Source: an uncultured Actinomycetes bacterium (lineage in GTDB: Bacteria > Actinomycetota > Actinomycetes > Nanopelagicales > Nanopelagicaceae). Taken from it: a stretch of 57,041 nucleotides of DNA. The DNA lies in the NCBI GenBank assembly GCA_903842675.1, contig CAIMMQ010000101.1, positions 1 to 57,041 of the forward strand, read 5' to 3'. Below are positions 1-57,041 of this stretch, one piece after another. The position numbers and the translations under genes were made by a program. Numbering within the stretch: the stretch's first letter is position 1; each line of letters starts with the position of its first letter. The notes below the pieces were generated by a model. The model saw only the letters and a program-made list of their open reading frames with translations. It ran no database searches and was not told the origin of the DNA.

Positions 1-1354
1 ACATTGAACTATCGGCCCGGCGCAGCAAATCTTCAATACTCTCCGTCGCTTGATCATTTAAAACACTTCCAATACTTACGCCTACCCGAACCGGCCCAAC
101 CGAAAGCTCAAAAGGATAAGAGACGGTTGCTCTAAGCGCCAGTGCAACCTCGAGAGCATAAGCAGCTTCGCCATAAATAATCACACCAAATTCATCACCG
201 CCTAGTCGGGCGAGTAAAACACCATCTGGAATTGCACGTTCAAAGCGCGTTGTAATTTGTTTAAGTAATTGGTCACCAATGACGTGTCCATGCGCATCAT
301 TTACTAACTTGAAACCATCTAAATCTAGAAGTAATAGGGTTCCGGCTTTGCGGCGCAGAAGTTCTAGTTCAACTAAGAATCTTCGGCGATTTGGTAAGCC
401 AGTTAGTTCATCAGTTCGCGCAAGTTCTCGCTCGAGAGTTACATGCCTAGCATCTCGAAGCGCCAGTGCCATTCGCAAGAAGGCGAGCGTAATTGTTGCA
501 AAGGCAGGTATTAGTACGAGCTTTGGGAAATAGTCGGGGCGAAGCGCAGCAATTGTAAGAATTAGTGAACTCAAAATTAGCGAGATAGTTGTTGCGATAG
601 ATGCGATGCGATCGGAAATTTCGCGCAGACCACCATGGTGGAATAGCGATTCGGCAACAAGAACTAGTCCAAGTAGCCAGCCATCGTCGGTAATTGAAGC
701 GAAGGTATAGCCCGATGTTGCTGATAGCAAGAGAAATAGTAAGTCAGTTACAGAGAAAATTAAGATTCCAATCAGTAGCGAAATTGTTCTGATAGTTCTT
801 GGTTGAATCAGGATGAGTGAGAGCGTGATCGCCACTAAGACAATATCGCCGATTGGATAAAGTATTGATAGAAATACACTTTCAGGCGAACCGGCAAATC
901 GAAGCATCGCCGGACGCAGCAACAATGTGGCAATAACACTTGAAGTACCTAGTGCAACAATTACGGTATCCAAGAGTTCGAGCGAAACGATTTTCTTTGC
1001 AACAGCCAATGCGCGAATAATTCCAAAGAGCATGAGCGGATAGAAGAAGGCGTAAGCAATATCGGTTAGCCCTGGCGCAATTTCTAGGTTGTAAAAAGAG
1101 TCCCAAGTAGAAATTGTGGATCCGATCGACCAGATAAAAATGGCACCTGCGATGGCAAACTTAGCCCAGCGATCAGTTATTTGTGGCGCCCGGAATGCGA
1201 TGAGGGATGCCAGGAATCCAATTAAGTTGAACAAGAACAAGTCGGCAAAGATCCCAGGGTTTGGAAACACTAAGCGAATTATCAGGTGAATTACTAGTAC
1301 TGCGGGCGCGCTAATTCGCAGACTAAGGTAAGTTTCCACTGCTTTGCTGCTCAT
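1..1354 (-). CDS. Membrane-anchored GGDEF (diguanylate cyclase-type) protein, partial
   Basis: The reading frame opens at an ATG at 1354 and runs off the left edge, so only about 451 residues are visible. The first ~270 residues are strongly hydrophobic, with roughly eight or nine membrane segments. A GGDEF domain follows from about residue 290, with the RLGGDEF signature at residues ~383-389. GGDEF domains make cyclic di-GMP from two GTP, and the intact signature suggests an active cyclase. An EAL or other domain could follow beyond the edge. A TACGCT box lies 6 nt before the ATG with no ribosome-binding site, which suggests a leaderless transcript. The gene is divergent from the Rieske gene. 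Confidence 0.85.
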   Translation of the reverse strand, partial: MSSKAVETYLSLRISAPAVLVIHLIIRLVFPNPGIFADLFLFNLIGFLASLIAFRAPQITDRWAKFAIAGAIFIWSIGSTISTWDSFYNLEIAPGLTDIAYAFFYPLMLFGIIRALAVAKKIVSLELLDTVIVALGTSSVIATLLLRPAMLRFAGSPESVFLSILYPIGDIVLVAITLSLILIQPRTIRTISLLIGILIFSVTDLLFLLLSATSGYTFASITDDGWLLGLVLVAESLFHHGGLREISDRIASIATTISLILSSLILTIAALRPDYFPKLVLIPAFATITLAFLRMALALRDARHVTLERELARTDELTGLPNRRRFLVELELLRRKAGTLLLLDLDGFKLVNDAHGHVIGDQLLKQITTRFERAIPDGVLLARLGGDEFGVIIYGEAAYALEVALALRATVSYPFELSVGPVRVGVSIGSVLNDQATESIEDLLRRADSSM

Positions 1355-1360
1355 CTCTCG

Positions 1361-1366
1361 AGCGTA
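1361..1366 (-). promoter_or_regulatory. -10 box for leaderless GGDEF gene
   Basis: TACGCT on the minus strand is followed by 6 nt and then the ATG at 1354. The spacing puts the transcription start on the start codon. Inferred from position only. Confidence 0.4.
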
Positions 1367-1412
1367 TGGCACAACCGGCGCAGGTATTTACCAATTAGGG
1401 GAACCAAAGATA

Positions 1413-1850
1413 ATGAGCATGGAATTAGCTAAAGATCTGACACGTCGTTCGGTGTTATGTGGAATTGCGTTAATCGCCGTTGGTTTACTACCAGAAGCTG
1501 CAAACGCTGCGGTACCCGCCGTTGGTGTGAAGGTTAAGGGAAAGAAACTTCTTGTTGATTTAAAGGCAAACAAAGCTCTCGCAAAAGTTGGCGGAGTAGT
1601 TCAAATAGATTTTAGCGATGGTTCATCGATTGCGGTGGTTCGTACTGCGCCAGGAAATAAAGGTTTGAGCGCGATCAGTTTGGCTTGTACGCATCAAGGC
1701 GTGACTGTCATTCAGCAAGATAAACAATGGGTTTGTCCGGCGCATGGTTCGCAGTTTGCACTTGGCGGCGCCCTAGTTCAAGGCCCGGCAAGATCTGCTC
1801 TTCAAAAATACCCAATAACCGCCACCGCAACTACTGCGGTGATCGGCTAA
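1413..1850 (+). CDS. Secreted Rieske [2Fe-2S] protein with Tat-like signal
   Basis: This 145-residue protein carries a complete Rieske cluster-binding motif: C92-T-H94 and C108-P-A-H111, each in the usual CTHxG and CPxHGS context. The two Cys and two His ligate a [2Fe-2S] cluster. The N-terminus has a twin arginine at 11-12 before a hydrophobic stretch ending near ANA, consistent with Tat export of a folded cluster protein. An in-frame upstream ATG exists at 1344. I chose 1413 because it puts the RR motif at the normal distance from the start and has an AGGGGA sequence upstream. Such small Rieske proteins act as periplasmic or cell-surface electron carriers; the partner is not visible here. 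Confidence 0.8.
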   Translation: MSMELAKDLTRRSVLCGIALIAVGLLPEAANAAVPAVGVKVKGKKLLVDLKANKALAKVGGVVQIDFSDGSSIAVVRTAPGNKGLSAISLACTHQGVTVIQQDKQWVCPAHGSQFALGGALVQGPARSALQKYPITATATTAVIG

Positions 1851-1871
1851 GGGTTAATTACTTTTTATAAG

Positions 1872-2474
1872 TTACTTACAAGCAGTAACTAGGCTTGCTT
1901 TAGCAGTTGCAGCATCGGCAGCAACTTGTGTTCCACCAGCTGTAGCATCAGCAATTTGTTGAACAAGTTTTGCCAAGTTTGCAGTCTGATCAGCAACACG
2001 TTGCTTGTTTAGCGCAATTCCATCTTCAACTTGCTTAACCATTTTCTTATCGGCATCAGTACCGGTGGTAGCAACAGTTGGATGCTTTGTCATATACGAA
2101 GCAAGGTCGGCGCTCCAGTTATCAACATTCTTTTGCGCGGCAGCGATTAGTTTTTCAGTCGTGGCCTTCAATCGAGTAGCGCTTGTGACACGACCTTGAT
2201 AAGAAGAAGAAAGTGAAGTTGTGAGTGAAAGTGCAGTCTTATAACTTGCATTGGCATCCAAGCAAGGTTGGGCCACCCAAGTTAACTTCTTGACTGTCGC
2301 AACTGGGTTGTATGTGCACTTAAATGCAACACTAGCAATGGTTGCCTTGGTATTCGCTTTCGCACAAGCAGCGTTAGCTTTTGCTGCTGCTGCGTTTGAA
2401 GGTGCAACACCAATAACAAGTGAAGTTGCAAGGACTGCGCCAGCGATGGCTACTGATAAAAATTTCTTTGACAC
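1872..2474 (-). CDS. Secreted coiled-coil protein of unknown function
   Basis: I do not recognise the family. The GTG at 2474 is the likely start because a perfect GGAGG lies 6 nt upstream; an in-frame GTG at 2486 would overlap that site. The 200-residue product begins with a positively charged hydrophobic signal peptide with likely cleavage after SNA/AAA. An Ala/Lys/Thr-rich mature region follows, with heptad-like stretches (about residues 90-190) that look helical. Four Cys residues, including one at the penultimate position, could form disulphides outside the cell. It converges on the Rieske gene with 21 bp between stops. Role unknown. Confidence 0.6.
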   Translation of the reverse strand: MSKKFLSVAIAGAVLATSLVIGVAPSNAAAAKANAACAKANTKATIASVAFKCTYNPVATVKKLTWVAQPCLDANASYKTALSLTTSLSSSYQGRVTSATRLKATTEKLIAAAQKNVDNWSADLASYMTKHPTVATTGTDADKKMVKQVEDGIALNKQRVADQTANLAKLVQQIADATAGGTQVAADAATAKASLVTACK

Positions 2475-2597
2475 GACTACCTCCACGAATATCGCAAGAG
2501 TTGCGATGGTTGATTGGGTGATTCTAGCCAGCGCCCTGGAGAAACCAATGGTGAACGGGCGGTAGCGGCAGGGAAATTACTGTGAATATTGGGTTAC

Positions 2598-3377
2598 TTA
2601 GCCGCGACGCTGGCGGGCGCGCACATTTATGCCCGCTTTTCTAACCAAGGGCCTCGGACCAAACCTCGCGATCGTGCTCAGCGTTTTGTATTGCCAACCC
2701 GGCACTGAGATCACTTTTCCTGCAATTGCACGATTCCAAGCCTCACTAACAACATCATCCGCTTCGAGCCAGAGAAAATTAGGCAAACCAGTCATCTTCA
2801 TCTTGCCGCGGGCATGAAACTCGGTATGTGTGAAGCCCGGACACAGAACATGAATTCGAACTTTGGATGCGCTCTTTCGTAGTTCGGTATGCAACGACTC
2901 GGAGAAGACAGTTAAATAAGCTTTCGCTGCCGAATAAGTACCGCCGGCAATCCAACTGGCAACGCTAGAAACATTAATAACTACACCCGAATTGCGTGCT
3001 CGCATTTGAGGTAGGACTGAATGGGTCAACCGCATAGGAGCCGCGACAAGTACATCTAGCAAATTGCTCTCTGCATCCACATCGCTATCTAGAAAACTAT
3101 CCTTAAGGCCAAAGCCTGCATTATTAATTAGGACTTCAATCGGAGCCTTTGGATTGCTTAACCGCTTTTCAACTTTTGCTAATTGCGCGGGAATCGAAAG
3201 GTCTGCGACCAATACCTCAGTGGAAATTTTGTACTTTTTCGTCAGAGCTGCGGCTCGCTCTTGCAGCCGCTTTTTATCGCGGGCTACAAGAACTAAGTCA
3301 TAACCATTTGCTGCAAGCAACCTAGTAAAGGATTCACCGATTCCGGCAGTGGTTCCAGTTACTAGTGCGGTTGACAT
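2598..3377 (-). CDS. Short-chain dehydrogenase/reductase (SDR)
   Basis: This 259-residue classical SDR has the TGTTAGIG nucleotide-binding loop at residues 7-14, NNAG at 85-88, and the catalytic set Ser~138, Tyr148 and Lys152 (YSAAK). SDRs of this type use NAD(P)(H) to oxidise or reduce an alcohol or carbonyl; the substrate cannot be deduced from sequence. The start codon directly abuts the stop codon of the upstream dehydrogenase gene on the same strand, so the two are probably cotranscribed and translationally coupled. Confidence 0.85.
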   Translation of the reverse strand: MSTALVTGTTAGIGESFTRLLAANGYDLVLVARDKKRLQERAAALTKKYKISTEVLVADLSIPAQLAKVEKRLSNPKAPIEVLINNAGFGLKDSFLDSDVDAESNLLDVLVAAPMRLTHSVLPQMRARNSGVVINVSSVASWIAGGTYSAAKAYLTVFSESLHTELRKSASKVRIHVLCPGFTHTEFHARGKMKMTGLPNFLWLEADDVVSEAWNRAIAGKVISVPGWQYKTLSTIARFGPRPLVRKAGINVRARQRRG

Positions 3378-4622
3378 TTATCCAACCACCTCAGGAGTCT
3401 TCTCAATTCCCTTTGTAGACTCTTCGCGAATGTGCCAAGAAGTTCCGTACTCTTCCAATTTTGCAAGGAATGGTTTTGGATCAAACCATTCTGGACCATT
3501 GACACCATCTGGCTTCCAAACACCTGTATGAATTAATTCCATTGCGATAACTGGGTTAACCGCGGTCTGCCAGACAACTGCTTGATCGCCGTACTCTGAC
3601 ATCGACCAGGCGTTATCTACCACGTTATAGATATAAACAGCTTTTGGTTCACCTGATTTATCAAGACCCTTGACTAGTGCACCGGCGCAAGTCTTGCCAC
3701 TCATTCGTGAACCAAGAGTTGCGGGATCTGGAAGTGAAGCGGCAAGTAGATCACGAGGTGAAACTTGCACACCTTGCACATCAACTGTTTCCTTGCGATC
3801 CATGCCGAGCATATGAATAGTCTTTAGGATCGTAATGAATTGGGCGCCGAGGCCATATTTAAAGTTAACTTTCTTGGCATCGATCTTTTGGGGAATTAGA
3901 ACGACTTCTTCGTGTTCCACATTCACACATTCAACCGGTCCAATTCCTTCTGGGAAATCAAAGACTTCGAGTTCTGAGAATGGTTCAGTTGTGTACCAAC
4001 CGCGGCCATCTTCCCAAATTATTGGGGGATTGAGGCACTCCTCGATTGTGGTCCAAATTGAGAAGGACGGAGCAAATTCGTAACCTTCTACAACTAAGTT
4101 TGAACCATCAAGAACGGTGATCGAATCAATCCGCGAGAAAAGTTCATCATCGGCATATTTAGCGAAGACATCGCTCATGCCTGGTTCAACACCCATTCCG
4201 ATGAGTGCATAAATTCCGCGCTCGCCCCAGTTCCAGTCACGCGCAAATTGTTCGTCGCCGTACTTAACACCAGTTTCGGTATTTGGGTAATGCGGATGCG
4301 GACGGGATAGTGACATCGCCATGTCCATGTAATTTCGTTTTTCTATTTCGCAAGCTAAGAAGATTGGCATCACAAAACGTGGATCAACAGCGTTGATCAC
4401 AACATCCGGATCTGCTTTACGAATTAATTCGCGGATATCTTCTAGTTCTGCTGCGTTTACCATTGCGGCTGAAAATCGGGGATCCTTCAAACGGTTAACA
4501 GCTTCTTCAGCGCGGGATAAATTGCGGTCCGCGATGACCATCTCTGTTATGAATGAACGACGAGAAGCGATATTAGCTATCGCCCTACCAACTCCACCGG
4601 CACCTATGACAAGGGCCTTCAT
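3378..4622 (-). CDS. Saccharopine dehydrogenase family protein (carboxynorspermidine synthase-like)
   Basis: The 414-residue protein starts with a Rossmann loop, GAGGVGRAIANIA, two residues after the MKALVI strand. Its length and C-terminal region fit the LYS9 / carboxy(nor)spermidine dehydrogenase branch of the saccharopine dehydrogenase family, which performs NAD(P)H-dependent reductive condensation. I placed the start at 4622 because GGAG lies about 10 nt upstream and the Rossmann fold begins immediately. An in-frame upstream ATG at 4688 would add 22 unconserved-looking residues. It is followed without a gap by an SDR gene. A carboxynorspermidine decarboxylase partner is not in the window, so a polyamine role is inference. 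Confidence 0.75.
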   Translation of the reverse strand: MKALVIGAGGVGRAIANIASRRSFITEMVIADRNLSRAEEAVNRLKDPRFSAAMVNAAELEDIRELIRKADPDVVINAVDPRFVMPIFLACEIEKRNYMDMAMSLSRPHPHYPNTETGVKYGDEQFARDWNWGERGIYALIGMGVEPGMSDVFAKYADDELFSRIDSITVLDGSNLVVEGYEFAPSFSIWTTIEECLNPPIIWEDGRGWYTTEPFSELEVFDFPEGIGPVECVNVEHEEVVLIPQKIDAKKVNFKYGLGAQFITILKTIHMLGMDRKETVDVQGVQVSPRDLLAASLPDPATLGSRMSGKTCAGALVKGLDKSGEPKAVYIYNVVDNAWSMSEYGDQAVVWQTAVNPVIAMELIHTGVWKPDGVNGPEWFDPKPFLAKLEEYGTSWHIREESTKGIEKTPEVVG

Positions 4623-4783
4623 AAAAAACCATCTCCAAACGAGGTTATATTTCTTTTTGAAGTGTAGTCCAGGTGTAGTAACTGCCACAACCTCTGTAAA
4701 CTTAAACTCGATTAATGTCCAATAGGCCCCATAATCGCAATAAGTTCATTAATTGAGCAGAATTAAATATCAATTTAAATCTG

Positions 4784-4856
4784 GTCCCAGTAGCTCAGTG
4801 GATAGAGCAACCGCCTCCTAAGCGGTAGGTCGCCGGTTCAACTCCGGCCTGGGACA
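4784..4856 (+). tRNA. tRNA-Arg (anticodon CCT)
   Basis: A full cloverleaf is visible. The acceptor stem is GTCCCAG/CTGGGAC, the anticodon stem is ACCGC/GCGGT around loop CTCCTAA (anticodon 4817-4819), and the T arm is GCCGG-TTCAACT-CCGGC. The discriminator is A and no CCA is encoded. It reads AGG codons. Confidence 0.95.
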
Positions 4857-4879
4857 CGTATTTGAATAGGTATAAAAAA

Positions 4880-5716
4880 TCAATTATGAAATACGACTGT
4901 TTTATCGCCAACAATAAAAATTCGATCTTGCGCAAAATCACGAACTGCCCGTGATAGAACGCGACGCTCGATATCGCGCCCAGTAGCAATTAGCTCTTCA
5001 GGGGTTGCCGCATGCGTTACATGTGCAACATCTTGATCAATGATCGGACCTTCATCAAGTTCAGGTGTCACAAAGTGGGCGGTCGCGCCAATAATTTTCA
5101 CACCTCGGGCATGGGCTTGGTGATAAGGCTTGGCACCTTTAAATCCTGGCAGGAATGAATGGTGGATATTAATAATTTTTCCAGAGAGTTCACCACAAAA
5201 ACCCGGCGAGAGAATCTGCATATAACGGGCTAGTACAACGAGGTCGATCTTTAAGTCGCCGACCAGTGTTCGAAGTTGCGCTTCGGCCGCGTCCTTCACC
5301 AAACCGCTTTGGTCAATAAATTTGATGCCATGACTTTCCACTAGCGCTTTCAAATCACCGTGATTGGAGAGAACGGCTGGAATTTCAATTGGAAGTTCAC
5401 CCAAGTCTTGAAGGTAGAGCAAGTCGCGCAAGCAGTGGCTTTCGGTCGTGACTAAAACAAGTACGCGCTTTTTTTCACTTACAGAACGCACTGAAAGATT
5501 TGGCTTAAATTTATTTAGAACGGAATTCAATTTTGTATTTACGTCATGAAGGCTCAGCCCAGTTTCAAAACGAGTACGCATGACAAAGGTATTTGTTGTT
5601 GGATCAGTGAATTGTTGATTCTCGATAATATTTCCCAGGCAATCCAAAATTGCAGTGGTCATCGCATGAACGATGCCAGGCTGATCTTGGCACTGGAGAG
5701 TTACTATCAAATCCAT
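4880..5716 (-). CDS. purU: Formyltetrahydrofolate deformylase
   Basis: The 278-residue product has an N-terminal ACT domain (CQDQPGIVHA near the start) and a C-terminal formyl-transferase fold. That fold contains the conserved HHSFLPGFKGAKPY segment and the downstream ATAHFVTPELDEGPII segment, which supplies catalytic His/Asp residues. PurU hydrolyses 10-formyl-THF to formate and THF, balancing one-carbon pools and supplying formate for PurT-type purine synthesis. It sits 19 bp downstream of the MMPL gene on the same strand. It also has its own TAATAT box 6 nt before the ATG, so it may have a leaderless transcript of its own. Confidence 0.93.
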   Translation of the reverse strand: MDLIVTLQCQDQPGIVHAMTTAILDCLGNIIENQQFTDPTTNTFVMRTRFETGLSLHDVNTKLNSVLNKFKPNLSVRSVSEKKRVLVLVTTESHCLRDLLYLQDLGELPIEIPAVLSNHGDLKALVESHGIKFIDQSGLVKDAAEAQLRTLVGDLKIDLVVLARYMQILSPGFCGELSGKIINIHHSFLPGFKGAKPYHQAHARGVKIIGATAHFVTPELDEGPIIDQDVAHVTHAATPEELIATGRDIERRVLSRAVRDFAQDRIFIVGDKTVVFHN

Positions 5717-5722
5717 CCCCAG

Positions 5723-5728
5723 ATATTA
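5723..5728 (-). promoter_or_regulatory. -10 box for leaderless purU transcript
   Basis: TAATAT (minus strand) lies 6 nt before the purU ATG at 5716. The intervening CTGGGG could alternatively serve as a weak Shine-Dalgarno sequence. Confidence 0.35.
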
Positions 5729-5735
5729 GTGGGAG

Positions 5736-7835
5736 TTAGTGGGAGACCGTAAATCTCTTGAGCGCTTTTGGCGCCCACCAGTTTCGTTCACCGAATAAGC
5801 GCATCAGCGCTGGGACTAACAAACCTCGAACCAAAGTTGCATCAAGAATAATTGCGAATGCGACGCCAAATCCGAGTGTTTTAATATTTGTGACGCCACT
5901 AGTTATAAACGCTGAGAACACAATTGCTAGCAATAGGGCGGCCGCAGTAATAATGCGTGCCGAGCGTTGCAATCCAGTAGCAACTGCTTCTACGTTCGCC
6001 ATACCCGCTTCATGCTCTTCCTTAATGCGGGAAAGAAGAAATACTTCATAGTCCATTGAAAGCCCGAAAGTCACTACGGAAATTAAGATAACCATTGAGG
6101 TATCTAGGGTGTGAGTGTTAGTGAACGAACCAACTAGCCAACCCAGATGGCCATCAATAAATATCCAAGTCAGAGCGCCCATCATTGCGCCAAGGGAGAG
6201 CACGTTTAACAGAACGGCTTTGATCGGAAGAATTATGGAACCGGTGAAAATAAAGAGCAGAAGTAGTACACCAAGTGCAATCCAACCAAGTGCCAACGGC
6301 AAAGTCTTTGCAATGCCACCTTGGGTGTCGGTGTAATCAGCAGCAACACCACCGACCAAAGTTCCGCTTGGTGCGGCAAGTTTACGAATTGCTTTGATCA
6401 TTGCTTGTGCTTCATTTGTCCGAGGACTCATTGAATGAACTGCAGAAAAGCGAACAGTGCTGCCGACAATTTCTTCGGGGTTAATACGAACGATTCCAGG
6501 AATAGTTGCAACCTTAGATTCGTAGGCAGCAATTGCACTTTGCCGTGATGCGCCATTTGGAATTATGAATTGCACTGGATTCGCATCTTGCCCTGGGAAA
6601 TCATTTATTGCCATGGCACTTGCTATTGCGATCTGTGAAGATTTCGGCATGACTTGAGAGTCAGCTTGGGAAAAAACAATATTACGGATCGGTGAAGCGA
6701 TCACAGCCAAAACTGTTAGTGAAAGTACGACAACGGCAATTGGCCGGCGCATAACAAAGCGCGCTGTTTGCGCCCAGCGACCATCAGACTTTGGTGTGAT
6801 CGCACCTTTACGAACCACATATTTATCAATGCGCTTTCCTATTAGAGCAAGGATGGCTGGGAATGGAACGAGCGCGGCAAATATCGCCATTGCAACAACA
6901 CTGATTCCGGCATAACCAAATGATTTCAAAAACATTAGTGGGAAGAAGGTAAGTGATGTGAGTGTGATGATTACGGTAATGCCACTGTAGAAAACAGTTT
7001 TGCCCGCAGTCTTAACGGTATTAACAATCGAATCCTCAATAGATTTTCCAGCGTGCAGCTCTTCGCGGAATCTATTTACCATCAGCAAGGCGTAGTCGAT
7101 ACCAAGGCCAAGGCCCATACCCGTGATTAAGTTCAATGCAAAAATACTTACACCGGTGAAAAGGCTAATTAAATAGATAACAGCAAGTGAACCAACAATT
7201 GCGCTTAATCCCACGATCATCGGAGTAGCACTGGAAATCAAACCCCCGAAGACAAAGAGAAGTAAGAGGAAAGTAAGTGGAATTGAAATACCTTCAGCAA
7301 CTGCCAAATCCTTTGAAATTTTATCGCTGAGCGATGAGTTAAATGTTGCTAGGCCACCAACATAAACTTTTAGATTTTTGTAGTCTCCGGCATATTTCTT
7401 CTCTAATAGTTTGCCTAATGATTTTGCATTTAGCGGATCTTTTTCTGTTGAATAAACAAAAAGGTAGGCAGCTTTTCCATCCTTACTGACTAGCGTTGGC
7501 GCGCCACCAGCGCTCCAATACGAAACTGTTTTTAAGACGCCTTTTTCAGCACCAATTTCCTTTTCGAGGGCACTCGCAGACGCGACAACTGTTGGGTCTT
7601 GCACAGTGCTTGTAGATTTAACTTCTATTACAACCGCAGGATCTTTCACGTGGAAGGTATCAGTCAGATAGGTACTCGCTTTTGCGGCATCACTTCCTGG
7701 GTTTGAGTAACCACCACCAGATAAGCGTGGAATTGCTAAGCCTGCCATGGCGCCAAAGGCAATGAGAACAACAATGAAAAGCGCAAGAACTGACTTCCTA
7801 CGGCGAACAATAAAATGTCCTAATTTCTCAAACAT
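5736..7835 (-). CDS. MMPL family membrane transporter (RND superfamily)
   Basis: This is a 699-residue exporter with the two-fold MMPL/RND layout. TM1 is followed by an extracellular loop (about 35-185) and a block of five or six helices containing GLGIDYALLMVNRFREEL. A second loop and a second block follow, containing GLSMDYEVFLLSRIKEEHE; these are the Asp-Tyr signatures of proton-driven MMPL pumps. In other actinobacteria MMPL proteins export lipids or siderophores; the substrate here is unknown. The start at 7835 has AGGGGAAAG just upstream. A longer frame to 7892 would run through a divergent small gene and is unlikely. Confidence 0.9.
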   Translation of the reverse strand: MFEKLGHFIVRRRKSVLALFIVVLIAFGAMAGLAIPRLSGGGYSNPGSDAAKASTYLTDTFHVKDPAVVIEVKSTSTVQDPTVVASASALEKEIGAEKGVLKTVSYWSAGGAPTLVSKDGKAAYLFVYSTEKDPLNAKSLGKLLEKKYAGDYKNLKVYVGGLATFNSSLSDKISKDLAVAEGISIPLTFLLLLFVFGGLISSATPMIVGLSAIVGSLAVIYLISLFTGVSIFALNLITGMGLGLGIDYALLMVNRFREELHAGKSIEDSIVNTVKTAGKTVFYSGITVIITLTSLTFFPLMFLKSFGYAGISVVAMAIFAALVPFPAILALIGKRIDKYVVRKGAITPKSDGRWAQTARFVMRRPIAVVVLSLTVLAVIASPIRNIVFSQADSQVMPKSSQIAIASAMAINDFPGQDANPVQFIIPNGASRQSAIAAYESKVATIPGIVRINPEEIVGSTVRFSAVHSMSPRTNEAQAMIKAIRKLAAPSGTLVGGVAADYTDTQGGIAKTLPLALGWIALGVLLLLFIFTGSIILPIKAVLLNVLSLGAMMGALTWIFIDGHLGWLVGSFTNTHTLDTSMVILISVVTFGLSMDYEVFLLSRIKEEHEAGMANVEAVATGLQRSARIITAAALLLAIVFSAFITSGVTNIKTLGFGVAFAIILDATLVRGLLVPALMRLFGERNWWAPKALKRFTVSH

Positions 7836-7845
7836 CTTTCCCCTA

Positions 7846-7851
7846 TACAAT
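7846..7851 (+). promoter_or_regulatory. -10 box before 41-codon ORF
   Basis: TACAAT is followed by 7 nt and the GTG at 7859. No Shine-Dalgarno sequence is present, fitting a leaderless mRNA. Confidence 0.4.
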
Positions 7852-7858
7852 GATTCTT

Positions 7859-7984
7859 GTGAGTGAGCCAAATATATCGCCAATATTGCCAAAAGTTACT
7901 AGCGATGAAATCGACCCACGCGAGGATGACGACGAAGAACGTGATGCTGAAATAGAGCGAGAAGTTCCACCGCACCACGGGTAA
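7859..7984 (+). CDS. Small acidic protein of 41 residues, unknown function
   Basis: This short open frame reads MSEPNISPILPKV, then an acidic run of Asp/Glu (DPREDDDEERDAEIE), and ends in VPPHHG. A TACAAT box exactly 7 nt before the GTG and its tight placement between divergent MMPL (start 7835) and convergent FmdB (stop 7990) support a real gene. An in-frame ATG at 7850 is possible but would fall inside the -10 box. It is too polar and charged for a membrane protein. I have an unverified impression that short acidic proteins ending in PPHW/PPHH recur in actinobacteria. Function unknown. Confidence 0.55.
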   Translation: MSEPNISPILPKVTSDEIDPREDDDEERDAEIEREVPPHHG

Positions 7985-7989
7985 AACTT

Positions 7990-8268
7990 TTATTTTTTAG
8001 TATCAGAACCTTTGGTTGGAGTTACTGGCGTTCTTGCAGGGGCAGGTGTTGTTGGCGTGGCTGGAGTGGTTGGCGTGGTTGCCGAGCTCGAAGATCTGGA
8101 ATCGGTTTTGTAAAAGCCAGATCCCTTAAATACAACTCCTACGTTTGAATAAACCTTACGAAGTTCACCTTTGCATTCTGGGCATTCGGTGAGTGCGCTG
8201 TCGCTAAAGGATTGAAAAGCCTCGAATTCATGGCCACACGCAACGCAGGCGTATTCATATGTAGGCAT
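7990..8268 (-). CDS. FmdB family zinc ribbon protein
   Basis: The 92-residue protein has a zinc ribbon with C8-x2-C11 and C29-x2-C32 in the context MPTYEYACxxCGHEFE, diagnostic of the FmdB/CxxC_CxxC family of putative regulators. The tail (about 60-92) is low-complexity Thr/Pro/Ala (TPTTPATPTTPA). A longer upstream frame exists, but the conserved family start is the ATG at 8268, preceded by TACAAT-N7 and no ribosome-binding site. It is divergent from copC. The biochemical role of the family is poorly defined. Confidence 0.85.
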   Translation of the reverse strand: MPTYEYACVACGHEFEAFQSFSDSALTECPECKGELRKVYSNVGVVFKGSGFYKTDSRSSSSATTPTTPATPTTPAPARTPVTPTKGSDTKK

Positions 8269-8275
8269 GGGCGCT

Positions 8276-8281
8276 ATTGTA
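8276..8281 (-). promoter_or_regulatory. -10 box for leaderless fmdB
   Basis: TACAAT on the minus strand lies 7 nt before the ATG at 8268, with no Shine-Dalgarno sequence between. Confidence 0.4.
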
Positions 8282-8332
8282 AAGAAGTGAAGTGCTTTAC
8301 CTATAATCGAGTTAAAGGTCTGGGGGTTGGAT

Positions 8333-8896
8333 ATGCGTAAATCAAGGCATCTTGCGGCCGCTCTTGCGATTTTTATGATTCTTGCTCCAGCTGTCACGAC
8401 TGCCGCGCTAGCAAATAGCCTCACCGCAACATCACCAACAGCTGGCAGCGTTTTAAATGTTGCGCCAAATGCAATTTCGATGACGACGGCCAATCCACTT
8501 TTGGATCAAGGAAATTTAATAGTTGTAAATGACCCAAACGGCGTCGCCGTGGATGATGGGTCGATTTCAGTTACTGGAAATAACGCAGTCGTTGGCTTGA
8601 AGGCACTTACTGCCACTGGCGTTTACACCGTGAACTACACCTTGCTTGCCGCAAACGAAGCTCCAGTTGCTGGTTCATTTACTTTTCAATTCAATGCACC
8701 TTCGGTGGTATCGGCGCCTTCAACTCCTGCGGTTTCACCAAGCACATCTAAGAAGGCAGTTTCATCGCAGAGTACTAACTCTGGCGCAGATACATTTGTT
8801 TACGTTCTTTTGCTCCTTGCGTTTTTAGTCTTTGTTTTTCTAATTATTTATGCAAAGCAGACTTTCGGCGGCTCAAAAAAGCGAAGCCGTAATTAG
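8333..8896 (+). CDS. copC: CopC domain copper-binding protein
   Basis: The 187-residue protein has a signal peptide, a CopC-like beta-sandwich domain (about 30-125) that begins with TATSPTAGSVLNVAP, a linker rich in Ser/Pro/Thr, and a single C-terminal membrane helix with a basic tail. CopC proteins bind copper outside the membrane and usually act with CopD, which is the next gene. The usual leading His of the domain is replaced here (ANSLTATSP), so copper affinity may differ. Start at 8333 is chosen over a TTG at 8327 because GGGGG sits 6 nt upstream; a TATAAT at about 8302 could be the promoter. Confidence 0.75.
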   Translation: MRKSRHLAAALAIFMILAPAVTTAALANSLTATSPTAGSVLNVAPNAISMTTANPLLDQGNLIVVNDPNGVAVDDGSISVTGNNAVVGLKALTATGVYTVNYTLLAANEAPVAGSFTFQFNAPSVVSAPSTPAVSPSTSKKAVSSQSTNSGADTFVYVLLLLAFLVFVFLIIYAKQTFGGSKKRSRN

Positions 8897-8908
8897 AATC
8901 AAATAAGA

Positions 8909-10804
8909 ATGCGATTCCTCTTTGAAGTACACCCACCGCATGCCGTCGGCTATTTAAATGTACTAACACCCATAGTCAAGGATCTGCAATTAATTTCTGC
9001 CATAACCCTTATTGGTTTATTGCTGGCCATCTTTGCCTTTATAAAAGAAGATCACGCAAAACTATCGGCGGAGGCACTTCGTATCCGAGCACTCGCGCTG
9101 ATTGCAGCGGCAGTGTGGCTAGTTTCTACACTTGGTTCACTTTTCATTGAAATAGCGAACCTGCTCTCCACATCCCTTGTTGCGAGTTTTGATCCGGCTG
9201 TTATTAATTCATTCATTTCGCAGACTGCGCTAGGCAAAACCTATGCCATCGAGTTAGTCGCAGCAGTAATCGTATTTGCCGCATTGACTGGTATTAGAAA
9301 AACAACAGGCGCCTTTGCTGCGCTGGTAATTACTTTTATCGGGCTACTTGCTCCGATCTTCGAAGGCCATGCCAGCTCTCTTGGTAATCACGGTCTAGCA
9401 ATTGGCTCCATGCTTTTTCATGTCATCTTTATCAGCCTTTGGGTTGGCGGCGCTATCGGCTTAATCGCAATAAGTCCGCGGGAACGAGAGGAAGCAATCC
9501 CGCGATTTAGTGCACTCGCACTTTGGTCGGTAGTTGCGATTGCTTTAAGTGGCACCGCAAACGCTTGGACTCGTATGAATTTCGCAAGCGCGTGGAGTAC
9601 TCGGTATGGCGCAATAGTTTTACTTAAGATTTTCTTGACTATTATTTTGATATTTATTGGCTACCAACACCGAAAATTTATCGCTGCGAAAGTTGGCGTT
9701 ACTCAAAAGGTATTTCGCTTGTTATGCGGTGAAGTTTTGCTAATGATCACAGTTGTTTCTCTCGGCGGCTGGCTCTCCACCTCTGAGCACCCAGAAAATC
9801 CAAGTGATACCGGCGCTGTAAGTGCGGCTCAAACAATCACGGGCTTACCAATGCCTAAGCCACCAACACTGTCGCGAATTATCTGGGCGTATTCACCCGA
9901 TGGTTTCTTTTTAGGTTTATTGATCTTGGCCACGGCGCTTTATATAAAAGGCGTGCTTGTCTTAGCAAGGCGCGGTGATAAGTGGCCGGTTGGTCGCACT
10001 GTCGCATTTATTTGTGGCGTTGGTTCAGTTGATTTTGCAACAAGTGGTGGGCTCGGTCTTTACGCACACTTTGCTTTTTCTTTTCACATGATTGCGCACA
10101 TGATTTTAGGAATGATTGCACCGATCGGTTTTATTCTCTCGGCCCCAATCACACTCGCGCTTCGTACCCTGCCACAAGGCCGGAGCGATAATGAAAGAGG
10201 AATTCGTGGTCAACTAGTTGCACTTTTGAATTCGCGTTATATGAAAGTTCTTACCAACCCAATCGTGGCTCTCGCTATCTTTGATGGTTCGCTATTCCTT
10301 CTTTATATGACACCACTGTTTGGTGGTCTGATGCAGAACCATGCGGGTCATCTATTTATGAATATTCATTTTCTACTTGCCGGAGCGCTCTTCTTCCATG
10401 TGATTGTTGGAATTGATCCAAATCCGCAAAAGGTTCCACATATAGTTCGAATAATTATCTTGTTTGCCGCGATGAGTATTCATGCCTTCTTCTCGATTGC
10501 TCTCCTTTCAGCAACAACCCTTCTAGATGGCGGGTACTTTGCGAGTTTGCATCGACCTTGGCTTAGCGATCTATTGGTTGATCAACATACTGGTGGCGCA
10601 GTTGGTTGGGCTATGGGTGAAATTCCAATATTGATCGCACTTGTTGCAACCTTCATTCAATGGGTCCGAGAAGATAAGAAGGAAACCAAACGTATCGATC
10701 GGGCTGAGGATCGCGCAGCTGCAATGGGCGCCGATGATGAACTGGCAAAGTACAACAAGTATTTGGCCGAATTAGCGCAGCGCGATAAAGGTATTGAAAG
10801 CTAG
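8909..10804 (+). CDS. CopD / CtaG fusion: copper transport and cytochrome oxidase assembly membrane protein
   Basis: This 631-residue polytopic protein joins two known modules. The N-terminal half (about 1-290) resembles CopD, with helices carrying EGHASSLGNHGLAIGSMLFHV. The C-terminal half (about 320-600) resembles CtaG of caa3-type oxidase assembly, with HFAFSFHMIAHMILGMIAPIGF and repeated His residues in helices. Such fusions are common in Actinobacteria and are thought to deliver copper for cytochrome c oxidase. The gene follows copC by 12 bp, so both are probably one transcript. The charged C-terminal tail is cytoplasmic. It overlaps the convergent cyclo-ligase gene by 4 bp. Confidence 0.88.
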   Translation: MRFLFEVHPPHAVGYLNVLTPIVKDLQLISAITLIGLLLAIFAFIKEDHAKLSAEALRIRALALIAAAVWLVSTLGSLFIEIANLLSTSLVASFDPAVINSFISQTALGKTYAIELVAAVIVFAALTGIRKTTGAFAALVITFIGLLAPIFEGHASSLGNHGLAIGSMLFHVIFISLWVGGAIGLIAISPREREEAIPRFSALALWSVVAIALSGTANAWTRMNFASAWSTRYGAIVLLKIFLTIILIFIGYQHRKFIAAKVGVTQKVFRLLCGEVLLMITVVSLGGWLSTSEHPENPSDTGAVSAAQTITGLPMPKPPTLSRIIWAYSPDGFFLGLLILATALYIKGVLVLARRGDKWPVGRTVAFICGVGSVDFATSGGLGLYAHFAFSFHMIAHMILGMIAPIGFILSAPITLALRTLPQGRSDNERGIRGQLVALLNSRYMKVLTNPIVALAIFDGSLFLLYMTPLFGGLMQNHAGHLFMNIHFLLAGALFFHVIVGIDPNPQKVPHIVRIIILFAAMSIHAFFSIALLSATTLLDGGYFASLHRPWLSDLLVDQHTGGAVGWAMGEIPILIALVATFIQWVREDKKETKRIDRAEDRAAAMGADDELAKYNKYLAELAQRDKGIES

Positions 10805-11346
10805 TTAGCTTTTGGAAATCTAATAATTAAATCAGGCGTTGCAACGGCAGATAACTTCACATCATGTGGCTCAACTGGCATTGGCTCCGGTGTTAATTCA
10901 CCGGCATATATCAATCCAATCGTCCAAGCGTTTAAACCTTTGAGGGCACGGTCATAGGAACCACCGCCCTGACCCAAGCGATAGCCATCTTGGTTAACGT
11001 GTAGGGAGGGAACAATCACAATATCTAATTCACTGGGTGAAATAGCAACGCCAATTGGCTCCATAATTTTTCCGGACTTACGAAGTGATTCTTTTGAACC
11101 ATCCCAAAGAACCCATTCCAAGTCGTGATCTTTCAAAACTCGTGGCAATGCAACGCTAAATCCGCGAGCGATTAACTGTGCATTCAAATCTTGGGTTTGT
11201 GGTTCCTCGTTATAGGAATGATAGGTAGCAATCGTTTTTGCGGAAATGAATTCAGTTGAATTAAGAATGTGGATCCAGGATTCAACATGATCTTTTAACG
11301 AACGCTCTGACCGATAGCGATCGCGTAATTTCTGCTTAATATCCAC
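10801..11346 (-). CDS. 5-formyltetrahydrofolate cyclo-ligase
   Basis: The 181-residue protein carries the family's ATP/folate site GQGGGSYDRAL near residue 126 and the preceding PSLHVNQDGYRLG. The enzyme converts 5-formyl-THF to 5,10-methenyl-THF with ATP. The start is a GTG with a TACAGT box 6 nt upstream and no ribosome-binding site. It is divergent from the gephyrin-like gene with only 33 bp between, so the two -10 elements lie side by side. In many actinobacteria galU sits in this place; none is present here. Confidence 0.93.
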   Translation of the reverse strand: MDIKQKLRDRYRSERSLKDHVESWIHILNSTEFISAKTIATYHSYNEEPQTQDLNAQLIARGFSVALPRVLKDHDLEWVLWDGSKESLRKSGKIMEPIGVAISPSELDIVIVPSLHVNQDGYRLGQGGGSYDRALKGLNAWTIGLIYAGELTPEPMPVEPHDVKLSAVATPDLIIRFPKAN

Positions 11347-11352
11347 GGAAAT

Positions 11353-11358
11353 ACTGTA
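11353..11358 (-). promoter_or_regulatory. -10 box for leaderless cyclo-ligase gene
   Basis: TACAGT on the minus strand lies 6 nt before the GTG at 11346. Confidence 0.4.
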
Positions 11359-11367
11359 TGTAAGAAG

Positions 11368-11373
11368 TAAGGT
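11368..11373 (+). promoter_or_regulatory. -10 box for leaderless gephyrin-like gene
   Basis: TAAGGT lies 6 nt before the ATG at 11380, 9 bp from the divergent -10 box of the cyclo-ligase gene. Confidence 0.4.
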
Positions 11374-11379
11374 TTAGTC

Positions 11380-12297
11380 ATGGAGCAACAGCTAGGCGTC
11401 GATGAGTTTCTCGCCCTACTGCTGCGCCTTGCAGCGCCCCTTGCAGCGCTAGATATGCCTCTTTTAGATGCGCATGGCGCAACATTGGCCGAAGATATTT
11501 ATGCTGGTGAGCGACTGGTACTTAAAGGTGGAACTCGAATTCGCTCAACTCAAATTGGGCTAGCGGCATCGATTGGATTAAATCACCTGCCAACTTTGCC
11601 ACACCCCCGAGTTGTAGTTATCTCTGCCGGCGATGATTTAGTAGAACCAGGACAGCGCCTTGCTGATCTTGACGACGAATTCGAATCAAATTCTTGGATG
11701 CTAACAACTTCAGTCCGCGAAGCCGGCGCAACTGGATTTCGAGTTCACACAATTGCTGAAAATCATCAGCAACTAAAAGAGATAATTGAAGATCAACTAG
11801 TGCGCGCGGATTTGCTTGTAATCAGCGGGGAGAGCCACGACGAATCTTTCGATTTAATTACGTCGGTATTGCGCGAACTCGGCGATGTTCATTCAGTACG
11901 CCCGAAGATGAGTGAGAGTGGGCTGCACAATTTTGGCTTGATTGGGCCAGACCGTACGCCTGTTATAACTCTTCCAGGTGATCCAATCGTGACAGCAATT
12001 GCAGCAGAAATTTTTGTTCGGCCAATGATTCGTACCATGTTAGGTGCTGCCAATATTTATCGAAATGAAGTTAAAGCCAAATTAACTTCAGCAATTGTTT
12101 CACCGGTAGGCGAGCGGTCATTTATCCGCGCGACGCTTTCCAACGAGGCAGGCGTAAGTGCGACCCCACTACCTGACCAAAATAATTTAACTTCGTTATC
12201 AGAGGCGCAAGCTTTCATCATTGTTCCCGAAGATGTATCTGGGTATAAGGCAGGTTCACTTGTAGATGTAATGCTGCTAGAACGGAGCAACAATTAA
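11380..12297 (+). CDS. glp: Gephyrin/MoeA-like protein (Glp), shortened and with degenerate active-site motifs
   Basis: The 305-residue product aligns with MoeA/gephyrin but is about 100 residues short. After the first helix and ATLAEDIYAGERLVLKGG it jumps to the MogA-like domain, so the domain II region with the usual MDGYA motif is missing. In the MogA-like domain (about 70-215) the TSGGVSVGxxD loop is altered to VISGESHDESFD and the PGKP motif is absent; LPGDP remains where LPGNP is normal. The C-terminal domain IV is present. A scaffold rather than an enzyme is therefore likely. The neighbours rimJ and a GlpR-like gene match the actinobacterial Glp-GlpR divisome locus. Overlaps nothing; the next gene starts immediately after the stop. 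Confidence 0.75.
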   Translation: MEQQLGVDEFLALLLRLAAPLAALDMPLLDAHGATLAEDIYAGERLVLKGGTRIRSTQIGLAASIGLNHLPTLPHPRVVVISAGDDLVEPGQRLADLDDEFESNSWMLTTSVREAGATGFRVHTIAENHQQLKEIIEDQLVRADLLVISGESHDESFDLITSVLRELGDVHSVRPKMSESGLHNFGLIGPDRTPVITLPGDPIVTAIAAEIFVRPMIRTMLGAANIYRNEVKAKLTSAIVSPVGERSFIRATLSNEAGVSATPLPDQNNLTSLSEAQAFIIVPEDVSGYKAGSLVDVMLLERSNN

Positions 12298-12897
12298 GTG
12301 GCCGGCCAGTTTTTTGGTGGGGCACGAGTTAAATGGCCGATCCGATTGCGCGATAAAGAGTTATTACTTCGCCCACTTCGCTATCGGGATAAAAAAGTTT
12401 GGGACTCGGTTCGCTTAATAAATCGGGAATGGCTCGCGCCTTGGGAGGCGACCCGACCAGAGATCGAGGCAAATTATCCGCTACCTTCTTATTTCGAAAT
12501 GGTCCGGGCGCACAGCCGCGACGGCAAAGGGTTGTATTCAATCTCGCTAGGAATTTGGATCCTAGAAGATGGCGGCGAGCGACTTATCGGCCAGATAACA
12601 ATGGGCGGTATTGTCTTTGGCGCGATGCGCGGTGCCCATATTGGTTATTGGCTCGATCAAAATTATGTTAATCGCGGTTTAACAACTCGGGCTGTTTCTT
12701 TGCTGACTGGCTTTGCTTTTAGCGAACTTTCGCTCCATCGAGTCGAGATCAATTTGCGTCCAGAAAATGTCGCATCAAAGCGGGTCGCCGAGAAATGCGG
12801 TTATGTTTTTGAAGGAATTCGCCCGAATTATTTGCATATTGATGGGGCCTGGCGGGATCACGTGACCTATGTAAAAGAGAATCCAACAATCCGATAG
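12298..12897 (+). CDS. rimJ: RimJ/RimL-type GNAT N-acetyltransferase
   Basis: The 199-residue protein shows the GNAT fold of ribosomal-protein or general protein N-terminal acetyltransferases: RLRDKELLLRPLRYRDKKVW at the start, IGYWLDQNYVNRGLTTRAV as the acetyl-CoA-binding region (about 118-137), and ENVASKRVAEKCGYVFEG near the end. It transfers acetyl from acetyl-CoA to an amino group; the target is not defined. The start is a GTG directly after the Glp stop codon. Position between Glp and GlpR is the same as in many actinobacteria. Confidence 0.88.
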   Translation: MAGQFFGGARVKWPIRLRDKELLLRPLRYRDKKVWDSVRLINREWLAPWEATRPEIEANYPLPSYFEMVRAHSRDGKGLYSISLGIWILEDGGERLIGQITMGGIVFGAMRGAHIGYWLDQNYVNRGLTTRAVSLLTGFAFSELSLHRVEINLRPENVASKRVAEKCGYVFEGIRPNYLHIDGAWRDHVTYVKENPTIR

Positions 12898-12958
12898 AAA
12901 TTGGACATACCGCCTAAATCCCCAAGTTTGAGGCGAACTGGATTTATCGTTAAGCCCT

Positions 12959-13714
12959 ATGGCCTCCGGTTTTATCTACCTAATTATCCTCGGGATGTGG
13001 ATGGCCTATTTTCTACCCCGTTGGGTTACCAGTCATGATCAAGCCTCAGGTAAATCTGCCGAACGTTACAAGAGCGCAATGCGAGTAGTTGGCGAAGCGC
13101 CAACCAATGTCGAAGACGTTGCGGAAAAAGTTGCACCAACAAAGAAGCAAAATACTTTTTTAGTTAGAAGAATTGTTTTTGCATCACTCGCCGTTTTACT
13201 TCTGGTTGTCGGAGCCGGTTCGTCAATTGGATTCTTTTCCCCAATCGTCGAGCTACTTCCACTCAGTGCTTCACTAATTTATTTGATACATGTTCGTAGA
13301 CAAGTAGTTGCTTCACAGATTAAGGCAAGGAGAGTTAAGGCATTTGAAAAAATAACTGCTGCTGAAATTATTACTGAACCAATTGAACGAATTTCTTTTT
13401 CATCTGGAATTGATTTTGCCGTAGAGAATAAGGAACATTGGATTCCACTTGCCGAACGAAGTGATACAGCTGGCGTTGTTGTAATTCCGCGCGAGAGCAG
13501 CGGTTGGCAACCAACTAAAGTTCCGCAACCAACTTATGTCAACGCTCCAAAAGCCGTTCCGGCGAAAAGAATTATTGATCTCACCGTTCCTGGTGCGTGG
13601 TCAGCCGAACAAAAGGCACTTACTGAATCGGTTATACCAACGCGCGATGAGCTATTTGATCAGGTCTTGGCCGAAGAAGCGGCTGTACAGCGGTACGGCG
13701 TAGTTAACGAATAG
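12959..13714 (+). CDS. GlpR/SepX-like membrane protein (probable divisome component)
   Basis: The 251-residue protein has an N-terminal membrane segment (FIYLIILGMWMAYFLPRWV, about 4-22), a polar segment, then a helical hairpin of two membrane segments (about 72-106), and a long cytoplasmic tail. Topology, the MAYFLPRW motif and position downstream of the gephyrin-like gene and rimJ match the actinobacterial GlpR (Rv0996-like) and SepX proteins. From memory, those act with FtsZ and Glp at the division site and cell pole. The functional assignment is inference from synteny and topology. A TATCGT sequence lies 8 nt upstream of the ATG; there is no clear ribosome-binding site. Confidence 0.65.
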   Translation: MASGFIYLIILGMWMAYFLPRWVTSHDQASGKSAERYKSAMRVVGEAPTNVEDVAEKVAPTKKQNTFLVRRIVFASLAVLLLVVGAGSSIGFFSPIVELLPLSASLIYLIHVRRQVVASQIKARRVKAFEKITAAEIITEPIERISFSSGIDFAVENKEHWIPLAERSDTAGVVVIPRESSGWQPTKVPQPTYVNAPKAVPAKRIIDLTVPGAWSAEQKALTESVIPTRDELFDQVLAEEAAVQRYGVVNE

Positions 13715-13716
13715 TT

Positions 13717-15039
13717 TTAAATCCAAGACCCGAACCACATTCGGTCTTGCCATGAGTTATGGGCTATTGGCGTGCCAAGGTATAACGGCAAGAAATAAAG
13801 GAAATTGATTAAGAATACGAGCCCAATCCCAATCGCAATATTTTTACGAGCACGCAATTGATTTTCATCGCGCGCCGAATTCAAAAACTTTGCTAAAACA
13901 TAGATAAGAGTCATGAGTAAGAACGGCTCAAAAGCGATGGTGTAAAACGAGAACATAGTCCGCTTTTGAAAGGCGAACCATGGCAAATAACCGGCGCCAA
14001 CTGCAGTCAAAAGTAAACCGCTGATGCGATCTCGATGACTGATCCAATAACCAAAAGTCACAAGTAAAGCCAACGTCGCGCTCCACCAAAGTATTGGCGT
14101 TCCAAGTGCAATAACTTCTTGCGCGCAACTTGCTGAGCCACAATTTTTTGGTGAGGTATAAAAGAATGAAGTTGGCCTGCCCAGAATTAACCAACTCCAA
14201 GGATTGGCCGAGTAGGGATGTTTTTCAACTAGGTGGGCGTGGAAGTTGAGAATCTCTGCGTGGTAATGCCAAAGATTTCGCCAAACGTTGTGCGACCAGT
14301 TTCGATCCCAACCAGTTTTAGTAACGATCCAGCCTACCCAAGATGCGACGTATAGAAAAACTGGAATGAGAAAGAATTGCAAGAATCGTTTTGGCAGGTC
14401 GCCACGAACTACATCAAAAACTGGTTCTTCAGCGCCCAGGTGGCGCTTGCGGTTGTAATCTAAAATCAAAACAAATATTGCGAATGCAACAATAAAATAA
14501 AGCCCACTCCATTTGGTTCCAACAGCGAGCCCAAGTGCGATTGACGCCAGCCAATACCTATTAAATAAAATTGCCAAAACTGCGCACTGAATGAAGAAGG
14601 CTAAAAAGATATCTAGCAGCGCCGTTCTAGACATTACTAGGTGAAGCCCATCAACAGTTATAACGGCTGCGGCAGCCGCACTCAAGAAACTATTCCCAAA
14701 GAGTTTGCGTGCGGTTAAATACATCAGAAGTATTGAGAGCGAGCCAATAATGGCACCGCTAAAACGCCAACCAAATTCGTGATACCCGAAGAGCTTTATT
14801 CCAATTGAAATTAGCCACTTGCCCACAGGTGGGTGCACAATGAATTCAGCGGTGTGTGTTTTTGGATCAATTTCAACACCATGAAGTAAGAGTGAGTGAG
14901 CATTCTTTGCGTAATAAACCTCATCGAAGATAAATCCTTTTGGCGAGCCCAGGTTCCAAAGGCGAAGAAGTAAACCAAAGGCGGCAAAGCCAAGAGCGGT
15001 GGCCCAATCACGATTGATTCGCTCGCGCAGGTCTGTCAT
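13717..15039 (-). CDS. pmt: Protein O-mannosyltransferase (GT39 family)
   Basis: The 440-residue polytopic glycosyltransferase has the Asp-Glu pair D39-E40 in the first extracellular loop (FIFDEVYYAKNA), required for catalysis in PMT enzymes, plus HPPVGKWLISIGIKLFGY. About ten to eleven membrane helices follow. Actinobacterial PMTs move mannose from polyprenyl-phosphate mannose to Ser/Thr of exported proteins. The lipid carrier would be made by a cis-prenyltransferase such as the one at 53.3 kb. It is divergent from rsmI, and its ATG has a TAGGCT box 6 nt upstream. Confidence 0.9.
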   Translation of the reverse strand: MTDLRERINRDWATALGFAAFGLLLRLWNLGSPKGFIFDEVYYAKNAHSLLLHGVEIDPKTHTAEFIVHPPVGKWLISIGIKLFGYHEFGWRFSGAIIGSLSILLMYLTARKLFGNSFLSAAAAAVITVDGLHLVMSRTALLDIFLAFFIQCAVLAILFNRYWLASIALGLAVGTKWSGLYFIVAFAIFVLILDYNRKRHLGAEEPVFDVVRGDLPKRFLQFFLIPVFLYVASWVGWIVTKTGWDRNWSHNVWRNLWHYHAEILNFHAHLVEKHPYSANPWSWLILGRPTSFFYTSPKNCGSASCAQEVIALGTPILWWSATLALLVTFGYWISHRDRISGLLLTAVGAGYLPWFAFQKRTMFSFYTIAFEPFLLMTLIYVLAKFLNSARDENQLRARKNIAIGIGLVFLINFLYFLPLYLGTPIAHNSWQDRMWFGSWI

Positions 15040-15045
15040 AGGTGA

Positions 15046-15051
15046 AGCCTA
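15046..15051 (-). promoter_or_regulatory. -10 box for leaderless pmt
   Basis: TAGGCT on the minus strand lies 6 nt before the ATG at 15039. Confidence 0.4.
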
Positions 15052-15055
15052 AACC

Positions 15056-15064
15056 TGCGAGAAT
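15056..15064 (+). promoter_or_regulatory. Extended -10 box for rsmI operon
   Basis: TGC followed by GAGAAT lies 6 nt before the ATG at 15071. The hexamer is a poor match, but the TGN extension and spacing fit the leaderless pattern of this window. Confidence 0.3.
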
Positions 15065-15070
15065 TGCCCA

Positions 15071-15913
15071 ATGCTCGTTCTAGCTGCGATTCCATTAGGC
15101 AATCCTAAGGATGCCTCACGCAACCTTGGTGAAGCGATTGCCGCTGCGAAATTTATCGCGGCCGAAGACTCTAGGAAATTCTCCAGACTTTGTAGTGATC
15201 TAAATGTTAAACATTCGGCAAAGGTCATCTCGTTCTTTGAAGGCAATGAAACGGAACGAATCGGCGAATTACTCGAGATATTAAGCAGCGGCGCTGACCT
15301 ATTAGTTGTGACCGATGCTGGAATGCCCGGCATAAGTGATCCGGGATATCGATTGGTTCGCGCAGCTATCGATGCAGATATTCAAGTGAAAGTTCTTCCT
15401 GGGCCAAGTGCGGTTACAACGGCCTTGGTACTTTCTGGACTTCCTTGTGATCGTTTCTGCTTTGAAGGTTTTCCGCCACGTACAAGTGGAACGCGGCAGG
15501 CTTGGTTTGAAGCACTTGCCCAAGAAACTCGAACAATAATTTTCTTTGAAGCCCCACATCGCTTACTTGAATCACTTGCAGATGCCCAGGTGATTCTTGG
15601 TGCAAATCGGAGAGCGGCTATCTGTCGCGAGATGACTAAAACTTATGAAGAGATAATTCGGGGCGACTTATCCGAACTTCATAACTGGGCTTCCACAAAT
15701 GAAATTTTGGGCGAGATAACAATGGTCATTGCGGGTTATGACCAATCAACGAAGACCTTTGAAACCTCAGATCTGATCGCAGAAGTTCTAAAACAAGAGA
15801 GCGCTGGGATCTCCCGAAAAGATGCAATCGCAGAGGTTGCAAGAGCAAGCGGCATCAGCAAGCGAACCGTATTTGATGCGATGGTCACTCATAAATCAGG
15901 CGATAAGATATGA
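15071..15913 (+). CDS. rsmI: 16S rRNA (cytidine1402-2'-O)-methyltransferase
   Basis: The 280-residue SAM-dependent enzyme has ATPLGN-type start (AAIPLGNPKDAS), the AEDSRKFSRL segment, TDAGMPGISDPGYRLV and LPGPSAVTTALVLSGLP. All are hallmark segments of the tetrapyrrole-methylase-like RsmI fold. It 2'-O-methylates C1402 of 16S rRNA in the decoding centre. It is the first gene of a run with metG, tatD, rsmA and ispE. Its stop overlaps the metG start by 4 bp. Confidence 0.95.
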   Translation: MLVLAAIPLGNPKDASRNLGEAIAAAKFIAAEDSRKFSRLCSDLNVKHSAKVISFFEGNETERIGELLEILSSGADLLVVTDAGMPGISDPGYRLVRAAIDADIQVKVLPGPSAVTTALVLSGLPCDRFCFEGFPPRTSGTRQAWFEALAQETRTIIFFEAPHRLLESLADAQVILGANRRAAICREMTKTYEEIIRGDLSELHNWASTNEILGEITMVIAGYDQSTKTFETSDLIAEVLKQESAGISRKDAIAEVARASGISKRTVFDAMVTHKSGDKI

Positions 15914-17484
15914 CAATGAGCGGCGCGAAATCTTTCTACTTAACTACGCCCATTTACTATGTAAATGATGCCCCGCATATTGGTCATGCTTACACGACTG
16001 TTGCTGGTGATGTTTTAACGCGCTGGCACAGGCAACGCGGTGAAAACGTCTGGTTCTTAACAGGCACCGACGAGCATGGCGAGAAAGTTATGAATACCGC
16101 GAAGGCTAATAACACTTCGCCGCAAGATTGGTGTGATCGTTTAGTAACCGATGCTTGGAAGCCCAATTGGAAAGCGTTAAATATTGCTAATGATGATTTT
16201 ATTCGCACAACGGAACCGCGCCATGAAGAGCGGGTACAACGTTTTCTGCAAGGTTTAAAGGATTCTGGCCATATCTATCTTGGAAAATATGAAGGCCCAT
16301 ATTGCATCGGTTGCGAAGAATTTAAGCTGCCAGCAGATTTAGATGAGGGCAAATGTGTAATTCATGGTCGACCAGTAGAGATGTTAAGTGAAGAGAACTG
16401 GTTCTTTAAACTCTCTGCTTTTGTTCCAGCACTTATCGAGCATTACAAGAAACATCCAGAAGCTTGTGAGCCAACGAGCGCCCGAAATGAAGTTTTAGCA
16501 TTCCTCGAAGGTGGCGTTACGGATCTTTCTATCTCGCGTTCGACTTTTGACTGGGGAATTCCAGTTCCCTGGGATACCAAGCAAGTTGTCTACGTTTGGT
16601 TTGATGCACTTCTAAATTACGCAACCGCAGTTGGACTTGGTGATGATCCGGCTTCAGAAGGCGGCAGGAAATTTGCGCAAACTTGGCCAGCAGATGTTCA
16701 CCTAGTTGGAAAAGATATTTTGCGTTTCCACGCCGTTATTTGGCCGGCCATGTTGATGGCGGCAAATCTTCCAGTACCAGGCAAAGTATTTGCTCATGGT
16801 TGGTTACTTGTTGCTGGCGAAAAAATGAGTAAGAGCAAACTCACCGGAATCGCACCAAGTGACATTACAGATCACTTTGGTGTGGATGCTTTCCGCTACT
16901 ACTTCTTGCGGGCAATTCCATTTGGTTCAGATGGCTCATTCTCTTGGGAAGATATGTCAGCGCGTTACACAAGTGAACTGGCAAATGACTTTGGCAACCT
17001 GGCTTCGCGCTTGATAGCCATGATCGAAAAGTATTGTGATGGAGTTATTCCAGCAGTAGCAAAAGATGATGCGCTTGCTGCAGTGCTAGCCGAAACCGTT
17101 GCAACCGCAGACAAAGCAATGATTGCCCTCGATTTCCAAGGTGGCATCAATTCAATTATGGATTTTTGTAAGCGAGTAAATGGTTTTGTTACTGAAAAAG
17201 AACCTTGGGTTGTTGCGAAGGAGGTCGCTCGCCAAGCCGAGTTAATGGCGATCTTGTATAACACTGCGGATGCAATTCGCGCACTTGCAGTATTGCTTCA
17301 TCCAGTTATGCCAGCCACTTGTGAAGTTTTATGGAGCTCCCTTGGTGCGGATAAAACTCTTGGTGCGATTGGCGATCAAAGAATTGCGGATGTTTCTAAC
17401 TGGGGCCAACTTCCAAGTGGCAGCAGAGTTGTAAAAGGTGCGGTCTTGTTCCCACGACTTGAAGAAAAAGAAGTAGCAAAGTAA
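15910..17484 (+). CDS. metG: Methionyl-tRNA synthetase
   Basis: The 524-residue class I synthetase charges tRNA-Met. It has the HIGH-type motif (PHIGHAYTT, about 22-30), a zinc-knuckle insert with Cys residues (YCIGCEEF...GKCVIHG), the WFDALLNY substrate segment, and KMSKS at about 305-309. There is no C-terminal tRNA-binding appendix, which is usual for the shorter bacterial forms. It overlaps rsmI by 4 bp; a second ATG two codons in is an alternative start. Confidence 0.97.
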   Translation: MTMSGAKSFYLTTPIYYVNDAPHIGHAYTTVAGDVLTRWHRQRGENVWFLTGTDEHGEKVMNTAKANNTSPQDWCDRLVTDAWKPNWKALNIANDDFIRTTEPRHEERVQRFLQGLKDSGHIYLGKYEGPYCIGCEEFKLPADLDEGKCVIHGRPVEMLSEENWFFKLSAFVPALIEHYKKHPEACEPTSARNEVLAFLEGGVTDLSISRSTFDWGIPVPWDTKQVVYVWFDALLNYATAVGLGDDPASEGGRKFAQTWPADVHLVGKDILRFHAVIWPAMLMAANLPVPGKVFAHGWLLVAGEKMSKSKLTGIAPSDITDHFGVDAFRYYFLRAIPFGSDGSFSWEDMSARYTSELANDFGNLASRLIAMIEKYCDGVIPAVAKDDALAAVLAETVATADKAMIALDFQGGINSIMDFCKRVNGFVTEKEPWVVAKEVARQAELMAILYNTADAIRALAVLLHPVMPATCEVLWSSLGADKTLGAIGDQRIADVSNWGQLPSGSRVVKGAVLFPRLEEKEVAK

Positions 17485-17488
17485 AAAT

Positions 17489-18343
17489 ATGGCAGACCGC
17501 CATAATCGGGATATTGATCGTCAACCCGCGCCACTCCCAGAACCGCTAAGTACAAAGTGCGTTGATGCACATGCACATATCGAAATAGTTACAAATACTG
17601 CGGCGGATTCACCTGAAGTAGGCGCGGTTCTTGCCCAAGCCCGAAGTGTTGGTATTGATCGAGTTGTTCAGGTTGGTTATTCAGCTGAACAATCTGAGTG
17701 GTGTGTGAAATGTGCCGAGAGCTGGCCAAATGTTTTGGCTGCAGTGGCACTGCATCCAAATGAAGCACCAGTAGTTGAAGATCTCGAAAAGGATCTGGCG
17801 ATCATTGCAAAACTTGCACTGCACCCAAGAGTTCGAGCAATCGGAGAAACTGGATTAGATTTCTTTCGAACACCCCCAGAGTTACAAGAACGCCAGAAAT
17901 ATTCTTTCCGGAGACATATTGCACTGGCCAAAGAAGTAAAAAAAGCCCTCGTGATTCATGATCGTGATGCCCACCAAGATGTACTAGATGTACTTGCGCA
18001 GGAAGGCGCGCCAGATAACACGGTCTTTCATTGCTTTTCCGGGGATGCGCAGATGGCTCGCGAATGTATTGATAAGGGTTACATACTTTCATTTGCCGGA
18101 ACGCTAACTTTTAAGAACGCTCCCGCACTTCGAGAAGCGGTAAAGCTAGTTCCACTGGACCAATTACTTGTCGAAACTGATTCACCTTTCCTTGCACCAA
18201 TGCCAAATCGAGGTGCGCTAAATACCCCGGCTCAAATCCCAACCATTCTTCGTTTCATGGCAGAAGAGCGCGGTGAAGATTTAGATGAATTAGCTAGTGC
18301 AATCTCCACAAATGCTGAACGCATCTTTGGGTCCTTCGCCTGA
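17489..18343 (+). CDS. tatD: TatD family hydrolase
   Basis: This 284-residue metal-dependent hydrolase carries the TatD signatures DAHAHIE (about 28-34), GETGLDFFR, VIHDRDAH, FHCFSG and LLVETDSPFLAP, which bind the divalent metals. TatD proteins act as 3'-5' DNA/RNA exonucleases or D-aminoacyl-tRNA deacylases. The gene lies between metG and rsmA as in many Gram-positive bacteria. Its TGA stop shares bases with the next gene's ATG. Confidence 0.93.
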   Translation: MADRHNRDIDRQPAPLPEPLSTKCVDAHAHIEIVTNTAADSPEVGAVLAQARSVGIDRVVQVGYSAEQSEWCVKCAESWPNVLAAVALHPNEAPVVEDLEKDLAIIAKLALHPRVRAIGETGLDFFRTPPELQERQKYSFRRHIALAKEVKKALVIHDRDAHQDVLDVLAQEGAPDNTVFHCFSGDAQMARECIDKGYILSFAGTLTFKNAPALREAVKLVPLDQLLVETDSPFLAPMPNRGALNTPAQIPTILRFMAEERGEDLDELASAISTNAERIFGSFA

Positions 18344-19182
18344 TGTCAGGGTTACTCGGCGCCGCCGAAATCAGAGAGATTGCCGAAAGAATTGGGCTGC
18401 GTCCAACCAAGAAACTCGGTCAAAACTTTGTTGTTGATGCGAATACTTGCCGGCGAATTGTTAAGAGCGCTGAGGTTGGTCCAACTGATGTCGCACTCGA
18501 AATTGGTCCAGGTTTAGGTTCCTTAACTCTTGCGATGCTCGAGAGTGCAAGTGCCGTAGTTGCAATCGAAATAGATGATCGCCTCGCTGGCGAATTACCG
18601 ATTACTGTCGCAAAGCACGGATTTGATATTAGAAAATTAACAATCGTTAACCAAGATGCGATGGAAGTTGCGACCTTGCCGATAGATCCAACTGTTCTAG
18701 TTGCAAATTTGCCTTATAACGTCTCGGTCCCAGTTTTACTTAGATTCCTTGAACTCTTCCCGACGCTAAATTCTGGCGTTGTTATGGTTCAGAGCGAAGT
18801 GGCAGATCGTCTAGTGGCAAAACCAAATACTAAGAATTATGGCAGCCCAACCGTTAAGGCAAACTGGTGGGCTGATTTAAAATCTGCCGGAACTGTTGGT
18901 CGTTCCATTTTCTGGCCAGTACCAAATGTTGATTCCTCTTTGGTGCGCTTTGTTCGCCATGCGCCTGCTGGTGATGAATCACTTCGGCTACAAACTTTTC
19001 GCCTGATTGATGCTGCTTTTGCCCAACGGCGCAAGATGCTGCGCGGTGCACTTGCTGAAGTATGTGGCAGCAGTGCTGCGGCAAGTGATTTGATCACAAG
19101 CGCTGGGATTGATCCAACGTTGCGCGGGGAAGCGCTAGAACTCTCCGATTTTATTAAAATTGCTATTACGCTTTCTAAATGA
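18343..19182 (+). CDS. rsmA: 16S rRNA dimethyladenosine transferase
   Basis: The 279-residue KsgA/RsmA enzyme has the KLGQNFVVDANTCRRIV start, the SAM-binding VALEIGPGLGSLTLAML and the catalytic NLPYNVSVP motif. It dimethylates two adjacent adenines in helix 45 of 16S rRNA. It overlaps both neighbours by 1-4 bp, so translation in this operon is probably coupled. Confidence 0.96.
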   Translation: MSGLLGAAEIREIAERIGLRPTKKLGQNFVVDANTCRRIVKSAEVGPTDVALEIGPGLGSLTLAMLESASAVVAIEIDDRLAGELPITVAKHGFDIRKLTIVNQDAMEVATLPIDPTVLVANLPYNVSVPVLLRFLELFPTLNSGVVMVQSEVADRLVAKPNTKNYGSPTVKANWWADLKSAGTVGRSIFWPVPNVDSSLVRFVRHAPAGDESLRLQTFRLIDAAFAQRRKMLRGALAEVCGSSAAASDLITSAGIDPTLRGEALELSDFIKIAITLSK

Positions 19183-20099
19183 GCACCAAGGGCGTAGTAG
19201 TTCGAGTACCTGCAAAGGTTAATTTGCAGCTCTCTGTTGGGCCGCTCGATCCAGATGGTTTTCACGAAGTAACCACAGTCTTTCAAGCAATCTCACTCTT
19301 TGACGATGTAACTATTCGCTACGGCCGCGATGAATCCGGAATTGTCCTAACGCTCTCCGGTTCAACTTCGCAGGGCGTGCCAGTCGATAGTTCTAACTTG
19401 GCTTATAAAGCCGCCGAAGTAATGTGTAAGAAATATAAATTATCTGATGATCTTGAGATCCACATCAAGAAAGAGATTCCAGTCGCGGGAGGTATGGCCG
19501 GTGGCAGCGCCGATGCTGCTGGCGTAATCGTGGGAATTGATGCGCTATTTGATCTTGGTCTTTCTCGTGATGAGATGGAAAAAATTGCGGCAACTCTTGG
19601 AAGCGATGTGCCATTTTCAATTTCTGGTGGAACTGCAATTGGTCGGGGACATGGCGATCAAATAACTCCTGCCCTTGGCCGCGGTAACTTTCAGTGGGTT
19701 CTAGCACTTGCAGGTCAAGGACTTTCAACGCCAGCTGTTTATCAAGAGTGCGATCGACTTCGCGAAGGTTTAACTATTTCAAAACCACAGATCAGTGATG
19801 CGATGATGCAAGCGCTTCGTGCAGGTGACCCAATTGCACTAGGCGATGCTCTTTCAAATGATCTGCAAGCAGCAGCATGTTCACTTCGACCAGCACTGCG
19901 TTTAGTTTTAGATGTTGGACGTGACTACGGTGCACTTGGTGGAATTGTTTCTGGTTCCGGGCCAACTGTCGCATTCTTAGTTGAGGATGAAGAAAAGTCT
20001 TTGGATTTAACAGTTGCACTTAGTTCCAGTGGAGTAGTGGCTGGCGTTGTGAGGGCAAGTGGACCGGTTCATGGCGCGCGAGTGGTGGAGACCCTTTAA
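19179..20099 (+). CDS. ispE: 4-diphosphocytidyl-2-C-methyl-D-erythritol kinase
   Basis: The 306-residue GHMP kinase has RVPAKVNLQLSVGPLDPDGFH at its start, the ATP loop PVAGGMAGGSADAAG (about 103-117) and the GSDVPFSISGGTAIGRG segment. It phosphorylates CDP-methylerythritol in the MEP isoprenoid pathway. That shows the organism makes isopentenyl units by this route, feeding the UbiA and cis-prenyltransferase enzymes in the window. It overlaps rsmA by 4 bp. Confidence 0.96.
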   Translation: MSTKGVVVRVPAKVNLQLSVGPLDPDGFHEVTTVFQAISLFDDVTIRYGRDESGIVLTLSGSTSQGVPVDSSNLAYKAAEVMCKKYKLSDDLEIHIKKEIPVAGGMAGGSADAAGVIVGIDALFDLGLSRDEMEKIAATLGSDVPFSISGGTAIGRGHGDQITPALGRGNFQWVLALAGQGLSTPAVYQECDRLREGLTISKPQISDAMMQALRAGDPIALGDALSNDLQAAACSLRPALRLVLDVGRDYGALGGIVSGSGPTVAFLVEDEEKSLDLTVALSSSGVVAGVVRASGPVHGARVVETL

Positions 20100-20167
20100 A
20101 GGCACTCAATGGTCGCTAAAAAATGCGACGGTTTGGTGGTATTCGCTTCGTAAGGGATAATTCAGGT

Positions 20168-20239
20168 TCCGCCATTGTGTAGTGGCTAGCACATGGGCCT
20201 TTGAAGCCCAGGGTCCAGGATCGATACCTGGTGGCGGAG
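20168..20239 (+). tRNA. tRNA-Gln (anticodon TTG)
   Basis: The cloverleaf has acceptor stem TCCGCCA/TGGCGGA, anticodon stem TGGGC/GCCCA around CTTTGAA (anticodon 20201-20203) and a canonical T loop. The discriminator is G and no CCA is encoded. It lies between ispE and glmU. Confidence 0.95.
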
Positions 20240-20247
20240 CGATAGCG

Positions 20248-20276
20248 GCTCCACCAGAAGTAAGAGGTGGCGGAGC
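20248..20276 (+). repeat. Bulged hairpin containing an 11-bp copy of the tRNA-Gln 3' end
   Basis: GGTGGCGGAGC at 20230-20240 (end of tRNA-Gln plus one base) recurs at 20266-20276. The segment GCTCCACC at 20248-20255 can pair with either copy, leaving a 3-nt bulge. It lies in the leader of glmU. It could be a processing or weak termination structure, or a chance remnant. Confidence 0.35.
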
Positions 20277-20331
20277 AAAAGGTTTTAACGCAAGAAGTAG
20301 GCTCAGACCAAGATAGGGCGGAGGCGAAACT

Positions 20332-21768
20332 TTGGAGCACAAGCTAGAGGTAGCAATAGTTCTTGCCGCTGGCGAAGGCACCCGCATGAAATCTACAACT
20401 CCAAAGGTTTTACATACTTTGGCCGGTAAAACAATTATTTATCACGTATTAACTCAAGTAAATAATTTAGCGCCTAATGAAATTCGAGTTGTTGTTGGTG
20501 CCAGCCGCGAGAGCGTTGAAGGCCACATAAAAGATATTTATCCAAATGTAAAAACAGTATTTCAAGCGCAGCGAAATGGAACTGGGCATGCGGTGCAATT
20601 GGCGCTCGCAGATTTGAAGACCAAGGGCACAGTATTAATCCTCGCTGGCGATACGCCTTTATTACGAAGTGAAACCCTCGCTGAATTTATCGCCGTCCAC
20701 AAATCTTCTAAGTACCAAGCATCAGTATTAACATCCGAGCTACCTGACCCAACTGGCTATGGTCGCATCTTGCGCGATGAAACCGGTGAGATCGTTGCCA
20801 TTATTGAAGAGCGCGATGCCAGCGAAGAAATCAAATTAATTGATGAAGTAAATACCGGCGTCTATCTATTTGATATCGATGCTCTGAAATCAGCAGTAGC
20901 TAAACTCGATACCAATAATTCGCAAGGCGAGCTATATCTAACTGATGTGATAGCCGCAATAAATACTGGCGCAAACGGTGCGGCTGCAATCCTCTCGAAC
21001 GATTTCACAGAAACACTTGGAATAAATGATCGCGCGCAACTTGCCGAATGTGAAGCAGTGATGCGTGATCGAATTAATGATACCCACATGAAAGCCGGCG
21101 TTGCCATACTAGATCCACAGACAACTTGGATTGAAACAACGGTGAAGCTTTCAAGTGATGTAACAATCCTGCCGGGTAGTCTGCTAACTGGAACAACAAC
21201 TGTTGCAACAGGTGCAACTATCGGGCCACGCACAACTTTGCATAGTGTTGTAGTTGGGGCCGGCGCAAAGATTGTTGAATCTAATTGTTCTGACAGTGAA
21301 GTTGGTGCTGGTGCCAGCGTTGGTCCATATTCATTCCTTCGAGCCGGAACTAAACTAGCCGCGAATAGCAAAGTTGGCGCTTTTGTTGAGATCAAGAATT
21401 CAACCGTCGGTGAATCTTCGAAGGTTCCCCATCTTTCATATGTTGGCGATGCAACTATTGGCTCAGGCACCAATATTGGCGCAGCGGCAGTTTTCGTGAA
21501 TTACGACGGCGTCGAAAAGCATCGGACCGAAATCGGCAATGATGTTCGAATTGGAAGCGACACAATGTTGGTTGCACCCGTTTCAATTGGCGACGGCGCA
21601 TACACTGCTGCTGGATCGATCATCACCGAGGATGTGCCGGCAGGAGCAATCGGTGTTGCAAGAGCCAAACAACGCAATATTCTTGGGTGGGTACTTCGTA
21701 AGCGGTCTGGTACGAAATCTGCCGAATCTGCAAAAAAAGCTGGCGCAACCGAAACTAACGAAAAGTAA
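20332..21768 (+). CDS. glmU: Bifunctional GlmU: N-acetylglucosamine-1-phosphate uridyltransferase / glucosamine-1-phosphate acetyltransferase
   Basis: The 478-residue enzyme makes UDP-GlcNAc for peptidoglycan. The N-terminal domain has LAAGEGTRMKSTTPKVLH, GTGHAVQLAL, AGDTPLL and the EVNTGVYLFD segment. The C-terminal half is a left-handed beta-helix of hexapeptide repeats (about 255-450) with VEIKNSTVGESSKVPHLSYVGDA. The start is TTG, supported by GGCGGAGG about 7 nt upstream; no better start lies nearby. It follows tRNA-Gln and precedes prs by 14 bp. Confidence 0.95.
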   Translation: MEHKLEVAIVLAAGEGTRMKSTTPKVLHTLAGKTIIYHVLTQVNNLAPNEIRVVVGASRESVEGHIKDIYPNVKTVFQAQRNGTGHAVQLALADLKTKGTVLILAGDTPLLRSETLAEFIAVHKSSKYQASVLTSELPDPTGYGRILRDETGEIVAIIEERDASEEIKLIDEVNTGVYLFDIDALKSAVAKLDTNNSQGELYLTDVIAAINTGANGAAAILSNDFTETLGINDRAQLAECEAVMRDRINDTHMKAGVAILDPQTTWIETTVKLSSDVTILPGSLLTGTTTVATGATIGPRTTLHSVVVGAGAKIVESNCSDSEVGAGASVGPYSFLRAGTKLAANSKVGAFVEIKNSTVGESSKVPHLSYVGDATIGSGTNIGAAAVFVNYDGVEKHRTEIGNDVRIGSDTMLVAPVSIGDGAYTAAGSIITEDVPAGAIGVARAKQRNILGWVLRKRSGTKSAESAKKAGATETNEK

Positions 21769-21782
21769 AGGGAGCTAATTAA

Positions 21783-22763
21783 ATGAGCGAACTGCGACTC
21801 ACTTCCGAAAAAAGGTTACGGTTATTTACCGGTCGTGGTTATCCAGAATTAGCAGAAGGCGTTGCGCAAGAACTTGGTATTCCAATTACGCCGACATCGG
21901 CTTATGACTTTGCAAATGGCGAAATATTTGTTCGCTTCGAAGAGAGCGTTCGCGGAAGCGATGCTTTCGTAATTCAAAGCCACGCTGCTCCAGTAAATAA
22001 GCAGATCATGGAACAACTCATCATGGTTGATGCGCTAAAGCGTGCTTCGGCAAAACGAATCACAGTTGTTGCACCGTTCTACGGTTATGCCCGCCAAGAT
22101 AAGAAGCACCGCGGCCGCGAACCAATTTCAGCAAGACTTATGGCGGACCTTTTTAAAACTGCGGGTGCTGATCGTTTGATGGTTGTTGACCTGCACACCT
22201 CACAAATTCAAGGTTTCTTCGATGGTCCAGTAGATCATCTCTTCGCACTTCCACTTCTTACCAACTATGTTGGAAGTAAAGTTGATCGCACTAAACTAAC
22301 TATTGTTTCACCAGACTCCGGTCGCGTTCGCGTAGCAGAGCGTTGGTCAGATTTACTTGGTGGCTGTCCAATCGCCTTTATTCACAAAATGCGCGATCCA
22401 AGAATTCCAAATGAATCTGTAACTGGAAAAGTCGTTGGCGATGTAAAGGGCCAAACTTGTGTAGTTATCGATGACATGATCGATACCGCCGGAACAATTA
22501 CAAAGGCTGTTGATGCTCTCTACGCTGAAGGTGCAAAAGATGTAATCATCGCCGCAACTCACGCAGTCTTTTCTGGTCCAGCAATCGAGCGGTTAAAAGC
22601 TTCGAATGTTAGTGAAGTTGTTGTAACCGATACCTTGCCAATTCCAGAAGATGCCAGATTTGAAAACTTAACCGTTCTTTCAATCGCCCCACTTCTTGCA
22701 CGTGCGATTCGTGAAGTCTTCGAAGATGGCTCAGTAACCAGCCTCTTTGACGGCCATTCCTAA
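21783..22763 (+). CDS. prs: Ribose-phosphate pyrophosphokinase
   Basis: The 326-residue enzyme forms PRPP from ribose 5-phosphate and ATP. It shows YGYARQDKKHRGREPISA (ATP and regulatory loop), VVDLHTSQIQGFFDGPVDHL, and the PRPP-binding loop CVVIDDMIDTAGTI. A GGGAGC sequence lies ahead of the ATG. The glmU-prs-rplY-pth order is widely conserved in Gram-positive bacteria. Confidence 0.97.
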   Translation: MSELRLTSEKRLRLFTGRGYPELAEGVAQELGIPITPTSAYDFANGEIFVRFEESVRGSDAFVIQSHAAPVNKQIMEQLIMVDALKRASAKRITVVAPFYGYARQDKKHRGREPISARLMADLFKTAGADRLMVVDLHTSQIQGFFDGPVDHLFALPLLTNYVGSKVDRTKLTIVSPDSGRVRVAERWSDLLGGCPIAFIHKMRDPRIPNESVTGKVVGDVKGQTCVVIDDMIDTAGTITKAVDALYAEGAKDVIIAATHAVFSGPAIERLKASNVSEVVVTDTLPIPEDARFENLTVLSIAPLLARAIREVFEDGSVTSLFDGHS

Positions 22764-22899
22764 GCCCGATTTTGCGTTGAACGGGCTAGTTCGCTAACCT
22801 TTGGCCATCGTTCCGGCGAGGGATTAAAAATCCGTAATCGACGGTTTTGCTCTCCTCGGACGTTTTTACACTGACGGATTACTCGAGGGAGAGAATTAA

Positions 22900-23526
22900 A
22901 TGGCTGAAATTACTATCGCCGCAACCAAGCGCACTGAGTTTGGTAAGGGTGCATCACGTCGTGATCGTCGCTCTGGCTTGGTCCCAGCAGTTATCTACGG
23001 CCATGGTGAAGCGCCACAACACGTTGCACTTCCATTGCGCGAACTTGGTATTGCTCTTAAGAGCGCCAACGTTCTTCTAGATGTTGTTGTTGATGGCAAG
23101 ACTGAACTAACACTTCCAAAGTCAGTTACTCGTAACCCACTTACCGGAATACTTCGGCACATCGATTTAGTAATCGTTCGTCGTGGTGAGCGCGTTACAG
23201 TTGAAGTTCCAGTTCACGCAACCGGAAAGCACGATGTTGACGGAATTCTTGAACACATTAATAACACAATTGAAGTTGAAGCTGAAGCAACATCTATTCC
23301 ACAATTCCTAGAATTGAACATGGATGGCTTGATGGCTGGAAATTCACTTTACGCTTCAAACGTTGTTCTGCCTGCAGGAGTAACTCTTATTTCAGATCCA
23401 CAAATGCCAGTTGTTCATCTATCCGAACGCTCTACCGTGGTTGAAGAAGTTCCAGTTGTTGCTGCTGCGGAAGGTGCTGCTCCTGCTGATGGCGCTGCTC
23501 CTGCTGCTGAAGCTGCCAAGTCTTAA
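22900..23526 (+). CDS. rplY: 50S ribosomal protein L25 (CTC form)
   Basis: The 208-residue protein has the L25 5S rRNA-binding domain (about 1-95; EFGKGASRRDRRSGLVPAVIYGHG) followed by the TL5/CTC beta domain. It ends with an Ala/Pro/Glu-rich tail (about 180-208). A strong GAGGGAGAGA ribosome-binding site lies just upstream. Codon use looks more biased than in neighbours, as expected for a highly expressed gene. Confidence 0.95.
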   Translation: MAEITIAATKRTEFGKGASRRDRRSGLVPAVIYGHGEAPQHVALPLRELGIALKSANVLLDVVVDGKTELTLPKSVTRNPLTGILRHIDLVIVRRGERVTVEVPVHATGKHDVDGILEHINNTIEVEAEATSIPQFLELNMDGLMAGNSLYASNVVLPAGVTLISDPQMPVVHLSERSTVVEEVPVVAAAEGAAPADGAAPAAEAAKS

Positions 23527-23545
23527 TACTCGCAAACAGAAATAA

Positions 23546-24112
23546 ATGAGTTCAGAGCGCTGGTTAGTTCTTGGATTAGGTAATCCGGGGGATCAGTACG
23601 CATCTACTCGTCACAATATTGGCCAGATGGTTATTAACTATCTGGCCATTAACACAAAGTTTTCGGCCCATAAATCTAAAACTCAAATTGCAGATATCCG
23701 CGTTGCAGGCGCGCAAGTAACGCTCGCCAAATCAAATGGTTACATGAATGACTCGGGCGCTCCAACAAAAGCTCTGGCAGATTTCTATAAAGTTTCGCCG
23801 GATCGATTGATCATCATTCACGATGAGATTGATATCGCCTTCAATACCATCCGCCTAAAGATCGGCGGCAGCGATAATGGCCACAATGGTTTGAAATCAA
23901 TCACAACTCATTTCACAACCCCAGATTATTATCGAGTCCGCATGGGCGTTGGTCGCCCACCGGCGCCGCAAGATCCAGCAGATTTTGTGCTAAAACCATT
24001 TTCATCAGTCGAGAAGAAAGATCTGGAAGATTTTATTTCTCGTGGCGCACTTGCAGTTGAACGTTTAATCGAAAAAGGACTTGAGTTAGCGCAACAAGAA
24101 TTTAATCAATAA
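23546..24112 (+). CDS. pth: Peptidyl-tRNA hydrolase
   Basis: The 188-residue enzyme releases tRNA from stalled peptidyl-tRNA. Conserved segments are GLGNPGDQYASTRHNIG (catalytic His about 24), SNGYMNDSG, HDEIDIAFNTIRLKIGGSDNGHNGLKSI and RVRMGVGRP. It follows rplY by 19 bp and converges on ppc with 1 bp between stops. Confidence 0.96.
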   Translation: MSSERWLVLGLGNPGDQYASTRHNIGQMVINYLAINTKFSAHKSKTQIADIRVAGAQVTLAKSNGYMNDSGAPTKALADFYKVSPDRLIIIHDEIDIAFNTIRLKIGGSDNGHNGLKSITTHFTTPDYYRVRMGVGRPPAPQDPADFVLKPFSSVEKKDLEDFISRGALAVERLIEKGLELAQQEFNQ

Positions 24113-24113
24113 A

Positions 24114-26723
24114 TCAGCCAGTATTGCGTAAGCCGGCAGCAACACCATTTATCGTAAGCAAAAGTGCTCGTCTTATAAGTGGATCAACGCCATCATTGCT
24201 ACGGACCTTATGGAGCAGAGTTACCTGTAATAAATGAAGTGGCGACAGGTAGGCATCTCTGACTTGCAATGTTCGAGCCAGAATTGGTTGATCACCAAGA
24301 AGCTGCGATTTCTTAGTTAATAATAAGATTTCACGCTTTGTTAATTCGAATTCTGCCTCGATTGTCTTCAAGAAGTGATGCAGTTCGGGATCAACCAAGG
24401 TTTTCACATACTTGCTTGCCATTGCTAGATCTGTCTTAGCTAACGTCATTTCAACGTTGGAAATAAAAGTTCTAAAGAAGTGCCAATCCTTCAACATTTG
24501 TTCAAAAATCTTTTCATTTCCGGCTTCCCGAGCTGCCTTTAAACCAGAGCCAACGCCGAACCAACCAGGAACAATCTGGCGTGATTGCGTCCAGCCAAAT
24601 ACCCATGGGATTGCGCGAAGAGATTCGAGTCCGCCTTTTGCATCTGGCCTTCGCGACGGCCTTGAACCTAAGAAGAGATTTCCAAGTTGTTCAACGGGGG
24701 TAGATGCATAAAAGTAAGCCGGTAAATCAGGATGATCGACAAGTGCACGATAAGTTTTAAAAGCGTTTTCGCTGACGCTATCCATGCAGCTAGACCAAGC
24801 AGCGAGTTCTGCTGGAGTCTGACGAGGTGCTCGATTTAGAACTGTTGCCTCTAGGGCCGCAGCCAATGAAAGTTCAACGTTCTCACGTGCAAGTGATGGC
24901 AGCGCGTACTTATCGCTAATTACTTCACCTTGTTCGGTCATCTTTATTTGGCCATCGAGTGAACCCCAAGGAAGTGCAATTAGCGCGTCATATGTCGGTC
25001 CGCCACCGCGACCTACTGAACCACCACGGCCATGGAATAAGCGAAGGGTCACACCATGCTTGTGTGCGATATCGCGAAGTTTGCGTTGGGCTTTATGAAT
25101 TTCCCATTGCGAAGTTGCAATACCAGCATCCTTATTTGAATCTGAATAACCCAGCATCACTTCTTGAACATTGCCGCGCAACTTTACTAATTCTCGATAT
25201 TTTGCATCGCTTAATAAATTATCCAAAATTGTGTCAGCCGCCTGAAGTTCGGCAACTGTTTCCAATAGTGGGGCATATCCAATAAGTCCGTTAAGACCAG
25301 CTAGGTCACCAAGTTCAACGGCAGCTAGAACATCCTTGTGAGATTTTGTCATTGAAATTATGTAAGTCTCGATAACTTCTGGGCCAAAAGATTGGATCAA
25401 ATCCTTAATCGCGCGGAAGGTATTTAGCGTTTTGGCAGCGTCCGCATCTAATTTATCAATCCCAACGCTAGCTATTTGAGCCAGGGCATGATGGTGCGCA
25501 TCGCTATGTTCACGAATATCCATAGTTGCATGGGTTAAGCCAAAGCTGGCAACAGTGCGAATAATGCGCTCGAGTAATCCAGTTGCAATTAATTCACCGC
25601 GATGTGCCATCAATGATGAGCGCATTAAATTCAGATCAGCCAAAAGTTCTGCGGTGCTCTCATAATCGCGACCAGCAACGTGTGGTGTTCCGGCGGCATG
25701 ACGTCGTTGCGTCAGAATTAATCGGTGTCTAATTGCAGTTGCCTTTAACCGGTATGGCTCCTCGACATTTAAGCGGCGGAAGCGATCTTCGATTTCTGGC
25801 AAAAGCTCGAGATCCTGGGTGACTGATTTTTCTAATTCAGGTGAAGCACCGGCAATGCGACTTGATACCGATAGTGCTTGGCGAAGTAGATCGAGTTGGC
25901 CACTCATCGCTCTAATGAAGTGACCGGTTTGAAGTGTGATCGCCGACTTGGTTATTTCTGGCGTGATATTTGGATTTCCATCACGGTCCCCACCAATCCA
26001 CGTTCCAAAACTAAGCGGGCGCGCTGTTGGTGAAACAGTTACTCCAAGGCGCTTAAGTTCAGTTGCGAAATCATCAAGCACTTCAGGAATTGTAAGTTTA
26101 AATAAATCATCTAAGTAATAGAGCGCATTTGTTGCTTCATCAAGTGGTTCTGGGCGACCGAGACGTAACTCATCAGTCTGCCAGAGTAAATCGACAGTTT
26201 CAGAAAGTCTGCGATCTCTGGTTTGCGAGGCAGGTTGGTCTAGTAAATCTGCAATGGTATTCATCTTGCTCAGAACCGAACGGCGGGCCGCTTCAGTTGG
26301 GTGCGCTGTAAATACTGGGCGAACTGAAAATTTGTTTATCCACTCTTGAATATCAGCCGTTGTAAATTCACCAGTGCGCGCTTGCACCTCAAGAATTCGG
26401 TCAACTGCCCGAGTCAACCAAGATCCACCAGATTCGCGCTCTGCGGCAAGGACCCGAGCTCGGTGCACTTGTTCGGCAACATTTGCCAAATTGAAATAGT
26501 TACTAAATGCGCGAACTAGTTGCACGCTCTCTTCAACGCTTAAACTTTCTAAAAGTTCTTCACCGTCGCCAGATCGCACAGATTTACGAACTCGTTCGAC
26601 AAGTTCAAGCAAATGTTCGCCTTCTTGTCGAACTAAAGATTGGCCGAGCAGATCGCCAAGTCGGCGCACATCACTGCGCAGGCCAGCTTCATCGGCTGGT
26701 AACGGGCTTGCGGTCTCGCTCAC
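24114..26723 (-). CDS. ppc: Phosphoenolpyruvate carboxylase
   Basis: The 869-residue enzyme adds bicarbonate to PEP to make oxaloacetate, an anaplerotic step. It shows the catalytic His segment FTAHPTEAARRSVL (about 137-150), the FHGRGGSVGRGGGPTYDALIALP loop, LGSRPSRRP and the invariant C-terminal RNTG. The length is a little under the usual ~900 residues, mainly in the N-terminal part. The start is GTG with no obvious ribosome-binding site. It is divergent from mfd. Confidence 0.96.
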   Translation of the reverse strand: MSETASPLPADEAGLRSDVRRLGDLLGQSLVRQEGEHLLELVERVRKSVRSGDGEELLESLSVEESVQLVRAFSNYFNLANVAEQVHRARVLAAERESGGSWLTRAVDRILEVQARTGEFTTADIQEWINKFSVRPVFTAHPTEAARRSVLSKMNTIADLLDQPASQTRDRRLSETVDLLWQTDELRLGRPEPLDEATNALYYLDDLFKLTIPEVLDDFATELKRLGVTVSPTARPLSFGTWIGGDRDGNPNITPEITKSAITLQTGHFIRAMSGQLDLLRQALSVSSRIAGASPELEKSVTQDLELLPEIEDRFRRLNVEEPYRLKATAIRHRLILTQRRHAAGTPHVAGRDYESTAELLADLNLMRSSLMAHRGELIATGLLERIIRTVASFGLTHATMDIREHSDAHHHALAQIASVGIDKLDADAAKTLNTFRAIKDLIQSFGPEVIETYIISMTKSHKDVLAAVELGDLAGLNGLIGYAPLLETVAELQAADTILDNLLSDAKYRELVKLRGNVQEVMLGYSDSNKDAGIATSQWEIHKAQRKLRDIAHKHGVTLRLFHGRGGSVGRGGGPTYDALIALPWGSLDGQIKMTEQGEVISDKYALPSLARENVELSLAAALEATVLNRAPRQTPAELAAWSSCMDSVSENAFKTYRALVDHPDLPAYFYASTPVEQLGNLFLGSRPSRRPDAKGGLESLRAIPWVFGWTQSRQIVPGWFGVGSGLKAAREAGNEKIFEQMLKDWHFFRTFISNVEMTLAKTDLAMASKYVKTLVDPELHHFLKTIEAEFELTKREILLLTKKSQLLGDQPILARTLQVRDAYLSPLHLLQVTLLHKVRSNDGVDPLIRRALLLTINGVAAGLRNTG

Positions 26724-26779
26724 TGGCTAATCATTACAGGTCGAGCGGGCTATTCATCACCTAATATAATTAGCGAGTA

Positions 26780-26808
26780 CCCCCATCCAGATTGGATGTG
26801 GGGCTTTT
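26780..26808 (+). promoter_or_regulatory. Hairpin with T-run in the mfd leader
   Basis: CCCC(C)CATCC and GGATGTGGGG form a GC-rich stem followed by CTTTT. A TATAAT at 26765-26770 would start transcription near 26777, so the hairpin would sit at the very 5' end of the mfd mRNA. It could stabilise the 5' end or attenuate transcription. Confidence 0.4.
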
Positions 26809-26833
26809 GGCGTTGTTTAGGAGGGCCTTACCT

Positions 26834-29800
26834 ATGACACTTCTAAGCGCCTTCCCGCAAAGCGCTTTGACCAGCCCAATCACGACTCCGCCAGATGGTG
26901 GCGAATTAGTTGCTATCAATTCCATTCGTTCATTTGTTATTGCTCAGGTTTCTAAGGACCAACCAACCCTTGTCATAGCGCCATCAACCCGCATTGCCGA
27001 AGAAATTAGCGATGAGTTGCGCTCGTATATTGGCGATCACGTAATTGATTTCCCGGCTTGGGAAACTTTGCCGCATGAAAGATTGAGTCCCAAAAGTGAC
27101 ACGGTTGCAAAGCGCGTTAAAGCGCTGCATCAGATAAATGAATTTAAGGGCGCAGGAGTTGTGGTCACATCAATCCGTGGCTTACTTCAACCAATAGCGG
27201 CCGATCTCTTGGATGAGAAAATAATTACCTTAGAAATCGGTAGTCAGATTTCGATGGCGCACCTTACGAGTCGGCTTTCATATTTTGGTTTTACTAGGAC
27301 TGACTTGGTCGAGCGACGTGGTGATTTTGCAGTGCGTGGTGGAATTTTGGATCTCTTTCCAGCGGATTTAGAACATCCAATACGCATTGATTTCTTTGGT
27401 GATGAGATCGAAGAGTTGAAATATTTTACGGTCGCCGATCAAAGAACTTATGCGCCGGTTACAGGTGAAATCAAGATTTATCCGGGCCGGGAATTAATGA
27501 TCTCTGACGCCGTGAAACAGAAGGCCAAATACCTAGCGGCAGAATTTCCACAGTTAACCGAGATGGCAGGAAAGATTGCTGAAGGCATCAGCGTTGACGG
27601 AATGGAATCAATCACTGCGCTGTTAAAGCCCAACCTAAATTCCCTCGTTGAATTTTTACCGAAAAATTTCTCAATAACTTTTATTGATGAACCGAGAATT
27701 AAATCGCGAGCCGCTGATTTAGTTGCAACGAATCAAGAATTTCTTGAAGCTTCATGGTCTAATGCCGCGATTGGTGGCGCATCACCAATTGATTTAACTG
27801 GTGAGATTAGTAATGGTGGCTATTTCACTTTTGATGAAATATTGGAAAGGTGCGCTAAATCAGATCTTGGTTACTGGTCGCTCAATCCATATGCATCGCA
27901 AGGCTCTGATGAAGTTCAAAGCCCTGTGCTTGCAGAGTTTGAAGCCATTCCGGTCTATTCCGGCAAGGTTGAAGGAGCGATCGAAGATTTAGGTGACTGG
28001 CTTAAAAATGGTTATCAAATTATTTTCACTGCTACTGGTCCAGGAATCTTGGAGCGCTATCAAGTTCTGCTACGAGAAGCTGAAATACCGGAGCGCAAAT
28101 TAACCGAGATCTCATCGACGTTAACTCGCGATGCCATCTATTTAACGACCAGCGCCATTGAACATGGGTTCATAAACCATGCGGCAAAGCTTGTGTTGAT
28201 AACCGAGAAAGATATTTCTGGTCAACGCAGCTCAAGCAAAGATCAAGCTCGGATGCCATCACGTCGAAAGAAGGCGATTGATCCTCTTGAATTGCGTCCT
28301 GGTGATTTTGTAGTGCATGAACAACATGGCGTTGGTAAATTCATTGAACTCGTACAACGTACCGTGAGCGGCGTCGCCCGAGAATATTTAGTAATCGAAT
28401 ACGCCGCATCAAAACGTGGCCAACCAGCAGATAGATTATTTGTACCAACTGATACCTTGGATCAAATCACGCGCTATGTCGGTGGTGAATCACCTGCAGT
28501 AAATCGTATTGGTGGTTCAGATTGGCAGAATACAAAGCGCCGTGCGCGCAAGGCGGTTAAACAGATTGCCGCCGAACTTATCCAACTTTATGCAGCCCGG
28601 ATGAGTGCACCAGGTTTTGCATTCTCACCTGATACGCCATGGCAACGCGAACTTGAAGCAGCATTTCCTTATGTCGAGACTATCGATCAACTTGCAACGA
28701 TCGAAGAAGTTAAACGCGACATGGAGAAATCACATCCAATGGATCGAGTTGTATGTGGCGATGTTGGTTATGGCAAAACTGAAATTGCAATCAGAGCAGC
28801 CTTCAAAGCCGTACAAGATGGCAAGCAAGTTGCAATACTGGTTCCGACAACTTTGCTTGTTCAACAACATCTAACAACATTTCAAAATAGATACGCTGGT
28901 TTTCCCATCGCGGTTGCAGGACTCTCTAGATTCAATACGCCAAAAGAAGGTCGCGAAATTCTAAGCGGCATGAAGACTGGGTCAATTGATGTAGTAATTG
29001 GAACGCACCGATTGCTCTCTAAGGATGTGGAATTTCGTGACCTTGGACTTGTGATTGTTGATGAGGAACAACGCTTTGGCGTTGAACATAAAGAAGAGTT
29101 AAAGAAAGTTCGCACGAATGTTGATGTGCTTTCAATGTCCGCTACTCCTATTCCAAGAACGCTAGAAATGGCGATTACCGGTATTCGCGAAATGTCGAAC
29201 ATAACTACACCGCCAGAAGAACGGCACCCAGTTCTAACTTATGTTGGTCCTTATGATGAGAAACAAGTTACCGCAGCGATTCACCGGGAATTGTTACGCG
29301 ATGGCCAGATCTTTTTCATTCACAATCGAGTCGAAAGCATTGATGGTGTAGTAGAGCGACTCGCAAAATTAGTACCCGAAGCCAGAATTAGAATTGCGCA
29401 TGGACAAATGAATGAGCGACAACTTGAAGATGTGATCTTGGCCTTCTGGGAACGTGAATTTGATATCTTGGTTTGTACAACAATCATTGAGAGCGGAATT
29501 GATATTCCAAATGCCAACACTTTGATCGTTGATCGTGCGGATACCTTTGGGCTTTCACAACTTCACCAACTTCGTGGCCGAGTTGGCAGATCTCGTGAAC
29601 GTGCTTATGCCTACTTCCTTTACTCACCAGATAAGCCACTTACAGAAATTGCACACGATCGATTAACTACGATAGCAATCAACACCGAGCTAGGTGCTGG
29701 TATGCAAGTTGCCTTAAAAGATTTAGAGATCCGCGGCGCTGGAAATTTACTGGGCGGTGAACAATCTGGCCATATCGCGGAAGTTGGCTTTGATCTTTAC

Positions 29801-30343
29801 ATGCGCATGGTCAGTGAAGCGGTTGAAGAATTTAAAACCGGTTATGTTTCGCAAGGCACCGATGAACCAAGATTTAAAGAGTGCAAGGTTGAATTACCAA
29901 TCACGGCGCATATTCCAATCGAATATCTACCTTCCGAACGGCTACGTCTTGATATTTATCGTCGAATGGCTGATGCCCAAGATCCGCAAGAACTAGATTT
30001 AATCCGCGGCGAACTTGTCGATCGATTTGGTGTGCTTCCAGATGAAGCCGAGAACTTAATGGCAGTTGCCGGATTGCGAACGCTCGCCAAAAGTTTGGGC
30101 CTCACCGAAGTAGTTTTGCAAGGCAAGTTCCTAAGAATCGGGCCGATCAATCTGCCAGATTCGATGGTCATGAAATTGAACCGCGTCTACCCAGGTTCGC
30201 TTGTTAAAAGCGCCACATCAACGGTCCTAGTAGCCCGCCAGAGCACGCCAAATTGGATTGCCGAGGAGGAAATAGGGGATACTTCGGTTCTGCCGTGGAC
30301 GATCGAAGTTTTAAACTCCATAGTGGTGCCGGTCAAAAAATAA
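26834..30343 (+). CDS. mfd: Transcription-repair coupling factor
   Basis: The 1169-residue Mfd displaces RNA polymerase stalled at lesions and recruits UvrA. The order of parts fits the family: an N-terminal UvrB-homology region (VERRGDFAVRGGILDLFP), the RNA-polymerase interaction domain near residues 480-560 (LRPGDFVVHEQHGVGKF), a RecG-like translocase with GDVGYGKTEIAIRAAF and DEEQRFGV, QLRGRVGRS, and a C-terminal TRCF domain. The start at 26834 follows AGGAGG by 9 nt; a TTG at 26792 would lie inside the leader hairpin. Confidence 0.96.
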   Translation: MTLLSAFPQSALTSPITTPPDGGELVAINSIRSFVIAQVSKDQPTLVIAPSTRIAEEISDELRSYIGDHVIDFPAWETLPHERLSPKSDTVAKRVKALHQINEFKGAGVVVTSIRGLLQPIAADLLDEKIITLEIGSQISMAHLTSRLSYFGFTRTDLVERRGDFAVRGGILDLFPADLEHPIRIDFFGDEIEELKYFTVADQRTYAPVTGEIKIYPGRELMISDAVKQKAKYLAAEFPQLTEMAGKIAEGISVDGMESITALLKPNLNSLVEFLPKNFSITFIDEPRIKSRAADLVATNQEFLEASWSNAAIGGASPIDLTGEISNGGYFTFDEILERCAKSDLGYWSLNPYASQGSDEVQSPVLAEFEAIPVYSGKVEGAIEDLGDWLKNGYQIIFTATGPGILERYQVLLREAEIPERKLTEISSTLTRDAIYLTTSAIEHGFINHAAKLVLITEKDISGQRSSSKDQARMPSRRKKAIDPLELRPGDFVVHEQHGVGKFIELVQRTVSGVAREYLVIEYAASKRGQPADRLFVPTDTLDQITRYVGGESPAVNRIGGSDWQNTKRRARKAVKQIAAELIQLYAARMSAPGFAFSPDTPWQRELEAAFPYVETIDQLATIEEVKRDMEKSHPMDRVVCGDVGYGKTEIAIRAAFKAVQDGKQVAILVPTTLLVQQHLTTFQNRYAGFPIAVAGLSRFNTPKEGREILSGMKTGSIDVVIGTHRLLSKDVEFRDLGLVIVDEEQRFGVEHKEELKKVRTNVDVLSMSATPIPRTLEMAITGIREMSNITTPPEERHPVLTYVGPYDEKQVTAAIHRELLRDGQIFFIHNRVESIDGVVERLAKLVPEARIRIAHGQMNERQLEDVILAFWEREFDILVCTTIIESGIDIPNANTLIVDRADTFGLSQLHQLRGRVGRSRERAYAYFLYSPDKPLTEIAHDRLTTIAINTELGAGMQVALKDLEIRGAGNLLGGEQSGHIAEVGFDLYMRMVSEAVEEFKTGYVSQGTDEPRFKECKVELPITAHIPIEYLPSERLRLDIYRRMADAQDPQELDLIRGELVDRFGVLPDEAENLMAVAGLRTLAKSLGLTEVVLQGKFLRIGPINLPDSMVMKLNRVYPGSLVKSATSTVLVARQSTPNWIAEEEIGDTSVLPWTIEVLNSIVVPVKK

Positions 30344-30365
30344 ATCGTCTTGAGATGGGGTTTTT

Positions 30366-30956
30366 GTGAAGAAGATTGTTGCAATCGTAGGAGCAAGCTT
30401 GTTAGTTCTATTAACAGGTTGCTCACAAGTTAATTCAGCCGCGACAATCGGATCAACTGATGTACCCATCACAACAGTACAAAATACTGTTAAAGATATT
30501 TTATCCGAGCGCACTAAAATCGATACGACTGGCATGCAATTGCAGACCGGTGCTGATTTAAACGTTGCGGCGCTGCGCTTCCACGTAATTTCTGTTCTAT
30601 TTGACCATCTTGCTGTTGCTTTGAAGTTGTCAATAACTGACGCGCAAATTGCCACAACGCGTGCTTCTATCATTTCAAAAATTGGTACTGAAGCCGATCT
30701 TCCAAAAGCGCTTATTGGTGCTGGAATTGCAAAGGTTGATTTTCCACGTTACCTACGTACCGTTCTAATTGCGCAAGAAATCGGCAAGGTAGCCGCAGCT
30801 GCTGGCGATACTTCAACTGATGGCAGCGGAATTCAAAAATTGATTATTGCGCAAGCCAATAAAGATAAAGTGGTAATTAATCCTAAGTACGGTTCTTGGG
30901 ATGCCGCCAATGCAAATGTAGTTGCAGCACCTGCAAATTCTGCGGTAACTAAATAA
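30366..30956 (+). CDS. Lipoprotein resembling a SurA N-terminal domain
   Basis: The 196-residue protein starts with a signal peptide ending in the lipobox LLTGC, so it is probably lipid-anchored outside the membrane. The next part (IGSTDVPITTVQNTVKDIL) looks like the helical start of SurA/PrsA-type chaperones. No peptidyl-prolyl isomerase domain follows. A SurA-like lipoprotein between mfd and mazG is a known actinobacterial arrangement. The GTG start is preceded by GGGG. A chaperone role is inference. Confidence 0.65.
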   Translation: MKKIVAIVGASLLVLLTGCSQVNSAATIGSTDVPITTVQNTVKDILSERTKIDTTGMQLQTGADLNVAALRFHVISVLFDHLAVALKLSITDAQIATTRASIISKIGTEADLPKALIGAGIAKVDFPRYLRTVLIAQEIGKVAAAAGDTSTDGSGIQKLIIAQANKDKVVINPKYGSWDAANANVVAAPANSAVTK

Positions 30957-30962
30957 TTTAGC

Positions 30963-31631
30963 ATGGCAGATCAAACTTCACAGTTAGAAGTTCTACGTGA
31001 GGTTATGGACCGACTTCGCTCTCCAGGCGGCTGTCCTTGGGATGCCGAGCAAACTAATGAATCTCTTCTGAAGTATCTTCTTGAAGAGTCTTACGAGTTC
31101 ATCGAAGCGGTAGAAGAGAATGATCGCCCTGCCATGCGTGAAGAGCTCGGGGATGTACTACTCCAAGTCTTCTTCCATGCCCGAATGGCGCAAGAGCATC
31201 CGACAGATCCCTTCAACGTTGAAGATGTCGCACAGGTAGTTGCAGAAAAATTAGTTCGTCGCCACCCACACGTATTTGGTGACACCAAAGTTTCCGGTAG
31301 CGCTGAAGTACTTGAAAATTGGGAAGCCCAGAAAGCTGCTGAAAAAGGACGAAGCTCTGCGACCGAAGGAATTCCACTTGGTCAACCTGCACTAGCTCTT
31401 GCAACAAAATTGATCTATCGCGCCGAAAAATATGGCCACCAAATTGCAATTGAACATCCAATTAATATTTCAAAAACTACAACGCAAGCCGAACTTGGAA
31501 AGCTGCTACTCGGAATCATCGACCAAGCACATGATCTGGGCTTGGATCCAGAATCAGCGCTACGAGCCGCAACGAAGGGGCTAATCGCTGATATCCACGC
31601 ATACGAGTCGAAATCTGGGCTTGCCGACTAG
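30963..31631 (+). CDS. mazG: MazG family nucleoside triphosphate pyrophosphohydrolase
   Basis: The 222-residue protein has the MazG catalytic helices with LRSPGGCPWDAEQT, LLEESYEFIEAVEEND and REELGDVLLQVFFHA, where the Glu/Asp residues hold Mg2+. The second copy of the domain is reduced compared with E. coli MazG (263 residues). It cleaves NTPs to NMP and pyrophosphate, cleaning the pool of damaged nucleotides. It follows the lipoprotein gene by 6 bp. Confidence 0.92.
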   Translation: MADQTSQLEVLREVMDRLRSPGGCPWDAEQTNESLLKYLLEESYEFIEAVEENDRPAMREELGDVLLQVFFHARMAQEHPTDPFNVEDVAQVVAEKLVRRHPHVFGDTKVSGSAEVLENWEAQKAAEKGRSSATEGIPLGQPALALATKLIYRAEKYGHQIAIEHPINISKTTTQAELGKLLLGIIDQAHDLGLDPESALRAATKGLIADIHAYESKSGLAD

Positions 31632-31698
31632 TTTTCGCGTCAAATAGTTGGACGCGATAGAATTACCTTATAAACATTCGAAAAAGCGCAGGAATTAA

Positions 31699-32991
<1,293 letters not shown>

Positions 32992-33028
32992 CACTCGGAT
33001 ACTTACTAAATAAGTAGCTGATAAATAA

Positions 33029-33454
33029 ATGCCTGCCAACTCAAAGCCAGTTCGAAGCGCAGCAGCGCAACGGGCAATATCAGCGAGATGGCTTGCGTTA
33101 GTTACTGTTCTATTTATTGTTTCGCTAACACTGGCGCCGCCAATGCAACGTTACTTTGCCCAGCGGGCACAGATAAATGCGATCCGCACCCAATTAACTG
33201 ATAGCAAGAGCGCTCTTGTTAAGGCACAAGAAGATCTAGCTAAATGGAATGACCCAGATTATGTTGCAAGCCAAGCACGCAGCCGACTTCATTTTGTATT
33301 TCCTGGCGAGCGGCAATACATAGTTTTAAATGCCCCTGCAGACCAGAGCGCAACTGATGCGCCCGCTGCACCTGTTGCAAACCAAATTCCAAGTGGCCTG
33401 CCTTGGTATGGTCGATTACTCGCATCAATTTCAACAACAAATGTGAATCGATGA
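33029..33454 (+). CDS. ftsB: FtsB/DivIC-like septum formation initiator
   Basis: The 141-residue protein has a cytoplasmic N-terminus, one membrane helix (about 22-40, LALVTVLFIVSLTLAP), a coiled coil (QRAQINAIRTQLTDSKSALVKAQEDL) and a conserved WNDPDYVASQARSRLHFVFPGE motif. It belongs to the FtsQ-FtsL-FtsB divisome subcomplex. The Ala/Pro-rich tail is extracytoplasmic. It overlaps the DUF501 gene by 4 bp. Confidence 0.88.
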   Translation: MPANSKPVRSAAAQRAISARWLALVTVLFIVSLTLAPPMQRYFAQRAQINAIRTQLTDSKSALVKAQEDLAKWNDPDYVASQARSRLHFVFPGERQYIVLNAPADQSATDAPAAPVANQIPSGLPWYGRLLASISTTNVNR

Positions 33455-33975
33455 ACGAGAAACCTACGCAATCTGATTTAGAGGCAATCAAAAATCAACT
33501 GGGACGCACACCGCGCGATGTTCATTCAGTTTCTTACCGCTGCCCTTGTGGCAAGCCAGCCGTAGTCACCACGCCACCTCGGCTATCAGATGGCACACCA
33601 TTTCCAACTTTTTATTATGCAACCTGTCCGAAATTGACTGGCGCAATCTCAACTTTGGAAACAACTGGAATGATGGCAGAAATGCAAGATCGTCTTTCAA
33701 CTGATCCAGAGTTAGCCGATGGCTACAAGAGCGCACACCTTGCTTATATTGCCGCGCGTGATGAAGTTGCGACAGAAGTTGGCATGGAGGTTGAAGAGGT
33801 AGCCGGGATAACGGCTGGTGGAATGCCTGATCGGGTTAAATGTTTGCACTCGCTCGTCGCACATTCCTTATCTGCAGGCCCGGGTGTTAATCCACTTGGC
33901 GATGAAGCCCTCGCCGCACTGCCACAATGGTGGCTTGGTGAGAGCTGTTCGGATGTTTCGCCGGGAGGAAATTAA
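33451..33975 (+). CDS. DUF501 family protein
   Basis: The 174-residue protein has the family's opening LEAIKNQLGRTPRDVHSVSYRCPCGKPAVV and GGMPDRVKCLHSLVAHSLSAGPGVNPLGDEAL near the end. Several Cys/His residues (C-P-C and C-L-H) could bind a metal. Biochemical function is not established; it always neighbours ppx/gppA in actinobacteria. I chose the ATG at 33451 over an upstream frame because it overlaps the ftsB stop in ATGA fashion. Confidence 0.88.
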   Translation: MNEKPTQSDLEAIKNQLGRTPRDVHSVSYRCPCGKPAVVTTPPRLSDGTPFPTFYYATCPKLTGAISTLETTGMMAEMQDRLSTDPELADGYKSAHLAYIAARDEVATEVGMEVEEVAGITAGGMPDRVKCLHSLVAHSLSAGPGVNPLGDEALAALPQWWLGESCSDVSPGGN

Positions 33976-34899
33976 ATGAGTCGCGTTGCAGCAATTGATT
34001 GTGGCACCAACTCTATTCGTCTTCTCATTGCAGATATCAACGGAGAGAATTTTCAAGAGTTGAATCGCGAGATGGAAATTGTTCGATTAGGACAAGGTGT
34101 TGATGCAACTGGCGCCTTTGATCCAGAAGCAATCGAACGCACCCTTGCAGCCACTCGAAAATTCTCTGAGATTATTGCAAGTAAAGGCGTAGAAAAAATT
34201 AGATTTTGTGCAACCAGTGCAACTCGTGATGCTTCAAATCGAGCGATATTTATCGATGGCGTCCGTGAGATATTGGGGATTGAACCAGAAGTTATTCCCG
34301 GAACCGAAGAGGCTGAACTTTCATTTATTGGCGCCACCAAAGTTTTAACGCATGCTGAAAAACCGTTTCTAGTCGTTGATATCGGCGGTGGATCCACCGA
34401 ATTTGTCTTAGGCGGCGAAAGCGTTGATTTTGCAAAGAGTGTAAATATCGGATGTGTTCGTATGTCAGAGCGCCACTTCAAGAAGGCGCCACCACCGGCA
34501 CTAGCCATTCAGCAAGCAATTAACGATATTGATGCTGCTATTGCAGAGGCGGCCTACGTCGTCCCAATAAAAGAATCTAAGACTCTAATTGCAGTTGCTG
34601 GGACTGCCACGACAGTTGCTGCTGCGGCCCTAGGTTTGAGCGAATATGACCGCCATGCAATTCACTTATCTAGAATCCCGACCCACAAAGTTCTAGAGGT
34701 TGCACAGATGTTCCAACTTATGGATCGCAATGAAATCGCTGCACTTGGCTATATGCATCCCGGTCGAGTGGATGTAATTGCTGCGGGGTCACTGGTTCTA
34801 GCCCGTGTCATGCTTGCAACCGGCGCCACCGAATTCGTTGCATCTGAAACCGATATCTTGGACGGTATGGCATGGTCGCTAAGTCAAGCGCAGGAATAA
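33976..34899 (+). CDS. ppx: Ppx/GppA family exopolyphosphatase
   Basis: The 307-residue protein has the actin-like ATPase fold of the family: AAIDCGTNSIRLLIAD at the start, FCATSATRDASN, GTEEAELSFIGA, VVDIGGGSTEFVLG and AVAGTATTVAAAALGL. It hydrolyses polyphosphate or pppGpp; the short single-domain form cannot be assigned further. The start directly follows DUF501, with GGGAGG upstream. The end overlaps the next gene by 28 bp. Confidence 0.92.
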   Translation: MSRVAAIDCGTNSIRLLIADINGENFQELNREMEIVRLGQGVDATGAFDPEAIERTLAATRKFSEIIASKGVEKIRFCATSATRDASNRAIFIDGVREILGIEPEVIPGTEEAELSFIGATKVLTHAEKPFLVVDIGGGSTEFVLGGESVDFAKSVNIGCVRMSERHFKKAPPPALAIQQAINDIDAAIAEAAYVVPIKESKTLIAVAGTATTVAAAALGLSEYDRHAIHLSRIPTHKVLEVAQMFQLMDRNEIAALGYMHPGRVDVIAAGSLVLARVMLATGATEFVASETDILDGMAWSLSQAQE

Positions 34900-35576
34900 A
34901 AAAACTAGATAAAGAAATTATTGCTTGCACTGCTTGTCCCAGACTTGTTAGCTGGCGCCAAGAAATCTCAATCTCAAAACGTAAGTCATACCAAGATGAG
35001 ACTTACTGGGGAAAGCCAGTACCTGGATTTGGACCAGCAGATGCCAAGTTGGTGATCGTTGGCTTGGCTCCGGGTGCTCATGGGGCGAATCGCACTGGTC
35101 GAATATTTACCGGGGATAGTTCAGGGGATTGGCTCTATCGCGCCTTACATAAAGCAGGGCTCGCAAAAATTTCAACAAGTACATCGAAGGATGATGGCCA
35201 GCAGTTAATAAACACCAGAATTATCTGCGCTGTTCGTTGTGCCCCGCCAGATAACAAGCCAAGCAACGAGGAGAAGGCAACTTGCTCGCCCTTTATGAAA
35301 CGCGAAATTGAATTACTTATGCCAACAACTAAGTCTTACCTAGTACTCGGAAATTTTGCCTGGGGCGCTCTACTCGGCCAACTCAGTGATTTAGGGTTTG
35401 AAATTCCAAAGCCAAAACCAAAGTTTGGTCACGGCGTAAAATTCAAAACCTTTGGCCCCGATGGAATTACTCGGCTAGTTGTTGGGAGCTATCACCCAAG
35501 CCAGCAGAACACATTTACCGGGAAGTTGACCGAAAAGGCTCTTGACGCAGTTATTAAAGTGGCCTACATCAAGTAG
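34872..35576 (+). CDS. Uracil-DNA glycosylase, family 5 (UdgB-like)
   Basis: The 234-residue enzyme has iron-sulphur Cys residues near the start (C19-TA-C22), motif A GLAPGAHGANRTGRIFTGDSSGDWL, and motif B GSYHPSQQNTFTGKL. The motif A form with Ala rather than Asp or Asn as in other families points to family 5, which removes uracil and some other damaged bases. It overlaps the 3' end of ppx, suggesting coupled expression. Confidence 0.88.
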   Translation: MVAKSSAGIKKLDKEIIACTACPRLVSWRQEISISKRKSYQDETYWGKPVPGFGPADAKLVIVGLAPGAHGANRTGRIFTGDSSGDWLYRALHKAGLAKISTSTSKDDGQQLINTRIICAVRCAPPDNKPSNEEKATCSPFMKREIELLMPTTKSYLVLGNFAWGALLGQLSDLGFEIPKPKPKFGHGVKFKTFGPDGITRLVVGSYHPSQQNTFTGKLTEKALDAVIKVAYIK

Positions 35577-35642
35577 AGAGCACAAACTTGTTCTATCGTT
35601 AGGGCGCTAAACTTTTTAAATTTCAAGATCAAAGGAGAGAAT

Positions 35643-35834
35643 GTGGCACTTGTAAGCATTACGGTTGAATTGATAACCGAAATTCCATTAACCATAAACG
35701 AAGCTAATCGTGCCGATGGTCAGTCATACCTTGATTTGATTACAGATGCTGCCACGGTTTTTATGGAGAATAATGATCTGAATCAACTCGATTTCCAGGT
35801 TAAGGTCGTTGGAGATGTAATTGCTTCCGAGTAA
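35643..35834 (+). CDS. Hypothetical protein, 63 residues
   Basis: I do not recognise the family. The product is short, acidic and predicted soluble (MALVSITVELITEIPLTIN at the start), with no signal or membrane segment. AAGGAG about 5 nt before the GTG is a good ribosome-binding site, which supports a real gene. It precedes the UbiA-like gene by 21 bp and may be cotranscribed. Confidence 0.55.
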   Translation: MALVSITVELITEIPLTINEANRADGQSYLDLITDAATVFMENNDLNQLDFQVKVVGDVIASE

Positions 35835-35855
35835 TCCCTTAAAGCGAGTTGGAAA

Positions 35856-36506
35856 ATAAAAATCATACGAAGCCTCTTACGTGCCTCGCATTTTGGTCCA
35901 ACGGTTCTTGTCCTATCGATTTCGTTTATTTTGGCCACGACTCAATTTTCAATACTTGGTTCAGTGGAAGTGGCAGCAGCGATTCTTGCCGGCCAGTTTG
36001 TTGTTGGTTGGAGTAATGATCTAATTGATTATCCGCTCGATAAGGGGGCGGCAAGGCTAAAGAAGCCATTGGTGTCTGGAAACCTGTCCCAATCGCTACT
36101 CAAGAGGTGTATTGCTCTCGCCGTCTTCTTTGCTTTGATTTTGTCATTGGTCGGACCACTTGGAATTAAAGGCACCGGGATACATTTCCTTGGCTTACTT
36201 AGTGCAACTCTTTACAACCTACGACTTAAGCGAACGGTGCTTTCGCCAATCCCGTACATCTTTTCATTTGGTGCCATGCCCTGGGCGGTCTATGAAGCGG
36301 CTGGAAAGCAACCACCCACGTGGATCTACCTTGGTTTCGCGCTCTTTGCCACAGCATTCCATTTCTTAAAGGTTCTAAAGGATTTGGAGTTTGATATTGT
36401 TCAGGGCGTCTTGGGGCTCCCGCAACGTATTGGGAGGAGAGCGAGCATTGCGGTCGCAATTGTTTTAGTAGCAGCTGGATTTATAGATATATTCTTGCGC
36501 CTATGA
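35856..36506 (+). CDS. UbiA family prenyltransferase, start codon non-canonical (ATA?)
   Basis: Homology-like sequence runs over about 216 residues with NDLIDYPLDKGAARLKKPL (first Asp-rich motif) and LKDLEFDIVQGVLGLPQRIG (second), plus six or more membrane helices. UbiA enzymes attach polyprenyl groups to aromatic or other acceptors. The frame between the stop at 35834 and residue 25 has no ATG, GTG or TTG. The first TTG, at 35931, would delete the plausible first helix (SLLRASHFGPTVLVLSI). An ATA at 35856 is where family proteins would begin (xKIIRSLLRASHFGP). A rare start codon or a point mutation is possible. The stop overlaps the next small gene. Confidence 0.7.
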   Translation: MKIIRSLLRASHFGPTVLVLSISFILATTQFSILGSVEVAAAILAGQFVVGWSNDLIDYPLDKGAARLKKPLVSGNLSQSLLKRCIALAVFFALILSLVGPLGIKGTGIHFLGLLSATLYNLRLKRTVLSPIPYIFSFGAMPWAVYEAAGKQPPTWIYLGFALFATAFHFLKVLKDLEFDIVQGVLGLPQRIGRRASIAVAIVLVAAGFIDIFLRL

Positions 36507-36664
36507 TGAAACTCGGGAATATCCTTTTTGTCGTGGCGATGATTTTCGCGATTGTTTTTGTCGATGTGCTATTTTTTAGAAATCACACGTTGGAACGGCT
36601 GGCAGCTAATGTGGGCATTGTGCTTTTGTTTGGCGCCTTTTACTGGCGATTTTTTAAGCACTAA
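36503..36664 (+). CDS. Small membrane protein, copy A (53 residues)
   Basis: This short ORF begins with ATGATG overlapping the ubiA stop (ATGA), so it is probably translationally coupled. The product has two hydrophobic helices, about 5-24 (ILFVVAMIFAIVFVDVLFF) and 33-47 (ANVGIVLLFGAFYW), and ends in RFFKH. A nearly identical paralogue lies at 43459-43620. The family is unknown to me; two independent copies with conserved reading frame support that it is coding. Confidence 0.6.
   Translation: MMKLGNILFVVAMIFAIVFVDVLFFRNHTLERLAANVGIVLLFGAFYWRFFKH
36537..36664 (+). repeat. Left copy of 128-bp direct repeat
   Basis: Bases 36537-36664 match 43493-43620 at 127 of 128 positions (C/T at 36599). 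The match begins inside the small membrane gene and stops at its stop codon. Offset between copies is 6956 bp. Confidence 0.9.
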
Positions 36665-36667
36665 CAA

Positions 36668-36695
36668 GAAGGTGCAAATCCTTCACCCGCCACCA
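36668..36695 (+). other. 3' fragment of a tRNA gene (tRNA-Tyr-like)
   Basis: A 5-bp T stem GAAGG/CCTTC with loop TGCAAAT is followed by the acceptor half ACCCGCC, discriminator A and an encoded CCA. This is what the last 28 nt of an actinobacterial tRNA-Tyr looks like. The rest of the tRNA is absent: the sequence upstream is the small membrane gene. Such fragments usually mark the attachment site of an integrated element. Confidence 0.6.
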
Positions 36696-36709
36696 GAAAT
36701 TATTTACGA

Positions 36710-37969
36710 TTACCAATCGTGGACAGTGCCATCAATCTTCAATCGATTTACGGGCAGGTATGCAGGTTTATACTCGAATGACGCGGCTAACTTTTCATTA
36801 TAAGAAACACCCAAACCAGCGCTCGTTCCAGGATGGATCAAGCCATCTTTAAATGTGTATTCAGGTTCAAAGACGTCATTTGTCTCTGAATTATGTTGCA
36901 TATACTCCGAGATTCCATAATTATGAATTGCCATCCCAAGATGAAGTGATGCCGCATGCCCTATAGGCGAGACATCGGTCGGGCCGTGCACGCCAGACTT
37001 AATTTGATAAATAGCCGCGTAGTCAAAAATCTTCCGCAGCGCTGTAATGCCACCAGCATGGCTGACGGGACTTCGAACGTAATCAATAAGTTGTTCTTCA
37101 AAAAGAGCTTTATAATCAAAAATAGAATTAAAAACCTCACCTACTGCAATTGGAGTAGTTGTGTGTTGTCTTATTAATCGGAAGACATCGGTATTTTCTG
37201 CCGGAGTTAAATCTTCAAGCCAGAAGAGATCATAAGGTTCTAATGATTTACCCAAACGTGCCGCCTCGATCGGAGTTAATCGATGATGCGCATCGTGCAA
37301 CAAGGGTAGCTCTGGGCCAAATTCATTTCTAACTGCTTCAAAAACTTTTGGCATATGGTTCAAATATGCGCGAGTGTCCCATTCCTCTTCTACTGGTTTA
37401 CTAGACCTTTGCGCAGGTTCATAGTCATGTCGTTTACCAGCACTTTTACCTTTAGAAGACTTTCCAATACCCGGGACGCCATAGACAGAGTTAAGACTTG
37501 GTACTGCTGCTTGTACTCGAATTGCCCGGTAACCTTTTTCTTGGTGGTAGCGAATGCTGTCAAAAATTTCTTTGAAATCACTACCCGAAGCATGGCCGTA
37601 GGCCAAGCAGCCAACGCGACTTGCCCCACCCAGTAATTGATACAATGGCACGTTGGCGGCTTTAGCTTTGATATCCCAAAGTGCCATATCGATAGCTGCT
37701 ATTGCAGTCATCGTTATTGGGCCACGGCGCCAATAGGAACCACGATACAAGTATTGCCAAGTGTCTTCAATATTTTGTGCATCACGCCCAATGATTATCG
37801 GAAGCAAGTGATCTCGAAGATATGAAGCAACAGATAACTCTCGACCGTTTACAGTCGCATCACCATATCCGACCAGACCAGATTCAGTGACAATCTTTAA
37901 AGTTACAAAATTTCGACCAGGGGAATGTACGAAGACATCGGCTTTAGCAATATTCATTCCAATCGCCAC
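36710..37969 (-). CDS. manD: Enolase-superfamily sugar acid dehydratase (D-mannonate dehydratase / RspA-like)
   Basis: The 419-residue protein fits the ManD/RspA subgroup of mandelate-racemase-type enzymes. Probable Mg2+ ligands are D226 ([11 protein letters not shown]), E252 (WLEDLTP) and E278 (AVGEVFNS), with H329 in [16 protein letters not shown]. The typical subgroup tail is present, ending with a Trp. Family members dehydrate D-mannonate or D-gluconate to 2-keto-3-deoxygluconate, although many RspA homologues have very low activity. The GTG start is preceded by GGAGA. It is divergent from the NagB-like gene and lies just inside the left repeat. No KDG kinase or aldolase is nearby. Confidence 0.85.
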
Positions 37970-38131
37970 AAATTCTCCGTTCTACTTTAAGTTAGGTTTA
38001 AAGACTTTCATACAGTTTGAGTTAAATCAAGCGTTAAAAGCCTTGTAGATCTAATCTTAAAAAGGTACACTTTCAACCAGAGGTGAGGGATGAAATTTTC
38101 TTTACTTAGATGAAAGGGAATCTAGATATTC

Positions 38132-38896
38132 ATGAATACGAAAAAGTATGGGGACTTGAACGTTGATATCTGTGATTCCGCAAGTGATCTTGGATCCCGC
38201 GCGGCTTCAGATTTTGCAAAAAATGTCACAGAGGAATTGAAAAATAAATCAGAGATCAGCATTATTTTAGCAACTGGAAATTCACAACTCCCATTTATAA
38301 ATGCCATTAGAAGTCAGCCTGGAGTTGATTGGTCTAAAATTTCGGTTTTTCACATGGATGAATACATAGGTATGGCGAAAACTCATTCCGCAAGTTTTGT
38401 TCGTTGGATGGAAGAACGAGTAGTAGCAGAGCTAAAGCCAAAGAATTTTTTTGGAATTCAAGGTGATGCTGCAGACGTATCTAATGAAGTACAGAGATAT
38501 TCAGACCTATTGGCAAAGCACGAACCATCGATTTGCGTGATGGGTATCGGCGAAAATGGGCATGTTGCCTTTAACGATCCACCGGCTGATTTTGAAACAA
38601 AAGATTTAGTTAAGATCATAAAACTTGATGATCTCGCCTGTCGCCTCCAGCAAGTTAACGAGGGGCATTTTCCCTCGCTAGATTCTGTCCCTGAATCTGC
38701 CATCACCTTAACCGTCCATGCATTATTAAAACCAAACAAGGTAATGGTTTTAACGCCAGAAATGCGAAAAGCAAAAGCAGTTAAAGGCGCGCTTGAGGGT
38801 CCAATAACTCCTAGCTGTCCAGCTTCCATCTTACGCACAGCGCCAAACGCACACTTGTACTTAGATTTAGATTCTTCTTCACTCCTAAACTCTTAG
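38132..38896 (+). CDS. NagB-like glucosamine-6-phosphate deaminase family protein
   Basis: The 254-residue protein belongs to the NagB / 6-phosphogluconolactonase-like fold. It has the catalytic FHMDEYIGMAKTHSASF (D76-E77) and GIGENGHVAFNDPPADFE (H144) segments of glucosamine-6-phosphate deaminases, which convert GlcN6P to fructose 6-phosphate and ammonia. The lid and C-terminal part are less typical, so the substrate may be another amino sugar phosphate. It is the only plus-strand gene in the island. It overlaps the convergent permease gene by 4 bp. Confidence 0.8.
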   Translation: MNTKKYGDLNVDICDSASDLGSRAASDFAKNVTEELKNKSEISIILATGNSQLPFINAIRSQPGVDWSKISVFHMDEYIGMAKTHSASFVRWMEERVVAELKPKNFFGIQGDAADVSNEVQRYSDLLAKHEPSICVMGIGENGHVAFNDPPADFETKDLVKIIKLDDLACRLQQVNEGHFPSLDSVPESAITLTVHALLKPNKVMVLTPEMRKAKAVKGALEGPITPSCPASILRTAPNAHLYLDLDSSSLLNS

Positions 38897-39774
38897 TGGT
38901 TGTCTGAGTTTCTTTTTGTATTTGCCTGCGTGACCATCTGTGTTGGGTTTACGTACCTTAATGCGAGAATCAAAATAAATAGTGTTGTTAGCATATAGAA
39001 GACGGCCATGGCACTTATTGCTTGATACGGCCGAATGCCGGAAGCAAAAACTGCATAATAAAGCGCAACTACTAAAGTTGTAGAGCCCGGACCACTGACG
39101 AGATAGGTGAGCTCGAATAGTGCAACGGTTTGAACTAGTACCAGAAGCCCAGCCGCCAACAATCCAGGAACTATAAGAGGCATAAGAATTTTGATGAAGA
39201 TTTGACGTGTATTTGCGCCACACATGCGCGCAGCAGCCTCAAGTTTTGGGTCAATCTGTTCGATAAAAGGAGTCAACACAAGAATTACAAATGGAATAGC
39301 CGGCACTAAATTTACGACAATAACACCAAGGATCTTCCCCCCCAAGTGTAACTTGTAAATAAAAGTTGCTAATGGAATTCCATAAGTTATCGGTGGAAGC
39401 ATTATTGGAAGCAAGAAGCAGAGCATCACAAGTTTTTTACCAGGGAATTTCCTTCGCGCCAATGCGTATGCCGCTGGTGCACCTACTAATATGGAAATCA
39501 GCACCACTGTTATAGCAATTTCTAATGTAACTCTAAGCAAGCCATAAACCTGATAATTTTGCCAAGCCATAATATAAAAACTGGTTGTCCAACCGTGTGG
39601 CAGCCATCCAGAGAACCATTCTTGTCCAAAAGAACTGATTATTACAGTACCTATTACTCCAAGTAGATTGAGAAAAAAGAAAACAATTCCGCCCCAAATA
39701 AACCAACGCTTCAGGGTTAAATTGAATTTGGCCCCAGCAATCTTTTCTTCTAGTTTAACTTGAGTTTCAATCAT
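38893..39774 (-). CDS. ABC transporter permease (Pot/Fbp type), second subunit
   Basis: The 293-residue integral membrane protein has about six helices and the permease EAA-type loop (LEAAARMCGANTRQIFIKILMPLIVPGL, about 175-202) that contacts the ATPase. Its start overlaps the upstream permease stop (ATGA). Pot/Fbp-type importers carry polyamines, iron(III), phosphonates or small organic acids; this one is linked to sugar-acid genes, so its substrate is open. Confidence 0.87.
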   Translation of the reverse strand: MIETQVKLEEKIAGAKFNLTLKRWFIWGGIVFFFLNLLGVIGTVIISSFGQEWFSGWLPHGWTTSFYIMAWQNYQVYGLLRVTLEIAITVVLISILVGAPAAYALARRKFPGKKLVMLCFLLPIMLPPITYGIPLATFIYKLHLGGKILGVIVVNLVPAIPFVILVLTPFIEQIDPKLEAAARMCGANTRQIFIKILMPLIVPGLLAAGLLVLVQTVALFELTYLVSGPGSTTLVVALYYAVFASGIRPYQAISAMAVFYMLTTLFILILALRYVNPTQMVTQANTKRNSDNH

Positions 39775-40685
39775 CCCTTAGTACCTGCTGTACTTCCACT
39801 ATAAAGCTTTGAACGCAAGAGAAATACCGAAGCAATTACAAATAGCTCAAAGAACGCGGAAATTATAGAGATTGTCGAAGCCATCGAATAATCGAATTTC
39901 TGAGTAACGGCATCAGCCGCTGCGATAGCCAAAACATGTGAGTCACCTGATGGGTTACCAAGAAGCTCTGCCGATGGAAAAACTGAAAAGGCTAAAACGA
40001 AGTTTAAACAAAAAGTGATCGCCAACCCAGGCGCCAACAATGGAAAAGTAATAAAACGGAAAACTTGGCGAGAATTCGCACCTAAAGTGCTGGCCGCCAA
40101 TTCTAAACTTGGATTAATACTCGATGCATATGAGAGCATCAGTAAGAACGCAAAAGGAAAACCAGAAATCACTAGAGATATTATTACGCCCCAGAAGTTC
40201 TGTAACAGCCGCAAAGGTTGGGAGATAATCCCTACGTCCATCAAAGTTTGGTTTAGCCAACCACTTGGGTTTAAATATGCGTATAAGCCTTCTGCAATTA
40301 AAACTGTGCCTAAGCTCATCGGAATAACTAATAACGTATTGATCGGCCGAGTTCTTTTAACGTATTTTCGCACGTAAACTGCGACCGGAAGCGCCGCTGA
40401 AATGTTAATAATAGAAACCGGAAGGGCAATTCTGAAAGTGTTAAAAATTGTTCGGCGCATATATGTGTCATGGAAGAATGATTTATAGTTTCCTAAGAAA
40501 CCAGAATGATTTATTGGGTGAAATGAAAGAAAGATTCCATATATCGATGGGTAGACAAAGAAAACTAACATCATGGTGAGGGCAGGGATGATGAGCACCA
40601 GTACTCTATCAACGCCTCTATCAGCAAAATAATGCTTTAGGCTATGTTTTGTTTCAAGCGCCATATTGCTAGTAGGACTAGTCAT
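39771..40685 (-). CDS. ABC transporter permease (Pot/Fbp type), first subunit
   Basis: The 304-residue permease has an N-terminal cytoplasmic stretch, about six helices and the EAA loop LELAASTLGANSRQVFRFITFPLLAPGL. I chose the ATG at 40685, which overlaps the ATPase stop by 8 bp; an in-frame upstream ATG at 40703 would add six residues. It pairs with the second permease to form the importer's channel. Confidence 0.87.
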   Translation of the reverse strand: MTSPTSNMALETKHSLKHYFADRGVDRVLVLIIPALTMMLVFFVYPSIYGIFLSFHPINHSGFLGNYKSFFHDTYMRRTIFNTFRIALPVSIINISAALPVAVYVRKYVKRTRPINTLLVIPMSLGTVLIAEGLYAYLNPSGWLNQTLMDVGIISQPLRLLQNFWGVIISLVISGFPFAFLLMLSYASSINPSLELAASTLGANSRQVFRFITFPLLAPGLAITFCLNFVLAFSVFPSAELLGNPSGDSHVLAIAAADAVTQKFDYSMASTISIISAFFELFVIASVFLLRSKLYSGSTAGTKG

Positions 40686-41751
40686 TGTTATCTGGGAACA
40701 CAAGTACCCGGTTGGCGGGTACTGACAACGAAATATTCGAACCTACCTGAGTTGCAGTTACTGTGCGAACAATTAAATTGGTATTCGAGTCAACCTCAAC
40801 TTCCAGTGCATATTCCCGCCCTTGATATTCGGCAGCAATCACCCTGCCTTGGATCAAATTCTCACCACTTGTTGAGAGCTCAAGATTATCGGGGCGAATT
40901 GCGACTTTTACCTTTTTTAAATTATTAGCACTTCCAAAATTTGTAGAAACTAACTTTAGAGAAGCCAAACTTACCTCTATCGAACCAGAATTCAACTGTT
41001 TGGATACTTCCATAGAAAGCAGATTTCTATAGCCCATAAAGTCAGCGACAAAAGAATTTGTTGGGTTTAAATAAACTTCTTGTGGAGTTCCAATTTGTTG
41101 CACTTTGCCACTATGCAAAACGACTAAGCGGTCTGCCATAGATAAGGCTTCTTCTTGATCATGGGTTACGTAGATCGTCGTAAGACCCAATTCTTTGTGC
41201 AACTTCTTTATTTCTCCACGCATTTCAATTCTAAGTTTTGCATCTAAATTGGAGAGTGGCTCATCCATCAACACAACTTCAGGTTCTATTACAATTGCTC
41301 TTGCGATGGCAACACGTTGCTGCTGTCCACCGGATAATTCATGCGGGCTTTTTTCAGCATGCTCGCGAAGCTGAACCAATTCTAAAGCTTTATTAACTCG
41401 GTTTAGAATTTCCTTTTTTTCTATCTTCTTAATCTTTAAGCCAAAGGAGATATTCTCCCGAATAGTTAGGTGTGGGAAAAGAGCATAATTTTGGAAAACC
41501 ATACCGAACTCACGTTTTTCTGGCGGAATAGTATCTATGCGGCGGTCATCGAGGTGGATTGATCCCGCAGTAAGCGGGATCAATCCAGCAAGGCAGTTAA
41601 GAGCTGTTGATTTTCCACAACCAGAAGGCCCGAGTAGTGCTACGAATTCACCTTTTGGAATCTCCAAAGTTAATCCGGAAAGCGCTACTGATTTGTCATA
41701 AGTGCGTGACATATCACTTATGCGCAAATTTCTAAAACTTCCTGCTCTCAA
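40678..41751 (-). CDS. ABC transporter ATP-binding protein (PotA-like)
   Basis: The protein has a complete ATPase: Walker A GPSGCGKST, signature LSGGQQQR, Walker B VVLMDEPLSNLD and the switch His in THDQEEALSMADR. The C-terminal TOBE domain (about 270-355) is typical of PotA/FbpC/UgpC importers. A TTG at 41787 abuts the upstream stop. I prefer the TTG at 41751 because AGGGG lies 5 nt before it; the N-terminus is uncertain by 12 residues. The coding sequence contains a perfect 13-bp hairpin at 41556-41586. Confidence 0.9.
   Translation of the reverse strand: MRAGSFRNLRISDMSRTYDKSVALSGLTLEIPKGEFVALLGPSGCGKSTALNCLAGLIPLTAGSIHLDDRRIDTIPPEKREFGMVFQNYALFPHLTIRENISFGLKIKKIEKKEILNRVNKALELVQLREHAEKSPHELSGGQQQRVAIARAIVIEPEVVLMDEPLSNLDAKLRIEMRGEIKKLHKELGLTTIYVTHDQEEALSMADRLVVLHSGKVQQIGTPQEVYLNPTNSFVADFMGYRNLLSMEVSKQLNSGSIEVSLASLKLVSTNFGSANNLKKVKVAIRPDNLELSTSGENLIQGRVIAAEYQGREYALEVEVDSNTNLIVRTVTATQVGSNISLSVPANRVLVFPDNND
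41556..41586 (-). repeat. Perfect 13-bp inverted repeat inside ABC ATPase gene
   Basis: GGATTGATCCCGC and its reverse complement are separated by 5 nt. The stem encodes the residues around GLIPLTAGSI, just after Walker A. Confidence 0.85.
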
Positions 41752-41787
41752 TGTTTCCCCTTCAGTTTTGATCGATTTATTTGGCAA

Positions 41788-42999
41788 CTACTTTAACTTC
41801 GCGCCACCGATATCCGAATCCCACTTAGCAAACATCGCTGCAAGTGCAACACCTGGAAGTGGTGGTTGCGCAGGATATTTAGCTATCAAGTCTGGATAAG
41901 TATCTGGTCGACCATAAGTATTGAATACAGCCCGGCTTTGTGCGGTAGCCATACCAATAGTTACGCCTTTTACGGCAGGACCTGGATACATGTAGCCATC
42001 GTCATAGGCATAAGCCTGGGATGCGGGTTTTAGAATCCATTTCATCAAGTCCAAAATGACTGCGAGCTTGTCAGCGCTCACTCCCTTCGGAATTGCCAAG
42101 TAGGTTGCATCTTCAATCCACGTCGTTTTATCGAAAGTAGAAATAAGTGCGCCTGCAGGAACTGTGTGGATAGCTCGTACGTTAACGTCCCAGCCAGTTG
42201 TGCTTGGTACTAGCAATTTAGTTCCAGCCGCCAACTCGCGCATACTCTTGCCAGTTCCTGTTGTGTAATAAGGGATGTTAGAGCCCAATTCTTTTAGGAA
42301 TGCCCAAGTTTTATCCCATCCTTTAATTGGATCCATTGGATTGCTGTCACCAAGGATGTAAGGAAGTCCCTGTACGAAAGCACGACCCGGTCCAGAGTTG
42401 GATGGGCGGCCGTAGGTGAATTTTCCTGGATTAGCTTTTACCCAATCCAATAAAGCCTGCGGAGTTTTTGGCACGTTCGTAACTTTTCCCGGGAGATAAG
42501 TTAGTAAAGGACCAACATCACCAAAGTCGTCAACAATTGCATAACCTTGCGCAATATCAAGCATTTGCTTGGCTCCAGGAAGGTATGTATCGATTGATTT
42601 ACCCAGTACATTGTTGTAATTTGGAGTTAATTTCGTTAACAATCCCTGTGTAATGGCTGGGGCTAGCGCATCATTTCCAGTTAACAGCAGGTCTATCTGC
42701 AATTGACCAGCATTTTCTTGCGCCTGAAGTTTTCCAGCAATTTCAGTTGCGTCGCCCGAGTCAAAATTTACCTTTGAAATATACTGTGGGAAATGTTTTA
42801 CATAATTTTGAATAATGGGCTGCATGACCTGAAGGTCGCCAGCAACGTCAACTAGGTTTAACGTAACTGGATGCTTTGGCATTGGAAGATTGCCATTTGA
42901 AGTCGAGCCAGCAGCTCCCGAACTAGTAGGCAGGATAATTCCGCATAGAAGAGCGGTGCTTGCCACGGCAATTACCACTCTCTTCTTGTTAACACTCAT
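41788..42999 (-). CDS. ABC transporter substrate-binding protein (Pot/Fbp-like)
   Basis: The 403-residue protein begins with a basic signal peptide (MSVNKKRVVIAVASTALLCGI). A periplasmic-binding-protein type II fold follows, with segments typical of polyamine/iron/aminoethylphosphonate binding proteins (QENAGQLQIDLLLTGNDALAP, LTKLTPNY, WIEDATYLAIPKG). No convincing lipobox is seen, so anchoring is unclear. It is the first gene of a minus-strand operon with ATPase and two permeases, and has GAGGAA before the ATG. Ligand unknown. Confidence 0.87.
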   Translation of the reverse strand: MSVNKKRVVIAVASTALLCGIILPTSSGAAGSTSNGNLPMPKHPVTLNLVDVAGDLQVMQPIIQNYVKHFPQYISKVNFDSGDATEIAGKLQAQENAGQLQIDLLLTGNDALAPAITQGLLTKLTPNYNNVLGKSIDTYLPGAKQMLDIAQGYAIVDDFGDVGPLLTYLPGKVTNVPKTPQALLDWVKANPGKFTYGRPSNSGPGRAFVQGLPYILGDSNPMDPIKGWDKTWAFLKELGSNIPYYTTGTGKSMRELAAGTKLLVPSTTGWDVNVRAIHTVPAGALISTFDKTTWIEDATYLAIPKGVSADKLAVILDLMKWILKPASQAYAYDDGYMYPGPAVKGVTIGMATAQSRAVFNTYGRPDTYPDLIAKYPAQPPLPGVALAAMFAKWDSDIGGAKLK

Positions 43000-43458
43000 T
43001 AAGTTCCTCGATTCTGTGTATTAAAACAGGCTCGATCTTAAGATGCGATCACCCCAGACACGCCTGTGGTTCGCAACATTAAAGGCTACTTGTAGGCAAT
43101 TCAAGGGATTTTCGGCACGAATTCACAAAAAGCAGTCCTGAATGCACTTTTTGAATCAGCTCAATCAATTTGAAGGTTGAAACCGCGTGCCGCGACTGCA
43201 GAAAATATTTTACTTAGGTACAAAGTGTTGACAAATCTGGGTATGTATCACCCGTAGCGCTACCTACTGGAGCAGTTTCGCTAAGTCTCCCAGAATCATG
43301 CCTGCTCACGATGCTGCCTAAGGTGAGAATAATGCTGCCAAAGAAACACAGTGTGGCGCCGGCGATTGTCAAACCAATAAACCTTAGTTTTACCTTATCT
43401 TTTGGAAACCTCTTGAAAGCCTAGGTTCTAAAAGGTTTTTTTGCTCGATACTAAGGGC
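43000..43458. other. 459-bp gap upstream of the binding-protein operon
   Basis: This gap should hold the promoter of the importer operon. It also holds one short minus-strand frame (43214-43372, separate entry) and a T-run at 43435-43441 after a GC-poor stretch. I see no tRNA, no transposase remnant and no clear operator palindrome. Confidence 0.5.
43214..43372 (-). CDS. Possible small membrane or secreted protein (52 residues)
   Basis: A minus-strand frame starting at TTG reads LTIAGATLCFFGSIILTLGS, a convincing membrane helix or signal, then a Ser/Thr/Gly-rich tail ending in LSTLCT. AAGG lies about 9 nt upstream of the TTG. The frame remains open further upstream (to a TAG near 43427) without an ATG or GTG, so it could instead be the remnant of a longer gene. 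Family not recognised. Confidence 0.3.
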   Translation of the reverse strand: MTIAGATLCFFGSIILTLGSIVSRHDSGRLSETAPVGSATGDTYPDLSTLCT

Positions 43459-43620
43459 GTGAAACAAGTAAGCAATTTACTTTACGTGGGTTCGATGATT
43501 TTCGCGATTGTTTTTGTCGATGTGCTATTTTTTAGAAATCACACGTTGGAACGGTTGGCAGCTAATGTGGGCATTGTGCTTTTGTTTGGCGCCTTTTACT
43601 GGCGATTTTTTAAGCACTAA
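43459..43620 (+). CDS. Small membrane protein, copy B (53 residues)
   Basis: This paralogue of the gene at 36503 has the same length. Residues 13-53 are the same as copy A because the DNA is almost identical, whereas the first 12 residues (VKQVSNLLYVGS versus MMKLGNILFVVA) are only similar. The start is GTG with a GATACT box 6 nt upstream. The pattern indicates recent recombination or conversion limited to the 3' part. It marks the right boundary of the island. Confidence 0.6.
   Translation: MKQVSNLLYVGSMIFAIVFVDVLFFRNHTLERLAANVGIVLLFGAFYWRFFKH
43493..43620 (+). repeat. Right copy of 128-bp direct repeat
   Basis: Matches 36537-36664 with one difference, same orientation. Homology stops at the stop codon (plus a chance AAG) and at the codon before MIF. 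Confidence 0.9.
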
Positions 43621-43672
43621 TAAGCTGGAAATCTGACCCAAATACGCCTAGTAGACTTCCCAGACGCTGTGC

Positions 43673-43748
43673 GCCCCCGTAGTCCAATGGCAGAGACAGA
43701 GGACTTAAAATCCTTCCAGTGTCGGTTCGAGTCCGACCGGGGGCACCA
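43673..43748 (+). tRNA. tRNA with UAA anticodon and short variable loop (tRNA-Leu-like, atypical)
   Basis: The acceptor stem is GCCCCCG/CGGGGGC, the D stem has three pairs (GTC/GAC), the anticodon stem is GAGGA/TCCTT around CTTAAAA (anticodon TAA at 43706-43708), and the T arm is GTCGG-TTCGAGT-CCGAC. The discriminator is A and CCA is encoded at 43746-43748. A UAA anticodon reads UUA (Leu), but leucine tRNAs normally have a long variable arm and this one has only five bases there. The other two tRNAs in the window do not encode CCA. Amino acid identity is therefore uncertain. Confidence 0.75.
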
Positions 43749-43793
43749 CCTACTTGTTTACTTCCTAGACTTCCTACATTCAATTCCGCCCGC

Positions 43794-43799
43794 TAAGTT
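43794..43799 (+). promoter_or_regulatory. -10 box for leaderless corA
   Basis: TAAGTT lies 6 nt before the corA ATG at 43806, with no ribosome-binding site. Confidence 0.4.
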
Positions 43800-43805
43800 C
43801 TGTCC

Positions 43806-44777
43806 ATGATTGTTGACGTGGCTCTGTATCAAAATGGCTTACGCGTTGAGGGTCCATCAGATATTTCTGACCTTGTTGAGATCGCCCGAAGTAAAGGCGG
43901 CTTTGTGTGGCTTGGCTTGGCCGAACCAAGTGAAGCCGAATTTAATATGGTCGTTGGAGAACTTAATTTTCACCCTCTTGCAGTTGAGGATGCAATCAAC
44001 GCTAAACAGCGCCCAAAGATTGAAGATTATGCCGGCCTAACCTTCTTCGTCTTGAAGACGGTTTTCTTTGATAAGGCAGAACAAGAAATTTCTACCGGAG
44101 AGTTAATATGCTTTATCGCTGACCACTTTATTGTCATTGTGCGTCACGGTGAGGGGCATCCACTTTCAACTGTTCGCCATGACCTAGAGCAGAACCCACA
44201 ACTACTGAAGCTCGGCCCCTTTGCGGTGTTGCACGCGGTTGCTGACCGAGTTATAGATGGATACACGGCAATAGCCACATCACTGGAAGAAGAAGTTGTC
44301 GGCGTTGAAAATAAAGTATTCAGCGGTAAGCGTCAAACATTTTCACAAGAAATCTATTTCTTGAAACGAGAAATCATTGAATTCAAGCACGCCATTGAGC
44401 CATTGATCCTCCCAATTAACAAACTAATAAGTGGAATGGTCAGCGCAGTCCCAGAAGGAATAATGCCTTTCTTCCGCGATACCTCAGATCATTTGTTGCA
44501 AGCCTGTGAGCATGCATCTGGATTAGACTCGCTAATTACTTCGGTGCTTGAAGCTGATTTGGCCCATATCCAGGTACAACAAAACATTGATGTGCGTCGA
44601 ATATCGGCATGGGTTGCACTCGCATCTGGTCCAACGATGATTGCCGGGATCTACGGAATGAATTTCCACCATATGCCTGAGCTATCGACAAGATATGGGT
44701 ATTACTTTGTTATTGGCATAATGGTTTCGCTTACCGCATTCCTATTTCGCGGTTTTAAAAAGTCTGGTTGGTTATAA
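43806..44777 (+). CDS. corA: CorA family magnesium/divalent cation channel
   Basis: The 323-residue protein has a large cytoplasmic N-terminal domain, a long helix (about 150-255) and two C-terminal membrane helices. The invariant YGMNF signature ends the first helix (about 288-292), and a basic C-terminus follows. CorA forms a pentameric channel for Mg2+ (also Co2+ or Ni2+). It has its own apparent leaderless promoter and lies just right of the odd tRNA. Confidence 0.93.
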   Translation: MIVDVALYQNGLRVEGPSDISDLVEIARSKGGFVWLGLAEPSEAEFNMVVGELNFHPLAVEDAINAKQRPKIEDYAGLTFFVLKTVFFDKAEQEISTGELICFIADHFIVIVRHGEGHPLSTVRHDLEQNPQLLKLGPFAVLHAVADRVIDGYTAIATSLEEEVVGVENKVFSGKRQTFSQEIYFLKREIIEFKHAIEPLILPINKLISGMVSAVPEGIMPFFRDTSDHLLQACEHASGLDSLITSVLEADLAHIQVQQNIDVRRISAWVALASGPTMIAGIYGMNFHHMPELSTRYGYYFVIGIMVSLTAFLFRGFKKSGWL

Positions 44778-44778
44778 A

Positions 44779-44874
44779 TTACTCAAAATCTTCACCGCGA
44801 CCAGTTTTGTGTTTCTTGGGTGTCCGCCACATATCCACGAAAAATTTCGCAACTTGAGTCAATAATTTAAACAA
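44779..44874 (-). CDS. Possible 31-residue basic/amphipathic ORF overlapping the gdhA remnant
   Basis: A frame opening at TTG overlaps the stop of the glutamate dehydrogenase remnant and reads LFKLLTQVAKFFVDMWRTPK, then KHKTGRGEDFE. The overlap (TTGTTTAA) resembles translationally coupled starts elsewhere in the window. The ordered composition suggests a real small protein once cotranscribed with gdhA. Weak evidence; function unknown. Confidence 0.25.
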   Translation of the reverse strand: MFKLLTQVAKFFVDMWRTPKKHKTGRGEDFE

Positions 44875-45187
44875 GGCTGCCTCGCATTTCGAAGGCCTTT
44901 GCTACCCGCTCCACTGCAACAATAAATGCAGCAGTTCGAAGGTCGACCTTGTACTTCTTCGATACTTTATGGGTGTGACTAAAAGCTTTCTCCATACGGG
45001 AATCCAATTCACTCCGGAATTTTTCAATTGGCCAGCTAAATTCCTGGATGTTTTGAGTCCATTCAAAATAAGAACCCATCACGCCGCCCGAATTCGCCAA
45101 AATATCGGGAACAATAATTGAGCCCCGCTCACGTAGTTTGCGATCGGCGGCACTTGTTATTGGTTGATTTGCGCCCTCGCTTCTTTG
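44867..45187 (-). pseudogene. gdhA: 3' remnant of glutamate dehydrogenase gene
   Basis: The frame encodes the C-terminal ~100 residues of a Glu/Leu/Phe/Val dehydrogenase: EGANQPIT, RGSIIVPDILANSGGV, SYFEWTQNIQ and DLRTAAFIVAVERVAKAFEMRG. The N-terminal three quarters, including the catalytic Lys region, is missing. Upstream of EGAN (about 45178) homology ends and a TGA closes the frame at 45188-45190. The enzyme would interconvert glutamate and 2-oxoglutarate, but this fragment cannot. It appears to be the scar of a deletion or rearrangement. Confidence 0.8.
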
Positions 45188-45303
45188 TCATCATTATCTT
45201 TATCTTCTTCTTACGCTGGATTTCACCTGCCAAGAAGGATCCCGTCGCGGCAGCTAGACGCCGCGAAGTTAAGCGATCACTTCGAGAGCTTAAGAGAAAA
45301 TAA
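45179..45303 (+). pseudogene. 3' remnant of a small membrane-protein gene
   Basis: To the right of the gdhA breakpoint the plus strand encodes RFFVIIIFIFFLRWISPAKK followed by a basic helix ending in LRELKRK. It looks like the end of a one-helix membrane protein with a charged tail. No ATG or GTG precedes it except in gdhA-derived sequence, so the 5' end was probably lost at the same junction. A TTG at 45160 could in principle still start a 47-residue product. Confidence 0.4.
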
Positions 45304-45338
45304 GCCTCGCTTTGGGCGCCTAAACGAGCAACTCACAG

Positions 45339-45367
45339 CCAATTTTGAGCACCGAAGTCAAAATTGG
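45339..45367. terminator. 10-bp perfect inverted repeat
   Basis: CCAATTTTGA and TCAAAATTGG surround a 9-nt loop downstream of the truncated small gene and before the Bax-inhibitor gene. There is no T-run, so it is either a weak terminator or a protein-binding palindrome. Confidence 0.4.
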
Positions 45368-45448
45368 AATACCAAACCACCGGAAATTGTTTAAACTTAT
45401 GATCGCAAGCTAACGCTTGCAACCTAGCTAAACCTGAAAAGGAGAACA

Positions 45449-46237
45449 ATGGAAAGTTCTAACCCGGTATTTAAGCGCACCTCAACTGAGATTGCGTTAC
45501 GTGGCAATACAACAGTCGTGCCATCAACTGCCGAACTAGACAATCTTTATAACGCCCCTGCCGCATCTTCAATTCGCACTGGTCGTATGACCATCGATGA
45601 TGTTGTCGCCCGTACTGCAATGTTGTTCGTGGTTCTTGTAACCGCCGGAGCACTTGCATGGAAGGCAAATCTTTCAATGGGATTTGCAATGATCGCAATG
45701 ATTGGCGCATTGGTTCTTGGCTTGGTTCTAACAATGAGCAAGAAAGTTAAGCCATGGGCCGCGCTTGCATACGCTGGCCTTGAAGGTTTGGCGCTCGGTG
45801 CAATCAGCAGTGCTTACGAGTCAATCCATCCTGGAATTATCTCGCAAGCTTTAATTGGAACTGTTGCAGCATTTGCCGGCGTTCTCTTTGCCTACAAGAG
45901 CAAGCGAGTTCGAGTTACTCCTAAATTTACTCGCGTAATGATGGGCGCACTAATCGGTTACATGATCCTTGGTTTTGGATCGATGATCGCGGGCATGTTC
46001 GGCGTTGGTCACGGATACGGTCTATACGGCGTATCTGGTCTTGGCTTACTACTAGCAGTCGGCGGAGTCGGCCTTGCATCATTCTTTTTGATTATGGATT
46101 TTGATCAGATCGAGAAGATGGTTGCCGCTGGTGTGCCGCACGAAGAATCATGGCGTGCTGGATTTGGCTTGATGGTAACTGTTGTTTGGTTATACCTAGA
46201 GATAGTTCGTTTACTATCTATTCTGCGTGATCGCTAA
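45449..46237 (+). CDS. Bax inhibitor-1/YccA family membrane protein
   Basis: The 262-residue protein has a polar N-terminus with a MTIDDVVARTAML motif (about 46-58), seven membrane helices and the FFLIMDFDQIEKMV segment with the paired Asp residues of the TMBIM/BI-1 family. Related proteins act as pH-sensitive calcium leak channels; the bacterial role is not settled. A strong AAAGGAGAA site precedes the ATG. The 3' end overlaps the convergent MFS gene by 20 bp. Confidence 0.9.
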   Translation: MESSNPVFKRTSTEIALRGNTTVVPSTAELDNLYNAPAASSIRTGRMTIDDVVARTAMLFVVLVTAGALAWKANLSMGFAMIAMIGALVLGLVLTMSKKVKPWAALAYAGLEGLALGAISSAYESIHPGIISQALIGTVAAFAGVLFAYKSKRVRVTPKFTRVMMGALIGYMILGFGSMIAGMFGVGHGYGLYGVSGLGLLLAVGGVGLASFFLIMDFDQIEKMVAAGVPHEESWRAGFGLMVTVVWLYLEIVRLLSILRDR

Positions 46238-47438
46238 GAGTTATCTCTTTTAACTTCCGCGTTTCCGGCATCTTTGCTGACAGGAGCAGTGTTAATGAAA
46301 ACACTGCTCCTGTTGCTATGAATGCTGGCTTATAAGAATGTGCATCAACTAACCAACCAAGAACAACTGGGCTCACGATATTTCCAAAGTCGCCCGCCAT
46401 CTGCCAGAGCGCAATAACTCGGCCACCTTTACCACCAAAGACATCGCCAACTACTGCGGATGCTGCAGTGCCTTCAAAGGCGCCACCAATTCCAAAGAAG
46501 ATCATTGCCAGAATGTAGAACCACCAGTTTGATGAAACCAGAATTGTGGCAACTCCAGATAGCAGAACGAAGGATCCAACAAGAAGTGCAAATTTACGAC
46601 CCCGGAAATCAGAAATTTTACCTACGTAGATAAGTGCAATTCCCTGCACAATGGCAGAGACGGTAAAGCCATAACCAAGAATTGAAGTACTTGCATGGAG
46701 TGAATCTTTTGCAAAGAGTGGCAAGATGGAATTTCGCAGACCAAAGAGCACCCAGTTAGTTAAAAATGAAATCGCCATCGCAGCCACATATGGATAAATC
46801 TTTAGCGCTTCTTTTAAAGTTACCCGGTCGGCAGGATCTTGCTTGTTATGGATCGATTTACCGAGGCGTTTTTCATGCAAAAAGAAGGTTGTTGTGAATG
46901 ATGCAAAGAGCAAGGTAACTGCATAAACAAAGAAGGGCACTCGAAGGGAAATCATCGAGAGCAAGCCACCAAATGCTGGACCTGCGATGCCACCGATCAG
47001 AAAGCCGCCGTTGTAAACCGATTGGGCGCGACCACGAACACTGTCATCAACTGATCGCATCAGCAGCGCACCGGCAGATACCGAAAACATAACGGATCCA
47101 ATTCCGCCGATCGCACGAAATATCAAGAGTTGCCAATATGTTTGGGCTAGCCCAGCGGTGAGTGATGAGACCGAAACAATTACTAAACCAATTGCTTGCA
47201 CATTTCGCTCACCAAACTTATCGATGAGCTTTCCAGCAGGTAATCCGAAGGCAAACCGGGCAAAGGCAAAGGCCGAGATGATGGCACCGATGGCTGCATT
47301 ATTTACATGGAATGTTTTTGCGAAGAGTGGAATTGCAGGAATGATCATTCCGTAGCCCAATGCCACAAAAAAAGCCACTACCGAAAGAACATAAACTTCC
47401 TTCGGCAGTGACTTGTTAAGCGATATTTTTTTAAGCAA
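46218..47438 (-). CDS. MFS transporter (12 TM, drug-efflux-like)
   Basis: This ~406-residue major facilitator has 12 helices, the loop 2-3 motif [13 protein letters not shown] and the repeated motif [14 protein letters not shown] in the second half. The start is uncertain. A TTG at 47438 overlaps the stop of the upstream MFS gene (TTGCTTAA) with GCGAGG just before it; an ATG at 47504 would add 22 residues within the upstream gene. Coupling with the DHA2 transporter suggests coordinated export. It contains a perfect 14-bp hairpin at 46280-46313. Substrate unknown. Confidence 0.85.
46280..46313. repeat. Perfect 14-bp inverted repeat in MFS 3' coding region
   Basis: ACAGGAGCAGTGTT and its reverse complement flank a 6-nt loop. 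It lies 43 bp beyond the Bax-inhibitor stop, so it may terminate transcription from that gene while still encoding [12 protein letters not shown] on the other strand. Confidence 0.7.
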
Positions 47439-49041
47439 GTGCCTCGCCGGCAGCCTCTTCTTTCGCAGCGTGGTGCGCAGCACCGGAGCGAAGTGGAGTC
47501 TCACGAAGCATCAGCGCGAGCAAGAAACCAAGAGTTGTGACTGGCGCTGCTGCGAGGAATACAACGTGGAATGACTGAACGAATGAGTGGTAAATACTTG
47601 CTTGCAGTTCTGGGGTAAAGGTTTTGATCACTGCAGTGTTGTTCTTTAGTGCGGCAAATTTTTCTGGAGTTGCTCCAGCCAAAGCCGTAGGGTTATTCGC
47701 GGCAAGTTTTGCAACACCAAGAGGTAGGTAATGTGCCAATCGGTTGGCATAGATAGTTCCAAAGATTGTTACACCGATCGTTCCGCCAACTGAGCGAAAG
47801 AAGGTGTTGGCACTTGTTGCAACGCCCATATCTTTGAATTCAACTGCATTCTGAAGTGCGATAACAATGGTCTGCATTGAAAGACCAAGGCCAGCACCAA
47901 TCATTATTGCAAAGATAGAAAGCTTCCAGAATGGTGTGGTCTCACTAAGAGTTGAGAGTCCAATGATTCCGAAGGTCATAAGGACAAGGCCCATAATTGG
48001 ATAGCGCTTGTAATGCCCATGCTTGCTAATAAGTTTTCCACTTAGGATCGACATCGAAACGATTCCAAGCATGAAAGGGATTAATTTAAGCCCAGATACC
48101 GTTGCAGAGTTACCCTTAACTGTTTGCAGGTAGAGCGGCAACATAACAATTGCACCGAACATACCGGCACCTATTACGAAGGCAAGTGCTGATGTAAGTG
48201 CAACTGTGTGATTCTTGAAAAGTGTGAGCGGCAAAATTGGTTCTGGCGCACGACTTTCCTGAACTAAGAATGCGATAGTCAAAATAATTGCGATTGCAAG
48301 TGATGTCACGGTCTTTGAATCAGCCCAACCATTTTGTGGACCATAGACAGATATACCCAATAGAAGAACTGTAACTGCTGTTACGAGAAGCAGAGCGCCG
48401 AAGTAATCAATCTTGTGTTCGCGCTTTACCTTAGGAATATGTAGCGAAGCAGTAGTAATAATTAGTGCGCCAATACCAAATGGCAAGTTGATGTAGAAGA
48501 TCCAGCGCCAGCCAACAATTCCGAAGATGTGGGCGTGGTCTGAGAAGAATCCACCAAGTAGTGGGCCAGCAACTGAAGAAAGTCCCCAAACACCACCGAA
48601 GTAACCTTGATACTTACCGCGTTCGCGTGGCGAAACGATGTCACCGATAATTACGAAGGTAAGCGCCATTAAGCCACCAGCGCCAAGACCTTGCAAACCA
48701 CGGAAGATAATTAGTTGGGACATATTCTGCGAAGCGCCAGCAGCAAATGAACCAATTAAGAAGGTAACAATTGCGAATTGAAATACCGGACGTCGACCGT
48801 AAAGGTCGGAAATTTTCCCGTACAAAGGCGTTGATGCAGTTGAAGTAAGAAGGTATGCAGTAACTACCCAGGTGTAGTGGGAGAGACCGTTGAAGTCTTC
48901 AACGATGCGCTTTAGCGCAGTGGAGACAATTGTCTGATCAAGAGCCGCGAGCAGCATTCCGACCATAAGGCCAGAGAGCACGAACATGATCTCTTTATGA
49001 GTCAGTGGGGCAGAGGGATCCTTCTTAGTTTCTTTAGACAT
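47431..49041 (-). CDS. DHA2 family multidrug MFS exporter (14 TM)
   Basis: The 536-residue protein has 14 predicted helices. The DHA2/EmrB-QacA signatures are present: [13 protein letters not shown] in TM1, [14 protein letters not shown] in loop 2-3 and [11 protein letters not shown] in TM5 (motif C). It exports hydrophobic compounds with proton exchange. GAAAGG precedes the ATG. It is divergent from the DrrAB-type ABC exporter across a 190-bp region with two palindromes. Confidence 0.92.
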
Positions 49042-49104
49042 GAAAACCTTTCATTATTATTACAGTTTAGCTGCCGAGAAAATCTGGCCAACTAGCCCTA
49101 CTAA

Positions 49105-49123
49105 TCAAGGAAAAACTCCTTGA
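49105..49123. promoter_or_regulatory. Palindrome between divergent efflux genes
   Basis: TCAAGGA and TCCTTGA flank a 5-nt loop, upstream of the DHA2 exporter. It is a candidate repressor site or short terminator hairpin. Confidence 0.35.
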
Positions 49124-49195
49124 AACTTCAACCACCAGTTTACTACGGCTATTCCCGAGATTCCCGCCCATAAGTGTTTCCCCCTTAGAAAGTGC

Positions 49196-49213
49196 TCACA
49201 TATCGAGATGTGA
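49196..49213. promoter_or_regulatory. Palindromic operator candidate upstream of drrA-like gene
   Basis: TCACAT and ATGTGA are separated by 6 bp. The site ends 5 bp before the TATTGT -10 box, where a bound repressor would block RNA polymerase. Confidence 0.45.
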
Positions 49214-49218
49214 TCCAT

Positions 49219-49224
49219 TATTGT
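49219..49224 (+). promoter_or_regulatory. -10 box for leaderless drrA-like gene
   Basis: TATTGT lies 7 nt before the ATG at 49232. Confidence 0.4.
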
Positions 49225-49231
49225 GAGGTTT

Positions 49232-50212
49232 ATGAAGAGCATCATCGCCCAAGGCTTAGTTAAGACTTATCGAAATGGTGAAGTCCGCGCGCTTGACGGT
49301 TTAGATCTAGATGTTGAAGAAGGCACCGTTCTTGGCCTGCTCGGACCAAATGGTTCCGGAAAAACGACCACAGTCCGCGTTCTAGCAACACTTCTTACGC
49401 CAGATGAAGGTTCGGCAAGTGTTGGTGGTGTTGATGTCCTTAAACATCCAGATCAAGTTCGCAACATGATCGGCTTATCAGGTCAGTACGCGGCGCTTGA
49501 TGAAACGCTTACTGGTTGGGATAACTTAACAATGTTTGGCCGGCTTTATCACTTAAGTGCAAGTGCAACCAAGGCCCGGGCTACTGAATTACTTGAGAAA
49601 TTTTCGCTTACTGAAGCTGCGCGCCGGCCAATTAAAACTTATTCCGGTGGCATGCGCAGGCGTCTTGACTTGGCCGCCTCGCTAATTATCAAACCAAAAG
49701 TGCTTTTTTTAGATGAGCCAACTACTGGACTTGACCCTCGTGGTCGCCAGGAAATGTGGCAGGTAATTGATGAACTCGTTAAAGGCGGTGTAACACTTTT
49801 ACTTACGACGCAATATTTAGAAGAGGCCGATCAGCTTGCAGATTCCATCGCAGTTATCGATGCCGGAAAAGTTATTGCACGCGGCACCTCTGATGAATTA
49901 AAGAATCAAGTTGGTGGCGAGCGGTTAGAAATTACTGTCGATGCTTCACACTTAACGCGAGCAGTCGAATTAGTTAAACAAGTTGCTGGCGTGGAACCAA
50001 TTGTTGATACCGGCCTTCGCCGAATTTCAGCGCCAGTCAATAACGGTAGTAATTCCCTGGTCCAAGTACTGCGCCTATTGGATGAAGCAAAAATTCATCC
50101 ACTTGATATCGGATTAAAGCGGCCTTCGCTGGATGATGTATTTATTTCGCTAACTGGACATGTTGCCGAAATTGAAGCCGAAGTATTTACTGGAAAGAAG
50201 AAACGCAAATGA
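49232..50212 (+). CDS. ABC exporter ATP-binding protein (DrrA-like)
   Basis: The 326-residue ATPase shows Walker A GPNGSGKTTT, Q loop LSGQYAALDE, signature YSGGMRRRLD, Walker B LFLDEPTTGLDPRGRQ and the DrrA-type C-terminal extension (about 225-320). It is typical of daunorubicin-resistance-type exporters. An in-frame GTG three codons upstream exists, but the ATG fits the leaderless spacing. It overlaps the permease gene by 4 bp. Confidence 0.92.
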   Translation: MKSIIAQGLVKTYRNGEVRALDGLDLDVEEGTVLGLLGPNGSGKTTTVRVLATLLTPDEGSASVGGVDVLKHPDQVRNMIGLSGQYAALDETLTGWDNLTMFGRLYHLSASATKARATELLEKFSLTEAARRPIKTYSGGMRRRLDLAASLIIKPKVLFLDEPTTGLDPRGRQEMWQVIDELVKGGVTLLLTTQYLEEADQLADSIAVIDAGKVIARGTSDELKNQVGGERLEITVDASHLTRAVELVKQVAGVEPIVDTGLRRISAPVNNGSNSLVQVLRLLDEAKIHPLDIGLKRPSLDDVFISLTGHVAEIEAEVFTGKKKRK

Positions 50213-51006
50213 AACAAGCCATTGGAGATTTCCTAGTAATTACCAAGCGGCAATTGCTTCAGATGATTCGTATTCCAGAAGTCCTTATCTTTGCGACCAT
50301 CCAGCCCGCCATGTTTGTGCTCTTGTTCCGCTACGTATTCGGTGGCGCCATTAACTCTGGCGTTTCCGGTGGTTACGTTCAATTATTGATGCCCGGCATC
50401 TTCGTGCAAACCGTTGCATTTACGCTTGCAGCAACTGCGGTAGGACTAACCGCAGATATGCAGAAGGGTTTGATCGATCGATTTAGATCTCTCCCAATTG
50501 CACGCTCTGCTGTTGTTATAGGTCGTACGGTTGGCGACACACTTCAAAATATTGTGACTCTTGTTGTGATGGGCCTAGTTGGTTTCGCAGTTGGCTGGCG
50601 GCCAAGTAGTGGCCCGGTAAAGATTTTCTTAGCATTCTTATTTCTACTTGCCTTTGGTTACTCAATGTCTTGGATCGGAATCTTGATTGGGTTATCCGTA
50701 CGTGAAGAACGAGTGGCCCAGAGCTTGGTTTTCCTTACGGTCTTTCCGCTAACCTTCTTATCAAATGCCTTTGCTCCGACAACTGGTATGCCGAAAATTC
50801 TGCAATATTTTGCCGAGTGGAATCCAGTTTCAACAATGGTCGCAGCCTGCCGTGAATTATTTGGAACCAAGAACATCTTTGGCGCCACAGCTACTTCTTG
50901 GCCCAGCCAGCACCCAGTAGCAATGTCGCTGATTTATATGGTCCTTTTAGTTGTTGTGTTTGCACCGATTAGCGTGCGCAAGTATGTGAAGGTCAGCGCT
51001 AAATAA
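50209..51006 (+). CDS. ABC-2 type permease (DrrB-like)
   Basis: The 265-residue membrane subunit has six helices and the ABC-2 pattern LPIARSAVVIGRTVGDTLQN, FAPTTGMPKILQYFAEWNPVS near the last helices. It forms a two-gene exporter with the preceding ATPase; the substrate could be a drug, antibiotic or lipid. The stop falls in the first unit of a 9-bp tandem repeat, and it converges on greA. Confidence 0.9.
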   Translation: MKQAIGDFLVITKRQLLQMIRIPEVLIFATIQPAMFVLLFRYVFGGAINSGVSGGYVQLLMPGIFVQTVAFTLAATAVGLTADMQKGLIDRFRSLPIARSAVVIGRTVGDTLQNIVTLVVMGLVGFAVGWRPSSGPVKIFLAFLFLLAFGYSMSWIGILIGLSVREERVAQSLVFLTVFPLTFLSNAFAPTTGMPKILQYFAEWNPVSTMVAACRELFGTKNIFGATATSWPSQHPVAMSLIYMVLLVVVFAPISVRKYVKVSAK

Positions 51007-51027
51007 TCTAAATAATCTAAATAATCT
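51001..51027. repeat. Three tandem copies of AAATAATCT
   Basis: The 9-bp unit is repeated exactly three times, covering the drrB-like stop codon and reaching the greA stop codon on the other strand. Confidence 0.9.
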
Positions 51028-51050
51028 AGAAGAAGTTTTGGGCTTCTAGA
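51025..51050. terminator. 8-bp hairpin between convergent drrB-like gene and greA
   Basis: TCTAGAAG and CTTCTAGA flank a 10-nt loop that includes TTTT. It overlaps the last codons of greA and could terminate both genes. Confidence 0.5.
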
Positions 51051-51529
51051 ATTGCAACACTTATTGCCTTGCCATTTGGCGCTTGATAAGTCACAGTCTC
51101 GCCAACTTTGGCACCAAGTACCGCCGCACCAAGTGGGGATTTTTCACTGTAGATATCGACATCGCCACTATCGATTTCACGAGAGCCAAGTAGGAATTTC
51201 ATCTCATCGCCCGCGATATCTACGGTGATTAACATGCCAAGTCCGACAACACCTGATTCCCCAGCTGGTGGGTTTCCAATGTGTGCATGTTCCAAAATAT
51301 GTTTTAACTGACGGATACGACCTTCAATTTTTCCTTGTTCATCGCGAGCGGCGTGATAGCCACCGTTCTCCTTTAGATCTCCTTCGGCGCGTGCCGCTTC
51401 AATCTTTTTGACAACATCGGCGCGAATTGGACCTTCTAATTCCTTTAGTTCAGCGCTGAGCCGATCAGCCGCTTCTTGGGTTAACCAAGTTTGCGTCTCA
51501 TCTGGTCTCGTATTGTTCTTGCGCTCCAT
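51026..51529 (-). CDS. greA: Transcription elongation factor GreA
   Basis: The 167-residue protein has an N-terminal coiled coil with the acidic tip (AARAEGDLKENGGYHAARDEQGKIEGRIRQL, Asp-Leu-Lys-Glu-Asn) and the C-terminal FKBP-like domain with SPLGAAVLGAKVGETVTYQAPNGK. It stimulates transcript cleavage by backtracked RNA polymerase. It follows a DUF4307 gene on the same strand, a standard actinobacterial pair. Confidence 0.95.
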   Translation of the reverse strand: MERKNNTRPDETQTWLTQEAADRLSAELKELEGPIRADVVKKIEAARAEGDLKENGGYHAARDEQGKIEGRIRQLKHILEHAHIGNPPAGESGVVGLGMLITVDIAGDEMKFLLGSREIDSGDVDIYSEKSPLGAAVLGAKVGETVTYQAPNGKAISVAILEAQNFF

Positions 51530-51545
51530 AAGGGCAGGAGTTTAC

Positions 51546-51947
51546 TTACAACGCCCCACATCCATCAATTCCCGCATTAACTGCCAGCAATCTGGTGGGA
51601 ATTTGGACGATTCGCGTTTGCGATGGGGCACCGGCAGGGAATTGGTCCATCAATTCACCAACCACGTTTGCGTCGTAGTCATGGGCGATGAGTCGGCATT
51701 GATGCGCCCGTGCCAAAGTTTTAAATGTAATCGAATATCTAACTTCAATGCTCTTTGCATCGATCGCTTTAAAGGAAATTAAATTTGCTCGAACCTCTGG
51801 CCGCGAAAAATGATTGGCACTCCATGCCAGCCAAGTTCCACCGATCAATGTGATTAGAATCGCTGAAACCAACCATGACGGAAATCGCTTCTTCGTTATG
51901 CCATAACGCTCCCGCAACCTTGGGTCGTTAGTACGAGATTCAGACAC
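51546..51947 (-). CDS. DUF4307 family membrane protein
   Basis: The 133-residue protein has a short cytoplasmic N-terminus (RLRERYGITKKRFPSW), one membrane helix (about 25-43) and an extracytoplasmic beta-rich domain with two Cys. The family is found next to greA in actinobacteria; its function is unknown. The GTG start has a TAGACT box 6 nt upstream and no ribosome-binding site. Confidence 0.85.
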   Translation of the reverse strand: MSESRTNDPRLRERYGITKKRFPSWLVSAILITLIGGTWLAWSANHFSRPEVRANLISFKAIDAKSIEVRYSITFKTLARAHQCRLIAHDYDANVVGELMDQFPAGAPSQTRIVQIPTRLLAVNAGIDGCGAL

Positions 51948-51953
51948 GCCTTC

Positions 51954-51959
51954 AGTCTA
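51954..51959 (-). promoter_or_regulatory. -10 box for leaderless DUF4307 gene
   Basis: TAGACT on the minus strand, 6 nt before the GTG at 51947. It shares bases 51958-51959 with the opposite -10 box. Confidence 0.5.
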
Positions 51960-51963
51960 CAAT
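51958..51963 (+). promoter_or_regulatory. -10 box for leaderless small membrane gene
   Basis: TACAAT, 6 nt before the ATG at 51970. It overlaps by two bases the -10 box of the divergent DUF4307 gene. Confidence 0.5.
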
Positions 51964-51969
51964 CAGCGC

Positions 51970-52134
51970 ATGTCCGATGACGCCAGCGTGAATGTGGGTA
52001 TTGCTGGGTCGATTACCGTCGCGGTTCTATGCCTAGCAACGGTCTTCTTACTTCGCAGTTTCTACCGCAGATATAAGCGAATGGCTGATCGTGACCCAAA
52101 TCTAAAACCTGTCATACCTGATGAAGATAACTAA
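51970..52134 (+). CDS. Small single-pass membrane protein (54 residues)
   Basis: The ORF encodes a short polar N-terminus (MSDDASVNVG), one membrane helix (about 9-29), a basic FYRRYKRMADRDP segment and a Pro/acidic tail. Its promoter is one of the clearest in the window (TACAAT-N6-ATG). It overlaps the SURF1 gene by 14 bp, which suggests coupled expression and perhaps a role with cytochrome oxidase assembly. Family not recognised with certainty. Confidence 0.65.
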   Translation: MSDDASVNVGIAGSITVAVLCLATVFLLRSFYRRYKRMADRDPNLKPVIPDEDN

Positions 52135-52909
52135 AAGCCTCTTCCCAAAGTTCGCACAAGTTATTGCGGCACTTCTAATGTCAATAATTTTTGTTGAACT
52201 CGGTATTTGGCAACTTCATCGGGCACAAGATGTTCAAGTAGCAAACAGAACGCTGCCAGATAAACCCCAGATTTCATTATCCAAAATTTCAAGTGCTGGA
52301 ATTAATTTACCGCCAGCTGCCGCAAATAGAATTGTTAGATTTCGTGGCCACTATGTAAATACCTATTCCGCGCCCAACCAAAGCATTGGCGCTGGCGGTG
52401 CTAATAAAAAAGTTTCACTCGAAGTTCGACTTTTAAAACTTCGAAGCGGCGGTGCAATTTTAGTTGTACGTGGCCCCGAGGCACTTAAGTCACAAGCTAT
52501 TGTTGATGAGGTTGTTGTAACCGGTCGGCTCTATCCTCGTCAAAATGTTGATTCAGTAATTCCAAGTTCTGCTGGTTCATCAATTCTTTCGCGAATAGAT
52601 CCTGCCCTGGTCGCCGGTAAAACAGAACTTACGCTCTTTGATGGTTATGTTGTTGCTCGCACCGAAAATACTAGTTACGGCCAAGCGATAATTCAGGATC
52701 GCATTCCATCACCACAATTAAAATCTAAAGCCGCTGGTTACTACTGGCAACACATCACGTATGTCTTTATTTGGTGGCTGCTCGCCCTTATGGTTCTGCT
52801 GACCCCGTTCTATAATCGGATGAAAGATCGCCCGGCAGGCGGGTTGAAGCTTCCAGCCTCTGGAGTTACTGTGGATATCAAGGATTTGGAGGATAAGGTA
52901 GGCGCATGA
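52121..52909 (+). CDS. SURF1 family protein (cytochrome c oxidase assembly)
   Basis: The 262-residue protein has two membrane helices (about 10-28 and 205-225) enclosing a soluble extracytoplasmic domain with the family's VELGIWQLHRAQ at the end of TM1, VRFRGHY and VVVTGRLYPRQ. SURF1 proteins assist haem a insertion into cytochrome oxidase. This fits the CopC and CopD-CtaG genes elsewhere in the window. It overlaps the genes on both sides. Confidence 0.9.
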   Translation: MKITKSLFPKFAQVIAALLMSIIFVELGIWQLHRAQDVQVANRTLPDKPQISLSKISSAGINLPPAAANRIVRFRGHYVNTYSAPNQSIGAGGANKKVSLEVRLLKLRSGGAILVVRGPEALKSQAIVDEVVVTGRLYPRQNVDSVIPSSAGSSILSRIDPALVAGKTELTLFDGYVVARTENTSYGQAIIQDRIPSPQLKSKAAGYYWQHITYVFIWWLLALMVLLTPFYNRMKDRPAGGLKLPASGVTVDIKDLEDKVGA

Positions 52910-53271
52910 GCAACGCTAATGATTCAACAAATAACGCTAATGGTGCCTATCTAAAGTCACTTCATTCTTCGATGATGCGCTTTCGAGTAATGGCAGTTTG
53001 GTGCGGGGTAATGTCCTTACTTCTCTGGTTTGTTAATGTGCCCACCCATTATTTGTTTTTAAAATCAACCCATCACTACTTCACTTGGATTGCCTTGGTT
53101 CACGGCTTCACCTATCCAATATATGTTTTGGCCACCTTCTTCTATTGCCTCAAGGCACGCAAATCCCTAAACGCAACGATCCTATTTATCCTCGCCGGAA
53201 CATTGCCGATTGCGTCATTTGTTGCCGAGCGCAGAGCACTAAAAGATTTTCAAGCCCTTCAAGCAAAATAA
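52906..53271 (+). CDS. DUF3817 family membrane protein
   Basis: The 121-residue protein has three helices and the family pattern MRFRVMAVWCGVMSLLLWF, WIALVHGFTYPIYVLATF and LAGTLPIASFVAERRA. DUF3817 proteins are common in actinobacteria near SURF1 and prenyltransferase genes; their function is unknown. It overlaps the SURF1 stop by 4 bp. Confidence 0.88.
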   Translation: MSNANDSTNNANGAYLKSLHSSMMRFRVMAVWCGVMSLLLWFVNVPTHYLFLKSTHHYFTWIALVHGFTYPIYVLATFFYCLKARKSLNATILFILAGTLPIASFVAERRALKDFQALQAK

Positions 53272-53278
53272 GTTTTAA

Positions 53279-54091
53279 ATGGTGGGCTTGAATACGATCA
53301 AAAAACCTATCAAGGCGCTGATAAAGGCCGCGGTCTATCCACTTTATGAAGCACGAATTTATTCACAATTAGATTTTTCACAAACCCCACACCACATCGG
53401 AGTCATCTTGGATGGCAACCGGCGTTGGTCAAAGGAGAACCCGGCGGATGACGGAGATATTTCAACGATCCGTGGTCATAAAGCAGGTGCCGACAAAATT
53501 ATTGATCTATTGGATTGGTGTGAGGAAGCCCAAGTTAAAGTTCTAACTATTTGGCTGCTTTCAAATCAAAACCTAGCCAGACCAGCCCACGAGTTGGAAC
53601 CGCTGCTGGAAATAATTGGTGAGAGCGTTTCAAATCTTGCGGCGCAAAAACGTTGGGAAATAAGGCCGCTTGGTTCAATGGAATTGTTGCCGCCAAAATT
53701 GCAAGAGCTGTTATCAAGTGCAGCGAAAGGAACAAAAGGTATTCCTGGAGTTGTCGTCAATGTTGCGATTGGTTATGGCGGGCGAAGTGAGATTGCTGAT
53801 GCCGTGAAAGCACTCATAGTTGCGGGCGGCGCCGATGGAAAGAGCGCGGCCGAGATTGCAGCTGGCGTAAACGTTGATGAAATAAGTCGCTATCTATACA
53901 CGGCCGGAATCCCAGACCCCGACTTGGTAATTCGGACATCTGGCGAGCAGCGACTTGGTGGATTTTTGTTGTGGCAAAGCGCCCACTCCGAGTTCTACTT
54001 TTGTGAGGCGTATTGGCCAGACTTTAGAAGGATAGATTTCTTGCGAGCCATTCGGGCTTACTCAAAGCGCCATCGCCGCTTTGGGGCCTGA
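53279..54091 (+). CDS. uppS: Cis-prenyltransferase (isoprenyl diphosphate synthase, UppS family)
   Basis: The 270-residue enzyme has the catalytic Asp and substrate motif GVILDGNRRWSKE, then GHKAGADKIIDLLDWC, WLLSNQN and the C-terminal DLVIRTSGEQRLGGFLLWQSAHSEFYF. It condenses IPP units in cis to make the polyprenyl carrier used for cell wall and protein mannosylation. The chain length (long UPP or short Z-farnesyl type) cannot be told. It follows DUF3817 by 7 bp. Confidence 0.9.
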   Translation: MVGLNTIKKPIKALIKAAVYPLYEARIYSQLDFSQTPHHIGVILDGNRRWSKENPADDGDISTIRGHKAGADKIIDLLDWCEEAQVKVLTIWLLSNQNLARPAHELEPLLEIIGESVSNLAAQKRWEIRPLGSMELLPPKLQELLSSAAKGTKGIPGVVVNVAIGYGGRSEIADAVKALIVAGGADGKSAAEIAAGVNVDEISRYLYTAGIPDPDLVIRTSGEQRLGGFLLWQSAHSEFYFCEAYWPDFRRIDFLRAIRAYSKRHRRFGA

Positions 54092-54284
54092 AAACTGGGC
54101 CGATCCTAAAAAGTTAGGTTAACAAGATTTAATATTTTGATTTAGCGTGTCGCGTGATCCTTTGCCACAACTGGATTTACCTTTTAGCCACTACCAAAAA
54201 AACTACATAGATTTACTGGTGTCCAATCTGATGTGTAATGGCGCCAAAAAGGACTTGTCCAACTAACGAGAATGTGAGTAATTC

Positions 54285-55616
54285 TTGACCAATTCGTCGC
54301 GGAAAGAAAAAAAGCAACGAAAGACATATGTCCTAGATACCAGCGTTTTGCTGGCTGATCCTGCGGCGTTGACCAGATTTGCCGAACATGAGGTGATCAT
54401 TCCCATCACTGTGATCGGAGAGTTAGAAACCAAGCGCGATCATCCCGAACTGGGCTACTTTGCCCGAGCCGCCCTTCGCACCCTTGATGATCTGCGGATA
54501 AATAATGGTCGATTAGATCAACCTATAAATTTGAATGACTTGGGTGGAACCTTAAAAGTAGAGTTAAATCATTCTGATCCATCCTCACTTCCAGCTGGTT
54601 TCCTGCGTGATGGCTCTAATGATTCAAGAATATTGGCAATCGCTAGAAACTTAATGGCCGAGAGTCGCGAGGTAATCCTTGTTACTAAAGATTTGCCTCT
54701 TCGGGTTAAAGCATCATCGGTTGGTGTTGATTCTGAGGAATACCGCGCTGAGCTTGCGCTGACCAGTGGTTGGACTGGAATGGCTGAGGCGAGCGCCCCT
54801 TCCTCTCTGATAGATGCGTTGTATGAGTCCAACAAAGTTGCCAGCGATATCGCAAAAGATTTTCCTTGCCATACCGGAGTTGTTCTACATTCCGAAAAGG
54901 GAAGTGCGTTGGCCAGAGTCACACCTGACAAGCAGTTGCAGTTAGTCCGTGGCGATCGATCCGCCTTTGGACTCCATGGCCGAAGCGCCGAACAACGCGT
55001 TGCCCTGGATCTACTTTTGGATAACGAGATCGGGATCGTTTCACTTGGTGGCCGAGCTGGCACCGGAAAGAGCGCGCTCGCGCTAAGCGCTGGACTTGAA
55101 GCAGTCCTGGAAAAACGTCACCATAAGAAGGTATTAATTTTTCGTCCACTTTATGCAGTCGGTGGCCAAGAGTTGGGATACCTGCCAGGTAGCGAAGGTG
55201 AAAAAATGTCGCCTTGGGCCCAAGCCGTCTTCGATACTTTGGGCGCTTTGGTAAGCCAACAAGTTATTGATGAAATTATCGACCGTGGCCTGATCGAAGT
55301 TCTGCCCCTGACCCACATTCGCGGCCGCTCGCTTCACGACTCATTTGTAATTGTTGATGAAGCCCAGTCCCTAGAGCGCGGGGTGCTCCTAACCGTGCTG
55401 TCTCGCATTGGCCAAAACTCCAGAGTCATACTTACTCACGACGTGGCACAGCGAGATAACCTGCGAGTTGGGCGTCATGACGGTGTCGTCGCGGTGGTTG
55501 AGTCGCTAAAGGGGCATCCGCTCTTCGCCCACATCACTTTGACCAGGTCCGAGCGCTCGCCAATTGCCGCCCTTGTGACTGAGATGCTCGAGGAGCCGGT
55601 CAACTTCACGCAATAG
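54285..55616 (+). CDS. phoH: PIN-PhoH protein (PhoH2-like RNA helicase/RNase)
   Basis: The 443-residue protein combines an N-terminal PIN nuclease domain ([14 protein letters not shown], about 13-26; acidic residues through about 140) with a C-terminal PhoH ATPase having Walker [14 protein letters not shown], the [14 protein letters not shown] segment and Walker [10 protein letters not shown]. PhoH2 proteins unwind and cut RNA; they derive from a toxin-like PIN fusion and usually have an upstream antitoxin-like frame in mycobacteria. Here the frame opens at TTG, as an in-frame TAA lies two codons before it and no ATG or GTG follows until well inside the PIN fold. Confidence 0.88.
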
Positions 55617-55934
55617 CAGTCTCGTTTTTCATCTGGATTCCTCCTGAGCGTGGATCTGACCCCGCCGACGGCGTGGCGGATTACGCGTGGCGCGCCCTGA
55701 TGTGGGATATGCCTCAATTTAAGTTTTATACATGCGACCTGGGGTTTTAGATATCCCCAATCCTGAGAATTCAAACTTTTTCCTCCGTTAAGCCTAAATA
55801 GGTTTGCCCATGGCCCCCATCCGTGTAACTCTGTAACCCTTCCCCCTAACCTCTGGCCCTTTTTTGGGCGGGTGGCTCATGGGGAAAACGCAGGCGTATG
55901 CCAGCGTATTGAAGGTTGAAAGGAGGTAGTTGCC
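55617..55934. other. 318-bp gap between phoH and the transglycosylase gene
   Basis: The gap holds C-rich stretches (about 55820-55870), a small hairpin TGGGG/CCCCA near 55740-55758, and the strong AAAGGAGG site at 55919-55926. Given its length it is probably a structured leader for the secreted enzyme. I compared it by eye with the c-di-AMP (ydaO) riboswitch often found before such genes and could not find the conserved core. Confidence 0.4.
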
Positions 55935-56543
55935 ATGGTTTCGATCTGGCGTAATCCACGAGTTGTAATCGGCGCTGCCTTTTTTATCACCTTCATCGCG
56001 GCCGTAGATACGACCTATGCCCAAGCCGCCTTCACACAAATGGTCACCGTGCCAGATAACTTCCCAGCCCTAACTATTACTCCCGGTTCTCCCGGCACCC
56101 CCGGCGATACCCAGAACCCCGGCAGCCCCACTGCGCAAAATGGAATTACCTTGGATGCAAATGGAGTTTCATCGGTCGACGCTAAGACGATTGCACTGGT
56201 CTCCCTTGAAGCTCGCCAGGTAGACCTAGCGCGTACGCCAGATGGCGCAAAGCTTGTTGCCAAGAATTTGATCGCTGATTCCTATGACTGGAATTCAACC
56301 CAAGTCTCCTGCCTAACCCAACTCTGGGATGGCGAGAGTCACTGGAACTTTAAGGCTCATAATTATCGAAGCGGTGCCCATGGAATTGCCCAAGCACTTC
56401 CAGCCACCAAGATGGAAATTATTTCAACCGACTGGCGCACTAACCCACTAACTCAAATTAAATGGGGCCTGACATATATCAAGGCTCGTTATGGAACTCC
56501 TTGCACGGCTTTGAAGAAAAAACATCGCTCGCATTATTACTAG
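55935..56543 (+). CDS. Secreted transglycosylase-like protein
   Basis: The 202-residue protein has a signal peptide (hydrophobic about 9-25, cleavage near TYAQA), a Pro/Gly/Thr-rich linker (about 50-70), then a lysozyme-like domain with LWDGESHWNFKAHN (likely catalytic Glu in WDGES) and GAHGIAQALPATKM, as in actinobacterial transglycosylase-like muralytic proteins. It would cleave peptidoglycan during growth. AAAGGAGG 8 nt before the ATG is the strongest ribosome-binding site in the window. Confidence 0.85.
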   Translation: MVSIWRNPRVVIGAAFFITFIAAVDTTYAQAAFTQMVTVPDNFPALTITPGSPGTPGDTQNPGSPTAQNGITLDANGVSSVDAKTIALVSLEARQVDLARTPDGAKLVAKNLIADSYDWNSTQVSCLTQLWDGESHWNFKAHNYRSGAHGIAQALPATKMEIISTDWRTNPLTQIKWGLTYIKARYGTPCTALKKKHRSHYY

Positions 56544-56566
56544 GAACTACTAGTTACTAGTAGGAA

Positions 56567-57041
56567 CTAATTAGGTCGTTTGCCAATCGATATCGGTTTT
56601 GAAGTTTCGGCGAAGAAATCATTTCCCTTATCGTCAACCACAATGAATGCTGGAAAGTCTTCAACTTCAATCTTCCAAATAGCTTCCATGCCGAGTTCGG
56701 CGTAATCCAAAACCTCAACGCTCTTGATGCAATCTTGCGCAAGTCTTGCGGCTGGTCCACCAACCGAACCTAAGTAGAAACCACCATGACTTTTACAGGC
56801 ATCAGTTACTGCCTTTGAACGATTACCCTTCGCAAGCATGATCATCGAACCACCCGCTGCCTGGAATTGATCTACGTAAGAATCCATTCGACCTGCTGTG
56901 GTTGGGCCAAATGACCCAGAGGCATAACCAACCGGGGTTTTTGCTGGGCCTGCGTAATAAATCGCATGATCCTTTAGGTATTGCGGCATTGGCTTTCCGG
57001 AATCAAGTAATTCTTTTATCTTTGCATGGGCCAGATCGCGC
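56567..57041 (-). CDS. fum: Class I (iron-sulphur) fumarate hydratase, C-terminal part
   Basis: The visible 157 residues are the end of a class I fumarase: [63 protein letters not shown], and the [13 protein letters not shown] segment. It interconverts fumarate and malate in the TCA cycle using a [4Fe-4S] cluster whose Cys ligands lie in the missing upstream part. The frame runs off the right edge. Confidence 0.93.

Follow-up and report, generated by a model that had tools for sequence, protein, structure and literature searches.

A set of sugar-acid genes in the genome of an uncultured member of the Nanopelagicaceae lies between two near-identical copies of a small-gene segment, upstream of a tRNA-Leu(UAA) gene. 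This arrangement raises the question of how the gene set reached this site and whether the repeats at its borders were the route. The 57,041-nucleotide stretch of DNA that was analyzed is referred to as the window, and its relevant features are summarized in Table 1.

Table 1. Coordinates of the inserted region, its borders, and the flanking backbone genes in the window.
Feature	Position	Strand	Basis or remark
ppx, left backbone	33976-34899	+	Order eno-divIC-DUF501-ppx(-UDG) in relatives
Family-4-like uracil-DNA glycosylase (UDG), left backbone	34872-35576	+	UDG models below cut-off
Whole inserted region, ~8.05 kb	35577-43625		Follows UDG and ends before the tRNA-Leu upstream region; UDG and tRNA-Leu are 28 bp apart in G113
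Small ORF, 63 codons	35643-35834	+	Translation; no Pfam match
UbiA-family prenyltransferase	35886-36506	+	PF01040, 68.9 bits; start codon uncertain, also called from TTG 35931
Small gene, left copy	36503-36664	+	Membrane-type protein of 53 residues; overlap with the stop codon of UbiA; no Pfam/NCBIfam match
Direct repeat, left copy	36537-36668	+	Repeat search and copy alignment
tRNA-Tyr(GUA) 3'-end remnant	36668-36695	+	tRNA positions 58-85 with CCA, 27/28
ManD-type sugar-acid dehydratase	36710-37969	-	NF043051, 665.2 bits (cut-off 550), above equivalog cut-off
NagB-like (glucosamine-6-phosphate isomerase fold) protein	38132-38896	+	PF01182
Two ABC permeases	38893-39774; 39771-40703	-	PF00528
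ABC ATPase with TOBE domain	40678-41787	-	PF00005, PF08402
Solute-binding protein (SBP)	41788-42999	-	PF13416
Doubtful open stretch between stops	43214-43420	-	Small membrane-type ORF if translated
Small gene, right copy	43459-43620	+	53 codons, GTG start; first 12 residues differ; no Pfam match
Direct repeat, right copy	43493-43624	+	Repeat search and copy alignment
tRNA-Leu upstream region	43626-43672	+	CTAGTAGACT motif common to several relatives
tRNA-Leu(UAA), hotspot gene	43673-43748	+	76 nt
CorA, right backbone	43806-44777	+	PF01544; 42 bp after tRNA-Leu in G113
Bax-inhibitor-like, right backbone	45449-46237	+	Order as in relatives
Two right-backbone genes, presumably MFS-type	46218-47504; 47431-49041	-	Order as in relatives

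The near-identical direct repeat claimed in the preliminary description was recovered. Positions 36537-36664 and 43493-43620 match on the same strand at 127 of 128 nucleotides, with a sole mismatch in this core (C at 36599, T at 43555), and the match extends to 36668 and 43624, giving 132 bp with two differences. The longest exact direct repeat was 65 nt, versus 14-16 nt in 20 simulated sequences of the same dinucleotide content. An ungapped search of the window reported a single direct-repeat family of 40 nt or longer, the small-gene pair, and no inverted repeats of that length. The repeat copies are the 3' parts of the two small genes, and the last 41 residues of the two 53-codon ORFs are identical. 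In contrast, only 18 of the first 34 nt of these genes are identical, versus 130 of 132 in the repeat tract (Fisher p 3.5e-11); therefore, the copies appear to be mosaic. The suggestion that recombination between the repeats would leave one intact small gene held because joining the copies in silico yielded the same 53-residue protein. Insertion sequences and transposons were rejected as candidates since no other direct repeat of at least 40 nt was found and no transposase was present among the scanned insert proteins. A composite transposon was also rejected because the repeats are not insertion sequences with a transposase but belong to a 53-codon gene, for which neither Pfam nor NCBIfam gave a match.

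The tRNA-Leu(UAA) gene beside the insert marks an integration hotspot. In G113, from the sister genus, the locus reads ppx-UDG-28 bp-tRNA-Leu(UAA)-42 bp-CorA-Bax. In 14 genomes, including that of the window, tRNA-Leu is located on one stretch with the final gene of the left backbone; the distance between them is 20-33 bp in seven, 466 bp in one, and 1.5-10.3 kb in six, and is 8,096 bp in the window genome. The left side of tRNA-Leu is thus near-empty in the sister genus and several congeners and contains unrelated genes in others. This count does not include loci with the two sides split or one missing (G002, G009, G026, G017, G013, G021, G014, and G005 contig C119) or those with one side only or no tRNA (G032, G070, G170, G210, G224, G232, and other family loci); in G032, UDG and CorA are ~400 bp apart and no tRNA-Leu was detected between them, and in G007 a contig end cuts tRNA-Leu. 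G022 and G004 carry a phage-type tyrosine integrase (PF00589) beside the full tRNA-Leu and 5' tRNA-Leu fragments (1-57 and 1-61) on the ppx side; in these two genomes and in G012, the end of the insert away from the tRNA bears a partial tRNA-Leu copy. No tRNA-Leu fragment was found in 35400-45500 of the window, including the left end of the insert, and apart from the tRNA itself, a search for RNA families there returned only a sub-threshold match, which lies on its opposite strand. The integrase of G004 had one weak 25% match among viral contigs.

The block was previously described as bracketed by the repeats. Its accessory nature was borne out; its extent was not, because the insert spans 35577 to ~43625 and also contains UbiA and the small ORF. 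The G+C content at 36696-43458 is 0.424, versus 0.451-0.479 for 183 overlapping segments of the same length elsewhere in the window. The cassette was not found in congeners; retention of the cassette with both repeat copies in all relatives, which would have refuted a block that may be present or absent among strains, was therefore not observed. An SBP ortholog was detected in one of the 27 genus genomes, with G023-G026 among the genomes without a match.

Between the repeats lie genes for ManD, a NagB-like protein, and a full ABC importer, and the cassette looks like a set for hexuronate/aldonate uptake with a ManD dehydratase. From sequence, we predict that the likely function of the cargo is import of a hexuronate or aldonate and dehydration of the aldonate. 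The SBP has a 70% relative in G099, and relatives at 46-50% were found in G136, G146, and two named loci. In Knoellia and G146, the related importers are located with ManD, an altronate/galactarate-type dehydratase, and a fructuronate-reductase-like gene. ManD was absent from the 17-kb stretch around the related importer of G136, which counts against this reading of the cargo. The assignment of the NagB-like protein as a NagB glucosamine-6-phosphate deaminase was not supported, as its best models scored 126.0 and 122.9 bits against equivalog/subfamily cut-offs of 326 and 236.9. The binding protein of the cassette had no match in viral contigs.

The lack of an integrase was initially taken to indicate homologous exchange. 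No integrase or tyrosine recombinase was detected among the insert proteins scanned (UbiA, the left small gene, ManD, the NagB-like protein, permeases, ATPase, and SBP) or, by Pfam only, in the right small gene and the ORF of 63 codons. However, two relatives carry integrases at this site, and a tRNA-Tyr remnant abuts the left repeat end. An intact tRNA-Tyr is located on contig C64, and the reversed-pattern control for the remnant gave 0 in 27 genomes. Variable DNA and more 3' fragments were found behind tRNA-Tyr in relatives. The position of the remnant next to the left repeat suggests that the cassette moved site-specifically at an earlier stage.

We propose that the cassette left a tRNA-Tyr site as a circle and that a single homologous crossover within the small gene then captured it at tRNA-Leu, and give this route an even chance of being correct. 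The cassette, comprising ManD, the NagB-like gene, the ABC importer, and a small gene, would formerly have resided at the tRNA-Tyr site. Its excision as a circle would have created a junction of the small gene, the tRNA-Tyr 3' end, and ManD. The recipient tRNA-Leu region may already have carried UbiA and a small-gene copy, and a single crossover within the common 3' part of the small gene would then have produced the observed order of UbiA, small gene, tRNA-Tyr remnant, cassette, small gene, and tRNA-Leu. A plain single crossover predicts even divergence along the genes; therefore, the 132-bp identity requires either gene conversion or a pre-existing mosaic, and conversion or an already-mosaic donor gene may have kept this tract, but not the first 34 nt, near-identical. 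Recombination from repeat to repeat should remove the cassette with one small gene remaining, so one crossover would reverse the capture. No empty-site strain, donor tRNA-Tyr island carrying the cassette, or circle was found, which argues against this route, as does the lack of a tRNA-Leu fragment at the left insert end to mark the arrival of UbiA and the first small gene. Capture at a tRNA hotspot through a shared small gene offers a testable route for the swapping of sugar-uptake gene sets in small-genome actinobacteria.

Alternatively, site-specific integration or illegitimate joining may have brought the cassette to tRNA-Leu, with the second small gene arising or being homogenized later by conversion; the repeats would then not be the import route. 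A 132-bp tract next to divergent 5' ends is expected of gene conversion, and the integrases at the hotspot in two relatives are consistent with this explanation. However, it does not account for small genes exactly at both borders, the left one abutting the tRNA-Tyr remnant, and two full-length copies were found only in this genome among 296 family genomes. We consider it unlikely.

Among the 15 other family genomes that carry the small gene, four have it near RNA-gene fragments, which supports the capture route. These were rnpB 3' ends in G033, G190, and G180 and a tRNA-Tyr fragment (34/35) ~85 bp upstream in G175; no such fragment was found beside the gene in the other 11. At 10 of 12 other family small-gene loci scanned, G175 among them, there was no flanking repeat of at least 12 nt. 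These loci and the 11 genomes lacking a fragment count against the capture route. The window contained no rnpB 3' fragments, and an exact 38-nt piece of the repeat had no match among viral contigs. The repeat analysis also led to rnpB 3'-end cassette arrays in the family, of which the literature searched gave no description. We tentatively speculate, and rather doubt, that the attachment sites of a family cassette system are the 3' ends of essential RNA genes (rnpB, tRNA-Tyr, and tRNA-Leu), with single-gene units down to ~211 bp in tandem rnpB-end arrays. The small gene would be one such cassette, and its copies may serve as homology adapters through which large catabolic cassettes move from one RNA-gene site to another with no need for an integrase. 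If so, the window would represent one hop, from tRNA-Tyr to tRNA-Leu.

The rnpB 3'-end copies beside the small gene in three genomes are also compatible with two successive additions by a tyrosine integrase, one of UbiA with a small gene and one of the cassette with another. The tRNA-Tyr remnant would be an attachment-site scar and the repeats the same cargo gene acquired twice; tRNA fragments mark additions elsewhere, with precedent in Ca. Actinomarinales (PMC7771536). However, neither the space between the modules nor the right border yielded a second attachment fragment, and the near-identical 132 bp requires a recent common source, making this explanation quite improbable. A metagenome assembly chimera, in which the assembler joined small genes of two strains and made the repeats or flanks artificial, is very unlikely: the draft genome comprises 139 contigs at 87% completeness and two contigs of G033 break within the small gene and share a 51-nt end, but the two small genes have distinct 5' ends and two mismatches in the repeat, both flanks agree with the locus order of G113, and other genomes carry different inserts at the same spot.

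The locus resembles known islands in part. In the additive flexible genomic islands of Ca. Actinomarinales, tRNA genes are the sites of cassette addition, a partial tRNA repeat ends the insert, and ABC transporter genes adjoin two of the island tRNAs (PMC7771536). The window shares with them the small-genome actinobacterial host, tRNA-gene insertion, partial tRNA at the insert, and ABC transporter; however, its remnant is Tyr while the resident tRNA is Leu, and its borders are 132-bp protein-gene repeats. A variable insert at a fixed tRNA that is empty in relatives was observed, whereas a far-end copy of the same tRNA was not. With the tycheposons of Prochlorococcus and Methylophilaceae (PMC10872708), the likeness lies in nutrient-type cargo at a tRNA border and, in G022 and G004, tyrosine recombinases beside tRNA-Leu; in contrast, a recombinase gene was not found in the window insert and its borders are a coding repeat. 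With replacement flexible islands, described in the same source, homologous recombination as the route is common to both, whereas the window has repeats at the island borders and an addition to a compact site. G022 and G004 resemble the tRNA islands of the Islander database in having an intact target tRNA at one end and displaced fragments; the window, unlike those islands (PMC4383910), has no matching tRNA-Leu fragment.

We also considered whether CorA is foreign, as it is absent from the other 26 genus genomes. This was rejected because CorA occurs in 62 of 201 family genomes and adjoins tRNA-Leu in G113. A UbiA homologue was found in G012, G021, and G025 on the other side of tRNA-Leu, adjoining Bax.

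The identity of 127/128 reported in the preliminary description for two directly oriented stretches of the window was confirmed by alignment, and the match extends to 132 bp with 2 differences. No other direct-repeat family reaching 40 nt was reported in the window, in which the longest exact repeat was 65 nt (14–16 nt in 20 simulations). The repeat copies form the last three quarters of two 53-codon ORFs, and upstream of them identity drops abruptly to 18/34 (Fisher p 3.5e-11). The 5′ end of the right copy (SNLLYVGSMIFA) is similar to that of the small gene in a relative, G007 (SKFLYVFAMVFT), and the 5′ ends of both copies still look family-like. Since the drop is abrupt and the 5′ ends retain this character, the copies look like two diverged homologues with a common homogenised or recombined 3′ part. 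Joining them at the repeat gave an intact 53-residue protein, in agreement with the earlier proposal that recombination between the repeats leaves one intact small gene.

The genome of the window, probably that of a freshwater member of the Nanopelagicales, is a 1.27-Mb draft of 139 contigs, and the comparison set contained one genome per species. As far as contigs extend, the gene order in the genus is eno-divIC-DUF501-ppx(-UDG)-tRNA-Leu(UAA)-...-Bax-MFS-MFS. G113, from a different genus of the same family, has a compact locus: UDG, 28 bp, tRNA-Leu, 42 bp, CorA, and then Bax. Since the window keeps both flanks of this order, the insert has the limits listed in the table; the cassette lies inside it as described, but the block running from one small gene to the other was drawn too narrowly. 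For the 14 genomes, including that of the window, in which a single stretch contained a left backbone gene together with this tRNA, the spacing of the two was 20–33 bp in 7/14, 466 bp in 1/14, and 1.5–10.3 kb in 6/14. The contents of these inserts vary between genomes.

Features of the window and of relatives
Feature	Genome (stretch)	Position (strand)	Content
Left small gene	Window	36503-36664 (+)	
Left repeat	Window	36537-36664	
Right small gene	Window	43459-43620 (+)	
Right repeat	Window	43493-43620	
Insert	Window	35577 to ~43625	
tRNA-Leu(UAA)	Window	43673-43748	
77-codon ORF	Window	44867-45100 (-)	
Insert at tRNA-Leu(UAA)	G022 (L089)	5900-16265	Integrase-coding element
Insert at tRNA-Leu(UAA)	G004 (L090)	7584-15098	Integrase-coding element
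Insert at tRNA-Leu	G005		Binding protein and permease of sugar-type ABC importer
Insert at tRNA-Leu	G010		Enolase-superfamily enzyme and mechanosensitive channel
Insert at tRNA-Leu	G007		Phd/ParE-type pair
UbiA-type gene	G014 (L086)	14705-15403	
Extra ~69-bp repeats	G021 (L127)	9357-9564	Three copies
Extra ~69-bp repeat	G006 (L128)	2567-2720	One copy
rnpB genes	G010 (L274)	1178-1529 and 9350-9705	

A tyrosine integrase gene adjoins the full tRNA-Leu in G022 and G004, with tRNA-Leu 5′ fragments (1–57 and 1–61) on the side of ppx; on the opposite side, 3′ fragments occur in G004 and G012. In these integrase-coding elements, the full copy beside the integrase has a different upstream region. No integrase beside tRNA-Leu and no such 5′ or 3′ tRNA-Leu fragments were found in the window. 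Instead, the end of the left repeat directly abuts 28 nt of the tRNA-Tyr(GUA) 3′ end (27/28 identical), including the terminal CCA; a reversed control pattern gave 0 matches in 27 genomes. The intact tRNA-Tyr lies on a separate contig (C64), and several relatives have one to three further tRNA-Tyr 3′ fragments each. Among 15 full tRNA-Tyr genes, the 70 nt that follow are variable, with 3/105 pairs (G024/G009, G006/G021, and G010/G008) matching at 45/70 positions or more. Repeats of ~69 bp, each ending in a tRNA-Tyr 3′ end, were also noted directly behind tRNA-Tyr.

Gene order, the tRNA-Tyr remnant, and the repeats were directly observed, and we infer that the cassette was captured as a circle. 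A circle released from a tRNA-Tyr site would hold a single tRNA-Tyr 3′ end where it closed. If the small gene lay next to this junction, the circle would read small gene, tRNA-Tyr end, and ManD onward, and a single crossover with a small-gene copy present beforehand at tRNA-Leu would generate the observed order. The weak point of this route is the long identity next to divergent 5′ ends, which requires gene conversion or an already mosaic donor gene. Tycheposons have been described, as have additive islands whose ends carry tRNA-Lys repeats (PMC10872708), so islands of this kind are already known. What is new here is the proposed cross of tRNA-Tyr with tRNA-Leu, for which the small gene would supply the common homology.

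The small gene was detected in 16/296 family genomes, with some matches partial; only the genome of the window has two full-length copies. In G033, the two partial matches come from contig ends (L254 end and L256 start) that overlap by 51 nt, which suggests several small-gene variants in that sample. Among 12 family loci scanned, flanking repeats of 24–27 nt were present in G180 and G190, and none of at least 12 nt at the other 10; a 13-nt match at a class-level locus (L072) may be due to chance. The repeats in G180 and G190 duplicate the 3′ end of the RNase P RNA gene, rnpB. The small gene lies within a 211-bp unit directly behind rnpB in G190 and adjoins an rnpB fragment upstream of rnpB in G180, while G033 has the same layout divided over its two contigs. 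In G175, a tRNA-Tyr fragment (34/35) ends ~85 bp upstream of the small gene. An RNA-gene fragment is thus beside the small gene in 4/15 other family genomes carrying it; none was found in 11/15 in scans with tRNAs mostly from the window's own genome.

The rnpB 3′-end pattern (at most 2 mismatches) occurred in 160/296 family genomes, and the reversed pattern was absent among the matches listed. The rnpB gene alone should account for one match in each genome; by hand count, ~94/296 genomes had at least two, not all on one contig. Six regions (L269–L274, from G035, G105, G077, G098, G178, and G010) were picked for at least 4 matches. Further same-strand copies, separated by one or a few genes, follow rnpB in five of the six; the sixth (L272) has the copies, and rnpB was undetected on that stretch. 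The copies are mostly 0.2–4 kb apart and resemble an array of cassettes at rnpB. In G010, an ABC sugar importer, mannitol- and zinc-dehydrogenase-type (polyol-dehydrogenase-type) genes, and an AraC-type regulator are flanked on both sides by rnpB genes that share 83% identity. This layout resembles that of the window, the repeat in G010 being an RNA gene. A search of titles and abstract openings, covering few subscription journals, found no paper on rnpB 3′-end cassettes.

Regarding the cargo, ManD passed its curated cut-off and the NagB-like protein stayed below every NagB cut-off; the importer is complete, with an ATPase, two permeases, and a binding protein. Importers related to it in Knoellia (L166) and G146 (L164) adjoin ManD, a LacI-type regulator, an altronate/galactarate-type dehydratase, and a fructuronate-reductase-like protein (the latter two below NCBIfam cut-offs). 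A KDPG-type aldolase is also present in Knoellia, and a KduI/IolB-family protein scoring above the IolB cut-off in G146. On this evidence, the predicted role is likely hexuronate or aldonate uptake. An orthologous binding protein was found in 1/27 genus genomes; G005 and G014 had weak partial matches (31–32%) to other binding proteins, and a single scan of genome contigs yielded two distant loci. The stretch examined in G099, where the contig begins, contains the NagB-like gene and gave no match to ManD; neither was present on the stretch from G136.

The UbiA-type gene adjoins tRNA-Arg(ACG) in G014 and tRNA-Leu in G021, and may also travel between tRNA sites. The tRNA-Leu(UAA) of the window and tRNA-Leu(CAA) of relatives (L046–L051) are 74–76 nt without a long variable arm, versus 83 nt for tRNA-Leu(UAG) of the same genome; our literature search gave no clear report of such tRNA-Leu(UAA)/(CAA), although short-armed forms may already be known. 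Between CorA and Bax, a 77-codon ORF matches the glutamate/leucine dehydrogenase domain (PF00208) only over its final third, profile positions 168–241 of 241, and looks like a gene remnant.
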